Virus record (IMG/VR): IMGVR_UViG_3300033149_004327
Coordinates: 1 to 45,896 of that record
DNA length: 45,896 nt
Source of the DNA: a virus
Reading direction: 5' to 3' (one strand)
The notes below the pieces were generated by a model. That model was not told where the DNA came from, searched no databases, and was given only the letters and a program-made list of their open reading frames with translations. Positions 1 to 45,896 of this stretch are shown here, in pieces; within the stretch, counting starts at the first letter, position 1; every line of letters starts with the position of its first letter. A program made the position numbers and the translations under genes.

Positions 1-2
1 GC

Positions 3-2519
3 TCCGATTTCGTACTCGTCGATGGCGCCGATCAGGTCGTCGACATGCGGTATTCGTTTACACTTTCCCTGATAGAGAACACAACGTCCGAGACTGATGC
101 CGATATCTTGATGATCACGCTCTGCCATCCGGCCGCGCCTGCGGCCTGGGACAAGGCTACGGTCTGCGGTCGCTATTATGATGGAGTCAACTCCTGGGGC
201 AACTACCCACCTGGCGACGGTTGCAATCAGCAGAACGGCGAGAATAATATTCCGCTAGCTTCCCTGCCGCTTTCGAAGGAATGGTGGACCATGGCCTACG
301 ATGGCGCCTCCGCGCTGACGAACCAGGACCAGGAGGCGCTTTTCAGGAATGGAGTGTGGTTCCATCTCCACGGATACGGCTCCCTGCCGGGGGCTGGCGA
401 AGCATTGAAGCTCGGTATCTCAACATCGGGCATCCGAGTCAACTACTTCAATCCGGTGGTCAATTCGGTCTCGAAGACGAGGTTCAGCGAAGGCGGTGGC
501 GAGTCCCTGGTGCTACGCGGTCTTGGCTTCGACCAGAGTGATGGAGAGTTGAGCGACGTGGCGAGGAATCCGTCCAACATGCCCGCGAACTTCAATTCCA
601 TCGTCAGGTACATCGTCCTGGAGCAGATAGGCGGCACAAATTCGTACACCCTGGACAGGACCACGGGCGACTTCACGGTGGATTCGGACACAAAAATCAC
701 CATCCCGGCGATGCCGGCGATGGTGCGCGGCGCTTATAGGATCAGACTCGTAAAGACTCCGGTTGGTCACGGCGTCGGTACGGTCGAGGCCTACGCTGGC
801 GACTGGCGGGCGGCCTCGGACGGGGAGATGACCGAGGGCTCCCGTTTCGTCATTGCCGTTGGCGCGGCCGAGAAGACGCAGCCCGTATTCGGCTTCCATT
901 GGGACTGGAAGTGGAGCGGGACGACGATCGCCGAGTACTACGCCCCGGTCGACATCCGGGCTGATGACGTGTTCTACGACGGCCGGGTGCTGGGCGTCAG
1001 TACGTTTACCCGTGCAATCGACGACCTGACCGGGCTTTTCGAGGTCTCGGACATCACCGTGGAGCTTGCAAGCCATGACTATCATTTCCAGGAACGCCTG
1101 GCGCTCGGGCACTGCAAAAATCAGGGTGTCGCCATTTACTTCGGTTGGGCTGATGAACCGGCGGCGTGGATGAGCCAGGTCTATGGCGGGATCGTTGACG
1201 ACTACACGCTCAAGGGGCCCGTGTTTTCGGCGGTCGTCAAGGACGTTACTCAGATGTACCTCCGGAAGCGCTTGCCCCGATTCACCGTGACGCTTGAGGA
1301 TTATCCGAATGCGCATCCGAACCACGTTGGCCGTGCCGTGCCGGAAATCCTGGGCCTCTTCGACCGGGACGGCGGGGCGATCGAAGCCGTCTACGTGGAC
1401 ACTACGACCTACAAATATTTGGCCGCGGCGTACGCGCTGGACAGCATAACCGCGGTCTATTCCGACGGGACGCTTGTCAATCCCGTACAGTACACCATCA
1501 CTTATGATGCCGATGGCCGTACATATATCGACTTCAAGAACTCCCAGGGTGACAAGAAAGTTACTTTCAACTGCACGGGCTATTCGCTCGCGGCCTGGGA
1601 CTCGGCAAACGGGTACATCCAGAACCCGGCCTATGTGTTGGGCTGGACGCTTATCTACATGCTGGGCGTGCCTCCGGCGTCCGTGGACACGGCATCGCTT
1701 GATACTCTGGCCGACTATTATGAAACGAATGGATGGGGTGAGATCGGCCGGCTTGCCGTGGTGGAGGATAAGTCGCCGGAGGACGTGCTGAAAGACCTTT
1801 TGTTTTCTTTCGGTGTCAAGATGTGGCCCGGCCTCGACGGCCGACTCAAGTTCGGGCGCAAAGACCTCACGGACCTGAGCTATAGCCTCCACCTTATAGC
1901 CCAAACGGACCTTCTCGACGCACCGGAGCGCCCGTTCGGTATGCGCGAATCGATAACCAGGATAAGGACCAGGTTCGGATACTACCCGGCGCCGGATGCC
2001 TGGGACGGCTCGATTGACTCGGAATGCGGCGAGGGCACGGTCTACTATGATGCCTGCATGGAGCCCGGTGCTGTTTGGGACTATCCCTGCATAGACTCTG
2101 AGGAATTCGCGGGAGTAAGGCTCGCTGAGGATTTCTTGCGGCTTGAACACGGAGAGCGGACAGTATCGTTTTCGCTTCCGATCCGCTACGCGACGGAGCT
2201 TGACATCTTCGACACGTTCCGGCTTCAGGATCCTTATGGCGTTTCGGTGGCCGGCGCCGGGGAGTATGGCCGCTACTACTACGTCTCGTCTCTGACCTAC
2301 GACTTCCAAAACGGCACTATCCAAGTCATCGGCGTCGATCTTCAATGGATGGTTGGGGAGTGCATGATTATCGGCCGTTGCGAAGATATCGCCGAAAGCT
2401 GGGCCGACGCCAGCGATTGGCAACGGATATTTGCTTATATCGGCGATTGCGACACGAACCAACTATCCGCCGGCTGGCCGCTGAAAAAAATATGCCCATG
2501 CGGTACATTGGAGGATTAA
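3..2519 (+). CDS. tail-tip/hub-like structural protein (5' partial)
   Basis: Large virion protein whose reading frame is open to the left edge. The first ATG is at 45, but the codons before it read as protein (SDFVLVDGADQVVD) and no ribosome binding site precedes that ATG, so the true start is probably outside the window. About 140-250 residues in is an IPT/TIG-like beta-sandwich (GGGESLVLRGLGF). A hub-like part follows (from AEYYAPVDIRADDVFYDGRV) with a region near residues 560-610 (EDVLKDLLFSFGVKMW, GLDGRLKFGRKD) that resembles tail-tip/baseplate hub proteins which place a small domain on the tail axis. It is followed at once by two appendage-like genes, which fits a tail-tip protein carrying receptor-binding accessories. 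The structural role is inferred from context and fold-like motifs; the exact family is not recognised. Confidence 0.7.
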   Translation, partial: SDFVLVDGADQVVDMRYSFTLSLIENTTSETDADILMITLCHPAAPAAWDKATVCGRYYDGVNSWGNYPPGDGCNQQNGENNIPLASLPLSKEWWTMAYDGASALTNQDQEALFRNGVWFHLHGYGSLPGAGEALKLGISTSGIRVNYFNPVVNSVSKTRFSEGGGESLVLRGLGFDQSDGELSDVARNPSNMPANFNSIVRYIVLEQIGGTNSYTLDRTTGDFTVDSDTKITIPAMPAMVRGAYRIRLVKTPVGHGVGTVEAYAGDWRAASDGEMTEGSRFVIAVGAAEKTQPVFGFHWDWKWSGTTIAEYYAPVDIRADDVFYDGRVLGVSTFTRAIDDLTGLFEVSDITVELASHDYHFQERLALGHCKNQGVAIYFGWADEPAAWMSQVYGGIVDDYTLKGPVFSAVVKDVTQMYLRKRLPRFTVTLEDYPNAHPNHVGRAVPEILGLFDRDGGAIEAVYVDTTTYKYLAAAYALDSITAVYSDGTLVNPVQYTITYDADGRTYIDFKNSQGDKKVTFNCTGYSLAAWDSANGYIQNPAYVLGWTLIYMLGVPPASVDTASLDTLADYYETNGWGEIGRLAVVEDKSPEDVLKDLLFSFGVKMWPGLDGRLKFGRKDLTDLSYSLHLIAQTDLLDAPERPFGMRESITRIRTRFGYYPAPDAWDGSIDSECGEGTVYYDACMEPGAVWDYPCIDSEEFAGVRLAEDFLRLEHGERTVSFSLPIRYATELDIFDTFRLQDPYGVSVAGAGEYGRYYYVSSLTYDFQNGTIQVIGVDLQWMVGECMIIGRCEDIAESWADASDWQRIFAYIGDCDTNQLSAGWPLKKICPCGTLED

Positions 2520-2520
2520 G

Positions 2521-3258
2521 ATGACTACGAGCAGGACGAACCTTCTACTTGGCGAAGACTACGAGGGGTGGGAGGGATTTTGCGTTACCCTCGTCAACCT
2601 TCTCAAGAACAATTGGCGCATGAGCGATCCGACCGGAACGCTGTCGCTCGCAAAGCCGGGGATGATCGTGTCCGATGAAGACACCGAAAAGCTCTGGCAC
2701 CGGTTGGGCGTCCTTGATTCCGGGTCCTGCATTACTTCCGGCTCAATGGAGTGGGATGAGGTCCTCCAGGAGAACATGAGCTGCGACGCCTTCCCGACAT
2801 TCGCCGGGCTAAATCTACAGGGCTCAGCCATCACGACCGAAAGCAAGTGCCGTGCCTACTTGAGCAGCGCCCAGACGAACATCGCAAATACAACCTACAC
2901 CAAGGTCCTCCTGGATGCTACGACCTACGATCCGTCGAGCATGTTCGATGCCGGGAATAACCGCATTATCGCACCTGTCACGGGGTTCTATCTTATATCG
3001 GGATCCATACTCTGGACCGACGTGGCGAATGCGGCCCGCTGGATTACTCAGATCCGGGTAGGCGGGGCGCAGAGATCGGCGCGGAACGCGCACTCCGGCT
3101 CTACGAATGCCTTGTCGGTAGAGATCATTGACGTCCTCCAGGTAACCGCAGGCCAGGCGATTGAGCTCTACGCATGGCACAACGTTGGCGCGGCGACGCC
3201 CGACATCTCGGCCGATCAATGGGGGACGTTCCTGACGGTCCATCTACTTAACATTTAA
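2521..3258 (+). CDS. C1q/TNF-like jelly-roll tail appendage protein
   Basis: Protein of 245 residues that starts one base after the preceding stop, behind GGAGG. Residues about 105-245 have the pattern of a C1q-like jelly roll: CRAYLSS, then the segment around TYTKVLLD, APVTGFYLISGSILW, and repeated hydrophobic strands ending in a GTFLTVHLLNI C-terminus. Such domains trimerise and are used by phage fibres and capsid decorations to bind surface ligands. The N-terminal 100 residues have no recognised fold and may anchor it to the upstream tail-tip protein. Receptor binding is an inference from fold and position. Confidence 0.65.
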   Translation: MTTSRTNLLLGEDYEGWEGFCVTLVNLLKNNWRMSDPTGTLSLAKPGMIVSDEDTEKLWHRLGVLDSGSCITSGSMEWDEVLQENMSCDAFPTFAGLNLQGSAITTESKCRAYLSSAQTNIANTTYTKVLLDATTYDPSSMFDAGNNRIIAPVTGFYLISGSILWTDVANAARWITQIRVGGAQRSARNAHSGSTNALSVEIIDVLQVTAGQAIELYAWHNVGAATPDISADQWGTFLTVHLLNI

Positions 3259-3270
3259 GGAGGGCAATAC

Positions 3271-4551
3271 GTGGGAAAAGGAGACGCTAAACAAAACCTC
3301 AACCTTCTGAAGCAAAGAATCAACGAGGGGGCCGCTGGCGTTCGTGAGCAGCGGGATAAGACGTTGCCGCTTCTGGACGCGCGGTTGGCGGGGCTGCTCC
3401 AAGGAGCCATTCAATTCTACAACGAATCGTGCAGAGCGACGAAGGAAACCATCGACAAGGTCATCGCTGGCCTTGAACCGACAGCGACAGCCTCTTTGCC
3501 GCTAGAGCTGAGCTACCCGAAATTGCGCGCATCCGATGGGACTCACATTGGAGTTTGCGCCGCGCTGGTTCCGTCGCTTCTTTTCAATCGTGCGATTGAT
3601 GACGCCGACCTAGCAGATTGGCTTGACTGGCTCTGCGCGCTACGCGCCGGGAACCAGATCCGGGCCTTTGCGTGGGGCGGATGGGAACCCCACACCTGGG
3701 ATTGGATCCTGATTCCGTACCAAAAGCGCGGCGACCTCTATGATCTTAACAAGCGGAACGAAGACTTCTGGAATATGTTCGACCGCCGCCTCGCCATGAT
3801 AGCAGACCGACGCCTTACCTGCATCGTTTCGCTCAATGACAATTGCTCAATCCACGACCGGAGGACAGGCTATTGGGCATGGAGCTGGTGGAATGGACGT
3901 AACAACCGAAACGGAACGGCCACGGAGCCCGCGGCCATGTACCATTGGTACGAAGAGCACAATCGACATCGGCCCGGTTGGCCGGAGCTCGGCGAATACC
4001 TGGGGCGCTTTTACGACCGCGCCATTGCGACTGCTATGCGTTATTGGCCGTTCGTCAAGATTGAACTTGGAAACGAGGTTCGCGCGGCGCAGAAGTGGCA
4101 TGAGATGATGGCGTCATTCGCGGAGCCATACCGCCCGGAAGGATGGAGTCGATTCCCGCGTTATTCGCTCCAGAGTTCGATCGAAAAGGCCGACTACGCC
4201 TGGCTTCGGGAAAAGCGCCTTGAGGCCGTATGCCTCCAATCCATCCACGGGTGCTGTAACGAGGTGGCGATGCGGGCTAAAATCGAAGAATACGGGAAAC
4301 CCGGCGTCAAGTATATTGCGTCCCAGGACGGATGCCTGCCAACCTCGACACCAGAAGTCACGAGGTCATTTGTCCGTGAGGTCCTGAAGGCCGGCCATGA
4401 CGTCGAGCTTAATTTGCGGCCGCATTTTGCATTGGAAGATGGAGAATGGGCGGGCCAGTTCCGGCGGACTGACTGGAGCTTCCAGCGTATGATGCACGAT
4501 ACAGAGCCCTGGATGAGAGCTGCCGCTGCCGGGTGGCAGGAAGCACTCTAG
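3271..4551 (+). CDS. glycoside-hydrolase-like (GH-A clan type) tail-associated protein
   Basis: Protein of 426 residues with a GTG start preceded by AAGGAGGG at 3257-3264. After an N-terminal helical stretch (about 1-70), residues about 80-420 look like a TIM barrel rich in Trp and Tyr. The strand-end motif KIELGNEV places Asn268-Glu269 in the position of the acid/base NE pair of clan GH-A hydrolases. The second catalytic Glu is not obvious (a Glu near ALEDGEW is one candidate), so activity is uncertain. As the last gene of the tail module it could be a depolymerase acting on host surface glycan. It may instead be a carbohydrate-binding pseudo-enzyme. Confidence 0.55.
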   Translation: MGKGDAKQNLNLLKQRINEGAAGVREQRDKTLPLLDARLAGLLQGAIQFYNESCRATKETIDKVIAGLEPTATASLPLELSYPKLRASDGTHIGVCAALVPSLLFNRAIDDADLADWLDWLCALRAGNQIRAFAWGGWEPHTWDWILIPYQKRGDLYDLNKRNEDFWNMFDRRLAMIADRRLTCIVSLNDNCSIHDRRTGYWAWSWWNGRNNRNGTATEPAAMYHWYEEHNRHRPGWPELGEYLGRFYDRAIATAMRYWPFVKIELGNEVRAAQKWHEMMASFAEPYRPEGWSRFPRYSLQSSIEKADYAWLREKRLEAVCLQSIHGCCNEVAMRAKIEEYGKPGVKYIASQDGCLPTSTPEVTRSFVREVLKAGHDVELNLRPHFALEDGEWAGQFRRTDWSFQRMMHDTEPWMRAAAAGWQEAL

Positions 4552-4590
4552 GGCCCATCTCAGAGAGCGCCACAAGTACTCCCTCCTAGC

Positions 4591-4630
4591 GTCGGAACCC
4601 ATCGTCCATAATATGTTTAGGGGCTCCGAC
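4591..4630 (+). other. imperfect hairpin after the tail module
   Basis: Arms GTCGGAACCC (4591-4600) and GGGCTCCGAC (4621-4630) pair at 9 of 10 positions around a 20-base loop. It lies between the end of the tail operon and the early promoter. No T-tract follows, so it is not a typical intrinsic terminator; it could be a processing or regulatory element. Confidence 0.35.
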
Positions 4631-4633
4631 ACC

Positions 4634-4672
4634 ACAACCGGTTGTGTGCCGGGAGAGGGCTATACAACCGGT
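4634..4672 (+). promoter_or_regulatory. palindromic operator plus half-site upstream of early promoter
   Basis: A perfect 12-base palindrome ACAACCGGTTGT lies at 4634-4645 and its left part recurs as ACAACCGGT at 4664-4672. The second copy ends six bases before the -35 box. The copies start 30 bases apart, close to three helical turns, so a dimeric regulator could bind both on one face. The core AACCGGTT recurs at 33195-33202 below the scaffold/capsid promoter. The binding protein is unknown; the ribbon-helix-helix protein at 21964-22146 is one candidate. Confidence 0.5.
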
Positions 4673-4678
4673 AGGGAC

Positions 4679-4708
4679 TTGACAAGACATATTCATCTGT
4701 GTTATAAT
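4679..4708 (+). promoter_or_regulatory. strong sigma70-type promoter, early region
   Basis: TTGACA (4679-4684), an 18-base spacer and TATAAT (4703-4708), with TGT just before the -10 giving an extended -10 element. It faces the early gene run starting at 4774 and has operator-like repeats just upstream. It belongs to a set of four promoters in this window with the same architecture. Confidence 0.85.
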
Positions 4709-4773
4709 AAAGATATGAGAGATAAGGTTTGGGCGGGATCGACAAACCGAGACAATCAAACAGGGGCGCCATC

Positions 4774-5226
4774 ATGAATCGTGTAACGGGCAAAGCTCCG
4801 GCAAAGTCCGGCGTGGGGTATAAGACTTTTGGTTTCTGGCGAGGCAGGCTTTATCCGGCCGAAGTAGCTGAGGACATCGACCGTAAGGACATTAGACCTT
4901 ATCCCGTCGGGAGATGGATCAGGAAAGAAAACTGGGGGGTGTCGGGAGAGGATACTCTGCGGGCAGAGGAAGACGGAAGACAATACCTTGCGGGATTCCA
5001 CATCTTCACCAGCTGGGAAGCTGCTCTGGCCTGGGCCCGGGGCTGGTGCGCGTGGGGGGACGGCGAGGAGGTGATCCGCCGAGTGGAATATCGAGGCGCA
5101 CACACCGTGGGGGCCCAGGCCATCCTCGATGTGTACGGCGGCCGGATCGAATACGAGGTCATCGTGGCCGACGAGATGAAGATCCTCAGGCGGCGGCCCG
5201 GTGAGAATATAAGGGGAATGGAATGA
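4774..5226 (+). CDS. hypothetical early protein
   Basis: Protein of 150 residues, first gene behind the promoter at 4679-4708. The ATG at 4774 (preceded by AGGGG at 4762-4766) is preferred over an in-frame TTG at 4729. The N-terminus (YKTFGFWRGRLYPAEVAEDI) is followed by a segment GFHIFTSWEAALAWARGW and then VIRRVEYRG. This layout, a GFH-x-F segment followed by a short helix and a strand ending in RG, occurs in small phage proteins of unknown role; no enzyme motif is seen. It overlaps the next reading frame by four bases. Confidence 0.75.
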   Translation: MNRVTGKAPAKSGVGYKTFGFWRGRLYPAEVAEDIDRKDIRPYPVGRWIRKENWGVSGEDTLRAEEDGRQYLAGFHIFTSWEAALAWARGWCAWGDGEEVIRRVEYRGAHTVGAQAILDVYGGRIEYEVIVADEMKILRRRPGENIRGME

Positions 5227-5426
5227 AGGGGGCAAAAACGATAGGGGTAAAGGAGGACAAAGGTGCCAGAAACAAAGTGGGTTTGGTTCCGAAAAGCGTC
5301 CAAAGAATGGGGCGTCTGATTAGAATCCCAGGCCGAAACCGGAAGCAATCGCTTCCGGTTCTCCGGGCGTTGATCGGCCCGGAGCTGACAAGGCAGGCCA
5401 AAATCAATTCGGAGGTTTCACGATGA
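5223..5426 (+). CDS. small basic hypothetical protein
   Basis: 67 residues, rich in Lys and Arg, starting at an ATGA overlap with the preceding gene and ending in a four-base overlap with the next one. That coupling is the main evidence for it. The interval also holds a stronger ribosome binding site (AAAGGAGG, 5249-5256) in front of GTG 5263, which opens only an 18-residue frame (5263-5319), and a 10-bp hairpin at 5337-5360. The stretch may therefore be partly a leader rather than a conventional gene. Confidence 0.4.
   Translation: MKGAKTIGVKEDKGARNKVGLVPKSVQRMGRLIRIPGRNRKQSLPVLRALIGPELTRQAKINSEVSR
5337..5360 (+). other. perfect 10-bp hairpin
   Basis: AACCGGAAGC (5337-5346) and GCTTCCGGTT (5351-5360) pair perfectly around an AATC loop. 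No U-tract follows. It sits about 50 bases before the ribosome binding site of the gene at 5423, so it could affect mRNA stability or translation of that gene. Its outer arms AACCGG/CCGGTT resemble the operator core seen at 4634-4645. Confidence 0.5.
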
Positions 5427-5812
5427 AAGCTTTAGCAAGATGCCCTCGCGGCGGTGAATGCAACCGACTCGCCGAGGGGTGGTACTGTCCTTATGGCTCG
5501 CTCGATGAGAATGCGGCGCGAGGCTATAACCCCATCTGCCCGGACGCTCCCCGCGTTGAATGTCCAGCGTGCAGCGCCACGAATGCAGAGATCCGCGCCC
5601 TCAAGGAGGGCACCGTCTACAAGTGCCTGCGGTGTCAGGCGCTATTCGGGAGGGTGAGGGATCTCAAGGAAAGCTACGCCTATGTGCTTCCGGTCATGGC
5701 GGAAGATGAAGTCCCGGGCGAACGCCTGATCTATTTCGACTTTACCGATGGCCAGTTCCGTCGTCACGGCTGGTACGATGCGACCACGTTGCAGGTAGTT
5801 CAGATAGGATAG
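5423..5812 (+). CDS. zinc-ribbon protein with N-terminal Cys motif
   Basis: 129 residues; ATG preceded by GGAGG (5411-5415). The N-terminus has a Cys pattern CPRGGEC-x8-CPY-x14-CPDAP. It is followed by a zinc ribbon with CPAC and CLRC pairs (residues about 48-71). The N-terminal motif recurs with identical inner spacing (C-x8-C-x16-C, CP-x-AP end) in the C-terminus of the protein at 6548-7129. The C-terminal half is a short beta-rich domain of unknown role. Nucleic-acid or protein binding is likely, but no function is assigned. Confidence 0.75.
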   Translation: MKALARCPRGGECNRLAEGWYCPYGSLDENAARGYNPICPDAPRVECPACSATNAEIRALKEGTVYKCLRCQALFGRVRDLKESYAYVLPVMAEDEVPGERLIYFDFTDGQFRRHGWYDATTLQVVQIG

Positions 5813-5822
5813 GAGATAAGAA

Positions 5823-6173
5823 ATGGCGATGACAAAAGAGGAGGGCATCCTGCTCCTGGGCGAGGCGAAAGTCGGCGACTGGGTAGACCCCGATGGTTGG
5901 AGCCTTCCGGGGATCCTAGAACCCGGCGATGGTCCAGTCGACAGTGATTATCCTGGTTGTCAGTTTCGTCTCAGGGGGCGCCGTGAATCTGTCCCCGTCA
6001 ACATCACTATCACGGGAGGACCCCGGAGGCGGTGGGCCAGTGAATGGGGATGGCGGCGTTGTAAAGTAGAATTTATACACGACGGATATCCGTCGACGTT
6101 CAGAAGCGGCTGGCTCCTTTCCACAATGGGGAGAAGGAGTCCAAAGAATAAAATGAAAGGAGCAAGGGGATGA
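5823..6173 (+). CDS. hypothetical protein
   Basis: 116 residues, ATG behind AGGAGAT. It contains Trp- and Gly-rich strands (VGDWVDPDGWSLPG, ASEWGWRR) and no recognised motif. The stop overlaps the ATG of the next small gene (ATGA at 6170-6173), placing it in the early operon. Confidence 0.65.
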   Translation: MAMTKEEGILLLGEAKVGDWVDPDGWSLPGILEPGDGPVDSDYPGCQFRLRGRRESVPVNITITGGPRRRWASEWGWRRCKVEFIHDGYPSTFRSGWLLSTMGRRSPKNKMKGARG

Positions 6174-6322
6174 TCCAGACCAACGCAAACCGGGTGAAGG
6201 TTTGGCCGCGGCGCCAACCGCTGCGCCCGGAAGATGTCCTGCGGCTTCGCAAGGAGCTACAGATGCGAATGGAGATCCGGAGGCGCCGAGAGGCGGCCCG
6301 GAGAAGGGGATGCTGGAAATGA
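6170..6322 (+). CDS. small Arg-rich hypothetical protein
   Basis: 50 residues, translated by hand. It starts at ATGA overlapping the preceding stop and ends at another ATGA overlap with the next gene, with AGGAGCAAGG just upstream. The second half (EDVLRLRKELQMRMEIRRRR) is a strongly basic amphipathic helix. The double stop/start coupling supports a real gene; the role is unknown. Confidence 0.6.
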   Translation: MIQTNANRVKVWPRRQPLRPEDVLRLRKELQMRMEIRRRREAARRRGCWK

Positions 6323-6564
6323 CCCCAATTCAATTTTTCATGGTAGGCGTTTGCGTGTGGATCGCTGCTTTGGCGGTGCTCTATTCTCGCGAGGCAGCCA
6401 GGCGGGAAAAGCTGCAGAACGATATAAGGGGGGTACTCGACAGGTTGCGCGCCGAAAGCACCAAATTCGTGGACGGCTATTCTGATCAGGGCGCCTGCCT
6501 GCTGCGCGCAATAACGCATCTGATCGAATCGGTCCTGGAGGGGGACGGTGGTAAAGATTATTAG
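6319..6564 (+). CDS. small membrane protein with one N-terminal helix
   Basis: 81 residues from ATG 6319, which overlaps the previous stop; an upstream in-frame start at 6202 would overlap the preceding gene by 120 bases and is not preferred. Residues about 5-23 (FFMVGVCVWIAALAVLYS) form one transmembrane segment, followed by a charged helical tail. Function unknown; it resembles the one-helix proteins common among early phage genes. Confidence 0.65.
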   Translation: MTPIQFFMVGVCVWIAALAVLYSREAARREKLQNDIRGVLDRLRAESTKFVDGYSDQGACLLRAITHLIESVLEGDGGKDY

Positions 6565-7129
6565 GGAGGCGAACGAGCTTCGCATTCGTGTTTCGATCCG
6601 GGATCTTGATCGAATCAATCGTTTTGTCCTGGATCGTATTGGCTTATCGGTCGAGGACATTCTGAGCAGGGCGATAGAGAACGAGATCATAAAAACCATA
6701 GACTTTGCCCACCTCTGCGCAGAATACGCCGAGCACCGCTCACCAAAATCCTTACACAGCAGCAGAGAGTCCGTGCGACGGAGCGGCCTATCCAATTCTG
6801 CGCGGCCGGCAGGACGGAAAGGGCCCCATCCCGCTCAATGTTCCCCACCCACCGGGGCCCGTCGGGCCCTCCGTCGCACCCCAACGAACGGGTACAAGGA
6901 GCCATCAGAGACCGCCCCCTGTACAAGGGGTGAGGGCGATGAGGAGTGTATTTGGTTGGGTAAGAACCTGTTCTGTCCCTATGCAGCGAGATCGCTCCTT
7001 GAGGCCAGGTATTTCGAGCAGGACTGCCCCCATGCCCCGGCGGGGGTATGGAAGCAATTTAAGAACCGAGAAGAGAGATTGAGATCTGTTCAGGAGCGGC
7101 AGCCCTCGAAGGAGGACCCGGATTCATGA
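6548..7129 (+). CDS. hypothetical protein with C-terminal Cys motif
   Basis: 193 residues, GTG start behind GGAGGGGG, overlapping the preceding gene by 17 bases. Residues 1-55 are a charged helix/strand region that could be a small DNA-binding fold. The C-terminus carries C-x8-C-x8-CPY-x14-CPHAP, matching the motif of the protein at 5423-5812 (C-x8-C-x16-C). The middle (about 60-125) is low-complexity Arg/Ser/Pro. In that middle a different frame (about 6705-6920) reads more like protein (GKGPIPLN), so a frameshift or a nested gene is possible. Both ends of this frame look real; the join is uncertain. Confidence 0.55.
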   Translation: MVKIIREANELRIRVSIRDLDRINRFVLDRIGLSVEDILSRAIENEIIKTIDFAHLCAEYAEHRSPKSLHSSRESVRRSGLSNSARPAGRKGPHPAQCSPPTGARRALRRTPTNGYKEPSETAPCTRGEGDEECIWLGKNLFCPYAARSLLEARYFEQDCPHAPAGVWKQFKNREERLRSVQERQPSKEDPDS

Positions 7130-8490
7130 CGGATTCGGCGACGGGGATGGCCCCTAAACTCTACAGGTTCCAAAGGGCTGGTGTAGAGTTCCTCATAAAG
7201 AGGCGCCGGGCCATCCTCGCCGACGACATGGGGCTGGGCAAAACCGTGCAAGCCATTACGGCCTGCGAAACCCAGGGATTACACAGAATCCTCGTGGTCT
7301 GCCCGAACACGCTCAAGACGTGCTGGGCAAACGAGATATCGCGCTGGGCACCGGGCAGGTATGCCAAAGTTCTGAGGGGGAACTACGCGACCAGGGGGGA
7401 GGATGCCTCCGGGTTCCGCGCGGGGTATTTGATAACGAACATAGAGAGCCTGCGCAAACCCAGATTCGTCAATGTCCTAGCGTCTCTGCCCTGGGACGCC
7501 CTGATCGTTGACGAGGCCCACGGATTGAAAAATAGAAAGGCAAGCCAGACGCGGGGGGCCCGCGCCCTGGCGCACCGAATTCCCCGCGTGTATCTGCTGA
7601 CCGGTACGCCTATACTGAACAAAGTAAACGACCTATGGTCTCCGCTGAATATATTGTACCCGAGGCACTATAGATCATTTTGGCGTTTCGTGCAGCGGCA
7701 CACGATAGTAACCAAAGATTTTTATGGCTGGCGTGTAGACGGAAAGCCAACAAGGCCGACGGAATTAAAACGCGAACTGTCACCGATCCTGCTGCGCAGA
7801 AGCAAGGAGGAAATCTTCCCCGACATGCCCAGAATCGTGTACCAGAAGCTTTGGCTGGACATGGACGGGCCCCAGCGGGACATGTACAGGGCGATCGAGA
7901 GGGGGACCCTGGTGGGCATCGGCGACGGCGATGAAATATCGGTGGTCAACGCCCTGGCGAAGCTGACCAGGTGCCGACAGGTCACCACATCCCCTGCGTT
8001 ACTGAACGGCCCTTCGATCGGGGTCAAATTCGAGGCTCTTCTGGACGTAATCAATGGTACGGACCAGAAGATCGTCGTATTTTCCCAATTCGCTGAGGCA
8101 ATAAAACTGGTGACGGCCGCGCTGACTGAACGCGGCATCGCCACCGTAACTTTAATCGGTGAGACAAAGGAGGTAATGAGGAATGCTTCTATCGATCTTT
8201 TCCAGAGGTCCTCCGAGGTGAAAGTACTGGCCGCAACTACCCAGGCCGGGGGATTTGGGATAACCCTGACATCGGCTGGTCTGGTTATATTCCTGGACAA
8301 GCACTGGACTCCGGCGGTCAACAGACAAGCCGTAGACCGGACCCGTCCGCACATGCAGAAGCGGTCGGTGCAGGTCATTGAGCTCCTGTGCCGCGATAGT
8401 GTGGACGAGATCATAGAGAAGGTGCTTGCCGGGAAGGCCTCCATCGTGGAGGCCATACTCGAACGAAAGGAGAGAATATGCCAAGCATAA
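7126..8490 (+). CDS. SNF2-family DNA helicase/translocase
   Basis: 454 residues. Domain 1 carries Walker A (DDMGLGKT, Lys39), the DEAH box (residues 129-132) and LTGTP near 158. Domain 2 holds motif V (TTQAGGFGITLTSA) and motif VI (RQAVDRTRP near 399-407). This matches the compact SNF2-type superfamily 2 ATPases found in phages, which move along duplex DNA and help replication or recombination. It starts at an ATGA overlap and leads a block with a Cas4-like nuclease, a Sak4-like ATPase and an SSB-like protein, so recombination-linked replication is the likely context. The usual DRxHRIGQ end of motif VI is altered to DRTRPH. Confidence 0.9.
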   Translation: MTDSATGMAPKLYRFQRAGVEFLIKRRRAILADDMGLGKTVQAITACETQGLHRILVVCPNTLKTCWANEISRWAPGRYAKVLRGNYATRGEDASGFRAGYLITNIESLRKPRFVNVLASLPWDALIVDEAHGLKNRKASQTRGARALAHRIPRVYLLTGTPILNKVNDLWSPLNILYPRHYRSFWRFVQRHTIVTKDFYGWRVDGKPTRPTELKRELSPILLRRSKEEIFPDMPRIVYQKLWLDMDGPQRDMYRAIERGTLVGIGDGDEISVVNALAKLTRCRQVTTSPALLNGPSIGVKFEALLDVINGTDQKIVVFSQFAEAIKLVTAALTERGIATVTLIGETKEVMRNASIDLFQRSSEVKVLAATTQAGGFGITLTSAGLVIFLDKHWTPAVNRQAVDRTRPHMQKRSVQVIELLCRDSVDEIIEKVLAGKASIVEAILERKERICQA

Positions 8491-8876
8491 GAGAAAGGAT
8501 CTCTAAACACTGCAAGGTGGTCAACAGGAACCGCCGCGGTGATAATATTGAGTACGGCCGGCGCGTGTTCCGCATGAACAGACTGTTCCGGAACGTGCCC
8601 GACGAGGACCTGGAGAGGATCTTTAACGACAAGGATCTGGGATTGGGGGATTATGTACGCGAGGCTGAGAAGCTGGAAGAAACTCGCGAAACGACGAAGG
8701 CCTCCAGGATTGTGGCCGAAGCGAAGCCTTGCGAGTGCGGATGCGGTGCCGTGGCCAGAGCGGGAAGGCGGTTTCTGCAGGGACACGATGCGAAGCTCAA
8801 GTCTAGGCTGAGAAAGGCGGCGAAGGACGGGGACAGCGCAGCGATCAAAGAGCTGAAAGCCCGGGGATGGTTCTGA
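8478..8876 (+). CDS. Cys-motif protein with GHDAKLK signature
   Basis: 132 residues; ATG behind AAGGAGAG and overlapping the helicase gene by 13 bases. The C-terminal 50 residues have CECGCG, then RRFLQGHDAKLK and a basic helix ending in LKARGWF. The CxCGCG plus GHDAKLK layout is a recurring small zinc-binding module in phage and bacterial proteins of unknown function. The N-terminal 75 residues are charged and helical. Its place between helicase and nuclease suggests a DNA-processing accessory role, which is inference only. Confidence 0.7.
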   Translation: MPSIRERISKHCKVVNRNRRGDNIEYGRRVFRMNRLFRNVPDEDLERIFNDKDLGLGDYVREAEKLEETRETTKASRIVAEAKPCECGCGAVARAGRRFLQGHDAKLKSRLRKAAKDGDSAAIKELKARGWF

Positions 8877-9902
8877 ATGAGACAGCGCATCAGTTGGTCT
8901 GAGATCAATACGTGGTGCACCTGCCGCGAGAAATGGCGGTGGATGTACGAGGTCGGAATAGTCCCAAAGCGGGCGGCGGCTGCACCGGCCATAGGGTCGT
9001 GCGGGCACGCCGCCGTCGCCGCCCTGCTACGCGGGAGGGACTGGGGGCAAGCCATAGATGCGTGGGTCAAAGAGCGCCTGGATGAACAACCGCTGTTTGA
9101 TGAGGAGGCTGATGAGATTCGGGCGATGGGCGACCTGGTAAAGGGGGTAGTGGAAAGGTATACGAGGCATTATGAGACGGAGCTATTCGAGCCGGTGAGA
9201 GTGGAGTGTAAATTCGAGATACCGATCCGCGGTCTAAGACTGACCCTGATTGGCTACTGGGACGCTATAGTGCGGGGTACTGACGGTCATCTGTGGCTCA
9301 TGGAGCACAAGTTCCCGAAGTCGCGGATGAGAAGCGAGGATGATCTTGTACTCGACGGGCAGATCGGAACCTACCAATATGCGGCCCACAGAGCGGGTTT
9401 TCCCGTAATAGGTACAATCTACAATCAGCTGCTGGCAAGACTCCCGGCGGAGCCCTCTGTGAACAAAAACGGCAGCCTATCCAGGGCGGCCGTGTATACG
9501 GACTGGGAGACTTACAGGGCGGCCGTTGTAAAACGGGGGCTCGATCCCAACGACTACCTGGACATGCGCGAGAAGCTGGCGGGGTACGAATTCTTCCGGC
9601 GTACATATATCTACCGCCCCATGGAGGAGATCAGGCTTTTTGCGAGGGATCTAGAGAGGCGCATATGGGATCTCACCAAGCGACATAAGCACATATACCG
9701 TAGCGAGTCCTTCATTACATGCGGACGATGTGCCTATCGTGAGCTGTGCATTGAGACCCTGAAAGGAGGGCGCAACATAGATTACATGATCGAGAATGAT
9801 TTTGAACCGAGAAAGCCGAGGAAAGAGCCGGAACCCAACGATGACAGAGCGGATCTTTGGTTATTGGAGGATTCCGGTACGACAAAGGAGGTTGACGGAT
9901 GA
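8877..9902 (+). CDS. Cas4/RecB-like PD-(D/E)XK nuclease with Fe-S cysteines
   Basis: 341 residues. Catalytic signature: GSCGH (His44), Asp129 in GYWDAI and E-x-K in LMEHKFP (Glu143, Lys145), the layout of the PDDEXK_1/Cas4 family. Cys14/Cys16 near the N-terminus and C282-x2-C285-x5-C291 near the C-terminus could hold a 4Fe-4S cluster as in Cas4 and AddB. It likely resects DNA ends as part of the phage recombination system with the neighbouring ATPase and SSB-like genes. The start is the ATG directly after the previous stop. Confidence 0.85.
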   Translation: MRQRISWSEINTWCTCREKWRWMYEVGIVPKRAAAAPAIGSCGHAAVAALLRGRDWGQAIDAWVKERLDEQPLFDEEADEIRAMGDLVKGVVERYTRHYETELFEPVRVECKFEIPIRGLRLTLIGYWDAIVRGTDGHLWLMEHKFPKSRMRSEDDLVLDGQIGTYQYAAHRAGFPVIGTIYNQLLARLPAEPSVNKNGSLSRAAVYTDWETYRAAVVKRGLDPNDYLDMREKLAGYEFFRRTYIYRPMEEIRLFARDLERRIWDLTKRHKHIYRSESFITCGRCAYRELCIETLKGGRNIDYMIENDFEPRKPRKEPEPNDDRADLWLLEDSGTTKEVDG

Positions 9903-10771
9903 AGAAAGACCTGGAGAAAGCTCCGGAACCGGGAAGCGCAGTAGCAAACGAGGCTGAATCCGTGGAATCCGTGGAGGCGCTGCCCACGGCGCGGCAGACA
10001 CTGGACATCTACAAGCCAAGCGTGTCAAAATACAAGCTGAAGATGCTGGTATACGGTCCGCCCGGCGTCGGCAAGACTTCTCTGCTGGCCACGGCGAACC
10101 TGCACAAGATAACGGCCCCGGTGCTGCTTGTGAACGTCGAGGGCGGAATGCTCAGCGTGGCGGATGCCGCGGTGCTGGGCCTCAAGGAGCCGCCCGATGT
10201 CGTGGACCTGAAGGGATTCGACCAGCTGGAGGAGATTTTCTGGTATCTCGCCAAAGGGGATCACCCTTACAAGTCCGTTGGGATTGATTCACTGTCCGAG
10301 CTGCAGATGGTCAACCTGGAGAATATAGTCAAGAAGCTGCTGGGCCGCGTGAGCGGATCGGGGGCGAGGCGGGAATCGCTGGATGATGTGTGGCGCGAGG
10401 ATTACGGAACGAGCACGCAGCAGATGCGCAGGGTAGTCCGGAAGTTCCGCGATCTACCGATGCATGTGTTCTTCTCGTGCCACGAGGTGGCATCCCAGGA
10501 CAAGGACAAGAACGAGGTCGTGCATCCCATGCTGACCACCAAGCTGAGAAGCGCCGTAATGGGCTACATGGATGTAATCGGCTACATGTACATCGACTCC
10601 GATGACAAGCAGGAGGATCAGGTGAAGAGACGCCTATTGTGTCAGCCGTTCGGCAAATGGCAGGCGAAGGACAGATCGCCGGGCCAACGGCTGGGCCTGG
10701 TCATTGACAACCCCACAATCCCGGTCATCATCGATCGGATAATCAAAAAAGAAAGGAGGAAAGGAGAATGA
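9899..10771 (+). CDS. Sak4-like RecA-fold ATPase (single-strand annealing family)
   Basis: 290 residues. Walker A GPPGVGKT at residues 53-60 (Lys59), a Walker B-like strand SVGIDSLSEL near 126, and the sensor-like strand MHVFFSCHEV. This is the AAA_24/Sak4 pattern of phage recombinases that pair with an SSB to anneal single strands. The next gene encodes an SSB-like protein, which fits that partnership. The N-terminal 40 residues are acidic and probably disordered. It overlaps both neighbours by four bases (ATGA). Confidence 0.85.
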   Translation: MKKDLEKAPEPGSAVANEAESVESVEALPTARQTLDIYKPSVSKYKLKMLVYGPPGVGKTSLLATANLHKITAPVLLVNVEGGMLSVADAAVLGLKEPPDVVDLKGFDQLEEIFWYLAKGDHPYKSVGIDSLSELQMVNLENIVKKLLGRVSGSGARRESLDDVWREDYGTSTQQMRRVVRKFRDLPMHVFFSCHEVASQDKDKNEVVHPMLTTKLRSAVMGYMDVIGYMYIDSDDKQEDQVKRRLLCQPFGKWQAKDRSPGQRLGLVIDNPTIPVIIDRIIKKERRKGE

Positions 10772-11319
10772 ATAAGCCAAATCTACCGAAAGCGGGGCGC
10801 AGGAGCGGCAAGACTCCGAAGCCGGATGGTCCCAAGGAGCAAGGGCCCGCTGAACCCGTGGGGCTGCCCGATGAGCCCGCGGAGATTCCCGTGCCAGGCG
10901 GCGAGGAGGAGTATTTCGAGGAGGACTTTCAGGATGTCGACGATTCCTTTAAGCTGGCCACCGAGGGGATGCATCACGCTAAGGTGATAGATTTTGAAAA
11001 GGCGGACAGCAGAACCGGAAATCCCCAGTACATCTGGCTGTTTAGGATCACGGCTGGCGAATCAAAGGATATCGAGCTTAGATATTGGACAAGTCTCTTG
11101 CCACAGGCGCGGTGGAAGGTTGCCGAGACCCTCTCTGCCGTCGGCATCGAGGCCTTCGGCAGCATAGCGAGGTTTCGCAAGAGCGATATTGTGGGAAAGC
11201 CTTGCATAATCGAGGTGTTTCACCAGGAATTCGAGGGCAGGATGCAGCATAAGATCCGCAAGGTTTACCAGCCGAACAAGGACAGCATCAAGTTCGCGGA
11301 GGATGATATCCCGTTCTGA
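10768..11319 (+). CDS. SSB-like protein (DUF669-type) with acidic DDIPF tail
   Basis: 183 residues. A disordered Pro/Lys-rich N-terminus (1-55) is followed by a beta-rich domain (about 60-165) whose order resembles the DUF669/phage SSB-like family. The last residues EDDIPF match the conserved acidic tip (DDDIPF) by which bacterial SSBs recruit partner proteins. That ending and its position next to the Sak4-like ATPase support a single-stranded DNA-binding role. Confidence 0.75.
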   Translation: MNKPNLPKAGRRSGKTPKPDGPKEQGPAEPVGLPDEPAEIPVPGGEEEYFEEDFQDVDDSFKLATEGMHHAKVIDFEKADSRTGNPQYIWLFRITAGESKDIELRYWTSLLPQARWKVAETLSAVGIEAFGSIARFRKSDIVGKPCIIEVFHQEFEGRMQHKIRKVYQPNKDSIKFAEDDIPF

Positions 11320-11403
11320 CCCGATTGTGGACAGGGCCCCGGTCAGCGCCCCGGTGATGGCCGGCGGGCGCAGCCGGGGCCGGTCTCTATCCATGGAGCA
11401 AAA

Positions 11404-13179
11404 ATGCTGATATCTAAAATCGAAGATTATCATAGGCTGTTAGAGCGCTTGCACAGCGGGCACAATTTAATGGTCTACGATCTGGAGACCACCGGGCTAA
11501 ACCCGTTTGCGGACGCGCACCTGATAGGTGTGGCCATTGCGGTGCCCGATTTAACGAGCGGCGACGGGGGAGAGTCCTACTATATTCCGTTCCGGCACAA
11601 ACCCGGGCCCAATTTGCCGCTTGCCGAGCTGTACAAGCTGGCCCCCTTGCTGGCGGATCCCGGCAGAGTCCTGATGGGGTTCAATGTCAAGTTCGATGTC
11701 CATTTTACCGAAGCGGAACGCATAGCGGTACACAATCAGCTCATAGATGTGATGCTGGGGGCCCATCTAGCGAACGAGAACGAGATGAGCTTCTCTCTCA
11801 AGCGCCTGGGGACAAAGTACGTGGATCATCATGCTTCCACCGAGGACAGGCAACTGATCGCTAGGCTGGAGCAGCGGGGGTTGGGCAAGGCCGACATGTT
11901 CAAGCTGTCGCCGGAGGAGGTGGCCCCGTATGCGGAGACCGATGTAAAGCTTACATGGGCCCTCGCTAAGTTCTACAGCGACAACCTGGAGAAGCAGGGG
12001 ATCAACGCCCTGTGGCCGGAGCTAAACAGGTACCTGGAGGCCGTCATAGCGATGGAGCGCCGCGGTGTCCTGATTAATGTGGACGCGTGCCGTCGTCGTC
12101 TCGCAGAGGCGGAGGAAAAACAGGAGCAGCTAAAAAAGGAGATGTGCCGGATCGTCGGCCGCAAGTTTAACCCGGCCAGCGTCCCGCAGCTCCGTAATAT
12201 ACTCGGGCAACGGGCCACAGATCGAGCAGCGCTGAGCAGATCCAAACATCCGATTGCCCAGCTGATATTGGAATACAGGGCTTGGGCCAAGGCGGCCGGC
12301 ACATTTTACCGCGCCCTCCTGGATAAGATGGACGACAGCTACAGGGTGCACCCCAGCTTTAACCTGATAGGGACGGTCTCGGGCCGCCTGTCCTGTACGG
12401 AGCCGAATCTGCAGGCACTTCCCAAGGGGGGGGATGGTGTGTATAAGGTCAGGGAGCTCATCGTGGCCCCACCCGGCTATACCCTAATGTCCTGGGACCT
12501 GAGCCAGGCAGAGCTTCGCCTGCTGGCTCATTACTCCCAGGACACCTTTCTACTCGATGCATTCAAGGAGCGCAAGGATATTCATGGGGAGACGGCGGCC
12601 GCCCTGGGCATCCCGCGGGATTTCGCCAAGAGGATCAACTTCGGCGCCATTTACGGAATCGGTCCAGACAGGCTGGCCGGGATCCTAGGTGTAGACAGAG
12701 GGACAGCGGCGGACTACCTGAATCGCTATCACCGTAATCTCCCGGGCGTGTACCGTCTCCACCAGAAAGTCGTCCGGATAGCGGAACGGGATCGAAAGAT
12801 ACCGATGTGGACCGGTCGCCTCCGGCACTACAGGGACGCGGACGAGGCTCACAAAGCAATGTCAAACCTCATTCAGGGCGGAGTCGCCGAGATGATGCGC
12901 GTGATAATGACGAAGCTGCACGGTATAATGAGAGGAACCGGGGCCCGTCAGGTGCTACAGATTCACGACGAAATACTATTTGAGATCCCGGAGGGCCAGC
13001 ACAACGCCGTGGACTGGGCCGTGACGATCAAGGAGGCGATGGAAGACTTTAATTTCTCGGTCCCCATAGTTGCGGAGGGGCGCATCGGGTACTCCTGGGG
13101 GGCGGACGTCATGCGGCCGATCGAGTACGATCTTGCCGGGGTGCCCGTCATCCCGAACATCGCAGGGGGCAGGACTTGA
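11404..13179 (+). CDS. family A DNA polymerase with 3'-5' exonuclease
   Basis: 591 residues, no 5'-nuclease domain. Exonuclease residues: D26 and E28 in YDLETTGL, D98 in GFNVKFD, Y176 and D180 in YAETD. Polymerase motif A is WDLSQAELR (D365), motif B R405-x3-K409-x3-F413 with FGAIYG, motif C QIHDE (H521, D522). The residue matching E. coli Pol I Phe762 is Phe413; the one matching Ile709 is Ala369. It is directly followed by the PurZ/PurA-like gene, the neighbourhood expected of DpoZ polymerases in aminoadenine phages. The start is ATG 11404 behind GGAG. The 84-base upstream gap is GC-rich with self-complementary stretches but no recognised site. Confidence 0.95.
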   Translation: MLISKIEDYHRLLERLHSGHNLMVYDLETTGLNPFADAHLIGVAIAVPDLTSGDGGESYYIPFRHKPGPNLPLAELYKLAPLLADPGRVLMGFNVKFDVHFTEAERIAVHNQLIDVMLGAHLANENEMSFSLKRLGTKYVDHHASTEDRQLIARLEQRGLGKADMFKLSPEEVAPYAETDVKLTWALAKFYSDNLEKQGINALWPELNRYLEAVIAMERRGVLINVDACRRRLAEAEEKQEQLKKEMCRIVGRKFNPASVPQLRNILGQRATDRAALSRSKHPIAQLILEYRAWAKAAGTFYRALLDKMDDSYRVHPSFNLIGTVSGRLSCTEPNLQALPKGGDGVYKVRELIVAPPGYTLMSWDLSQAELRLLAHYSQDTFLLDAFKERKDIHGETAAALGIPRDFAKRINFGAIYGIGPDRLAGILGVDRGTAADYLNRYHRNLPGVYRLHQKVVRIAERDRKIPMWTGRLRHYRDADEAHKAMSNLIQGGVAEMMRVIMTKLHGIMRGTGARQVLQIHDEILFEIPEGQHNAVDWAVTIKEAMEDFNFSVPIVAEGRIGYSWGADVMRPIEYDLAGVPVIPNIAGGRT

Positions 13180-13205
13180 CACGTTTAGATGTGTCATGAT
13201 AGAAT
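13176..13205 (+). promoter_or_regulatory. sigma70-type promoter of the purZ-like gene
   Basis: TTGACA (13176-13181), 18-base spacer, TAGAAT (13200-13205), preceded by TGA as extended -10. The TGA stop of the polymerase gene lies inside the -35 box. It gives the downstream synthetase-like gene its own transcription start. Confidence 0.75.
13177..13196 (+). promoter_or_regulatory. operator-like dyad inside promoter
   Basis: TGACAC (13177-13182) and GTGTCA (13191-13196) form perfect inverted arms 8 bases apart, covering the -35 box and most of the spacer. A protein bound here would block RNA polymerase. No matching copy was noticed at the other three promoters. Confidence 0.4.
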
Positions 13206-13207
13206 GG

Positions 13208-13231
13208 GCGGGCGGCAGATTGCCTGCCCGC
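13208..13231 (+). other. hairpin in the purZ-like 5' untranslated region
   Basis: GCGGGCGGCA (13208-13217) pairs with TGCC-T-GCCCGC (13221-13231) with one bulged T and a GAT loop. It lies just after the predicted transcription start and ahead of the ribosome binding site AAAGGAGG (13245-13252). It probably stabilises the message or acts as a leader; there is no U-tract. Confidence 0.45.
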
Positions 13232-13258
13232 AATACTAGCACCGAAAGGAGGCATTGA

Positions 13259-14365
13259 GTGGACGAAAGGAAAGACATCGACATCGTTGTCGGCGGTCAG
13301 TATGGGGACGAGGGAAAGGGCATGGTGGCCAAGCTGCTGGCTGACAGGGCCGAGGAGGCCGGGCGGCCGTACGCCTGGACCGGGCGGGTCGGCGGGCAGA
13401 ATGCCGAGCACAGATTCATCCACGGCGCCTGCGATTTCTGCGCCAGAATTCTCCCGTCAGCATCGTGCTACAGGCCCAACATAATGGCGGTCCTGGGGGC
13501 CGGGCATTGCTTCATGCCGGAGCATCTCATCAGGGAGGCAACACATCTCGGGGTACCGCTGAACAGGATCATAGTGGACCCTCACGCCATGTGGCTGCGT
13601 CCGGACCATGCGAAGGCAAATTTGGAGATAGGAAACGCAAGGGGCACGACGGGATGGGGCGTAGGCGCTGCGATAGCGGAGAAGGTCCGCCGCGGCCCGG
13701 GCACAAAGTTGGTCGGAGACTGCGAAGAGCTGAGGCAGGCCCTGGGCAAAAACCTGAGATCAGTACCGGAGTACATAGAGGAGTCTCCCGGGCCCGCTCT
13801 GGTGGAGGGCTCTCAGGGTGCGTTGCTGTCGCTGAACCACGGCCATTACCCGTATTGCACATCAAAGGACGTGACGGTGCCCGCGCTGGCCGCAGAGATG
13901 GGGTTTAGTTATAAGCGTATCAGGTCCGTCGTGGGCGTGTTCAGGACCGTCCTCATGAGGGTGCCCGGCCACAGCGGACCGGCGGCCGGGAGGGAGCTAT
14001 CGTTCGACGAGGTGGAGAAAAGGACTGCATTAAGGATACCCCACCACAAGAGAATGCAGGGGGACTCTACCCGCTGGCGGGTTCAGGGGGACCCGGACGG
14101 AATAAAGGAAGAGAGGCTCTTCGAGTTCAATGCGGAAGAGCTCCGTAAATCACATACACTGAACAGATACGACGCCCTGGCCCTGACGTTTGCGGATTTC
14201 CACCGCAGGGGCAACTATAGGGTAACTAAGTGGAAGGAGCTGCACCCGGACACCCGGCGCCTGGTCCTGGACATCCAGGACATTATAGGCGTACCGGTCA
14301 TCTTGGTACGGACGGGCCCGGGTGAGCACGACAATATCTGGAGACCAAACGGAGGCAGCCTATGA
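13259..14365 (+). CDS. purZ: adenylosuccinate synthetase-like enzyme, PurZ/PurZ0 candidate
   Basis: 368 residues, GTG start six bases after AAAGGAGG. The PurA-family signatures are present: GGQYGDEGKG (residues 12-21; Asp17, Lys20), NAEH with His51 matching the catalytic His, GTTGWGVG, and VEGSQGALLSLNHGHYPY. It is shorter than bacterial PurA (about 430) and close to phage PurZ. PurZ joins aspartate to dGMP on the path to 2-amino-dATP, while PurA uses IMP. As recalled, classic PurZ replaces the catalytic Asp by Ser, whereas this protein keeps Asp17, as in PurA and the PurZ0 group. The segment matching the GTP-specificity motif (TKLDVLD) reads TLNRYDAL, so the cofactor may differ. The polymerase neighbour favours a PurZ-type role. 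Confidence 0.8.
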   Translation: MDERKDIDIVVGGQYGDEGKGMVAKLLADRAEEAGRPYAWTGRVGGQNAEHRFIHGACDFCARILPSASCYRPNIMAVLGAGHCFMPEHLIREATHLGVPLNRIIVDPHAMWLRPDHAKANLEIGNARGTTGWGVGAAIAEKVRRGPGTKLVGDCEELRQALGKNLRSVPEYIEESPGPALVEGSQGALLSLNHGHYPYCTSKDVTVPALAAEMGFSYKRIRSVVGVFRTVLMRVPGHSGPAAGRELSFDEVEKRTALRIPHHKRMQGDSTRWRVQGDPDGIKEERLFEFNAEELRKSHTLNRYDALALTFADFHRRGNYRVTKWKELHPDTRRLVLDIQDIIGVPVILVRTGPGEHDNIWRPNGGSL

Positions 14366-14730
14366 GTAATCAAGACCAACCGACGGTCGGCGAATTGCTG
14401 GCGTGGCTGTCGAGGATCAGGGACAAGTGCTTCCGGGGCCTCTTTTCCTATACGTGGTCCAAGGCGCAGGACGAGAAATGCTACAACGAGCTGACCAGGA
14501 TCCTGGGGATGCTGGATTCGGAGGGTGTCGCTGACGCCGGTGACAAGCAAAAATTCGACGCTATGGCGGGTACAGTCAAAAGGGGCGGGTCGGAGAGGCC
14601 GAAGCGGGCAAGATGGGAGCGCATGGAAATATACAAACTGTGGAACTCGACATGCCTGTTCATCCTGAATTACGGGGACGAGATAAGGCGGCTGCTGGAG
14701 ACGGCGGTTGAGCAGGACGATTTTGACTGA
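14362..14730 (+). CDS. hypothetical protein downstream of purZ-like gene
   Basis: 122 residues, starting at an ATGA overlap with the purZ-like gene, so it is probably co-translated with it. It is mostly helical, with a Lys/Arg-rich middle. It lacks the ExxE...ExxD pattern of MazG/MazZ pyrophosphatases and the HD motif of DatZ, so it is not an obvious partner enzyme of a Z-DNA pathway. Function unknown. Confidence 0.7.
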   Translation: MSNQDQPTVGELLAWLSRIRDKCFRGLFSYTWSKAQDEKCYNELTRILGMLDSEGVADAGDKQKFDAMAGTVKRGGSERPKRARWERMEIYKLWNSTCLFILNYGDEIRRLLETAVEQDDFD

Positions 14731-14780
14731 GGACGATCCAGGATGGAGATACACATAATGGCCAATAAAGAGAGTGATCA

Positions 14781-15077
14781 ATGAGAGAAAGGATGATCAT
14801 TAAATTCAGTTCAGTGGAGGTGAAGCTATTTAGCATCGGGGGAGACAGGTGGCAATGGGTCATAAAGGACAGTGTAGGTAAGCGGCTACTGAGTGAAATC
14901 TATAGAACGGAGGAGGATGCTGTGAAAGCATTGCGGGGGAATAAAATCAATTGGGGGCTGAAGAGCGGCGCTGATCTCGGATGCCCTCATGGAAGCACGA
15001 CGCGCGAGATCGGTCGGTATGTAATTGAGGAGTTCTGCGGTCATTGCGGAGCAAGGACGAACATTAAAAGTAGATAG
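14781..15077 (+). CDS. small protein with C-terminal Cys cluster
   Basis: 98 residues, ATG 14781, weak upstream ribosome binding site (GAGAG). The N-terminal half looks like a small beta domain (KLFSIGGDRWQWVIKD). The C-terminus contains CPHG and CGHCGA, a probable zinc knuckle. It opens a pocket of small, more AT-rich genes. Function unknown. Confidence 0.55.
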   Translation: MRERMIIKFSSVEVKLFSIGGDRWQWVIKDSVGKRLLSEIYRTEEDAVKALRGNKINWGLKSGADLGCPHGSTTREIGRYVIEEFCGHCGARTNIKSR

Positions 15078-15163
15078 GATAGATGAGAAGAAGGGGATCA
15101 TGAGGGAGATTAAGCATAACGGCGTCAAGGCCTTACACAACAGAAGCAGACTGGCGGAACCTC

Positions 15164-15466
15164 TTGAGACGATTTGATGCCAAGAATGCCAAGCGGGACA
15201 GAGGGCGTTTTGTTATTGAGGTACATTGTGCCTTGTGTAAAAGGTATAACTGGATGGAGAAGGGATGTACTAAATGTCCTCTACATATATTCGAGACACT
15301 ATCAGAGTCCGGTTGCACTCAATTGATAAAAGATTTGGTTCCGAAGAAAACCTTTAATTTAACATGGCGTTGGATAACTTGGATTGTTCCGGATGACAGG
15401 GAGGCTCGGCATCAACTTACCAAGCTCCGCAAGGTGCTGGAGGCATTACCGAGGAGGAAGAGATGA
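15164..15466 (+). CDS. small Cys-rich protein with duplicated C-terminal helix
   Basis: 100 residues from TTG 15164; the frame is open back to 15104 but offers no ATG, so the start is uncertain. It contains CALC and GCTKC (zinc-ribbon-like) near residues 22-38. The C-terminal segment beginning ARHQLTKLRKVLEALPRR reappears in the next gene. It ends in an ATGA overlap with that gene. Confidence 0.5.
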   Translation: MRRFDAKNAKRDRGRFVIEVHCALCKRYNWMEKGCTKCPLHIFETLSESGCTQLIKDLVPKKTFNLTWRWITWIVPDDREARHQLTKLRKVLEALPRRKR

Positions 15467-15573
15467 GTATAAAGCTGAAAGAAAAAATAATTCGCAAAAG
15501 CCCTAACAGTAACAATGTGGCCCGACATCAGCTTTTGGAGCTCCGTCAAGCCCTGGAAGCGTTACCGAGAAGG
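15404..15573 (+). repeat. duplicated ARHQL-LEALPRR coding segment
   Basis: Two diverged copies of about 54 bases, at 15404-15457 and 15520-15573, encode ARHQL-x2-LR-x2-LEALPRR at the end of one gene and in the middle of the next. The period is 116 bases, suggesting a local tandem duplication that split across a gene boundary. Confidence 0.7.
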
Positions 15574-15651
15574 GGGATTTGTGGTTGGCTTGGGGGGCTA
15601 GGAATGGCCGACTGGCTCGAAGAGACCTATAAAACAGGGGGTGTCCGATGA
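15463..15651 (+). CDS. small protein sharing the duplicated helix
   Basis: 62 residues, ATGA overlap with the preceding gene. After a basic N-terminus it has ARHQLLELRQALEALPRR, a copy of the preceding protein's C-terminus, then a Gly/Trp-rich tail. It probably arose by duplication; function unknown. Confidence 0.55.
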   Translation: MSIKLKEKIIRKSPNSNNVARHQLLELRQALEALPRRGICGWLGGLGMADWLEETYKTGGVR

Positions 15652-15755
15652 GCGAAAGAAAAGTTTTTTGGCTTGAGAATTGGGAAGGAAAAGCGAGGGG
15701 CGGGTATTTTATCCGTAGTGGATTAAAAGAATTTTTCGGTGGGCATCGTTTATGA
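15648..15755 (+). CDS. very small protein, possibly truncated
   Basis: 35 residues, ATGA overlap with the preceding stop. The segment GGYFIRSGLKEFFGG resembles the middle of short phage proteins that usually continue for several more residues, so the early stop may mark a truncation. It is supported by position and translational coupling only. Confidence 0.4.
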   Translation: MSERKVFWLENWEGKARGGYFIRSGLKEFFGGHRL

Positions 15756-15793
15756 TAATAGTTACAACCTAGAGATTATAGTGGAGGCGACCG

Positions 15794-16012
15794 ATGAGCA
15801 ATGACAAAGACGTGACAAGCGAAGTGCAGTTTGGGCTTAATTATGATGAAAATTTGCTCCTTATTAAATGTATCTGCGGAAGTACTTTTGACCATGGGGA
15901 ATTTGTGCTAACTATGAGTAGGAAGTCTGCTTCTCAGTGTCCAAATTGTGGGAGAAAGCTATATTATACTCTAGAGGTTAACGTATTCGAAAAGAGAAGG
16001 AGGAGGAGATGA
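15794..16012 (+). CDS. small zinc-ribbon protein
   Basis: 72 residues, ATG behind GGAGG. CICG near residue 26 and CPNCG near residue 49 form a classical two-knuckle zinc ribbon, with a basic C-terminal tail (EKRRRRR). It may bind nucleic acid. It overlaps the next ATG by four bases. Confidence 0.7.
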   Translation: MSNDKDVTSEVQFGLNYDENLLLIKCICGSTFDHGEFVLTMSRKSASQCPNCGRKLYYTLEVNVFEKRRRRR

Positions 16013-16278
16013 GCATTAAATTGGCGGTAAGGATTACTGATGTTTGCTTGCTAGCAAATACGAAATCTTCCGATCCGGAGGTACATACCTATATTGTCGA
16101 GGTAGACAGCCCGGAGTTGGAACGACTCCTGAAGCCGTTTCTGGAGACGTGGCAATCGGGCTGGCGAACCTACTCTATCAGCTTAGTGTACGAACTCGGC
16201 GAAGGCGAGAAGCGCAAGTTTCCTCGACCCGCTGATGATTCATTGTGTTGGGAAAAAGACAGAGGAGCCGAAAGATGA
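16009..16278 (+). CDS. hypothetical protein
   Basis: 89 residues between ATGA overlaps on both sides, with GGAGGAG upstream. Alternating strands and helices (LAVRITDV, TYIVEVDS, YSISLVYEL) suggest a compact alpha/beta fold. No motif recognised. Co-translated with the RuvC-like gene that follows. Confidence 0.65.
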   Translation: MSIKLAVRITDVCLLANTKSSDPEVHTYIVEVDSPELERLLKPFLETWQSGWRTYSISLVYELGEGEKRKFPRPADDSLCWEKDRGAER

Positions 16279-16730
16279 GAGTTCTAGCAATTGACCCGGG
16301 CCTTAAGACTGGATGGGCATTTTCAGATGGCTCATTCGTGAAGAGTGGCGTTGAGGACTTCTCCACCAGGCATCGCGAGAGCCACGGTGTAAAATTCCTG
16401 CGATTCCGCCGCTGGCTGATCGACATACTGACGGTGCACAGCGTCGAGCTAGTAGTATTCGAGCAGCCCCATCATCGGGGCGGTGCGGCGACGGAGGTAC
16501 TTATAGGCATGACCACGCGGATCCAGGAGGAGTGCTCCATCTACAATATCGAGTACACATCGATTAATTCGGTTACGCTGAAGAAGTTCGCTGCGGGGTC
16601 AAAGAACGCATCAAAGGCAGACATCATCAGGGCGGCCGAGAAGAGATACGGCAAGGGGGGCCTCACGAGTGATGAGGCTGATGCCCTGATGATATTGGCC
16701 TGGGCAAGGGAGGAATATACTAATGATTAG
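16275..16730 (+). CDS. RuvC-like Holliday junction resolvase
   Basis: 151 residues from ATG 16275 (coupled to the previous stop; an upstream TTG at 16245 is not preferred). RuvC-fold acidic residues are visible: Asp7 in LAIDPGLKTGWA, Glu in LVVFEQPHH near residue 60, and Asp residues in TSDEADALMI near residue 138. Such enzymes cut four-way junctions before packaging. It complements the recombination genes at 7-11 kb. Confidence 0.85.
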   Translation: MRVLAIDPGLKTGWAFSDGSFVKSGVEDFSTRHRESHGVKFLRFRRWLIDILTVHSVELVVFEQPHHRGGAATEVLIGMTTRIQEECSIYNIEYTSINSVTLKKFAAGSKNASKADIIRAAEKRYGKGGLTSDEADALMILAWAREEYTND

Positions 16731-16878
16731 CGAATTGGTTTTGGGGATATGTATTGGACTTTTTATCGGGATGCTCATCGGTGTTATTTTTGTATTGAAG
16801 CTCGCCAGGACAATTAATAAGTTTTTAGAGGAGATGTTAGATGCAAAGAGGAAGCATGGTACAGGAGAGGCTAAATAA
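16723..16878 (+). CDS. small one-helix membrane protein
   Basis: 51 residues, overlapping the resolvase gene by eight bases and preceded by GGAGG. Residues about 5-25 are one glycine-patterned hydrophobic helix (LGICIGLFIGMLIGVIFVL), then a basic amphipathic tail. It is one of a run of tiny membrane proteins; function unknown. Confidence 0.6.
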   Translation: MISELVLGICIGLFIGMLIGVIFVLKLARTINKFLEEMLDAKRKHGTGEAK

Positions 16879-16941
16879 TCCCTCCGGGCTTTTTGCTTCG
16901 GAGAAGACGATAAATAAAAAGACAGAGAAAGGAGGTTAGAA

Positions 16942-17151
16942 ATGGCGCTACGAACTGGATCGATCCTTTCATATGCGACCGAGATCGCACTTGGGATCGT
17001 GACCTATGGCCTTCTGGCCGTCTGTATGGCTATTTGGTTTGCGCTGACATGGCCGTTTCTGGTTCTGGGCTGGCTGCTGGACCGGATGGACGCCGCTCGG
17101 ATCAAGACGACTATCCGGGCCCTGGAGGCTGACGATGACGATAGTCCGTGA
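16942..17151 (+). CDS. small membrane protein
   Basis: 69 residues behind an excellent ribosome binding site (AAAGGAGGTTAG). Two hydrophobic stretches (about 10-32 and 35-48) are followed by a charged, acid-ended tail (LEADDDDSP). The 63-base gap before it contains CCTCCGGGC followed by TTTTT, with no clear stem. Function unknown; a holin-like role cannot be excluded. Confidence 0.65.
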   Translation: MALRTGSILSYATEIALGIVTYGLLAVCMAIWFALTWPFLVLGWLLDRMDAARIKTTIRALEADDDDSP

Positions 17152-17272
17152 TCTGTTAATAGGATTCATGCTATTCGGGTTCATCGTCCACATGAATCTG
17201 TTAATAGGAATCGTGCTATTTGGGCTCATCATCTACATCAGAGCTCTGATTGCCATGGCGCGGAAGCGATAG
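17135..17272 (+). CDS. small membrane protein made of a tandem repeat
   Basis: 45 residues, overlapping the preceding gene by 17 bases. It consists largely of two copies of a 15-residue hydrophobic unit (DLLIGFMLFGFIVHM and NLLIGIVLFGLIIYI), encoded by a 45-base tandem duplication. Function unknown. Confidence 0.5.
   Translation: MTIVRDLLIGFMLFGFIVHMNLLIGIVLFGLIIYIRALIAMARKR
17151..17240 (+). repeat. 45-base tandem duplication
   Basis: Two diverged head-to-tail units, 17151-17195 and 17196-17240, each beginning ATCTGTTAATAGGA. The duplication keeps the reading frame and doubles a transmembrane segment. Confidence 0.8.
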
Positions 17273-17282
17273 GGGTACTAAG

Positions 17283-17384
17283 ATGAAGATAATTTATGAT
17301 ATAGTGGTGAAACTCGCGCTACTCGGACTAGCTTTTTATGTCGTAGTTTTGGTTATTTTAGCATTGAACCAACGGAGGTACTGA
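17283..17384 (+). CDS. tiny one-helix membrane protein
   Basis: 33 residues, mostly one hydrophobic helix (IVVKLALLGLAFYVVVLVIL). Its stop overlaps the ATG of the next gene (TGATG), and the last codons carry CGGAGG, which serves as that gene's ribosome binding site. Supported mainly by coupling and hydrophobic pattern. Confidence 0.5.
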   Translation: MKIIYDIVVKLALLGLAFYVVVLVILALNQRRY

Positions 17385-17668
17385 TGGGCGAAGAAGAAGT
17401 CATTAGGAAACAGTTTATCCGCATCAATGGCCGGGAGCTGTTAACAGAAGTGCGGATTCTTTGGCCGACGCCAGAAACGCTCCAGGAGGCCCTGATCGAT
17501 CAACTCAAAAACTCCCTGGTGGAAGAGCTGGTGATCAGCTTCCGGGTTGACCCGGTACTCGATGAGGGGGGCCGGGAAGTCGACCGCATTGCTACCGGCG
17601 ATGCCAAGGTCCGCATCCGGGCCCTGGCATGGGGGGCCATGGATATCAAAAGCAAGGAGGGGCCATGA
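17384..17668 (+). CDS. hypothetical protein
   Basis: 94 residues, starting one base into the previous stop. Alternates basic helix and strands (QFIRINGRELLTEVRIL, LVISFRVDPVL), with no known motif. It ends in an ATGA overlap with the next gene. Confidence 0.65.
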   Translation: MGEEEVIRKQFIRINGRELLTEVRILWPTPETLQEALIDQLKNSLVEELVISFRVDPVLDEGGREVDRIATGDAKVRIRALAWGAMDIKSKEGP

Positions 17669-17937
17669 GGCGGCCTGGCTGGCTGGTAAAGGCCCTCATC
17701 GCGGCCGTCGCCTTTGTCGCCGGCCTGGTGGTTCAATGGATGGCGTTTGAGAAGGAACTCTGGGTGTGGGGCATTCGCCGGGATCAGGAAGCCATTCGGA
17801 TCCGGATCGAACGCCTGGAGGCCGAGGATCTCGAATCGCTCATAGACTCCCTGAAAGAGTACGGCCAGGAAATCGAGCGGGCGATGGTGATCCTGGGCAT
17901 GGACAGGACGAAAGAAGGAGGAGAGGATGGAGTTTAG
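17665..17937 (+). CDS. membrane-anchored coiled-coil protein
   Basis: 90 residues from ATG 17665 (AAGGAGGGG upstream, coupled to the previous stop), preferred over an in-frame ATG at 17629. One N-terminal hydrophobic helix (VKALIAAVAFVAGLVVQWM) is followed by a charged helix with heptad-like pattern. This architecture is shared by inner-membrane spanins and other anchors, but the gene lies away from the endolysin, so no role is assigned. Confidence 0.65.
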   Translation: MRRPGWLVKALIAAVAFVAGLVVQWMAFEKELWVWGIRRDQEAIRIRIERLEAEDLESLIDSLKEYGQEIERAMVILGMDRTKEGGEDGV

Positions 17938-18274
17938 AAAAGGGCAGCTCTGTCAACCGAAGAAACCATCACCTTACCTGGCGCGGAAATACGGCAAGCC
18001 TAGACCGGTGGTTCGCATCGAAGCAAAGGATACGGACCTCTGGCCGGGGGGATGGAAGTGGCAAGACGGAAATCCTGTTTGCATGGCTTATGCGATGCGC
18101 GCAGCGGTTGAGGACCTTCCCCTTAGTGGTGTCGTCTATTATGCGAAGGTACTTCATCTTGGAGAACTTTTCCATGAGACCGAGCTTGAACCGTTTGTGT
18201 GGTCCAAAAATGAGCCTGGGCCGGGAGACCCTTTGAAGGCAGCGAAGAGAGAAAAAAGAGGAAACGAAGGGTGA
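17927..18274 (+). CDS. hypothetical protein
   Basis: 115 residues, overlapping the previous gene by 11 bases with AAGGAGGAG upstream. It begins with a small SH3-like beta barrel pattern (FRKGQLCQPKKPSPY, VVRIEAKDTD). No catalytic motif. It ends at a GTGA overlap with the metallopeptidase-like gene. Confidence 0.65.
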   Translation: MEFRKGQLCQPKKPSPYLARKYGKPRPVVRIEAKDTDLWPGGWKWQDGNPVCMAYAMRAAVEDLPLSGVVYYAKVLHLGELFHETELEPFVWSKNEPGPGDPLKAAKREKRGNEG

Positions 18275-18756
18275 TCGAGAGCGCGGAGCGGAAAAAGATA
18301 CGATTTGGTTACGTAGCATATCGACCGATAACCCTAATAGAGAAGCTCCTCGGCAGGGCCTTTGTCTCGCGGGACGACTACGTGGCTGCCAGAGTAGTTG
18401 TCCAGCCTGATGAGAGGCATTTTCCCATCGTCGCGGCCCATGAGATCGCCCACCTGTTAAATATCCGCTACGTCTACATGGACAGATTCGACAAGATCCC
18501 GATATATAGGCTGCGCGAGGAGATACTCGCCTGGAGAACGGCGAAAAGCTTCGTAAAGCCCTCCATCTGGGCAAAGCATAGGGGCGACGATATGGCGAAG
18601 GCCGGGCTCCATTATCTGATGATCGAATCAGGTTTTCCCGAGGAACGAGCGGAACGGATCCTCGCGAAGCTGAGGATCATACCGCTGCTTAGAAGGGGGA
18701 TGTGGAAGAGAGCCCTGCACAAGACCGGAAAAAAAAAGAAAGGAGGGCCTAGATGA
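18271..18756 (+). CDS. zinc metallopeptidase-like protein (HExxH)
   Basis: 161 residues, GTG start overlapping the previous stop. AAHEIAHLLN (near residues 54-63) is a zincin HExxH motif, and a following acidic helix (LREEILAWRTAKSF) could give the third ligand Glu, as in ImmA/IrrE-type and SprT-like peptidases. The C-terminus is very basic. In phages such proteins sometimes cleave repressors; no repressor partner is recognised here, so the substrate is unknown. Confidence 0.65.
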   Translation: MIESAERKKIRFGYVAYRPITLIEKLLGRAFVSRDDYVAARVVVQPDERHFPIVAAHEIAHLLNIRYVYMDRFDKIPIYRLREEILAWRTAKSFVKPSIWAKHRGDDMAKAGLHYLMIESGFPEERAERILAKLRIIPLLRRGMWKRALHKTGKKKKGGPR

Positions 18757-18959
18757 AAATATTAGACGAAAATGAAGTTGAAGGACTGGCAGCTATTTTT
18801 CATGACTTATACCTAAAGGAAGCAGAACGGCAGGGATCAGTAGTACACGAAGGTCGGTATGAGGAACTACCAGAGGACATGAAAGAATTCGATAGGGTCC
18901 TTGCGAGATATGTTCTGCAGAATTTCCATCGATCAAAAGCGAAGGCAGAGAAGAGATAG
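18753..18959 (+). CDS. small acidic hypothetical protein
   Basis: 68 residues, ATGA overlap with the preceding gene and GGAGG upstream. Helical with acidic middle and basic end. Function unknown. Confidence 0.6.
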   Translation: MKILDENEVEGLAAIFHDLYLKEAERQGSVVHEGRYEELPEDMKEFDRVLARYVLQNFHRSKAKAEKR

Positions 18960-18972
18960 GGGGAGAAAAAGA

Positions 18973-19410
18973 ATGGACTTAGAAAAATCACTTCAGGAGG
19001 CCAAAGAGTCCTATGAGAGAGGTGTAGCCAGGATAAAAAAAGCGTTAAAGCTCTACAAGGTATCTTATAGGAGGGATGTGGCCAGGATAAAAAAAGCGCT
19101 CAAGCTCTACAGGGAACTTGAAAGTGCACGGCCTCAGCTACCGAGCGAGTGGAGCATATTTTATTCAGGTATGCGGAGGGGGTTTGTAATATTTAGATGG
19201 GGAGGGGCCGATGAAACCGAATACAGACGAGTTTGTTTGGCCCTGGAGGAGACCCTGAAGATCAAACTGAAAACATCAATCATATGCTATGCTGGTGAGC
19301 TGTACGAGGTAGAGGGAACCGGAGAAAAAGACGGAATCACAATCACTGTGCTTTTGTATAAACCGAAAGGCTGTAAGCCGAAACACGTAGAAGGGCCCAC
19401 ATCAAGCTAA
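18973..19410 (+). CDS. protein with duplicated basic helix
   Basis: 145 residues from ATG 18973 (an in-frame ATG at 18901 would overlap the previous gene). Residues 18-28 and 36-46 are the same helix, VARIKKALKLY, repeated with an 18-residue period. The rest is an alpha/beta domain with YSGMRRGFVIFRWGG. Function unknown. Confidence 0.6.
   Translation: MDLEKSLQEAKESYERGVARIKKALKLYKVSYRRDVARIKKALKLYRELESARPQLPSEWSIFYSGMRRGFVIFRWGGADETEYRRVCLALEETLKIKLKTSIICYAGELYEVEGTGEKDGITITVLLYKPKGCKPKHVEGPTSS
19024..19111 (+). repeat. 54-base in-frame duplication
   Basis: The stretch GTAGCCAGGATAAAAAAAGC at 19024 recurs as GTGGCCAGGATAAAAAAAGC at 19078, a period of exactly 54 bases, with only a few differences over 34 bases. 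It duplicates the VARIKKALKLY helix. Confidence 0.8.
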
Positions 19411-19412
19411 AG

Positions 19413-19433
19413 AGCGCCTCGGGTGCGGGCGCT
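19413..19433 (+). terminator. possible weak terminator hairpin
   Basis: AGCGCC (19413-19418) and GGCGCT (19428-19433) form a 6-bp stem with a 9-base GC-rich loop directly after a stop codon, followed by TAAAATAA rather than a proper T-run. It separates the small-gene operon from the signal-peptide gene downstream. Weak evidence. Confidence 0.3.
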
Positions 19434-19460
19434 TAAAATAACCACGACAGGAGGTGAACT

Positions 19461-19847
19461 GTGAAAAAAATCGCAATCATCCTACTACTGCTGGCCGCGA
19501 CGCCGGCCCTGGCGATGGCTCAGGACGCCGACTTTCCTTTCGAGTTGAATGAGGCGATCGTTACGGGTATCATGACGATCTTCGGCGTCGGCCTGATGGC
19601 GATCGTCCAGCTCGTGAAGCAAGGGATCAAAAAGCTGATTCCGTCTTACGAGAACTGGACGCCGGTAGAAAGGCACGCGCTGATGTATGCGGTGACCTAT
19701 GTAATAGCTTTGGCGGCCACCGCATTTACACTCTGGCAGATGCAGCTGATGACAACAGGCCGGATGCTTCTCTACACGATTTATACTTGGGGCTATATTA
19801 ATCAGTTCTGGAAGGCGCTCAAGGATTTAGTGAAGAAGCACGCCTAA
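19461..19847 (+). CDS. membrane protein with signal peptide, holin-like candidate
   Basis: 128 residues; GTG start with AGGAGGTGAAC upstream. Residues 1-21 look like a cleavable signal peptide (KKIAIILLLLAATPALAMAQ). Two or three further hydrophobic segments follow (about 34-52, 72-92 and 97-110). A multi-helix membrane protein of this size could be a holin, but it is separated from the endolysin by the primase and iteron region, so the call is tentative. The 80 bases after it hold GC-rich self-complementary sequence and no recognised site. Confidence 0.6.
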   Translation: MKKIAIILLLLAATPALAMAQDADFPFELNEAIVTGIMTIFGVGLMAIVQLVKQGIKKLIPSYENWTPVERHALMYAVTYVIALAATAFTLWQMQLMTTGRMLLYTIYTWGYINQFWKALKDLVKKHA

Positions 19848-19927
19848 GCAGCAGGACAGGTGCGCGCGCCCCGGGTACTCTTTCCAGCACCCGGCCCGGG
19901 GCCGCGTCGCCGCGGACGGAGTAAGCA

Positions 19928-21658
19928 TTGCCATCAGACATACCAAAAATACCCAAAGCCCGCGCCGGGCATGCACCGGGCGCGCCGGACGTACCCGGTT
20001 GGGCCACAAGATACCTAGGCATCGGATGGAACGTGATACCGGTCGGCCGGGACAAGCGCCCGGCCCTGGGATCGTGGAAGGAGTACCAGACGCGCAGGGT
20101 CACCGAGGGGGAGATCCGCAGGTGGTGGACGGAGCGCCCGGCCGCCGGCGTGGCCATTCTCACCGGCGCGCTGTCCGGCGTGATCGTGGTGGACGCGGAC
20201 TCGGAGGAGGGAAGCCGCGCCGTCCGGAAGCTTATGAACGGACCGACCCTGGAGGCGAGAACGGGCGGCGGCGGCACCCATTATTACTTCCGGCACCCCG
20301 GGGGCCGGGTACCGAGCCTCGTCCGGTTCATGCCGGGCGTCGACTGTAGGGGGGACGGGGGGTACGTGGTCGCTCCGCCATCGGGGCACCCGTCGGGGGG
20401 ACTCTACTCGTGGGTCAACTGGGGCACCGTGCCTGCCCCGCTGCCCCCCGCTCTGGCGGCCCGGCTGCGTTCGGGGGCTCGCCGCAACTCCGTAGACTGG
20501 GGCGCAAGCGTACCGAAGGGAACGCGCGATCAGGAGCTGACGAGACGGGCCGGGAAGCTCTTACGGGCCGGCCTGACACCGCGCGAGACCCTGGACGTAC
20601 TGGTAGCCGTCAACGCCGCATATTGCCGGCCGCCGCTCCCCGCAGAGCAGGTCCGCAAAATAGTCCGCAGCATAGCCGCCCGCGAGGCGGAGCGGCGGAC
20701 GACCGAGCGCAAGGGCGCCTTCACGGTGCTGCCCCAGAGGGAGATGCTGCGGCGGTACGCCGAGGACGAGACCCGGTGGACGATCGTGGAGTGGCTGCCC
20801 GAGGGTGCGTGCGGCCTGCTGGTGGCGCCGCCCGGCAACTACAAGACCTGGCTCCTGGCCGCCGTGGCGTTCTCGGTGAGCACCGGCGAACCCTTTCTCG
20901 GCCGCTGGGCCGTACACGCGCCCGGGCCCGTGCTGTTCATCCAGCAGGAGGACCCGTGGAGCATGCTGGAATCCCGTCTGTCCCGCATGTTCGTGCAGGA
21001 GGCGCCGTCGGCCGGTGCCGGGCAGGACCCCGAGTACCGTCTCGACTGCCGGTTCGTCGAGCGCCTGGACTCCATGCCCGTGTACTGGTACACCGACCGC
21101 AGGCTCCGGTTCTCCGACCGGGACGTTGTGGCAGCCATGGAGCGGACAATAGCGAATCTGCGCCCGCGGGTCGTGCTGATCGACCCGCTGTACACCGCCG
21201 CCGACTCCCGCGACTATATGGCCGAGAGCGCCCAGAGGATGGCCGAGCTGAAGGTCATGAGGGACAAATACGGATGCTCGTTCATCGTAGCCCATCACAC
21301 GACGGTCGCGGGCGCGGCCTCGAAGGACCGGTCGGCAATATGGGGCTCCCAGTTCCTGAATGCCTGGCTTGAGTTCGGATGGAGACTGCCGGAGGGGTAC
21401 GGGGACGGCAACGTCATCATCAGGCACTTCAAGGCGACGCAGAGCCCATCGCGGCTGAGGGTCAAATTCCGTATAACGGAATGGTCGTTCGGGGCGGAGA
21501 CCGAGGAGGACCGCGCGACGGACGCGGACGAGATTGAGGTTCAGATCTTGACCGGCGCCCTGCGCCCGGTCGTGGGCGATATAACGAAAAAAACGGGATG
21601 CTCGCGCGCCACCGCGTACCGGGTGCTGAGGAAACTCAAGGAGGAGGGGAAGATATGA
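19928..21658 (+). CDS. bifunctional primase-polymerase/helicase
   Basis: 576 residues, TTG start seven bases after GGAG. Residues about 25-190 are an archaeo-eukaryotic prim-pol domain: DAD (Asp89, Asp91), GTHYYF (His118) and GVDCRGDGGYVVAPPS. Residues about 195-260 resemble a PriCT linker. Residues about 285-500 are a RecA-like helicase with APPGNYKT (Lys306), LIDPLYT (Asp419) and FIVAHHTT. The last 35 residues form a helix-turn-helix (DITKKTGCSRATAYRVLRKL). It would open and prime the origin; the repeat array directly downstream is the likely target. Prim-pols also occur in aminoadenine phage S-2L. Confidence 0.88.
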   Translation: MPSDIPKIPKARAGHAPGAPDVPGWATRYLGIGWNVIPVGRDKRPALGSWKEYQTRRVTEGEIRRWWTERPAAGVAILTGALSGVIVVDADSEEGSRAVRKLMNGPTLEARTGGGGTHYYFRHPGGRVPSLVRFMPGVDCRGDGGYVVAPPSGHPSGGLYSWVNWGTVPAPLPPALAARLRSGARRNSVDWGASVPKGTRDQELTRRAGKLLRAGLTPRETLDVLVAVNAAYCRPPLPAEQVRKIVRSIAAREAERRTTERKGAFTVLPQREMLRRYAEDETRWTIVEWLPEGACGLLVAPPGNYKTWLLAAVAFSVSTGEPFLGRWAVHAPGPVLFIQQEDPWSMLESRLSRMFVQEAPSAGAGQDPEYRLDCRFVERLDSMPVYWYTDRRLRFSDRDVVAAMERTIANLRPRVVLIDPLYTAADSRDYMAESAQRMAELKVMRDKYGCSFIVAHHTTVAGAASKDRSAIWGSQFLNAWLEFGWRLPEGYGDGNVIIRHFKATQSPSRLRVKFRITEWSFGAETEEDRATDADEIEVQILTGALRPVVGDITKKTGCSRATAYRVLRKLKEEGKI

Positions 21659-21677
21659 TCGAAGACACGGGACGGGC

Positions 21678-21934
21678 TGAGACGGCCGTGAGACGCCGTG
21701 CGGGCCTTCCCGGGGGGAGCACCGTCTCACGGTTTGAGACGAATTTGAGACACCGTGAGACGATTAGAAGTATAGGGACCTATGAGGTTTGAGACGACCG
21801 TGAGACGCTTGAGACGCCTCCCGGGGGCGAAGATGCCCCAAGGTTTGAGACGGTCGTGAGACGCTTGAGACAGAGGCCGTAGAGCGGCGCGTCTCACGCG
21901 GCTCTCTCCCCTAAAAGGGGAGAGCCCGTGAGAC
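21678..21934 (+). repeat. TGAGAC iteron-like array, candidate replication origin
   Basis: The 305-base gap 21659-21963 contains 14 copies of TGAGAC: 12 forward (starting 21678, 21689, 21735, 21746, 21756, 21790, 21801, 21810, 21846, 21857, 21866, 21929) and two reverse (GTCTCA at 21724 and 21891). Three triplets start at 21735, 21790 and 21846 with 9-11 bases between copies, so each triplet sits on one face of the helix and triplets repeat every 55-56 bases. A hairpin (CTCTCCCC, loop TAAAA, GGGGAGAG, 21904-21924) closes the array. It lies between the primase-helicase and a ribbon-helix-helix gene, as expected for iterons of a phage origin or operators of the regulator. Confidence 0.8.
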
Positions 21935-21963
21935 ACCCGCTGGCCTGAGATAGGAGGTGCGAC

Positions 21964-22146
21964 ATGAAAAAGGACGGCAAGAGACGGGACGCAATACTCA
22001 CCGTCAAGGTGACCGCCGAGGAAAAGGAGAGAATCATGCAGTACGCGAACGAGCGATGCGTGAACGTATCCGCCCTCATCCGCAAGCTGCTCTTCGACAA
22101 GCTGAACGAGCACACCGAGGCCTCCGGACGAAGCCAGGGGACTTGA
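21964..22146 (+). CDS. ribbon-helix-helix DNA-binding protein
   Basis: 60 residues, ATG behind AGGAGGTG. The order is basic N-terminus, strand ILTVKVTAEE, helix KERIMQYANER, turn VNVSAL, helix IRKLLFDKLNE, which is the CopG/Arc (RHH) fold. RHH proteins bind repeated sites as dimers, so the TGAGAC array directly upstream is the natural candidate target, either for autoregulation or for copy control of replication. Its stop codon lies inside the -35 box of the next promoter. Confidence 0.8.
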   Translation: MKKDGKRRDAILTVKVTAEEKERIMQYANERCVNVSALIRKLLFDKLNEHTEASGRSQGT

Positions 22147-22172
22147 CAAGCCCCGTGCCCGCATGCTAGAAT
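22143..22172 (+). promoter_or_regulatory. sigma70-type promoter of the lysis/packaging unit
   Basis: TTGACA (22143-22148), 18-base spacer, TAGAAT (22167-22172), with TGC in front of the -10. The upstream gene's TGA stop lies within the -35 box. It faces the endolysin gene and the coupled genes that lead into the terminases. Confidence 0.8.
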
Positions 22173-22189
22173 AATACCGGAGTAAGAGG

Positions 22190-22813
22190 ATGCCGAAATT
22201 CAGCCGGCACTCAACCCGTAAACTAGCAACCTGCCACCCGGACCTCGTGCGCCTGTTCCAGGAAATTATCAAGCACTTCGACTGTACCATCTTGGCCGGA
22301 TACCGAGGCGAACGCGAACAGGAGCAGCTCTACCTAGCGGGGAACAGCAAACTCCGATACCCCAAATCTAAACACAACCGCATACCATCCATGGCCGTAG
22401 ACGCTATACCCTACTACAACAAGCCACCACATGTTCGCTGGGACGATCAAAAGCGTATATTCTATTTCGGAGGGTTCGTTACGGGAACCGCCGCTACGCT
22501 CGGGATCCCGCTGAGATGGGGCGGGGACTGGGACCGGGACACGATACCAGGGGGCGGATTCGAGGATCTTGTACATTTCGAGTTGGAGGGGCCTATGAAA
22601 ATACCGATCGACAAAGCGCTGAGTCTGGTCCAAAGACTGCTGGACTGGATAGAACGCCGAAAGGCCGAAGCGCCGGACAGGAGGTGGAAACGTGACAAGG
22701 AAGAACTACTGCGGGCGCTGGAGACGGGCGACATTGGTACTGTTAATAAGCTCCTGTCTCGTATGCTCGACGACCTGCACGAGAACGGAAACACGACTAG
22801 TTCCTCTGGCTGA
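22190..22813 (+). CDS. endolysin, M15-type L-Ala-D-Glu/D-Asp peptidase
   Basis: 207 residues, ATG behind CGGAG. Zinc-site signatures of VanY/M15 endolysins: SKHN (His near 62), SMAVDAIPY (Asp near 70), LRWGGDWD, and DLVHFEL (His near 126). This class cuts peptide cross-links of peptidoglycan, as in phage T5 endolysin and Listeria Ply500. The C-terminal 60 residues are a charged helical extension. No signal peptide, so it needs a holin. A lipoprotein-like gene is nested in its 3' end in another frame. Confidence 0.85.
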   Translation: MPKFSRHSTRKLATCHPDLVRLFQEIIKHFDCTILAGYRGEREQEQLYLAGNSKLRYPKSKHNRIPSMAVDAIPYYNKPPHVRWDDQKRIFYFGGFVTGTAATLGIPLRWGGDWDRDTIPGGGFEDLVHFELEGPMKIPIDKALSLVQRLLDWIERRKAEAPDRRWKRDKEELLRALETGDIGTVNKLLSRMLDDLHENGNTTSSSG

Positions 22814-23027
22814 GGAGCGGGTCGTCGGGAAAATCTCGTACGGTGAGGTGGAGTGGGGCGTCGGGGAAAACCCGAATGGCGAATACCTGATAGTGACGAA
22901 AGCCCTGGTGTACAGATTCGCCAGGGTACTTGAACGGTGTGCACGCCTCGAGCGAGAGCTGGAAGCCCTGAGACGCGGGCAAAGGGGGGTAAAGGGGAAG
23001 GAACTATGGAGCAACCAGCAACGTTAA
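22692..23027 (+). CDS. lipoprotein-like spanin candidate nested in endolysin end
   Basis: 111 residues, GTG behind GGAGGTGG, with the first 122 bases overlapping the endolysin gene in a different frame. N-terminus: basic, then LVLLISSCLVCSTTC, giving a lipobox (ISSC). The mature part has short strands and a long charged helix (FARVLERCARLERELEALRR). This fits an outer-membrane or unimolecular spanin of a Gram-negative host. Spanin assignment rests on lipobox, coiled helix and location. Confidence 0.65.
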   Translation: MTRKNYCGRWRRATLVLLISSCLVCSTTCTRTETRLVPLAEERVVGKISYGEVEWGVGENPNGEYLIVTKALVYRFARVLERCARLERELEALRRGQRGVKGKELWSNQQR

Positions 23028-23323
23028 TCGGCCTGGGAGCGCTGATAGTCGTCAACGTTGGTGCATGGATCCAAGCATACTGGCGGGGACGAACCGAGGC
23101 GAACAAGGCGAAAAGAGTCTCTAACGAGGTCAACGGGGACCTGAAGGAAATCAAGGGACAGGTGACCGCCGTAGCCGGAAAAGTCCAGGACATCCATACG
23201 GACGTTTCGGTCGTAAAGACGAAGATATCGGCGATACAGAGGACCTGTCAAAGGCACGAAAAGGAAATCGACGACAACCGTAAGGCGATCCTTCACCTGG
23301 TGGACAGTAAGAGCAAGCGATAA
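23006..23323 (+). CDS. membrane-anchored coiled-coil lysis protein candidate
   Basis: 105 residues from ATG 23006 behind AAGGAA (an upstream in-frame ATG at 22937 lies inside the previous gene). One N-terminal hydrophobic helix (LIGLGALIVVNVGAWIQAYW) is followed by a long coiled coil (EIKGQVTAVAGKVQDI and beyond). This is the layout of inner-membrane spanins and pinholin-associated proteins, and it lies between the lipoprotein and the terminase. Which lysis role it plays is not certain. Confidence 0.65.
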   Translation: MEQPATLIGLGALIVVNVGAWIQAYWRGRTEANKAKRVSNEVNGDLKEIKGQVTAVAGKVQDIHTDVSVVKTKISAIQRTCQRHEKEIDDNRKAILHLVDSKSKR

Positions 23324-23934
23324 TGGTGTCTGTACAGAAATCCGGCGTCGAGAAACGACACGCCGAGGCCCTATACCGTCTCGGGCGTACGGAAGACGAC
23401 CAATACCGATTGAAAGGGCGGAAAGGCCTGTTCCGGGATTTCATGTACAGGGAAGCCCGCAAGCTCGCAAGGTTGGGCATGACGATGGAGGAGATCGCCG
23501 ACTTCTGGGGCGTTTCCAGGCGCACACTGCAACGGTGGGCGGCAGCGAGACCCGACTTTTGTCACACCATAAAAAAAGCCAGGGCCGAAGCCGACACGAA
23601 GGTTGAAGAGAGCCTGTACAACAGAGCCCGAGGATACAAATACACTGAGAAGCATTATGAAACCAGATTCAACGAAGTAACCGGCCGGATGGAGAAGGTG
23701 CTGGTCCGGGCAATCGAGAAGCATGTGCCTCCGGACACAACAGCGGCCGTGTTTTGGCTCCTGAATCGTAAGCGCGAACGTTGGAAGGATAGGCGGCAGC
23801 TGGAGATTACGCCTGATAGCCGGCTCCCATTGGAAATCATTGTAAAAGATGGTAGGAAAAAGGAGGGCCGAGTCATCGGTCCGGCGGAAGAAGATAGAGC
23901 TCTTCCCGCACCAGGCAAGGGCCCTACAGAGTAA
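23323..23934 (+). CDS. terminase small subunit
   Basis: 203 residues. A helix-turn-helix (MTMEEIADFWGVSRRTLQRW, about 52-71) is followed by an oligomerisation-type helix and the segment VPPDTTAAVFWLLNRKRERWKDR, characteristic of TerS proteins. It recognises packaging sites and activates the large subunit encoded next. The ATG overlaps the previous stop by one base. Confidence 0.88.
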   Translation: MVSVQKSGVEKRHAEALYRLGRTEDDQYRLKGRKGLFRDFMYREARKLARLGMTMEEIADFWGVSRRTLQRWAAARPDFCHTIKKARAEADTKVEESLYNRARGYKYTEKHYETRFNEVTGRMEKVLVRAIEKHVPPDTTAAVFWLLNRKRERWKDRRQLEITPDSRLPLEIIVKDGRKKEGRVIGPAEEDRALPAPGKGPTE

Positions 23935-25339
23935 CAAGAAGTTCGTAGGGTTCATCGGCGGTACGGGAGGGGGCAAGACTTATTTTGGCCCGATCTGGCT
24001 CAGCTGTGAGATCGCTAAAGCGCCTAGGGAGGAATTCATGGTGGCCGCACCGACGTACAAGATCCTGATGCGGGCTACACTGCCAAAACTCCAGGAGATC
24101 TATCGGGGCACGCAGCTACAAGGAAACCTGAAGAGCACCATCGGCGTATACGAGCTGCCCCAGGGCGGCCGGATCTGGCTCGGAACGGCCGACCGCCCGG
24201 AATCGCTCGAAGGGGGCCAATATAAGGCTGCCTGGCTTGACGAGGCCGGCCAGATGAAGTACATGGCCTGGGTGGCGATCCAGGCTCGCCTTGGCCTGAA
24301 GCGCGGGCGCTGTCTCCTCACCACCACCCCGTACGGCCGCAATTGGCTTTACCGTAATTTTTACAAGCTGTGGCGCAAGGGCTATGCGGATTACGACGTG
24401 GTTTCGTTTGAGTCATCGGACAATCCGCTTTACCCGAAGGAGGAGATTGAACGCGCCAGGAGAGAGCTGAGCGCGGAGCTCTTTGACATGCGCTACCGCG
24501 GAGCATTTAGAAAGATGGAGGGCCTGGTGTACCCGGACTTTTCCGACTATCACGTCTGCGAGCCGTTCGACATTCCGGCCTCCTGGGACCTCCGCGGCGG
24601 TTGCGATTTTGGCTATGTAAACCCACACGTCAATCTTAAGGGGGCCCGGGATCCGCGCAAGGACGTCATTTACGTCTACGAGGAGTATTATAAGTCGTTT
24701 AAACAACTGAAGGAGATCGCCGAGACGATGTTTGACGTCCCCTGGCTCGGCGACCCCGAGGGCCGACGCGAGATCGAAGAACTCCGAGCCCTGGGCGTAG
24801 ACATAAAAAGCGGCGAAACCGCGAAGACTCTCTGCATCGCGGCTGTAAGAGCCAGAATACGCACCGGTCGGCTTCGTATCTTCACCTCATGCCCGTTTAC
24901 GCTGGACGAAATCGAGACCTACCACTTCGATCAAAAAACAAAAAAGCCAGTGAAAGAGGACGATCACTGCATGGACGCTTTGGCCCAACTCGTCTGGCAT
25001 TTTGATGGTGCTCGAATACGCAAGAGCCGAGTCCACATCAGCCGGATGCCGCGGCATTTTTCTGCACTGGCCGGGGATGCGGATCCGGCCGAGGCTGATC
25101 TAAGGGTTCGGCAGATCATGAGGCGGGCGAAACAACCGCCGACGGTCCGGAAGGCCATAACGGACGCTAAGAGGGAAGCCAGGCGGAAGGGGAGGGGCCC
25201 TGGTGCAGGACCGACCGTTGTGAAGCCGGGTGTAAATATAGTGGCGCCGAAGAAAAAGGAGTCCGCTGAGGACCAAGCGATGCCCAGGAAGGAGATTTAT
25301 CATGGCCGAAAAAAGAGCAAAGTCTATCTCCCGCGCTAA
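23849..25339 (+). CDS. terL: terminase large subunit
   Basis: 496 residues. ATPase: Walker A GGTGGGKT (Lys43) and Walker B AWLDEAGQ (Asp131, Glu132). Nuclease: Asp253 in GCDFGY and the end motif DDHCMDAL (Asp376). This is the packaging motor that cuts and translocates DNA into the prohead. It overlaps TerS by 86 bases in another frame and the portal by 38 bases. The C-terminal 90 residues are a basic, probably disordered extension. Confidence 0.95.
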   Translation: MVGKRRAESSVRRKKIELFPHQARALQSNKKFVGFIGGTGGGKTYFGPIWLSCEIAKAPREEFMVAAPTYKILMRATLPKLQEIYRGTQLQGNLKSTIGVYELPQGGRIWLGTADRPESLEGGQYKAAWLDEAGQMKYMAWVAIQARLGLKRGRCLLTTTPYGRNWLYRNFYKLWRKGYADYDVVSFESSDNPLYPKEEIERARRELSAELFDMRYRGAFRKMEGLVYPDFSDYHVCEPFDIPASWDLRGGCDFGYVNPHVNLKGARDPRKDVIYVYEEYYKSFKQLKEIAETMFDVPWLGDPEGRREIEELRALGVDIKSGETAKTLCIAAVRARIRTGRLRIFTSCPFTLDEIETYHFDQKTKKPVKEDDHCMDALAQLVWHFDGARIRKSRVHISRMPRHFSALAGDADPAEADLRVRQIMRRAKQPPTVRKAITDAKREARRKGRGPGAGPTVVKPGVNIVAPKKKESAEDQAMPRKEIYHGRKKSKVYLPR

Positions 25340-26762
25340 GACCGAGGTGCGGAAAAGTCGGGTACACCGCTACGTCGTCACAGATCGGGGGGTTTACCCG
25401 TTCTCCCTATTGAAGAAGCACGAAGAGAACCTGGCTCAGTCGCGCCAGCTGGAAGAGGACGATCCTGCCTGGATGCGCGAACATGGGCTCATCGAGTTGC
25501 CGTTCAACGTTGGATCGCTCCTTTGGATGCAGGACAACTGCACGTATTTCGACGCTTGCGTTCGGCAGATAGCAACCGATGTCATCGCCGGAGGCTACAT
25601 GCTCGTACCGGTCGAGGAGGGGAAAGATGACGAGGCGGAACGGAAGGAGATTGAGCAGCTCTTAAACGATCCGAATAACGCCGACGAGACGTTTCTCGAT
25701 ATCGTGCACAAATGTGTCATCGACTGGGGCGTTGTCGGCTGGTGGGCCATTGAGGTGAGCCGCGGCGCCGACGGGCTGGTTAACGGGCTCTTTCACGTAC
25801 CGGCCCACACGATGCGTGTTCACCGTAGCCGGCGGAAGTATTGTCAGGTGCGCGATACTCGCAAGCGTTGGTTCATCCGGTTCGGTGAGAGCCTGACCGT
25901 GAACGAGAACACCGGGGCCGAACACAAGACCTCGAAACACCGGGCCAATGAGATTATATTCCACGGACAGTACTACGCTCAGAACACCTACTACGGCCGG
26001 CCGAATATTCTCCCGGCCGTCGGCGCATCGGCCGGACTGATCGGTGTGCGATCCTACAACCTGGCGTTCTTCGAGAACTACGGGATCCCGGCCGCCTTCG
26101 TCCTCCTGGAGGGCGAATGGGAAGAGGGAAGCGCGAAGCTCATTTCCGACTTTCTGGAGAACGAAATCAAAGGGTCTGAAAACGCTCACAAGACAATCGT
26201 GCTCGAAATCGCGCCGGGATCCACGGTGACATGGAAGCCTCTGGCCGTGGAGGAGAAGGAGGGCCATTTCGTCGTGTACGCGAAGGAGCTCCGGGATGAG
26301 ATCCTGAGCGCCTACAAGATGCCGCCCTATCGAATCGGGATCGCCGAGGTCGGGAAGCTCGGCGGCACGACCGCACCGACCGCCGACCGGATCTATATCA
26401 AGGCCGTCGTGGAGCCTCTGCAGCAGCTGTTTGAGAGGTTGATTACAGCAAAGGTCCTGAGGCAGGGCCTGGGGGCGGAGCGCTATCGGCTGCAGTTTAA
26501 CAAGATCGATACCCGCGATTGGGATGCCCTGGTCGAACGTTGGGAGCGGCTCTTCGGGATGGGCGTAATAACGCCCGGATGGATGGCTGAGCAGCTCGGC
26601 CTCCCGACCGATGAGATGCCGCACGCGGGGGATTATTTCCTATCAAATCGCTATGTACCCGTGGATGAGGCGGGCCTAGTGCCAGCCGAGATGTCTGACG
26701 AGGACATTCGCCGTGCCGTCGAGGAGGTCGTGGCTCAGGCCAAGAAGGGGGCGGGGAAATGA
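25302..26762 (+). CDS. portal protein
   Basis: 486 residues behind AAGGAGAT. It has the HK97/PBSX-type portal pattern: NCTYFDACVRQIATDVIAGG near 80-100, FHGQYYAQNTYYGRPNILPA near 222-240, NYGIPAAFVL, and ILSAYKMPPYRIGIAE near 330-345. It forms the dodecameric ring at the capsid vertex through which DNA passes. The position directly after TerL agrees. Confidence 0.93.
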   Translation: MAEKRAKSISRAKTEVRKSRVHRYVVTDRGVYPFSLLKKHEENLAQSRQLEEDDPAWMREHGLIELPFNVGSLLWMQDNCTYFDACVRQIATDVIAGGYMLVPVEEGKDDEAERKEIEQLLNDPNNADETFLDIVHKCVIDWGVVGWWAIEVSRGADGLVNGLFHVPAHTMRVHRSRRKYCQVRDTRKRWFIRFGESLTVNENTGAEHKTSKHRANEIIFHGQYYAQNTYYGRPNILPAVGASAGLIGVRSYNLAFFENYGIPAAFVLLEGEWEEGSAKLISDFLENEIKGSENAHKTIVLEIAPGSTVTWKPLAVEEKEGHFVVYAKELRDEILSAYKMPPYRIGIAEVGKLGGTTAPTADRIYIKAVVEPLQQLFERLITAKVLRQGLGAERYRLQFNKIDTRDWDALVERWERLFGMGVITPGWMAEQLGLPTDEMPHAGDYFLSNRYVPVDEAGLVPAEMSDEDIRRAVEEVVAQAKKGAGK

Positions 26763-27487
26763 GGCTCCCGGAGCTCGTTATCATCGGAGCACCGCGCTGC
26801 GGTACGAGCTCGCTTTGGGCCATGCTGAAGCACCTGCCCAAAACAAAAACGCCCCGAATAAAAGAGGCGCATTTCTTCAATCGCAAGTGGGACCGAGGCC
26901 TCCGGTGGTATTCCGGCTTTTTTTCTAAAGCGGGTGGCGATGTCCTCTGCTTCGAGGCGACGCCAGCCTATCTTGCGACACCGAACGTACCTGAAAGGGT
27001 CGCGGCTTCGCTCCCAGACGCCCGGTTTGTGGTCATGCTTCGGGACCCCGTGGCGCGGGCGATCTCTCATTATTGGCTGAATCAGCATCGGTTTAAGAAT
27101 CTTCAGGGGTTGATCAATCCTAAGAGCCGCTGTGTTGCGCCAGGTCGCTATGCAGAACACCTTGAGCGCTGGTACCGCCATGTAGGACGGGAACGGGTCC
27201 TCGTCATCATCTCGGAGCGATTCTTCGAGGATCCGGTTCGTGAGGCAATGCGGGCCCTACTCCATGTCGGGAGACACGACCTGGTATGCCATCTCCGTCC
27301 GATATACCACGATCCGCTGGCGAGGTGGAAGAAAAAGTACGGTCCGCCTAGGATACCGATTTACGTTATCCATTGGCTTAGGGAACACTACAAGGAACCG
27401 AACCGCCGGCTGGCCCGGATGCTGGCCGGAGATAACACAACGGCCGACTGGATGGACGGCCGAATAAAACCAAAGGAGCGCACATGA
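26759..27487 (+). CDS. sulfotransferase-family protein
   Basis: 242 residues, ATGA overlap with the portal gene. The PAPS-binding loop is IIGAPRCGTSSL (residues 8-19) and the 3'-phosphate motif is VVMLRDPVARAISHYW (near 90-105), both standard in bacterial sulfotransferases. It would move a sulfate from PAPS to a hydroxyl acceptor, perhaps glycans on the virion or host surface. Its insertion between portal and head genes is unusual; a second family member occurs at 41286-41948. Confidence 0.85.
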   Translation: MRLPELVIIGAPRCGTSSLWAMLKHLPKTKTPRIKEAHFFNRKWDRGLRWYSGFFSKAGGDVLCFEATPAYLATPNVPERVAASLPDARFVVMLRDPVARAISHYWLNQHRFKNLQGLINPKSRCVAPGRYAEHLERWYRHVGRERVLVIISERFFEDPVREAMRALLHVGRHDLVCHLRPIYHDPLARWKKKYGPPRIPIYVIHWLREHYKEPNRRLARMLAGDNTTADWMDGRIKPKERT

Positions 27488-27804
27488 TTATCATCTACTT
27501 CAAGGATCCGGCGATCTCGCTTGTAATGAAGGGCAAGTTCAGCGACGAGATGGTCAAGAACATCGGAAACAAGCTTGGTGCCGAGGGCAAGGGGCCGATA
27601 TTTGAGTTTCAGAATCCGGACGGTTACAGGACAATCGTCTTCCCGGACTCTCGTATCGACATCGCCTACATGATGGAGATCTCGGAGAAGGAGTGGGAGG
27701 AGATGAAACGAAAGCGCGATGCGACACGCGCGCGGTCAACGATCGTTTCGCCCCCTCCGTTCCCTACTCCCGTGGAACTAAAAATGCCGAAGAAGAAAAA
27801 CTGA
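27484..27804 (+). CDS. hypothetical protein in head module
   Basis: 106 residues, ATGA overlap with the sulfotransferase gene. N-terminal strands (IIIYFKDPAISLVMKGKF) and a Pro-rich basic tail. No motif recognised; probably co-translated with its neighbours. Confidence 0.6.
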   Translation: MIIIYFKDPAISLVMKGKFSDEMVKNIGNKLGAEGKGPIFEFQNPDGYRTIVFPDSRIDIAYMMEISEKEWEEMKRKRDATRARSTIVSPPPFPTPVELKMPKKKN

Positions 27805-27822
27805 TCAGAAGGAGGGCCCGGC

Positions 27823-28698
27823 ATGGAAGACAGGCTCGTGGCGGCGATCCGGAAGTGGCTTGTGTATCGGATCACCGCGGCAGCAACCGTCGAGATCGCG
27901 AAGCGGACATCGCCACGCAAGCACTGGCAGCAGTACCGGCGCCTGCTGGCCCGGACGCAAGCGGCGCTGGAGCCGGCCGTGGCATCGTTCTTCCGCTGGC
28001 TGCGTGCGGAGCTTAAGCCGGGCATTCCGGAAGCTCTAAACGCCGGGAATCCGGATGTGATGGCTGACTGGGCTGCGATCGAGGCTGAGGGGGCTCGGCG
28101 AATGCGGCAACCGATCCTCGAGGCCTTGGCTGCGGGGGGCCGGGCCGTCGTTGAGCGGGGCTACTTTCAGAAGCAGGAACCGCGCTTCGACCCGATCGGC
28201 GAGGAGGCCGTCTCGTGGACCTGGAGCCGGTCGGCCGAGCTTGTGACGGCTATTACAATTGGGACACGCGATGCGGTAATGTTAATTATTCAAGATGCAG
28301 TACGTTTCGGTTGGTCCCCTCAGAAGACTGCTCGCCTCCTCCGATCGACAGTAGGACTTCTGCCACGCCACGTGACTGCTGTGTCGCGCGTACTGACGGA
28401 GGCAATTAAGGCGGGTGTGTCTTATGAAAAAGCGTTCAAGGCCGCGGAACGTTACGCCAATAAACTTCATCGCTATCGAGTGCGGATGATCGCTCGTACC
28501 GAGGCGGCGTTCGCGAACTCGGAGGGCATTCGCCAGGGCTTTGGTCAGCTCGGTGTCGAGCGGCTCCGCTGGGTTGCTGACCCCGAAGCCTGCGAGATTT
28601 GCGCCGCAAACGATGGTTCTGAGTTTACGATTGCCGAGGCCGAAGGGCTGATACCGGCGCATCCTCATTGCGAATGCACTTGGGTCGCGGCGGGATAG
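27823..28698 (+). CDS. MuF-like head morphogenesis protein
   Basis: 291 residues, ATG with GGAGGG upstream. The C-terminal 80 residues contain the MuF signature: MIARTEAAFANSEG, then WVADPEACEICAANDG and HPHCECTW with its metal-binding Cys/His. MuF proteins follow the portal and are injected or minor capsid components. No toxin domain is fused to the C-terminus. Confidence 0.88.
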   Translation: MEDRLVAAIRKWLVYRITAAATVEIAKRTSPRKHWQQYRRLLARTQAALEPAVASFFRWLRAELKPGIPEALNAGNPDVMADWAAIEAEGARRMRQPILEALAAGGRAVVERGYFQKQEPRFDPIGEEAVSWTWSRSAELVTAITIGTRDAVMLIIQDAVRFGWSPQKTARLLRSTVGLLPRHVTAVSRVLTEAIKAGVSYEKAFKAAERYANKLHRYRVRMIARTEAAFANSEGIRQGFGQLGVERLRWVADPEACEICAANDGSEFTIAEAEGLIPAHPHCECTWVAAG

Positions 28699-28707
28699 GA
28701 GGGAAAA

Positions 28708-29433
28708 ATGCCTTACAAACTGAACCCGATCACGAAAAAATTCGACTACTACGAACCGATGACCGGAGTCACCGTCCAGGAGACGGACATCCAGTTCCAC
28801 GACCCGTTCGACGATGGGTCACTATTCTGGGCGTGGGATCAGGTCGCGGGAAACGGGAGCGTTTCCGAGGCCGGCGATGTGCTGACGCTTTCCATCGCAA
28901 ATGGGCAAAGCGGCCGTTGGGAGAATGGACAGAACACGGCGCCCCGCATATTCACGGGACTGCCGGGTTCCCCCTGCATAATTCTGACGAAGCTCGAAAA
29001 CTATACCGTGAATGACGAAACGTTTGCGGGTCTCCATGTGTCGGCGCAACCGGAGGCGGGCTTCAACAACCAGCACGCAATGTTCGGACGAATGAGGAGT
29101 GCAAACGCCTACTCAAAGAATGGCCTGGTGTTATTCGGCAACAATGCCGTACAGGCTTCAAACGCCGTCACCACGCTCCCGATCTATCTGCGGATCCGTC
29201 TTCAGGCCCTGGGCGTATATACCCGGCTGTACGCCGATTACAGCACGGACGGATCCTCGTGGACGGCGCTTGGCAACGTTCATCTGTACACGGATTTGGG
29301 GATGAACGCCTCGTGGGAAACGATGTACGCCGGGCTATTCGCCGCAAATGACCTCGGAGGATGGGGCGCAAACGCGATTGACGCCCCGTTCGGCTACTTC
29401 ACGGCCTACAGATCGTTTGGTCCGTCGGCATGA
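28708..29433 (+). CDS. concanavalin-like (DUF1349-type) virion protein
   Basis: 241 residues behind AGGAGGG. The core reads HDPFDDGSLFWAWDQ, GDVLTLSIANG, LPIYLRIRLQALG and DYSTDGSSWTALG, the strand order of laminin-G/concanavalin-like jelly rolls of the DUF1349 type. It probably binds carbohydrate or decorates the head. A similar fold occurs in the protein at 35675-36442, which follows the major capsid gene. Confidence 0.65.
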   Translation: MPYKLNPITKKFDYYEPMTGVTVQETDIQFHDPFDDGSLFWAWDQVAGNGSVSEAGDVLTLSIANGQSGRWENGQNTAPRIFTGLPGSPCIILTKLENYTVNDETFAGLHVSAQPEAGFNNQHAMFGRMRSANAYSKNGLVLFGNNAVQASNAVTTLPIYLRIRLQALGVYTRLYADYSTDGSSWTALGNVHLYTDLGMNASWETMYAGLFAANDLGGWGANAIDAPFGYFTAYRSFGPSA

Positions 29434-29449
29434 TGAAAGGAGAATGGAG

Positions 29450-29704
29450 ATGTCAGCAACAAAACGTATAGGGATATCGACCGGTCAGTACGCGATGCGG
29501 ATCAGCTACGATGCGTCCGACCGGGAGGAGTATATCGGGGAAACGTATCCTGCAAACCAACGGCAGCAGTCACAGCCAGTCTGGAGGATTGCGCGCCTAT
29601 ACTACGACGGCGCATCGACCCGCGTCATAGCCGTCTTGTGGGCTAACGGGAGCTCGGAGTTCCGCTTCCGCTGGGATCAGCGCGCCACCTACACCTACGG
29701 ATGA
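29450..29704 (+). CDS. hypothetical protein
   Basis: 84 residues; the ATG at 29450 lies seven bases after AAAGGAG, better placed than the ATG at 29444. Beta-rich with a C-terminal segment WANGSSEFRFRWDQRATYTYG. Unrecognised. It ends at an ATGA overlap with a small zinc-ribbon gene. Confidence 0.6.
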   Translation: MSATKRIGISTGQYAMRISYDASDREEYIGETYPANQRQQSQPVWRIARLYYDGASTRVIAVLWANGSSEFRFRWDQRATYTYG

Positions 29705-29862
29705 GGATGGCGCGAACCAAGTGCCCGCGCTGCGGCGGGGGCATGATCGTGGTGCCGGCCTGTTGCGCCTTGAGGCGCAAGGGCTGGGCTACGATGGCGA
29801 AATGTCCGCGGAGCGGGTGCGGCCATAGGCTCCCGTATGAGAAGAGAGGAGGCGCCAAATGA
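29701..29862 (+). CDS. small zinc-ribbon protein
   Basis: 53 residues, translated by hand, held between ATGA overlaps on both sides. CPRCGG (near 8-13) and CPRSGCGH (near 35-42) make a zinc ribbon with a basic linker. It is coupled to the large protease/ligase gene that follows and could be an accessory to it. Confidence 0.65.
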   Translation: MRMARTKCPRCGGGMIVVPACCALRRKGWATMAKCPRSGCGHRLPYEKRGGAK

Positions 29863-32800
29863 GGATCGAAGATGTTACGGCCGAGGCGTTGCGGAAGGTC
29901 CCGGACTCCGAGCTCTATGCAATGCGACTCCGGTTCATCCAGCTATGGCAAAAAAACTTTGCGGGCAGCAAGCGCCAGCAGGTGGGGGGCTTGGAGCGCG
30001 CTGACATGCTGAAGCGCTACCGCAGCCTCGTAGACGAACTGAAGCGCCGAGGACTGCGCTACAGCACGAAGTACAGTATCGATCGGGCCCTGTTCCGCAA
30101 GTCAATGCTGGGAATCGATATACGGGATTTCGACGAGATGGTGGTCGTTCCGGATTACGTCTCGATAGCGGGGTCATTCGTCAAGAGCCCGAAGGACGCC
30201 AACGACGTGGACATTGTGTTGCGGGAGAGCGCCGATAACCGCGACGAGGGTCTGGAGCTGAAGCTGGGGCGGATTGTCCAGACGAAGACGGGCAAGGATC
30301 CGCATTTTGTCTATGCGCTGAGGGGCCCGCATTCGAATTATATTCCGGTCTACGATCTCGTGCTCCGGCCCAAGGACAGGCTGGCGAGGGTCCGGATCCA
30401 GGAGGGGGTAAGCAAGCAGGACGAACGGCTGACGCTCAGGCTCCTGGGGACGGGAGCCGTGGAGAGCAAGCGCAAGGGGGAGGCCCTGCTGGTGCAGTAC
30501 GGGGGGCTGAACGTCCTCATCGACGCCAACGAGGACCTGGCCGTATCCCGGCTTCCCCGCTTCGACGCGATCCTGGTGTGCGACGAGAAGAAGCACTATG
30601 TGGAGATCGCGCGGGACATCGCCACTGCCCAGGGGTTGCCGGAGCCCTCGGCCGGGAGCTTCAAGCAGGGGGGCCTAGAGATTGAACCCTTCCCCGTGAA
30701 GTACACGGGGCACCGGATCTACGGCTATGAGATAAGGGCCGGAGGGGTGAGGGCGGTGTACGCGCCCGAATTTGCGGAACCACCGATCAATAGGCTCAGG
30801 GGGGCTGACATCGCCATCCTGGAGGGCTCGGCCTGGAGCCGACCGATAGCCTTTGCGGGCGGGGCGGGGGGCCACGCTCCGATCCTGGATACGTGGGAAA
30901 GAGCGCGTGACGCCGGCGTCAAGCGCATCGTCTTTACACACATAGGGAAGCCGGTCGAGGCGCACCTGGACGATGCGCGTGAGCTGGGAATAGAGATAGG
31001 GCGCGACGGTCAGGTGTTCCGCCCGATCGTGAAGGCTCGCACGATAAGGCTTGTCCCCGGGCATCCATTTACCCCGCTGAAGTCACGAGGCGGGTATGGT
31101 AAGTACGAGTTCGGCGATATCGAGGACCTCTGGACCACCTGGGCGCAGGGCTACATTCCCGACCCTGGCATCGCCGTTGAGACGAAGTTCGACGGGTTCC
31201 GCGTCCAGATTCACAAGCGCGGCTCCGATGTGAGGGCCTACAGCGAGGACGCGAAGCGGGACATAAGCGACGTGATCAAGGACGCCACCGAAGAGATCGC
31301 GGCCATGGACGGCACGTTCATCCTTGACGGGGAGCTAACCGTCTGGGTCGAGGGGAAGAAGATCGAGCGGAAGGACATGCCGTCCTACATTATGGCGAAG
31401 AGGCCTCCGGAGTTCACGCCGAAGATTGCCGTCTTTGACTGTCTCTGGTACGACGGCCGGGATCTCCACAATCTGCCCTGGACGGAGCGCCAGAAGTATC
31501 TCGACCGCCTGTTCGCCGGCGTGGACGAAAAGCTCCTGGAGCGCGTGAAGCCGACCATCGCCAGGACCGAGCGGGAGTTCAAGGGGGCGGTCCGCAAGCA
31601 TAGCGCCGAACCCCACAGCGAGGGCGCCATGTGCAAGGTGCTGAATTCCCCGTACCCCCTCGACGGGGAGACGGCCGAGTGGGCCAAGTTCAAGAACCTC
31701 AAGGAGCTAAGGGTGCGCGTCGTCGACCGAACGGCCAAGGAAGGCGGCGGGTGGGTCTACGAGTGCGAGATCGCCGGCGGGGTACCAATCGGCCGCACCT
31801 ACGCGACGAGGATCGAGGCGAAGAAAGGTGACGTGCTGGAGGTGGCCGTTGCCGAGGTCAAGTACGACGAGGACGGGGACAGGTTCACCTGGGATAATCC
31901 GATCGTGAGGAGCAAGAAGCCGGCGGGAACGGCGCTCACCACGGCGGAGCAAGCGAAGGCAATCGCAGCCCGACGGAGAACAAAGGCCGCTTACAGATGC
32001 GAATGCACACAATGTGGTTATACGCTAGAATCAGATGCCCATTGCAGAGATGTAGAATGTCCCAAATGCGGGGGTGAGATGAGGAGGCTGGAGAGGCCCG
32101 GCCCCGGCTATGTGGAAAAAGAGGAAGTCGGCAATATCACGTTCAAAGAGGGCGACTCCGGCACCGGGGTCGCTCAGCTCCACATAATGGGTCTCTCCGA
32201 TGGGGCGGCATTGGTATTGAAGGACGGCGAAGCCGGGATCCTGGTGGCAAGGACCGACATCGGCAAACTCGAACGCAAGCTCCTTGACGTGATCGGCGAT
32301 TACGGCGCTCACATTGACATGCGCCTCCGCCGCGATAAGGAAAACACCTGGCAGGGCAATGAGGTCTTCATTGGGAAAATTTCCGGGCTTTCGAAGCTCA
32401 AGGCCCTAAACGAAAGGAAGAAGGTGCTACGCGCGCCATGGAAGCAAGGGCGCGCCGGCGAACCGGAAACCGAAGTCATCCGGGGTCCGTTGGGATGGAT
32501 GGAAGCCGGGGGCCGGCGGATCGAAATCTTTGAACCGGGCTCGCCGGGGGCGTCGGCGAATAAGTGGGGTGCAATGATCCGCATAGATAAGTTCCGCTGG
32601 AAACTTTACTGTGCCGAAGAGCACGCAAAGAAGTTCCGCTTCGAGGGCGGGCGGGTATTCGACGGGAACTACTTGTTCTCCTTCGTGCCGACCGACGGCG
32701 AAAGAGTCTGGATGATAAAGCGCCTCGCCGATGATGACCACGAAAAGCCTGTCAAAAAGGAAGAACCGGTCTTCAAGTTCCGGATCTACAAAAAGGTCAA

Positions 32801-33146
32801 GACGAAGCAAATCGTGGGCGGCGTCGTTTACGAACCGGATTCCGTTGATACCCAGGGCGACTACACCACGGCCGAAGAAATCGAAGAGGCCATGTATCGA
32901 TTCATGGAAAAATACGCCAAGAACAAGGCCCGGATAAAGGTTCAACACGAAGGCCGGGCTTATGATTTCCCGATCCTTGAGTGCTTTCAGCCCGAGCACG
33001 ACATCCGGCGCGGCGGCAAGGTCGTGAAGGCCGGTTCGTGGTGGCTAATGCTGAAGGTCACGGACCCGGCCATCTGGGAAATGGTCGAGGAGGGTCGCCT
33101 TAACGCCTTTAGCATGGGCGGACGCGCCAGAGGGGCATATACTTGA
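29859..33146 (+). CDS. prohead protease fused to ATP-dependent DNA ligase (multidomain)
   Basis: 1095 residues behind AGGAGG. (a) Pol-beta-type nucleotidyltransferase motif GS...DVD (Gly105-Ser106, Asp116, Asp118). (b) Metallo-beta-lactamase-like region about 190-380, with LLGTGA (near 195-200) and FTHIGK but no HxHxDH, so probably inactive. (c) ATP-dependent ligase: KFDGFR (Lys443), DGEL (Glu492), FDCLWYDG, EGAMCK and WAKFK, then an OB-like part to about 700. (d) Zinc ribbon C714/C716/C719 and C729/C734/C737. (e) HIDMRL (818-823), the HxDxRL signature of LigD 3'-phosphoesterases. (f) XkdF-like protease about 975-1095: VVYEPDSVDTQGD, His1030, FSMGG with Ser1085. It lies between MuF and major capsid, the normal place of a maturation protease. 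It may be cut to release repair enzymes inside the head. Confidence 0.88.
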   Translation: MRIEDVTAEALRKVPDSELYAMRLRFIQLWQKNFAGSKRQQVGGLERADMLKRYRSLVDELKRRGLRYSTKYSIDRALFRKSMLGIDIRDFDEMVVVPDYVSIAGSFVKSPKDANDVDIVLRESADNRDEGLELKLGRIVQTKTGKDPHFVYALRGPHSNYIPVYDLVLRPKDRLARVRIQEGVSKQDERLTLRLLGTGAVESKRKGEALLVQYGGLNVLIDANEDLAVSRLPRFDAILVCDEKKHYVEIARDIATAQGLPEPSAGSFKQGGLEIEPFPVKYTGHRIYGYEIRAGGVRAVYAPEFAEPPINRLRGADIAILEGSAWSRPIAFAGGAGGHAPILDTWERARDAGVKRIVFTHIGKPVEAHLDDARELGIEIGRDGQVFRPIVKARTIRLVPGHPFTPLKSRGGYGKYEFGDIEDLWTTWAQGYIPDPGIAVETKFDGFRVQIHKRGSDVRAYSEDAKRDISDVIKDATEEIAAMDGTFILDGELTVWVEGKKIERKDMPSYIMAKRPPEFTPKIAVFDCLWYDGRDLHNLPWTERQKYLDRLFAGVDEKLLERVKPTIARTEREFKGAVRKHSAEPHSEGAMCKVLNSPYPLDGETAEWAKFKNLKELRVRVVDRTAKEGGGWVYECEIAGGVPIGRTYATRIEAKKGDVLEVAVAEVKYDEDGDRFTWDNPIVRSKKPAGTALTTAEQAKAIAARRRTKAAYRCECTQCGYTLESDAHCRDVECPKCGGEMRRLERPGPGYVEKEEVGNITFKEGDSGTGVAQLHIMGLSDGAALVLKDGEAGILVARTDIGKLERKLLDVIGDYGAHIDMRLRRDKENTWQGNEVFIGKISGLSKLKALNERKKVLRAPWKQGRAGEPETEVIRGPLGWMEAGGRRIEIFEPGSPGASANKWGAMIRIDKFRWKLYCAEEHAKKFRFEGGRVFDGNYLFSFVPTDGERVWMIKRLADDDHEKPVKKEEPVFKFRIYKKVKTKQIVGGVVYEPDSVDTQGDYTTAEEIEEAMYRFMEKYAKNKARIKVQHEGRAYDFPILECFQPEHDIRRGGKVVKAGSWWLMLKVTDPAIWEMVEEGRLNAFSMGGRARGAYT

Positions 33147-33172
33147 CAAACGTATTATCCGTGTGCTATAAT
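33143..33172 (+). promoter_or_regulatory. sigma70-type promoter of the scaffold/capsid unit
   Basis: TTGACA (33143-33148), 18-base spacer, TATAAT (33167-33172), with TGC in front of the -10. The TGA stop of the protease/ligase gene lies within the -35 box. It would boost transcription of scaffold and major capsid protein over the upstream head genes. Confidence 0.85.
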
Positions 33173-33396
33173 GACCTTATCGGGCTCCGGTTCCAACCGG
33201 TTTACGGGGGGCCGGACCCGGGCGAACACGAGGCCGTGCGCGGGCTCGTGGGCGGGGGCGGATGGTCCGGAAGCGGCCATGCCGGCGCCCGGCGCCGAGG
33301 CCGGAGCGCAACGGGGAAAACAATCGTGGACATTTTCCAGCCCCGGCTGTACGCTAGCGGAAGAGCTGGCGGGGTCCGGGGCAACGGAGGGCCGCA
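33173..33396 (+). other. long GC-rich leader before scaffold gene
   Basis: About 220 bases between the promoter and the ATG at 33397 have no convincing gene; frames here give only low-complexity Gly/Arg/Pro peptides. CCGGTT-CC-AACCGG (33187-33200) is an inverted repeat whose second arm extends to AACCGGTT (33195-33202), the early operator core. GGAAAA and TTTTCC flanked by GGGG/CCCC form a hairpin near 33314-33345. It may be a structured leader or an intrinsic regulatory RNA. Confidence 0.45.
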
Positions 33397-34233
33397 ATGC
33401 CAAAGAAATTAGAGGACATAGACATCGACGAGGTTAGCCTAGTCGATGCCGGAGCGGTCCGTAAAACCTTTTACATCAAGAAGAGGAGGGCAATCATGGA
33501 CTTGGTGCAGATACTGAAGGATCTGCTGGGTCCGGAAACCGAGCTGAGTGAAGAGGAGATCGAGAAGGCGAAGGGGCTCACCGAGCAGGCCGCGAAGGCA
33601 ATCTCCGGAGCGCTGGCGATCCTGAACAAGTACAAGGACGACATGCCCGATGATGTCCTGAAAGCCATCAAGACTCTGGCGAAGTACTCAAGCTACGGGT
33701 ATCCGGCGAAGAAGAGCGCCGAGGTCGACTTCCTGGCCGAGCTGACCGACGTGGAGAAGGCCCGTACGAAGCTGGATGGGGCGACCACCGAGGAGCTAAA
33801 GAAGGCCACCGAAATCCTTAAGGGGTTCATCGAGGAGCGCGAGGAGAGCCTGAGGAAGAGCACATCGATCGATCTCGATAAGCTCTCACCCGAGCTGAGG
33901 GCGCGGCTCGAACGACTGCAGCGCTGGGAGCAGGAGCAGGTGCGGAAACAGAAGGAGGCCGAGGAGCGCGAGCGCGAGGAGCTGAAAAAGCAGATCAAGG
34001 AACTCACAGACACCGTGAAGAAACTCGCCCGCGGCGAGCCCGTGAGCAAGCAACTTGACGATGATGGTGACGACGACGAGCCGGGCTCTGAAGACAAGCC
34101 GCTAACGAAAGCAAAGCTGGCAACCATGTCAACCGCCGATATTCGGAAGTTGGCTGACAAGGGGGTCATCGACCTCTGGCCGTCGCTTACGTTTGAGCGG
34201 CTCGTCGACACCGGAAAAGGCAAGGAGAATTGA
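33397..34233 (+). CDS. capsid scaffold-like protein with XkdF-type N-terminal tail
   Basis: 278 residues from ATG 33397. The first 28 residues (LEDIDIDEVSLVDAGA then RKTFYIKK) match the segment that usually ends an XkdF-type protease, so part of the protease module is split into this gene. The rest is helical and very charged: a coiled coil near 160-215 (EQEQVRKQKEAEEREREE) and an acidic patch DDDGDDDE, typical of scaffolds. It precedes the major capsid gene directly. An internal ATG at 33495 is a possible second start. Confidence 0.7.
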   Translation: MPKKLEDIDIDEVSLVDAGAVRKTFYIKKRRAIMDLVQILKDLLGPETELSEEEIEKAKGLTEQAAKAISGALAILNKYKDDMPDDVLKAIKTLAKYSSYGYPAKKSAEVDFLAELTDVEKARTKLDGATTEELKKATEILKGFIEEREESLRKSTSIDLDKLSPELRARLERLQRWEQEQVRKQKEAEEREREELKKQIKELTDTVKKLARGEPVSKQLDDDGDDDEPGSEDKPLTKAKLATMSTADIRKLADKGVIDLWPSLTFERLVDTGKGKEN

Positions 34234-34235
34234 CG

Positions 34236-35378
34236 ATGCTGGGAAGCAAAGACATCTTAAAACGAAAATTCGGAATCAAAAAAGCCTACAACCTGATTTC
34301 GATGCCGGAGATCCAGCTCCAACCAAAGGAAGCTGAGCAGTTCATTGAGTACATGTGGGACGAAAGCGTGATGAAGAACTACGCCCGCAAGATCGTCATG
34401 GACCGGCCGCAGGAGGAGATCCGGGGCATTGGATTCGGAGAGGGCCGATTTCTCGTGCCGGCCAACCAATTCGATGAGTCAAGGTACAAGAAACAATGGG
34501 CCCAGAACAAAATCACCCTATCGACCGTCGAGCTTCTGGGGGCGTTCCCGATTTATGACAAGGATGTCGAAGATCTGAGGCACATCGAGAACGAGGCGTC
34601 CTTCAAGAACAAGCTGATGAGTATCGTTGCCAAGAAGATGGCGAACGAGCTCGAAGAGATCGGCTATATGGGCGACACGCACAGCCTGAACGGTTTTTCT
34701 CCCGATGATGCTCGGAGCACGGTCGACGGCTGGCGGTACATCATCAACCACAGTGCCCAGGGCCAGGCGTACTACAACTCGGTCACAGGATCCGCACACA
34801 TCAAGGAAGCCTGTGTCTGCCAGAGCGGCGCGAGCTGTCCTAGCGGAAAGGATGACCCGGATGCGCACTTCAACCTTCCCGGGCTCATCGCCGAGCAGGA
34901 TCCGAATCCGCCCTACAACTGGGAGTTCAAATACCACAAGATGCTGAAGAACATGCCGTCCAAATACAAGACCGCCAACGGTCTGGCCAACATGGTGTTC
35001 CTCAACTCAGACCTCGTGACGCAGGACTATCTGGGTGCGCTGAGCTCCCGGGCCACGGCACTCGGAGATGCCATTTTCACCGGGAAGGTTCCACCCTCCT
35101 ACGGCAAGGTTCCCATTATCGACGTTCCGCTCATGCCGACCAACCTCGGCCAGGACGCTGACGGCACCTATGGGCTCATCGGAGGCGGAGACTACACGGA
35201 CTGCTTGCTGACCGTGAAAAACAATCTCATCATCGGGCTTCAAAGAGATATCCGGATCGAGCCGTGGCGCTATCCGCCCGACCGCGCCTGGTACTTTTTC
35301 TACAGCATCCGGGTCGCGTACGCCATCGAAAACGTCGATGCGATCGTCTTCCTGAGATGTCTGGAGCATGAGTGCTGA
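34236..35378 (+). CDS. major capsid protein (HK97-like fold)
   Basis: 380 residues from ATG 34236, seven bases after AAGGAGAA; a TTG at 34230 is less likely. N-terminal arm, then a long helix (FKNKLMSIVAKKMANELEEIGYMGD) forming the spine-helix region near 125-150, and a C-terminal beta part (LIIGLQRDIRIEPWRYPP, YSIRVAYAIENVDAIVFL). An insertion with four Cys (ACVCQSGASC) may be surface-exposed. Its place after the scaffold gene and own promoter agree. Confidence 0.88.
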   Translation: MLGSKDILKRKFGIKKAYNLISMPEIQLQPKEAEQFIEYMWDESVMKNYARKIVMDRPQEEIRGIGFGEGRFLVPANQFDESRYKKQWAQNKITLSTVELLGAFPIYDKDVEDLRHIENEASFKNKLMSIVAKKMANELEEIGYMGDTHSLNGFSPDDARSTVDGWRYIINHSAQGQAYYNSVTGSAHIKEACVCQSGASCPSGKDDPDAHFNLPGLIAEQDPNPPYNWEFKYHKMLKNMPSKYKTANGLANMVFLNSDLVTQDYLGALSSRATALGDAIFTGKVPPSYGKVPIIDVPLMPTNLGQDADGTYGLIGGGDYTDCLLTVKNNLIIGLQRDIRIEPWRYPPDRAWYFFYSIRVAYAIENVDAIVFLRCLEHEC

Positions 35379-35700
35379 GATGCTGGCAAGGGCGATTAAC
35401 TACGGGCGGTCCAGGGCGTTTCCGACCTGTCTGGGCAATATCTTTCTTCCCCACAATACCCCGATCGATATTCCGGACGCGCGGGCGGCCAGGGAGCTTC
35501 AAGCGCACCCGTTGGTCCACGTCATGGTAGTCGAGGGGGAGCTGGATTCTGAGAAGGAAATCGACTATAGCGGCTACCCTATATGGGAGCTTCGATCCAT
35601 CGCTGCGAGGCGCGGGATCGCCCGTTCGTTCTTCCTGACGAAGGAGGAGCTGATCAAAAAATTGGAGGAAAGCCATGGAATATCCTCACGCAAACATTGA
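35368..35700 (+). CDS. small head protein with SAP/HeH-like domain
   Basis: 110 residues, overlapping the capsid gene by 11 bases. The C-terminal 40 residues (YPIWELRSIAARRGI, LTKEELIKKLEE) match a SAP/HeH helix-extended loop-helix. The N-terminal half has HNTPIDIPDARAARELQAHP. Such proteins after the capsid gene are often minor head components; the DNA-binding role of the domain is inferred. Confidence 0.6.
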   Translation: MSAEMLARAINYGRSRAFPTCLGNIFLPHNTPIDIPDARAARELQAHPLVHVMVVEGELDSEKEIDYSGYPIWELRSIAARRGIARSFFLTKEELIKKLEESHGISSRKH

Positions 35701-36442
35701 CACTCACAGTCCCGAGCTCTTCATCAGGGACATCGAGTTCTTGAACTGGCACATCAACCACGATAAGTGGGGCTGGTTCAAGTACTTTACGCTCCCTTAC
35801 GCTCACCGGCTCGAGCTCGATTTCTGCTGCTTCGACTCCGACTGCTGGACCACAACCACGACAGAGCAGGGCAGCGGGTCGGCCACCGAGACCTGCATCG
35901 ACGCTGTGAACGGAGTACTCCGGATCACAAATGCAGGGGCTGACAATGACCTCGACGAGCTCGTCTACGGCTGCGAATGCTTCCAGCTCGTGGACAATTT
36001 CGAGCTCTACGCCGAGGTTCGGCTTCGGGTGGATGATCCGGACAATGCCGACTGGTGGTTCGGACTCATCACGGGTAACACGTTCTTCACCGCCCCGAAT
36101 GACTACGTTGTCTTTTTCGGCGATGTCGCAACGGGCGGGGACGACGTGTACTTCGCCAACGCTTTCAACGGGGCCGGAAACCAGGTCGACACCGGGATCG
36201 ATCTCCCCGACAACACCTGGTATCGGTTCGGCTTCCATTGGGACGGTAACGGCACGATCCGTTGGTTCGTCTTCACCGATGCCCAGGAGGGCGGCTACTG
36301 CGTCGCCACCGGGTCGGTAACGACCCATATCGTGCAGGACGAAGAGCTCAACGTCGGGTTCGGAATCAGGAACGCGGAGGCCGATGCCCACAACCTGGAC
36401 ATCGACTACCTCTACGTTGTGCAGAAGCGGGTGACCGATTAG
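35675..36442 (+). CDS. lectin-like (concanavalin fold) capsid decoration protein
   Basis: 255 residues behind TTGGAGG. Central region: GVLRITNAGADND, FELYAEVRLRVDD, DWWFGLITGN, TWYRFGFHWDGNGTIRWFV, NVGFGIRNAEADAHNLDIDYL, a clear LamG/concanavalin jelly-roll order. It directly follows the capsid cluster and precedes a terminator, so it is probably made in quantity as a decoration protein. It contains several Cys (CCF, CECF, YCV). Carbohydrate binding is inference. Confidence 0.65.
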   Translation: MEYPHANIDTHSPELFIRDIEFLNWHINHDKWGWFKYFTLPYAHRLELDFCCFDSDCWTTTTTEQGSGSATETCIDAVNGVLRITNAGADNDLDELVYGCECFQLVDNFELYAEVRLRVDDPDNADWWFGLITGNTFFTAPNDYVVFFGDVATGGDDVYFANAFNGAGNQVDTGIDLPDNTWYRFGFHWDGNGTIRWFVFTDAQEGGYCVATGSVTTHIVQDEELNVGFGIRNAEADAHNLDIDYLYVVQKRVTD

Positions 36443-36468
36443 GCAACTGAGTTCTCAGTTTAATATCC

Positions 36469-36528
36469 GGGGAGGCTGTCAGTACAGACTATTCAACCCC
36501 AACGATAGCCTCCCCTCTTCTTTCTTTC
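36469..36528 (+). terminator. terminator-like hairpin after capsid unit
   Basis: GGGGAGGCTGTC (36469-36480) pairs with GATAGCCTCCCC (36504-36515) over 12 bp with one G-T pair, enclosing a 23-base loop. The T-rich tail TCTTCTTTCTTTC (36516-36528) follows. The loop is long for an intrinsic terminator, but stem strength and tail fit one at the end of the capsid unit. Confidence 0.6.
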
Positions 36529-36538
36529 AGGAGTGTCC

Positions 36539-37177
36539 ATGGGAAATTACATTAGCCCGAGCAACGTAACGAGCTGGCCCAGCGGCTGCGACGCATCCTG
36601 CCAGGTCGAGCGGATCGATTTCGCCGAGACGCTCGTGGATAAGATCCTCGGACGCCCTTTCTACGTCAAAAATTTCGATATCGAGATCAACGGCAACGGA
36701 AAGAACCGGATTGCACTTCCTCTTGAAGCAGACATCATCAGTATCGATCATGTCTACATCTGCAACGTCGAGCTTACCGAGACCTGGTATAGCTTTGATG
36801 AAAACTCCGTCTATCTGAATCTCTGCGGCAGCGGTGTTTTTCAGAGCGGGGCCGGGATATTGGTTCGGCTGGCCGGTGGGGCCGGGAACGTCGAGGGGAT
36901 CTTTCCGGAGGGGCACAATAACTGCCGCTTCGTCGGGACTTACGGCGAGACGCCGCCGCAACCGATAAAGGATGCGATAGTCTGGCTCGTTGACGCTATC
37001 AACGAGGGGGCATTCGGAGCCGGCGGCTCGTACAAGAGCGAAAAGATCGGAAGGTATGCTTATACGAAGGGGCTGACGGGCTACTGGAAAGATGGTGTCC
37101 TGACGGGGATCGATAAGGTTGACGCTGTACTGCGGCACTACATCAAACAGAAAAAGCCTATAATCATGACTCCATAA
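36539..37177 (+). CDS. head-tail connector protein
   Basis: 212 residues from ATG 36539, five bases after AGGAG; a GTG at 36533 would also be possible. N-terminal helical part, a central beta domain (DIISIDHVYICN, LVRLAGGAG), then a helical bundle with PPQPIKDAIVWLVDAI, the layout of the HK97 gp6/SPP1 gp15 connector family. It joins portal and tail. It is separated from the other joining proteins by the cargo block 37192-44006. Confidence 0.7.
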   Translation: MGNYISPSNVTSWPSGCDASCQVERIDFAETLVDKILGRPFYVKNFDIEINGNGKNRIALPLEADIISIDHVYICNVELTETWYSFDENSVYLNLCGSGVFQSGAGILVRLAGGAGNVEGIFPEGHNNCRFVGTYGETPPQPIKDAIVWLVDAINEGAFGAGGSYKSEKIGRYAYTKGLTGYWKDGVLTGIDKVDAVLRHYIKQKKPIIMTP

Positions 37178-37191
37178 GGGGAAGGCGACCA

Positions 37192-37908
37192 ATGAAAGTG
37201 CCGAAGAACAGATTGTTTGAAGCAGAGCAACTGACGAACCGAAGATTGCACGAGGTCCTACCGGATGGAGCCTGGAAGGGCCGGCCGTGCATTGTCGTCG
37301 GAGGAGGTCCGAGTCTTCGTGATTTCGATTTCAGCCTGCTTCGGGGGTGGCGGACGATAGGGATAAACCGAGCATTTGAGCGCTTTGAACCGACAATTAT
37401 CTTCTCGATGGATACGCGGTTTCTCAACTGGCTACTCGACGGAAAGTACGATAGACTTCCGGACGGTCACAGGGCCCTGGACAAATTCCGTCGAGCCCGG
37501 TCTTATAAAGTCTGGCTTGCAACCTATTCGCTCCGGCTACCGAACGGCTTTTTTATCGTACCCGTTTACAAGAGCTATCAGTACGGTCTGCGCGCGATCA
37601 GCCCATCTCTCCAGGAGGGGCTTGGGCACGGCAATAACTCCGGCTATGCAGCGATCAACCTTGCGCTCTGCCTCGGGGCCGATCCGATCTATCTCCTCGG
37701 CTTTGACTGCAAGCACAGCGACGGCCGGAGCCATTGGCATGCCGGACACCCGGTTGCCCAGCGCGAACAGACCGTCAAGAAGTTCATCAAGTATTTTCAG
37801 CGTGCCGCAATGCTTACACGCCACCTCCCGAACCGCATTATCAACCTCGGGCCCGATAGTGCGCTCCGTTGCTGGCCGGAGAAAAATTGGAAGGAGGTGT
37901 TGCATTGA
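37192..37908 (+). CDS. DUF115/glycosyltransferase-42-like protein
   Basis: 238 residues. IVVGGGPSL near residue 35, TIGINRAF near 60, and NNSGYAAINLALCLGADPIYLLGFDC near 154-179 match the Rossmann-like DUF115/MptE and GT42 (sialyltransferase-like) group. It may modify a sugar or make a sugar donor. It opens a block of glycan-related genes inside the structural module. Substrate unknown. Confidence 0.65.
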   Translation: MKVPKNRLFEAEQLTNRRLHEVLPDGAWKGRPCIVVGGGPSLRDFDFSLLRGWRTIGINRAFERFEPTIIFSMDTRFLNWLLDGKYDRLPDGHRALDKFRRARSYKVWLATYSLRLPNGFFIVPVYKSYQYGLRAISPSLQEGLGHGNNSGYAAINLALCLGADPIYLLGFDCKHSDGRSHWHAGHPVAQREQTVKKFIKYFQRAAMLTRHLPNRIINLGPDSALRCWPEKNWKEVLH

Positions 37909-38270
37909 AGTGCGGCGTTGTAAAGGATAAGGTCTGGGGTCGGACGACGCTTATCTTCCGGACGGCGAACGTCGAGGTCCACTATCTGGAAATCAAAGCC
38001 GGCGGCTATTGTTCGAAGCATCGGCACGTGAAGGGAAAGAGCAACCTCTTTCATATCATTTCGGGGCGCCTGGTGGTTCGGGTCTGGGATGCCACGGGTG
38101 AAAAACTCATCGACAGCACCGTACTCGATCCTGGGCAGATTACGGTCGTCGCGCCGTTGCTCTGGCACCAATTCGAGGCCGTGAAGCCGACCCGTTGCTA
38201 TGAGATTTACGAAACGAGAGTCGATCCCGGGGACATCGAACGCGTAAGCGAGGGAGGAATCCGGAGATGA
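37905..38270 (+). CDS. cupin-domain protein
   Basis: 121 residues, TTG start overlapping the previous stop and preceded by AAGGAGG. Cupin motif 1 is GGYCSKHRHVKGKSNLFHIISG and motif 2 is PGQITVVAPLLWHQFEA, with His residues for a metal. Its pattern is that of the sugar-isomerase type cupins (GDP-mannose pyrophosphorylase C-terminal). It probably takes part in nucleotide-sugar metabolism for the glycosyltransferases around it. Confidence 0.75.
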   Translation: MKCGVVKDKVWGRTTLIFRTANVEVHYLEIKAGGYCSKHRHVKGKSNLFHIISGRLVVRVWDATGEKLIDSTVLDPGQITVVAPLLWHQFEAVKPTRCYEIYETRVDPGDIERVSEGGIRR

Positions 38271-38309
38271 GACTACCACTTTATTTGACGCTTGAGGAGG
38301 TATTTAGAA

Positions 38310-38519
38310 TTGCTAAAATTTAAAACGCAGATCAAGATGATACGGATTGTTTCCACAAAATTTTTTCTTCTATACCGGATGTTTATAGGAAACAAACCGG
38401 GCGCTTTTCTTTTCGCCTTCCGGACGATATCCTTGGTCAAAGCGCTATGGGTTCTACCGATGAAGCGGTTCCCATTTCTGAAATTCTCAAAGATATCTAC
38501 CTATGTCATAACGGGGTAA
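38310..38519 (+). CDS. small Phe-rich basic protein in AT-rich pocket
   Basis: 69 residues from TTG 38310, behind GGAGG (38296-38300). The protein is rich in Phe, Lys and Leu (FFLLYRMFIGN, FLFAFRTISLVKALWVLP). Base composition differs from its GC-rich neighbours, and a short frame from ATG 38267 (18 residues) overlaps the previous stop. It may be a recent import or a non-coding remnant. Confidence 0.35.
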   Translation: MLKFKTQIKMIRIVSTKFFLLYRMFIGNKPGAFLFAFRTISLVKALWVLPMKRFPFLKFSKISTYVITG

Positions 38520-38525
38520 GAACAA

Positions 38526-39407
38526 ATGAGGGTGGCGATCTACTCCAGGACGCCGATGGCGGGGGCGCCTTGGGAGCTGTACAAGGCGCTCCGCCGCTAT
38601 ACCGACCTTGACGTTTCGCTCGTGAATGACTTTTTCCGGTATGCCGACGGGCGTGTTTTCCCTTATCATTTGCTTATGACCTCGCAGAACGGAACGGCCC
38701 GGGCGGCTATGGAACGTGCTGACATTTGGCATGTTAACAACTACCTGACGCCAGCGATCCGGCGGTTGCGGGGGTCGCAGCGCGTGCTGGCGCAATTCCA
38801 TAGCCTTCCGCGCCTTGGTAATTGGAACGCACTTATGCAATGGGCCGACCAAAGCTACACGATCGACCAACCCGGCCAATTGGCCGAGTACGGCATCCCG
38901 GGGCTCCCGAACATCGTCGACCCCGATGAGCTCGTACCGCAGCGCCGACCGACACGGGTCGCCATAGCATTCGCACCGACTAACCGCATGCCGCCGGGGC
39001 GGCCCGACTCCAAGGGCTACCACCAGGTGAAGGCGATTCTCCAGCGGGTTGCTGTCAAACGTGCGGCTGAGATCATCTGGATAGAAGGGCGGCCCTACGA
39101 AGAGAACCTCAAGATGAAAGCGCGGGCCCATATCCTGATTGATGATGTCGTTACGGGAAATTGGCACCGTACGGCCCTTGAGGGCGCAAGCCTCGCATGC
39201 GTCGTCGTATCGTCATCGCGCCGATCACCTTTCGTTTATGCGACGCTTTCCACCCTGGAGGAACGGCTCCTGTGGCTCATAGACAATCCGCCGATCCTGC
39301 GCGATTACCAAGAAAGGGCACGTCTCTGGATGCTACAGGAACGCCATCCGATTGAGCTGACGAAAAAATATGTTGCCGCTTACCGGAGGGTCCTCAATGC
39401 ACGTTAG
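38526..39407 (+). CDS. GT-B-type glycosyltransferase
   Basis: 293 residues. N-terminal MRVAIYSRTPMAGAPWELYKAL resembles the donor-side Rossmann start of GT4-like enzymes, followed by ADIWHVNN and a C-terminal domain with VAIAFAPTNR, EIIWIEG and the acceptor/donor segment TALEGASLACVVVSS. It would transfer a sugar to a virion or host acceptor. It ends 11 bases into the next start. Confidence 0.7.
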   Translation: MRVAIYSRTPMAGAPWELYKALRRYTDLDVSLVNDFFRYADGRVFPYHLLMTSQNGTARAAMERADIWHVNNYLTPAIRRLRGSQRVLAQFHSLPRLGNWNALMQWADQSYTIDQPGQLAEYGIPGLPNIVDPDELVPQRRPTRVAIAFAPTNRMPPGRPDSKGYHQVKAILQRVAVKRAAEIIWIEGRPYEENLKMKARAHILIDDVVTGNWHRTALEGASLACVVVSSSRRSPFVYATLSTLEERLLWLIDNPPILRDYQERARLWMLQERHPIELTKKYVAAYRRVLNAR

Positions 39408-40065
39408 TGTAGTGATCCCGACCTTCGCAAGGCCGAAGCTCTTGGTAAAGACCGTCGCATCACTCCGGGCTCAAACATACACCGACTTGAGCGTCCACGT
39501 CGTTGTCGACGGGAACCCGGATGTCCTGAACCAGGCACGCGGGCTTGGGGTTGATGTCCACTATAACCGCCAGCGGGTGGACTGGGTACAGGCGATGAAC
39601 GAAGCGCTAGGCCGAATCCGGGAAGGGGCCGTGATTTATGCAAGCGATGACTTGGAATTTGAACCGCGGGCGATCGAGATGACGGTTAAACGCCTCCGAG
39701 CCAAAGCGCCGGACGGGGACGCCGTGGTCGCCATAACCCAGGATGTCCGAGGATGTAGCTCTGCGTTCGGGATCCTCGGCCCGGCTTTCATCAAGCGCTT
39801 TCCGCGCCAGGCTGTTTTCTGCCCGGATTATGTACATTACGGGTCGGATTTTGAGCTTGGTAAGTTCGCCCGGTCGATCGGCCGATTTTACACGTGTCCG
39901 GCCGCGCGAGTCAAACACCATCGGCCGAAGGATGAAACCTACCGGACGGCGAAGCCCGTCGAAAGCAGAGACCGCATGTTCCTCAGAATGCGCCAGGAAC
40001 GCGGTTTACTGTGGGGGGCATCGTTCGATCTTCTGAGCGAGAGGGGCAAAAGATGGGCTGGCTGA
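39397..40065 (+). CDS. family 2 glycosyltransferase
   Basis: 222 residues from ATG 39397 behind GGAGGG (an upstream frame from 39370 is not needed). N-terminal HVSVVIPTFARPKLLVKTVASL is the GT-A start; YASDDLEF (near 85-92) is the DxD-like metal site; the C-terminal part has YGSDFELGKFARSIG. It has a single compact domain, shorter than many GT2 enzymes. Confidence 0.8.
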   Translation: MHVSVVIPTFARPKLLVKTVASLRAQTYTDLSVHVVVDGNPDVLNQARGLGVDVHYNRQRVDWVQAMNEALGRIREGAVIYASDDLEFEPRAIEMTVKRLRAKAPDGDAVVAITQDVRGCSSAFGILGPAFIKRFPRQAVFCPDYVHYGSDFELGKFARSIGRFYTCPAARVKHHRPKDETYRTAKPVESRDRMFLRMRQERGLLWGASFDLLSERGKRWAG

Positions 40066-40919
40066 AATACATCATCATGCCGAAAAACGACGGGCAGCGA
40101 TATTATGCGGTTCATTACAAGTTCTTTGCACGTCTCATGGCCGCGGCCGGGCTCCGCGTTGAGTATGCCACAATGCCCAGGGCGAATCGCGGCTTTGAGG
40201 TCCAGGTCGAAGGGCGCAGGATCCTCATCGACTTCGGCGACCACCATCACACAGCACCCGATGTCAATGAGTTCGACGCCTGCTTCAGATACCACTACTC
40301 GCATGACCGCCACGACGCCCATCGGCGGACTTACCCGTTCACCCCGGTATCATTTCACTCCTGGCAGCAGTACAAGGCGCTTAAACAACTAATTCGCTAT
40401 GATGCGCGGGGTGAATTCATCTTGAACGCGCAGCGGCCCGGGGCCGCAGCGAAGGAGCGCCGGCTGAGGGTTCAGGCAACCCTGCGTCGTAAGTATGGGA
40501 CGCTGCTGGACACGACCATTACCAAACCTGAAGGCTTCTGGAGGCGGGTCGAGCGGTCTCTCGTGGCTGTCTGCGTGCCCGGCGCGAGGAATGATATCCT
40601 CGACCGCGGCCAGCTCCAGCTCTGGGCTTTTGGCATGTGCACGATTTCGCCGCGGCTGGAAATCGTCTTGCCGTGGTGGGAGAAGCCTGAACCCGGGCGC
40701 CATTACATCAAATGCGCCGGCGACTACTCTGACCTCATCGACCGGATTGAATGGTGTCGGGCGAACCGCGACGCCTGCCACAAAATAGGTACCGAGGCGA
40801 AGGCGCTTTTTGGCCGAGCATGTGCGCCAGGCCGAGTGCGGCGCTGGATGGAATACTGTCTCTTAGAGGAGGGAACTAATGGCGAAGAAATTTCTCGACG
40901 AACAACTGGAGCCGCTTGA
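40053..40919 (+). CDS. glycosyltransferase-like protein
   Basis: 288 residues from ATG 40053, overlapping the previous gene by 13 bases. Features: EVQVEGRRILIDFGDHHH, YHYSHDRHDAHRR and a C-terminal PWWEKPEPGRHYIKCAGDYSDLIDRIEWC, typical of the C-terminal half of GT4-like enzymes that read the nucleotide-sugar. The donor domain is only partly recognisable, so activity is not certain. Confidence 0.6.
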   Translation: MGWLKYIIMPKNDGQRYYAVHYKFFARLMAAAGLRVEYATMPRANRGFEVQVEGRRILIDFGDHHHTAPDVNEFDACFRYHYSHDRHDAHRRTYPFTPVSFHSWQQYKALKQLIRYDARGEFILNAQRPGAAAKERRLRVQATLRRKYGTLLDTTITKPEGFWRRVERSLVAVCVPGARNDILDRGQLQLWAFGMCTISPRLEIVLPWWEKPEPGRHYIKCAGDYSDLIDRIEWCRANRDACHKIGTEAKALFGRACAPGRVRRWMEYCLLEEGTNGEEISRRTTGAA

Positions 40920-41289
40920 GAGAGCGGCGTACCGCCGGGGGCTCCGTGTCCTTGACCTCAGAGGCATGCCGGTTGAACCGGAGCGCTTGGTTATCGAGGC
41001 TCCGGCGTCCTACTACGGAACAATCCGGGCGGGGATTCATCTGGCCCAGGTGAAAGATCTTCGACAGTCGTTGGCTGAATGCCGTCGAGTACTGCGGCCC
41101 GGGGGCCGTCTGGTGGGCGCTATCTGGACGCGGCAGGGTCGGGACTTCGCTCGGGGGCTGTACTTTTTTGCGCGGAAGCAGGTTAGAATACTCTTCGGAA
41201 GTCTGCAGTGGAGATTGATAGAAAGAAAGATAGTCTTTCGCCGGCCGCCTGACAAGCATCTGGAAGTCTTCATCCTGGAGGCCGCATGA
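40879..41289 (+). CDS. truncated class I methyltransferase-like protein
   Basis: 136 residues behind GGAGGG, overlapping the previous gene by 41 bases. SLAECRRVLRPGGRLVGAIW (near 60-80) is the post-motif-II segment (RVLkPGG) of SAM methyltransferases, but the N-terminal GxGxG SAM loop is missing. It is either a degenerate enzyme, half of a two-part protein, or a fold reused for another role. Confidence 0.5.
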   Translation: MAKKFLDEQLEPLERAAYRRGLRVLDLRGMPVEPERLVIEAPASYYGTIRAGIHLAQVKDLRQSLAECRRVLRPGGRLVGAIWTRQGRDFARGLYFFARKQVRILFGSLQWRLIERKIVFRRPPDKHLEVFILEAA

Positions 41290-41948
41290 GACCGATCATT
41301 TTAGTGACCGGGATGCATCGATCGGGGACGAGCCTCGTAGCCGGCCTTCTTTGGCATTGCGGGGCTGAGTTGGGCACAAACCTCATCAGCGGGCTCCGTG
41401 ACAATCCGAAGGGGCACTTTGAGGACAAGACATTCGTCAGGATAAACGATAAGCTCCTCGCCTTATCCGGGGGCTCCTGGCACAGTCCGCCGGATGAGAT
41501 TGTCGATCCCGATGGTTACGTGCTCTGGGAGATGAATCGCTTTGTCGCGCAGTGGCCGGCGGATCGCATCGTTGCGTGGAAGGATCCCAGGGCGTGCCTT
41601 ACACTTCCGGCGTGGTGCCCGGTCATAAGAAAACAAGGGCGCGAAGTCCGGGTCGTGCTGACTACCCGCGCCTGGCACAATATCGCCAAAAGCCTTCGAG
41701 CCCGCAACCATTTTCAGTTGGCGCGCGGGGTCTGGTTGGCCCGGCACTATATGTCCGCGGCCCTTCGAGCCTTTGATGAAGCACAGGTGCCATGGCACCT
41801 GGTCATCTACGATGATTTCTTCGCCGACTGGAGGCTTCCTTTGGCTGAGATCTGCGAATTTGCAGGGCTCTGCATTCCGGAAGATACCTCGGCTATCGAG
41901 GATTTTATCGATCCCGATCTGCGTCATCACGGAGGGGGTGACAGATGA
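41286..41948 (+). CDS. second sulfotransferase-family protein
   Basis: 220 residues, ATGA overlap upstream and downstream. PAPS loop LVTGMHRSGTSLVAGLL (near 6-22) and the segment RIVAWKDPRACLTLPAW near 100-115 with VVLTTRAW match the sulfotransferase/Stf0-like family. It is a different subfamily from the one at 26759. Located among glycosyltransferases, it could sulfate the same glycan. Confidence 0.75.
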   Translation: MRPIILVTGMHRSGTSLVAGLLWHCGAELGTNLISGLRDNPKGHFEDKTFVRINDKLLALSGGSWHSPPDEIVDPDGYVLWEMNRFVAQWPADRIVAWKDPRACLTLPAWCPVIRKQGREVRVVLTTRAWHNIAKSLRARNHFQLARGVWLARHYMSAALRAFDEAQVPWHLVIYDDFFADWRLPLAEICEFAGLCIPEDTSAIEDFIDPDLRHHGGGDR

Positions 41949-42487
41949 CGCGAAATCGCCAGCTCCTGCATTGTATACCGGACGCTCTAAAGTACAAAAC
42001 ACTTCTTTATGTCGGGGCGAATCGGCGGCGCCAGCAGGTCCTCGATCTGTTCAGGGATCGGGGCTACAGGATAACCGTCCTGGAGATCTGGCTCCCCAAT
42101 GCCATGTACATAGCAAAGCGCGTCTCCGGAGTGCAAGATGTCGTTTGCGGCGACGTAAGAAACATTATGCGCGAGGCCCTGCCGTTGCCTCGGTACGATG
42201 TCGTTTGCTGGTGGCATGGGCCGGAGCACATAGCAATCGAGGACCTGGCACCGACCCTAGCAAACCTTGAGGAGATTGCAGAGCGGCTCGTCATTCTTGC
42301 TTCGCCGTGGGGCCGCTACGATCAGGGCCCCGTTGACGGCAATCCCTGGGAGAAGCACCGGAGCTCGATTTACCCGGATCTTCTACGCGCCCTAGGCTAC
42401 TCGACACATACAATCGGTACCCGAGATCGCCGGGGCAGTAATCTTCTGGCGTGGCGGAATACTCGGCAGAGGGGGGAGACGGGATGA
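41945..42487 (+). CDS. SAM methyltransferase-like protein A
   Basis: 180 residues. LLYVGANRR (near 20), TVLEIWLPNA (near 44), GDVRNI (near 70) and YDVVCWWHGPEHI (near 84-96) follow the order of class I methyltransferases. It is a paralog of the protein at 43413-44006 (shared LLYVGA, GDVRNI, WWxGPEHx). ATGA overlaps on both sides. Confidence 0.65.
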   Translation: MTRNRQLLHCIPDALKYKTLLYVGANRRRQQVLDLFRDRGYRITVLEIWLPNAMYIAKRVSGVQDVVCGDVRNIMREALPLPRYDVVCWWHGPEHIAIEDLAPTLANLEEIAERLVILASPWGRYDQGPVDGNPWEKHRSSIYPDLLRALGYSTHTIGTRDRRGSNLLAWRNTRQRGETG

Positions 42488-43413
42488 AAATACTTGCTAT
42501 AGTGCCGCGGATTTTCTACTCAAACCGAAGGCTAAGCGATCGTGTTCTTCATTTCTTTACGGAAGTTGAGAGGAGAATCGGGGCGGAGGTTCACTACGCA
42601 GATTCATTGCCGACAGGGGCCCTCTCGGCGGCTGTCGTCATCGTGTACACCGGAGCACACGGGAAACGGGCCCTGAACGAAGCAATACGGTTGCCGCGCC
42701 GCGTACAGCTTATCGTAATTCTAACTGGTCCGCACAATTATAACAGAGAAGAGCTACGGCCCGTCTTTGATAGGGCGGATGTCGTCCTCTGTACTTATGG
42801 CTCTTATATGAGGACAAGATTCCCTGAATTCACCGGGGAGTGGCGATTCTTTCCGCTGTACTTTGCACCGCACGATCGTTACGCGCGGTTGCCGCTTCGC
42901 GATGATCAGGAGCGAAAATGCCTTTTTACGGGTCACATACAACCGCGGCTATATCCCCTGAGGGCTAGTCTAATGCAGCTCATTGCAGCCCCCGGTCCGC
43001 TAGCAGACGTTATTGTGCGGGGCATTCATCCGAGATGGGGCGATCGCACAAAAGCCCTCCAAACCGAAGGGCCCTTGTTAAATGAGGTCTATGCGCGCCG
43101 GCTAAATGATTATGCATGCAGCATTGCGACGGCATCGGTGTACCGCTATGGTTTGGCAAAGTATTTTGAGATCCCGGCGGCCGGGTGTCTCCTCCTAGCC
43201 GAGCGGACGGCTGATATCTATGCAGCGGGACTTCGGGCCCACCGTCATTACATTCCGGTGTCGGCAACGAACATCGGAAAGCAAATCCTCCATTGCGCTT
43301 CTGCGCCAGAACTATTCCGGAGGATCCGAGACGAAGGCACGGCCTACGTACGCGAAAACCATAGCATCCGCAACCGTATAACGGAACTTACGGAGATTCT
43401 CGGAGGGCTGTGA
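42484..43413 (+). CDS. glycosyltransferase (CgeB/GT4-like)
   Basis: 309 residues from ATG 42484. N-terminal IVPRIFYSNRRLSD, middle ADVVLCTYGSYMRTRFPE, then FPLYFAP and the C-terminal YGLAKYFEIPAAGCLLLAERT, which is the donor-binding segment of the CgeB/Glyco_trans_1_2 family (normally KxFEixAcG). It probably transfers a sugar in the same pathway as the neighbouring enzymes. Confidence 0.75.
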   Translation: MKILAIVPRIFYSNRRLSDRVLHFFTEVERRIGAEVHYADSLPTGALSAAVVIVYTGAHGKRALNEAIRLPRRVQLIVILTGPHNYNREELRPVFDRADVVLCTYGSYMRTRFPEFTGEWRFFPLYFAPHDRYARLPLRDDQERKCLFTGHIQPRLYPLRASLMQLIAAPGPLADVIVRGIHPRWGDRTKALQTEGPLLNEVYARRLNDYACSIATASVYRYGLAKYFEIPAAGCLLLAERTADIYAAGLRAHRHYIPVSATNIGKQILHCASAPELFRRIRDEGTAYVRENHSIRNRITELTEILGGL

Positions 43414-44006
43414 TGATGACGCTGCTGCAGATGAGAGATGCCCAGATCTCGCGATGTGTACCGGATCTTTTTGACTATCATACGCTGCTGTATGTCGGAG
43501 CCAAGATCCGGTACAATTATCCAATGTTCCGCGGACAGGACGGCTTTGATAAAGCCGGCTACGAGATTGATGTGGTGGAAGTCTCCCCGAAGAACGCGGC
43601 AGCCCTGAGACGGATGAATGAAAAGGGCCATCAATTCAAAAACACCTGGCGGCCACCCGGATCCTTCCGCTATGTAATCGAGGGCGATGTACGGAATATT
43701 GAAAGCCTGACCGACGAGGACTATGATGTTGTCATGTGGTGGCAGGGGCCTGAGCACGTCCACCTTAAGGAGGTCGAATCTGCCCTTGCGGCGCTATGGC
43801 GCAAGACCCGGCATCTGCTAGTCCTTGGGTGCCCATGTGCCGGAGTGACCGACGAACACCCGATGGCGGGCGATGGGGCTACCGGGCCCGGAATTCACTA
43901 CTCGAGGTTTGATCGGGAGTTCTTCATCGGCCTGGGTTTTGAGGTGGATGTCGTCGGCGAATGCGGCAAGAGGGGGAACAACATGATGGCGTGGAGACGG
44001 AGATGA
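43413..44006 (+). CDS. SAM methyltransferase-like protein B
   Basis: 197 residues from ATG 43413 (another ATG follows at 43416), behind CGGAGGG. TLLYVGAKIRYN, VVEVSPKNAAAL, EGDVRNI and YDVVMWWQGPEHV repeat the pattern of the protein at 41945, so it is a paralog. The WWxGPEHx motif follows the strand where catalytic residues often lie. The substrate is unknown. Confidence 0.65.
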   Translation: MMTLLQMRDAQISRCVPDLFDYHTLLYVGAKIRYNYPMFRGQDGFDKAGYEIDVVEVSPKNAAALRRMNEKGHQFKNTWRPPGSFRYVIEGDVRNIESLTDEDYDVVMWWQGPEHVHLKEVESALAALWRKTRHLLVLGCPCAGVTDEHPMAGDGATGPGIHYSRFDREFFIGLGFEVDVVGECGKRGNNMMAWRRR

Positions 44007-44308
44007 GCTTCGCAGGACTCTTGATTAACAAGTGCGATATTGTCCGAAAGGCAAAGGACAAGTACGGGCGGCTGACCGGGGAGACTGTCACCCCAAACGT
44101 CAGGTGTCGTTGGGAGCACGGCCTAAGACGAGTCATCGATGATCGTGGCGAGGAGGTACTCGCGACGGCATTGGTTTTCTTTTCCCCAGCCGTAACGCTA
44201 AATACAAATTGTTTTCTTCGCTACGGCGGGACCGAATACAAGGTCGTAAAGGTGTTTCAACCGCAGAACTCAACGGCATTGCATCATGTGGAGGTTTTTG
44301 TAGTCTAA
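44003..44308 (+). CDS. head closure/head-tail joining protein
   Basis: 101 residues from ATG 44003, coupled to the previous stop. A beta barrel-like order (NKCDIVRKAKDKYGRL, NVRCRWEHG, CFLRYGGTEYKVVKV) fits the SPP1 gp16-type head-closure family. It resumes the structural module after the cargo block. Confidence 0.65.
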   Translation: MSFAGLLINKCDIVRKAKDKYGRLTGETVTPNVRCRWEHGLRRVIDDRGEEVLATALVFFSPAVTLNTNCFLRYGGTEYKVVKVFQPQNSTALHHVEVFVV

Positions 44309-44718
44309 TGGTAACTGCACAGACTGGTTTTTACATGGACTTTGCGGAATTCGACGAAGGCTTCGAGCGGTATGTTCGTCGGTACCCTGAAGCCGCTGCG
44401 GATTCGCTTCATCGGCAGGGCCCGTTTATCCTTGCGAAGGCCGTGACCGAGGAGCCGATGGTGCCCCATAAGTCCGGTACGCTGGCGCGGAGCCAACGGG
44501 TCCTTCGGCCCGTTATCCGAAAGCGGGAGATTTTCGTATTTCTCGGATTCAATACCGAGTATGCGGCTTACGTCCATGAAGGGCTGGAAACCTGGAATTG
44601 GACACTCCCGGGGAGCGGGCCGAAATACCTTGAGACAAAGCTTGCACGGTACGCTACCGACGTGGTGAAACGAATGGCTGAGGAGCTATCTAAGTTCGTA
44701 CGAAGAGGCCTAAAATGA
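44308..44718 (+). CDS. HK97 gp10-like tail completion protein
   Basis: 136 residues from ATG 44308, overlapping the previous stop by one base. The segment VPHKSGTLARS then GFNTEYAAYVHEGLETWNW is typical of gp10-like minor head-tail proteins. It sits in the usual place between head-closure and tail-terminator genes. Confidence 0.75.
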   Translation: MVTAQTGFYMDFAEFDEGFERYVRRYPEAAADSLHRQGPFILAKAVTEEPMVPHKSGTLARSQRVLRPVIRKREIFVFLGFNTEYAAYVHEGLETWNWTLPGSGPKYLETKLARYATDVVKRMAEELSKFVRRGLK

Positions 44719-45161
44719 GCAGTAATTGGGCGAGGCTTTATGCGATTGCACGCTTCCTGAGCTACCAGAGTGCGTGCGGATGGGTCATCGGCAACAATCT
44801 TTTCGTCGGATACCGGCCGGACCGCCGCCCCGATGGTTCAGAAGTGCCAATAAGATGTGCAGTCGTCCTGGAGCGCGGAGGCGGTACTGTGTTTCCGGAT
44901 CTCCCCGATTGGGAAGAGAAGTCGATACAGATCTGGAACCGGGCTGAGGACTATGCCACCGCGCTCGAGGACGCATGGTGCCTCTACGAGGCACTACACG
45001 GAACGGCCGGATGGACGTTGCCGGCCACGTTCGGTTCGCCGACCCAGGATGCGATGGTGATAAATGCCGTCGCTCCTCCAGCACCGATTGCGAATCCGAA
45101 TGAAGAGGGCTACTTTGAGTTCTCGACCAATTACGTCTGGAGCATTGCTAACGCTCCATAA
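44715..45161 (+). CDS. tail terminator-like protein
   Basis: 148 residues, ATGA overlap. VPIRCAVVLERGGG, SIQIWNRAEDYATALEDAWCLYEALHG and a final strand pattern fit the minor capsid/tail terminator family (SPP1 gp17-like), which stops tail tube growth. It precedes the tail tube gene. Confidence 0.7.
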   Translation: MSSNWARLYAIARFLSYQSACGWVIGNNLFVGYRPDRRPDGSEVPIRCAVVLERGGGTVFPDLPDWEEKSIQIWNRAEDYATALEDAWCLYEALHGTAGWTLPATFGSPTQDAMVINAVAPPAPIANPNEEGYFEFSTNYVWSIANAP

Positions 45162-45184
45162 CCTTTTAAGAGGAGGGCAGAAAA

Positions 45185-45703
45185 ATGCCGAAGTTGCCGT
45201 TTGGGGACAAAGGGCCCGTTCAAGTCGTTTGGGACTACGAAGGGACGCCGCTCGTGCTGAATCCTACGTTCGGAACCGTGAATTTTCGAACAACCGACAG
45301 CATCAGCGATGTCCAGGAAGAGGAGTGGGGCGAAACCCCGGTTGACGCCGTATTCACCGGAACCGTTGTAGAGCTTGAGGTGCCTATGGCCAGAAGCACC
45401 CTCCAGCAGCTAATTACCCTGCTGGAAGGGGTCGACAGCGGAGCCGGCGGAGTGGCAGCTTTCAAAGCGAAGTCCGGTTGCGACATGTACGAAAACGCAA
45501 AGCAGATCGTGCTGAAACCGCTCTGTGACAACCAGCCCGTTGCGGATTCTAAAAAGTGGATCCGCCTGTACAAGTGCTTCCCTTACCGGACTTTCGAGCT
45601 CGGGTTCGACCGCGAAGGCCAGCGCGTACACCTAGTGGTGTTCAAGGTCTTCGTGAATCAGGACTCCGGCTACGAGGGCAAGCTCTACGACTACGTAGTG
45701 TAA
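45185..45703 (+). CDS. major tail tube protein
   Basis: 172 residues behind GAGGAGGG. The order of strands (PVQVVWDYEGTPLVLNP, DAVFTGTVVELEVPMARSTLQQL, YKCFPYRTFELGF, HLVVFKVFVNQDSG) matches siphophage tail tube proteins. It lies between the tail terminator and an assembly-chaperone-like gene. Confidence 0.8.
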   Translation: MPKLPFGDKGPVQVVWDYEGTPLVLNPTFGTVNFRTTDSISDVQEEEWGETPVDAVFTGTVVELEVPMARSTLQQLITLLEGVDSGAGGVAAFKAKSGCDMYENAKQIVLKPLCDNQPVADSKKWIRLYKCFPYRTFELGFDREGQRVHLVVFKVFVNQDSGYEGKLYDYVV

Positions 45704-45713
45704 AGGAGGTCAC

Positions 45714-45896
45714 ATGGGGTTTGAACTAACAAAAGAAAAGCCATTATTCCCACCGATCAAGGTGAAAATCTATGGCAAGACGTACCAGGCGAGGCCGCTT
45801 GATCGAGAAGTGATCCGAAAGATCGGTCAACTCGCGCAAGCTGCGGTCGACGGCGACGAGGAGGCTGCTTATAAGCAACTCCACGTAATCTTCGGT
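45714..45896 (+). CDS. tail assembly chaperone-like protein (3' partial)
   Basis: 61 codons to the window end, ATG behind AAAGGAGG. PPIKVKIYGKTYQARPLDREVIRKIGQL looks like a small beta N-terminus followed by a helix, as in gpG/gpGT-type chaperones that follow the tail tube gene. The expected -1 frameshift product and tape measure lie beyond the window. Confidence 0.65.
   Translation, partial: MGFELTKEKPLFPPIKVKIYGKTYQARPLDREVIRKIGQLAQAAVDGDEEAAYKQLHVIFG

Follow-up and report, generated by a model that had tools for sequence, protein, structure and literature searches.

The window, i.e., the whole stretch of DNA analyzed, is a 45,896-base virus record that carries no completeness estimate and so may be incomplete; it stops within the tail genes. 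Its plus strand encodes a SNF2-type helicase within the replication block (7126–8490), a PD-(D/E)XK exonuclease (8877–9902), a Sak4-like annealing ATPase (9899–10771), a single-strand-binding-like protein (10768–11319; a weak match, in a conserved cluster), and a family A DNA polymerase with a 3′-5′ exonuclease (11404–13179; 591 aa; DNA_pol_A at 1.1e-73, 3′-5′ exonuclease at 1.1e-10). The end of the polymerase gene is separated by 79 nt from the start of a gene for a PurA-family synthetase (13259–14365), whose 3′ end is overlapped by an ORF of 122 aa (14362–14730) that matches no known family and was not seen in relatives. On the same strand, 5.5 kb 3′ of the synthetase, lies a primase-polymerase (prim-pol) gene (19928–21658); in the related contigs L035, L037, and L041–L043, prim-pol comes one to a few genes after the synthetase. 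Just 3′ of the prim-pol gene, a repeat beginning GGTTTGAGACG occurs three times within 21731–21871, at a spacing of ~56 nt, and could represent iterons or an origin. In the structural gene block (26759–27487, 37192–44006), sulfotransferase-, glycosyltransferase-, and methyltransferase-like proteins were recognized by eye, including two related methyltransferase-like genes (41945–42487, 43410–44006).

The synthetase ORF is intact, with a GTG start and 368 aa. A Shine-Dalgarno-like sequence, AAAGGAGG, is read directly 6 nt ahead of the GTG (13245–13252, plus strand), and is predicted to be a strong ribosome-binding site. The protein matches PF00709, the adenylosuccinate synthetase family, at 1.6e-32; its best single profile match is the archaeal-type PurA model NF003295 (6e-51), and its best PDB match is the archaeal PurA of Pyrococcus (5k7x; 4.4e-30). 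Against the PurZ model NF038379 it scores 127 bits, below the curated cut-off of 300 bits. Comparison with the nearest relatives gives a dN/dS of ~0.1, and the gene is under purifying selection, although dS is saturated. The earlier note on this DNA had described a 368-residue PurA-family gene immediately after that for a family A polymerase, along with a prim-pol; both observations hold.

Within 50,697 GenBank phage records, identity to the synthetase reaches only ~31% at best. Two sets of uncultured relatives were assembled. Set Q comprises the close relatives from a viral-contig collection (60–79% identical: L035, L036, L037, L002, L007, L038, L009), and the sister set S comprises L039–L045, L144, L046, and L047 (35–44% identical to the window protein), of which L046 and L047 are contigs from bacterial MAGs. 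In a maximum-likelihood tree, the window protein and all 17 of these relatives form one clade (100/99), which falls inside a superclade (100/97) that also takes in PurZ, PurZ0, the rhizobial fusion proteins, and a homologue from a Bacillus phage; archaeal and bacterial PurA lie outside. A second tree, to which further PurZ0-like rows were added, recovered the Q/S clade and set PurA apart at 100/100; an AU test did not separate the alternative orders among the lineages (p 0.243), so that the catalytic Asp may be ancestral or a reversal. The phylogeny that the earlier note had proposed as a check therefore puts the synthetase on the PurZ side (100/97) and not within host PurA. Tree and sequence features together define the gene as a third, previously undescribed lineage of PurZ-type enzyme that is neither host PurA, PurZ, nor PurZ0.

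The active site was compared between the 18 Q/S proteins and a set consisting of PurA, PurZ, PurZ0, the PurZ0-like contigs L148–L151 and L159, and the rhizobial and deazapurine homologues. The activation machinery of the window protein is kept (a P-loop with D17 and K20, H51, Q186, and D313), and K16, H41, T129, R143, Q224, and D333 (E. coli numbering) are retained across Q/S wherever covered. In E. coli PurA, D333 reads the guanine of GTP; its counterpart here is D313 (codon 14195–14197, plus strand, as for all codons below). The earlier note had placed the change in the segment that sets GTP use (TLNRYDAL), but D313 is kept and it is the aspartate-binding loop (approximately residues 264–288) that is altered instead.

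Five features separate Q/S from every other group compared, where they never occur together: Asp13, Glu40, Arg42, a replaced loop, and Glu305. All five are invariant in Q/S wherever the residues are covered. The catalytic Asp, D17 (E. coli D13; codon 13307–13309), was correctly identified by the earlier note as kept, but its suggestion that Asp typifies the PurZ0 group does not stand: Ser occupies this position in 147/147 phage PurZ and PurZ0 sequences (PMC12884076) and in all PurZ, PurZ0, and PurZ0-like sequences aligned here, so membership in PurZ0 fails. Residues 48–52 read NAEHR (13400–13414), as compared to NAGHT in PurA, PurZ, and PurZ0 (G40E and T42R); the invariant H51 within this motif corresponds to E. 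coli H41. Residues 236–246, PGHSGPAAGRE (13964–13996), form an insertion after V235 (E. coli V273). The GxSGP insertion at this point is present in Q/S, PurZ, and PurZ0 and missing from PurA, and has been linked to exclusion of the 2′-OH in PurZ (PMC8342488). The aspartate loop, residues 264–288 (14048–14122; KRMQGDSTRW...EERLF), is rewritten: TTVTGRxRR of PurA, or TTVTKxxRR of PurZ and PurZ0, is replaced in Q/S by QTDSG-, QGD-, or GG-type sequences. Arg305, which we take from E. coli PurA mutants to be an aspartate-binding residue, is present in every PurA, PurZ, and PurZ0 of the comparison and is replaced by Glu throughout Q/S (E285 in the window protein). The loop tip contacts aspartate in PurZ, and a role for Arg303 comes from the same study (PMC8342488). 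Judged from these alignments, the L-aspartate binding site is lost in the Q/S synthetases.

An AlphaFold2 model of the synthetase (pLDDT 88, pTM 0.89; low confidence at the loop tip, residues 270–280) has the PurA fold, superposing on the ligand-bound archaeal PurA 5k7x with Z 41.7 and 2.1 Å over 328 residues, and on PurZ0 7vf6 with Z 38.2. The kept activation residues, the insertion, and the changed loop together suggest a deoxynucleotide enzyme in which O6 activation is intact and the amine site has been rebuilt, probably to attach something other than aspartate. Host-like PurA was rejected as the identity of the protein because of the tree and the altered loop, and PurZ0 because of Asp in place of Ser13 and, again, the loop. 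Since two defining features fail (Ser and the aspartate loop), Q/S should not be filed under either PurZ or PurZ0.

Additional evidence comes from the neighboring polymerase. Nine contigs encode a polymerase with 54% or greater identity to the query (A4) and extend far enough beyond it; a Q/S synthetase adjoins the polymerase in 9/9. The polymerases of Q and most of S form a single clade, separate from DpoZ-1 and DpoZ-2, while those of two S members (L044 and L045) group with Wayne DpoZ-1 (96/87). The window polymerase scores 203 bits against NF038380, below the cut-off of 500 bits. Its lineage is, on this comparison of contigs, tightly linked to and co-inherited with the Q/S synthetase clade. 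The PolA proteins of the PurZ0-like contigs L148–L151 form a lineage of their own, apart from DpoZ-1 and DpoZ-2.

The sister set S carries genes typical of PurZ0 phages. In the PurZ0 system, dutZ is found in every PurZ0 genome and dmtZ in most. Near the S synthetases, a nucleoside deoxyribosyltransferase (NDT)-family gene occurs in 7/10 contigs and a Dut-like gene in 3/10; a dmtZ- or dutZ-type gene is present in 8/10. L045 encodes an NDT-Dut fusion that matches the fused DmtZ-DutZ proteins of PurZ0 phages across 98–100% of its length, and L041 has a gene for a DUF5664 dATP/dGTP diphosphohydrolase, so that S is accompanied by each of the three PurZ0 accessory families. The S NDT proteins carry the residues reported as critical in DmtZ (Y6 or F, D12, P57, N77, and E103; PMC12884076), with D12 in 6/7 and N77 in 7/7. 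A generic NDT was rejected as their identity because generic phage NDTs, 13 of which were compared, have Y/F at position 12 and D at 77. Long branches in the NDT tree prevent fine placement, and tblastn with an S NDT against the phage collection returned no match. Among relatives of the window polymerase, an NDT or Dut gene is found in 9/14 contigs with a PurA-family neighbor and in 0/8 without one (Fisher p 0.006, from a post hoc test on related contigs). MT-A70 methylase genes lie beside two S members (L042 and L043) and in the PurZ0-like L148, which mildly favors a free N6 amine, i.e., Z rather than an N6-substituted base. In L037 (3756–3980), L041 (9391–9639), L042 (3904–4152), and L043 (10020–10391), the synthetase is followed by a small AbrB-like protein whose tail resembles a zinc ribbon; it was not seen in the window.

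The window's own subclade presents a sparser picture. Searches of the Q records, most of which are fragments, gave no match to the NDT (PF05014), DUF5664, HD, or MazG families, and a dUTPase search returned only a sub-threshold dUTPase/DCD-type match in L038, where a dCTP-deaminase/Dut-fold gene overlaps the synthetase start. In L007, a different NDT-fold protein, recognized by eye, directly follows the synthetase. The window sequence, possibly itself a fragment, has no dutZ- or dmtZ-type gene and no recognized dATP-removing gene, so the case for purine replacement there is built from the ancestry of the synthetase, its deoxy-type insertion, and the polymerase linked to it. HD (PF01966) and MazG (PF03819) genes were likewise missing from 15 records, most of them fragments, and neither DatZ nor MazZ was found with phiVC8, S-2L, and Bm1 protein queries or Pfam. 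A search of 15 records gave no PurB homologue; PurZ phages rely on the PurB of the host, so this absence says little. A 7-deazapurine route, hinted at by folE, queC, and queE beside a PurA homologue in L028, was rejected, as phmmer with those proteins gave no match in the loci.

There are parallels and differences with each known system. The PurZ0 phages (Ghobes, Wayne, and Galactica, with PurZ0, DutZ, DmtZ, and DpoZ-1) have in common with Q/S the superclade, the PurZ-type insertion, and the GTP-reading Asp; S additionally resembles them in its DmtZ-, DutZ-, and DUF5664-type neighbors and two DpoZ-1-related polymerases. They differ from Q/S in having Ser rather than Asp in the P-loop, NAGHT rather than NAEHR, an intact aspartate loop, and Arg rather than Glu at 305, and for the window subclade, most records of which are fragments, the accessory genes are missing from the sequence searched. 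The PurZ phages (phiVC8, S-2L, JeffCo, and Bm1, with DatZ, MazZ, and DpoZ-2) also have the superclade and insertion in common with Q/S, and the phiVC8-like members have a PolA neighbor, as in the window. Asp13, NAEHR, the lost loop, and Glu305 set Q/S apart from them, as does the donor-base position, which is Asn/Gln in PurZ and Asp in Q/S; PurZ phages have DatZ (an HD protein) and MazZ (a MazG protein), and no HD or MazG family gene turned up in 15 records, most of them fragments. Archaeal PurA (Pyrococcus 5k7x) is similar to the window protein in fold (Z 41.7), length class, D13, and D333, but has no PurZ-type insertion, keeps the TGRxRR aspartate loop, and forms a separate clade. The nearest cellular relatives are kinase-PurZ-like fusions on Agrobacterium and Rhizobium plasmids (E 1e-39; sister at 92/88 in the second tree), which differ from Q/S by Ser13, NAGH, an intact aspartate loop, and a fused P-loop kinase domain.

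Several related loci were observed along the way. On the rhizobial plasmids L026 (6827–11111) and L027 (6822–11099), a P-loop kinase (AAA_18) is fused to a Ser-type PurZ-like domain, and the fusion gene adjoins a YfbR/HD-like 5′-deoxynucleotidase gene and DUF7002; in L027 the cluster lies near helicase, ATPase, and toxin-antitoxin genes. This is possibly a cellular Z-nucleotide cluster. The Rhizobium leguminosarum plasmid L028 (7363–15711) encodes folE, a PurA-like protein, purB, queE, IMP dehydrogenase, nitrile hydratase, and queC, which looks like a deazapurine pathway of the toyocamycin/sangivamycin type. The uncultured PurZ0-like phage L148 (6956–10552) has a compact array of PolA, PurZ0-like, DUF5664 domain protein, and MT-A70 methylase genes, and in the uncultured PurZ0-like contigs L149, L150, L151, and L159, Dut-like or NDT-Dut genes lie beside the synthetase. 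In L017 (7980–10798), a divergent PurA homologue with NAGN rather than NAGH is followed at once by a family A polymerase.

We propose, with a probability of roughly 0.55, that the synthetase aminates deoxypurine nucleotides at position 6 as part of a purine-replacement pathway, using an altered amine donor, and represents a third PurZ-type lineage. GTP would phosphorylate O6 of a purine deoxynucleotide monophosphate, with dGMP a likelier substrate than dIMP; an amine other than aspartate, for example ammonia or a small amine of neutral or cationic character bound by E50 and E285, which would make the amine pocket acidic, would then displace the phosphate. With ammonia the product would be dZMP in one step, and a larger amine would yield a new base, in the form of a nucleotide of N6-substituted (2-amino)adenine. 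Host kinases would convert the product to the triphosphate, the co-inherited PolA would insert it in place of adenine, and in S the removal of dATP and dAMP would fall to the DutZ-, DmtZ-, and DUF5664-type enzymes. That the C6 amine is indeed something other than aspartate, yielding dZMP from dGMP in one step without a succinyl intermediate or PurB, or a (2-amino)adenine substituted at N6 that DNA is not so far known to contain, is a tentative proposal to which we give somewhat less than even odds. If the geometry is as in PurA, the Asp at D17 argues against a 2-amino purine. The proposal is also weakened by the position of the window polymerase outside both DpoZ groups and by the lack of recognized accessory genes in the mostly fragmentary records of the window subclade. 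A non-canonical genome, with Z or a related base, is plausible for the window's virus.

Other readings would account for parts of these data. The virus could make Z by the PurZ route, in which dGMP, aspartate, and GTP give dSMP, if the loop were rearranged so that R52, R286, or K264/R265 replaces Arg303/305. The nesting of the synthetase in the PurZ superclade, the PurZ0 accessory genes of S, and the newly gained invariant arginine R52 near the site are consistent with such an enzyme; we nonetheless regard it as unlikely, given that an arginine universal at position 305 in the PurA, PurZ, and PurZ0 compared is Glu in all Q/S, and that the TTVT loop, which touches aspartate in PurZ (PMC8342488), is gone. 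An auxiliary PurA that joins (d)IMP to aspartate to supply more ordinary adenine nucleotide appears quite improbable. Asp13 is as in PurA, and archaeal PurA provides the best single profile and PDB matches, but the tree position is outside PurA, the aspartate site is lost, a PurZ-type insertion is present, and S is linked to genes of the DmtZ/DutZ type, whose products eliminate dATP and dAMP. The alternative raised in the earlier note, a phage-borne PurA for adenine supply, is thus unlikely in view of the lost aspartate-binding arginines and the tree. There is a slim chance that the protein is a deoxypurine enzyme serving another use, such as salvage or counter-defense against nucleotide-depleting host systems, in a virus with an ATGC genome. 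The window subclade has no recognized dATP-removing gene, which favors this reading; the near-obligate linkage to one PolA lineage (9/9) points to DNA synthesis.

Evidence for the Q/S family consists of sequence and predicted structure from uncultured members; the enzyme probably works like a PurZ system. The adenine-replacing phages known to us rely on PurZ or PurZ0, enzymes that have a Ser-type active site and take aspartate as the nitrogen donor. A third lineage, with a catalytic Asp, no aspartate site, its own polymerase, and DmtZ/DutZ-type genes in relatives, would broaden the range of chemistry behind phage DNA letters, and would allow a direct test of how the change from PurA to PurZ arose. 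The Q/S enzyme hints that a modified DNA letter may be made by a new route, or may itself be of a new kind.

Follow-up and report, generated by a model that had tools for sequence, protein, structure and literature searches.

A viral polyprotein that joins DNA end-repair domains to a head maturation protease

The closest published concept to the protein described here is that of the polyvalent proteins, large multidomain proteins with a C-terminal assemblin-like peptidase for which packaging and injection have been predicted (Iyer et al. 2017, PMC5512222). Pol-beta nucleotidyltransferase (NTase) and DNA adenine methyltransferase domains have been reported among them, and DdrB of P1 is processed ahead of packaging (PMC5512222). 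Ejection proteins of phiKZ and 201phi2-1 are cleaved by the prohead protease (PMC5694885), and a eukaryotic DNA virus packages repair enzymes, including a ligase and Pol X (PMC12172490). Literature searches returned no description of an XkdF-ligase fusion and no report of virion-carried DNA repair in tailed prokaryotic viruses; an example is known from a large eukaryotic DNA virus. The preliminary description of this locus held that no system of the kind had been described. This was too strong because PMC5512222 already contains the general idea, a C-terminal capsid-processing peptidase on a multidomain injected protein. Unlike that general concept, a DNA ligase or a LigD-type 3'-phosphoesterase (PE) on such a peptidase-tailed protein was not found in the text of PMC5512222, where XkdF is not named either.

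The polyprotein gene and its neighbourhood

The window, the whole 45,896-nucleotide stretch of IMG/VR virus record IMGVR_UViG_3300033149_004327, contains a plus-strand reading frame whose predicted domains are, in order, an NTase, a PhnP-like metallo-beta-lactamase (MBL) fold, an ATP-dependent DNA ligase, a zinc ribbon, a LigD-type PE and an XkdF protease.

23849..25339, +, terminase large subunit (PF03237, phrog_2)
25302..26762, +, portal protein (PF04860)
27823..28698, +, MuF-type head morphogenesis protein (PF04233)
29859..33146, +, NTase-MBL-ligase-zinc ribbon-PE-XkdF polyprotein gene, 1095 aa (open reading frame, Pfam, relatives)
29859..30416, +, N-terminal helical region and Pol-beta-type NTase, residues 1-186 (motifs, relatives' Pfam matches, model)
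30414..31043, +, PhnP/YhfI-like MBL fold, residues 186-395, HxHxDH lost (PF12706, Foldseek, sequence comparison)
31044..31958, +, ATP-dependent DNA ligase, adenylation domain (K443) and probable OB fold, residues 396-700 (PF01068, PDB profile search, motifs)
31992..32087, +, zinc ribbon with four Cys, C714-C719 and C734-C737, residues 712-743 (weak Pfam zinc-ribbon matches)
32121..32756, +, LigD-type 3'-phosphoesterase, residues 755-966, with Q773-x-H775, H818-x-D820-x-R822 and H922 (AlphaFold, Foldseek, invariant residues)
32769..33134, +, XkdF (Peptidase_S78_2) head maturation protease, residues 971-1092, with H1030 and S1085 (PF14550, phrog_3017)
33143..33172, +, candidate promoter, perfect sigma-70 type match (TTGACA-18-TATAAT, 12/12 matches)
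33397..34233, +, probable scaffold, beginning with a DEVSLVDAGA motif
34230..35378, +, probable major capsid protein (phrog_1623)

The preliminary description had read the locus as a single 1095-residue frame made up of these domains, and its readings hold. The frame runs from the ATG at 29859 to the stop at 33146 with no internal stops, and the residues it named (GS, D116/D118, K443, HxDxRL, H1030 and S1085) all lie where it placed them. The NTase, ligase, zinc ribbon and protease calls are supported by the motifs and profile matches given here, and the phosphoesterase, proposed from HxDxRL, is borne out by its fold. The MBL region was rightly called degenerate because its HxHxDH metal motif has given way to DEKKHY. 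An assembly chimera was also looked for and is excluded by L040, whose domain order is the same, by L014/L141 with the MBL version, by partial copies in L002/L013 and by about 20 contigs with a methyltransferase version.

The protease domain matches Peptidase_S78_2/XkdF (PF14550, E 2.2e-23, residues 976-1091) and phrog_3017 (E 6.9e-26), and both H1030 and S1085 are conserved in 82/82 family members. The gene occupies the head-protease slot, in the order portal, MuF, polyprotein, scaffold and capsid protein. The order from MuF to capsid protein recurs in 21 of 31 relatives; the remaining ones are short or diverge too far for a judgement. The DEVSLVDAGA motif of the probable scaffold is also an N-terminal motif of phrog_3017 proteases, and the promoter match overlaps the polyprotein stop codon, upstream of the scaffold and capsid genes.

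The fused design is found in dozens of uncultured relatives with exchangeable middle parts. The protein of L040 is full-length, with 1108 aa, 62% identity and the same domain order, L014 and L141 also carry the MBL version, and L002 and L013 hold partial copies (72-88% identical). An NTase-methyltransferase-ligase-PE-XkdF order occurs on about 20 contigs. Across the PE and XkdF domains dN/dS is about 0.06. In some family members the enzyme part and the protease part are separate adjoining genes; thus, their fusion is dispensable. Among isolated phages, tblastn found matches to the XkdF part only, plus ANMV-1 for the ligase. A genome search for the host gave a single match, a 6.6 kb contig from a bin assigned to Pacearchaeota, too weak for host assignment. 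A link to a possible 2-aminoadenine genome was considered as a family feature and ruled out, since PurA/PurZ are absent from 24 relatives.

Enzyme domains and the exchangeable middle

The NTase carries GS at 105-106 and an Asp triad (D116/D118/D166). Because MBL matches dominated the fold search with residues 1-397, its assignment draws on these sequence motifs, on relatives' Pfam matches (DNA_pol_B_palm in three, best E 4e-6, with DUF6932 also matched in the family) and on the predicted topology of residues 1-186, most of which are modelled at a pLDDT of about 90 or higher. The triad is intact in 36/37 rows linked to a ligase, the remaining row being interrupted by an intein, whereas it is broken in 22/25 ligase-less rows; well-supported branches force at least two separate changes for this breakage.

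The MBL segment matches Lactamase_B_2 (PF12706, E 5e-9, residues 265-362) and, in Foldseek, the PhnP/YhfI-type folds 6b9v, 1zkp and 6kns (prob 1.00). The DEKKHY replacement lies at 242-247, and L040 and L014 have CDPESDF instead of the metal motif; judged from these residues, the domain looks catalytically dead. A methyltransferase takes its position in relatives, some of which have Dam-type DNA methyltransferases as extra cargo. L040 and L020 are 91% identical in the NTase and 95% in XkdF, yet their ligases are only 34% identical and their middles are MBL-ligase and methyltransferase-ligase, respectively; on L040 the sharp DNA break points fall at 6572 and 8692. By these sequence comparisons the middle of the polyprotein is an exchangeable cassette, and this suggests that selection acts through host or genome conditions that vary from one infection to the next.

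The ligase matches DNA_ligase_A_M (PF01068, E 4.7e-24, residues 437-612) and contains motifs I, III, IIIa, IV and V (K443 in KFDGFR, D490-E492, D527, E588 and K610/K612). K443, E588, K593 and K610 are each conserved in 53/53 family members, and one motif drifts, reading DGEL here, DSSV in L004 and DCGM in L065. In a PDB profile search the archaeal/eukaryal-type DNA ligase 3gde scored E 4e-17, against 5.6e-7 for LigD 1vs0, and the protein falls far below the cut-off of the NCBIfam LigD models. An RNA ligase match is marginal and confined to one relative. The fused ligase is the sole PF01068 ligase in 19/20 ligase-bearing contigs, and NAD+ ligase is absent from all 25 records.

The zinc ribbon is also present in L004 and L016. 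Searches with Pfam, with PDB profiles and by profile-profile comparison gave nothing useful for the PE, and its identity is settled by the fold search of the predicted model alone, with one sequence motif, HxDxRL at 818-823. The AlphaFold model (pLDDT 88.5) has as its best two Foldseek matches the archaeal LigD-type PEs 3p43 (E 2.7e-4, prob 1.00) and 5dmp (prob 1.00), those below being non-significant. H775 (36/36) and H818, D820 and R822 (35/35) are invariant and, paired by motif order with the help of L098, are the counterparts of the LigD Mn-site residues His42, His48, Asp50 and Arg52 (PMC8656161). The positions of LigD His84 and Tyr88 appear, by eye, to be occupied by G876 and W880. No obvious His84 equivalent is visible in this way; the invariant H922 might replace it.

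Possible roles of the polyprotein

The polyprotein is best explained, in line with the preliminary description, as a head-packaged multidomain (polyvalent) DNA-repair cargo that would be freed by its own maturation protease, a reading given a probability of about 0.55, with packaging and ejection as its predicted parts. The XkdF end would co-assemble with the scaffold in the prohead, bringing the N-terminal enzymes inside, and the protease would then cleave scaffold and linkers and free them. The enzymes may then accompany the DNA, first in the particle and afterwards into the next host. There, the PE would trim blocked 3' ends, the NTase would add nucleotides, and the ligase would close nicks or join ends in the newly arrived genome, all ahead of any viral gene expression. 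Counted for this explanation are the joint travel of NTase, ligase and PE (AJP62006.1 of ANMV-1, and L098), the usual status of the fused ligase as sole ligase, the intact domains and active sites, the head-gene order, the low dN/dS, the cassette swap, and an NTase triad that is intact with the ligase and broken without it. P1 DdrB, the phiKZ and 201phi2-1 ejection proteins and the packaged repair enzymes of a eukaryotic DNA virus are precedents. The members with separate genes, the ligase motif drift, the lack by eye of an obvious His84 equivalent and the dead-looking MBL count against it. The recurrence of the design in dozens of relatives suggests that viruses of this kind equip their particles with a set of DNA-repair enzymes.

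The enzymes could instead act in the producing cell, where a late-made protein would mend nicks or gaps in the concatemer, or packaging-cut ends at the prohead; nothing would be ejected and the fusion would only couple repair to assembly. The location of the gene within the late operon fits this, as does the lack of another recognisable ligase in most of these genomes, and in T4 DNA with nicks is packaged poorly. However, there would be no reason to fuse a free cytosolic ligase to a prohead-sequestered protein, and cassette exchange suits conflict better than housekeeping; repair in the producing cell is therefore considered unlikely.

Two further readings change the substrate or dispense with catalysis. 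Ligase, PE and NTase might act on RNA such as cleaved tRNA, repairing or tagging it to counter host RNases, with the methyltransferase variant providing an end modification. PhnP-family MBLs act on cyclic phosphates, which, with the MBL fold match, counts for RNA. So do the 3' ribonucleotide substrates of LigD PEs (PMC8656161) and the proposal that Pol-beta NTases of polyvalent proteins are conflict effectors (PMC5512222). Set against these, the ligase profile matches DNA ligases and the extra cargo of relatives modifies DNA, which makes RNA substrates improbable. The NTase and other domains might alternatively serve the prohead core as structural or scaffolding elements, retained for assembly and with vestigial catalysis, as the loss of the MBL motif and the retention of a broken NTase in most ligase-less NTase-XkdF proteins would allow. 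Such a protein-only role is very doubtful given that the ligase Lys/Glu/Lys motif and the PE metal-site residues are practically invariant across the family and that the NTase stays intact where the ligase is present.

If packaged repair is the correct explanation, the enzymes that clean and seal DNA ends come into the host with the virus, the capsid protease also acts as a handle for cargo, and the cassette exchange seen in nature reveals which parts are replaceable without loss of head assembly. It also makes testable whether phage genomes need repair at entry. A bolder and more tentative proposal is that this tailed-virus family carries in its capsid a DNA end-repair machine that releases itself and can be swapped, the protease serving as packaging tag. 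Ligase cassettes would be exchanged between close relatives because they counter the damage that different hosts do to the incoming genome.

Comparison with known systems

Of the likeness to bacterial non-homologous end-joining (NHEJ) LigD that had been suggested, only the part concerning the PE stands. As in LigD (POL-PE-LIG), ligase and PE lie on one chain and form an analogous end-repair tool set, and the PE shares the fold and metal-site motif of LigD and archaeal NHEJ PEs (3p43, 5dmp). Unlike LigD, the polyprotein has a ligase nearer to archaeal/eukaryal DNA ligases, a Pol-beta NTase instead of an AEP polymerase, another domain order and a fused protease, and searches of the window and of 24 related, possibly incomplete contigs found no Ku partner. 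Membership of the LigD/NHEJ system is ruled out by the NTase type, by the lack of a detected Ku in the window and these contigs and by a ligase closer to 3gde than to 1vs0.

AJP62006.1 of the archaeal virus ANMV-1, annotated 'ATP-dependent DNA ligase', shares the NTase-ligase-PE order and lacks XkdF. Its profile matches are 2.4e-5 for the NTase, 4.3e-42 for the ligase and only 0.09 for the PE, whose motif and fold signature are recognisable by eye; L098 has all three domains in a different order. The XkdF families phrog_1530 and phrog_14859 ('DNA methyltransferase', 'RNA ligase') have the same C-terminal protease and gene position, and their PHROG annotations indicate that an enzyme domain may precede XkdF. 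The XkdF examples of Curvibacter, Rhizobium and psiM100 are short proteins without the ligase-PE set.

In the giant phages SPN3US and phiKZ, maturation by the head protease extends to internal proteins whose ejection along with the DNA is expected; protease and cargo are separate genes there, unlike the fused polyprotein (PMC5694885). The polyvalent proteins (PMC5512222) share with it a multidomain architecture ending in a capsid-type peptidase. Here, however, that protease is apparently the head protease of the virus itself, encoded at the usual place for such a gene, and the middle part changes between viruses as a cassette.

The polyprotein frame and its domains

29859-33146, + strand: polyprotein comprising a Pol-beta-type nucleotidyltransferase (NTase), metallo-beta-lactamase fold (MBL), ligase, zinc ribbon, LigD-type 3'-phosphoesterase (PE) and XkdF head maturation protease (Peptidase_S78_2)

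The polyprotein frame starts with ATG and runs for 1095 codons without interruption. Pfam identified a DNA ligase adenylation domain (E 4.7e-24), an XkdF protease (E 2.2e-23) and an MBL match covering half of that domain (E 5e-9), in concordance with PHROGs (head maturation protease, 6.9e-26; ATP-dependent DNA ligase, 3.8e-19). The residues named in the preliminary description, which proposed a LigD-like repair enzyme carried on a capsid protease, are all located where it placed them. A tblastn search of a phage collection matched the polyprotein in pieces only: many isolates were hit in the XkdF part and ANMV-1 virus in the ligase. The frame is single and genuine, and an assembly chimera is rejected: a scan of viral contigs yielded relatives from several metagenomes, one of which (L040) encodes a full-length version of 1108 aa with unchanged domain order (62% identity, 1091 codons compared). 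Two partial copies of a near relative (L002 and L013) share 72-88% protein identity, varying by segment, with dN/dS of 0.06 for PE and XkdF (255 codons) and 0.1 for 55 NTase codons. L014 and L141 contain window-type versions split within the MBL part by frame breaks at differing positions, possibly through sequencing error or decay.

The PE was undetected by sequence-based methods. An AlphaFold model built from 24 family members (mean pLDDT 88.5) had as its top two PDB matches, and its only high-probability ones, 3p43 (archaeal LigD-type phosphoesterase) and 5dmp (Methanocella NHEJ phosphoesterase). LigD uses His42, His48 and Asp50 as metal residues and Arg52, His84 and Tyr88 as its phosphate site (PMC8656161). 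In the polyprotein family, the motifs Q-x-H (773-775) and H-x-D-x-R (818-822) are invariant in practically all members. A helical insertion of ~40 residues separates them in the window PE; in the more distant L098 they adjoin, a LigD-like arrangement (VLQAHFRGSGYHLDLRM). Inspection by eye revealed no counterpart of His84, which the invariant His922 might replace.

The ligase retains all core motifs and in a PDB profile search is closest to archaeal DNA ligases (3gde, 4e-17), with LigD ligases ranking much lower (1vs0, 5.6e-7). For the MBL segment, structures of the PhnP family and YhfI were hits at probability 1.00, but its HxHxDH motif is gone in MBL-bearing members wherever the segment is readable. 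The NTase carries G-S and a three-Asp motif; hits to the DNA polymerase beta palm came from three relatives (best 4e-6), and hits to DUF6932 from sixteen.

Family architectures and the middle cassette

NTase, PE and XkdF profiles recruited >100 loci. The commonest architecture is NTase-methyltransferase-ligase-PE-XkdF; the window version is NTase-MBL-ligase-PE-XkdF, L016 and L062 have NTase-ligase-PE-XkdF, and ~25 members consist of NTase-XkdF alone. Larger forms are also present: L065 (5881-12411, 2177 aa) has three tandem extra Dam-type (MethyltransfD12) domains inserted after the NTase, and L087 (4883-11764, 2294 aa) has one extra Dam-type methyltransferase together with intein/LAGLIDADG insertions in NTase, PE and ligase motif I, the last directly after KFDGFR. 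The L003 methyltransferase is of the Methyltransf_11/MetW type. Some relatives divide the parts between two neighbouring genes, for the most part with plausible start codons. The order head morphogenesis protein (MuF)-polyprotein-scaffold-capsid protein is preserved at 21 of 31 loci tested. A small recurring module, PHKFxPAKxTHxNGHPRCLxCGxEE, likely metal-binding, lies ahead of the protease or behind the NTase in L005, L008, L010, L012, L003, L016, L030 and L065; the window polyprotein has none.

Sequence comparison shows that the middle of the polyprotein is exchanged as a block among relatives. The ends of L040 and L020 are 91% (NTase) and 95% (XkdF) identical, with MBL-ligase in the middle of one and methyltransferase-ligase in the other; their ligases are 34% and their PEs 64% identical, whereas the L040 and window ligases are 67% identical. 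At the DNA level, homology of 78-83% between L040 and L047, the longer locus on L020's contig, ends in both loci at base 6572, immediately past the NTase, and restarts at 8692/8638, within the PE. P0001 and L004, which have sister NTases, differ in their middles as L040 and L020 do. Among 19 full-length members, the ligases of those sharing a second module average 59% identity, and the ligases of those that differ in it 34%.

In 36 of 37 rows with a linked ligase, the NTase keeps its complete Asp triad (the remaining row is intein-split). Among rows lacking a ligase, 22 of 25 have a broken triad; on the NTase tree this state requires 4 changes, at least 2 forced by well-supported branches. Thus, NTase catalysis goes with the ligase. 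Where the ligase is missing, the domain is retained for some other reason, one possibility being a role in assembly.

The window and 19 of the 20 contigs with a ligase encode no PF01068 ligase other than the fused one, though contigs may be incomplete; the exception, G010, has a separate ligase frame of 296 aa. Neither NAD+ ligase nor Ku was found in 25 records, again possibly incomplete. ANMV-1 virus has an NTase-ligase and a recognisable PE without the protease; thus, this group of enzymes also occurs as a unit independently of it.

Neighbouring genes

11404-13179: family A DNA polymerase
13259-14365: adenylosuccinate-synthetase homologue (phrog_1211, 8.6e-43; NCBIfam PurZ, 8.3e-37, under the model cut-off)
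22190-22813: endolysin (phrog_465, 6.6e-34)
26759-27487: sulfotransferase gene, flanked by the portal and MuF genes
33143-33172: perfect promoter match TTGACA-18 nt-TATAAT, which overlaps the stop codon of the polyprotein and has TG ahead of its second hexamer
33397-34233: probable scaffold gene

The scaffold product, like that of many relatives, begins M[AP]xKLxDIDxxE[VI]SLVDxxAxRKxF, a motif that matches the N-terminal end of head proteases in phrog_3017 and heads the scaffold instead in the polyprotein family. Scaffold and protease may therefore be one split unit, possibly switching the protease on only when the scaffold is present. About 225 GC-rich leader bases separate the promoter match from the scaffold gene.

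L004 and L126 have similar sulfotransferase genes in the equivalent position. The adenylosuccinate-synthetase homologue lies close to the polymerase, a possible sign of a 2-aminoadenine genome; it occurs in none of 24 related contigs. The endolysin suggests a bacterial host, in contrast to the binning of the close relative contig L141 with a Pacearchaeota archaeon.

Proposed function and precedents

The comparisons establish how the polyprotein is built and where its gene lies, that its active sites are conserved, that an intact NTase is inherited together with the ligase, and that the cassette is exchanged. The protease end would bring the polyprotein into the prohead and XkdF would cleave it; the freed enzymes would stay in the head, be ejected and then act on incoming DNA. 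The main rival explanation, less likely but plausible, is that the enzymes act in the producing cell.

The preliminary description knew of no such system. This does not hold for the general concept, as an injected multidomain protein with a C-terminal capsid-type protease has been published; searches of open-access literature did not find a head protease that itself carries the ligase-PE-NTase set, the spread of this design over many uncultured viruses or its cassette exchange. The proposed packaging, cleavage and ejection lean on precedents: in P1 DdrB the cut precedes packaging, and polyvalent proteins have assemblin-like peptidases at their C termini (PMC5512222); the prohead protease of phiKZ and 201phi2-1 cuts ejection proteins (PMC5694885); and a eukaryotic DNA virus packages repair enzymes, DNA ligase and DNA polymerase X among them (PMC12172490).
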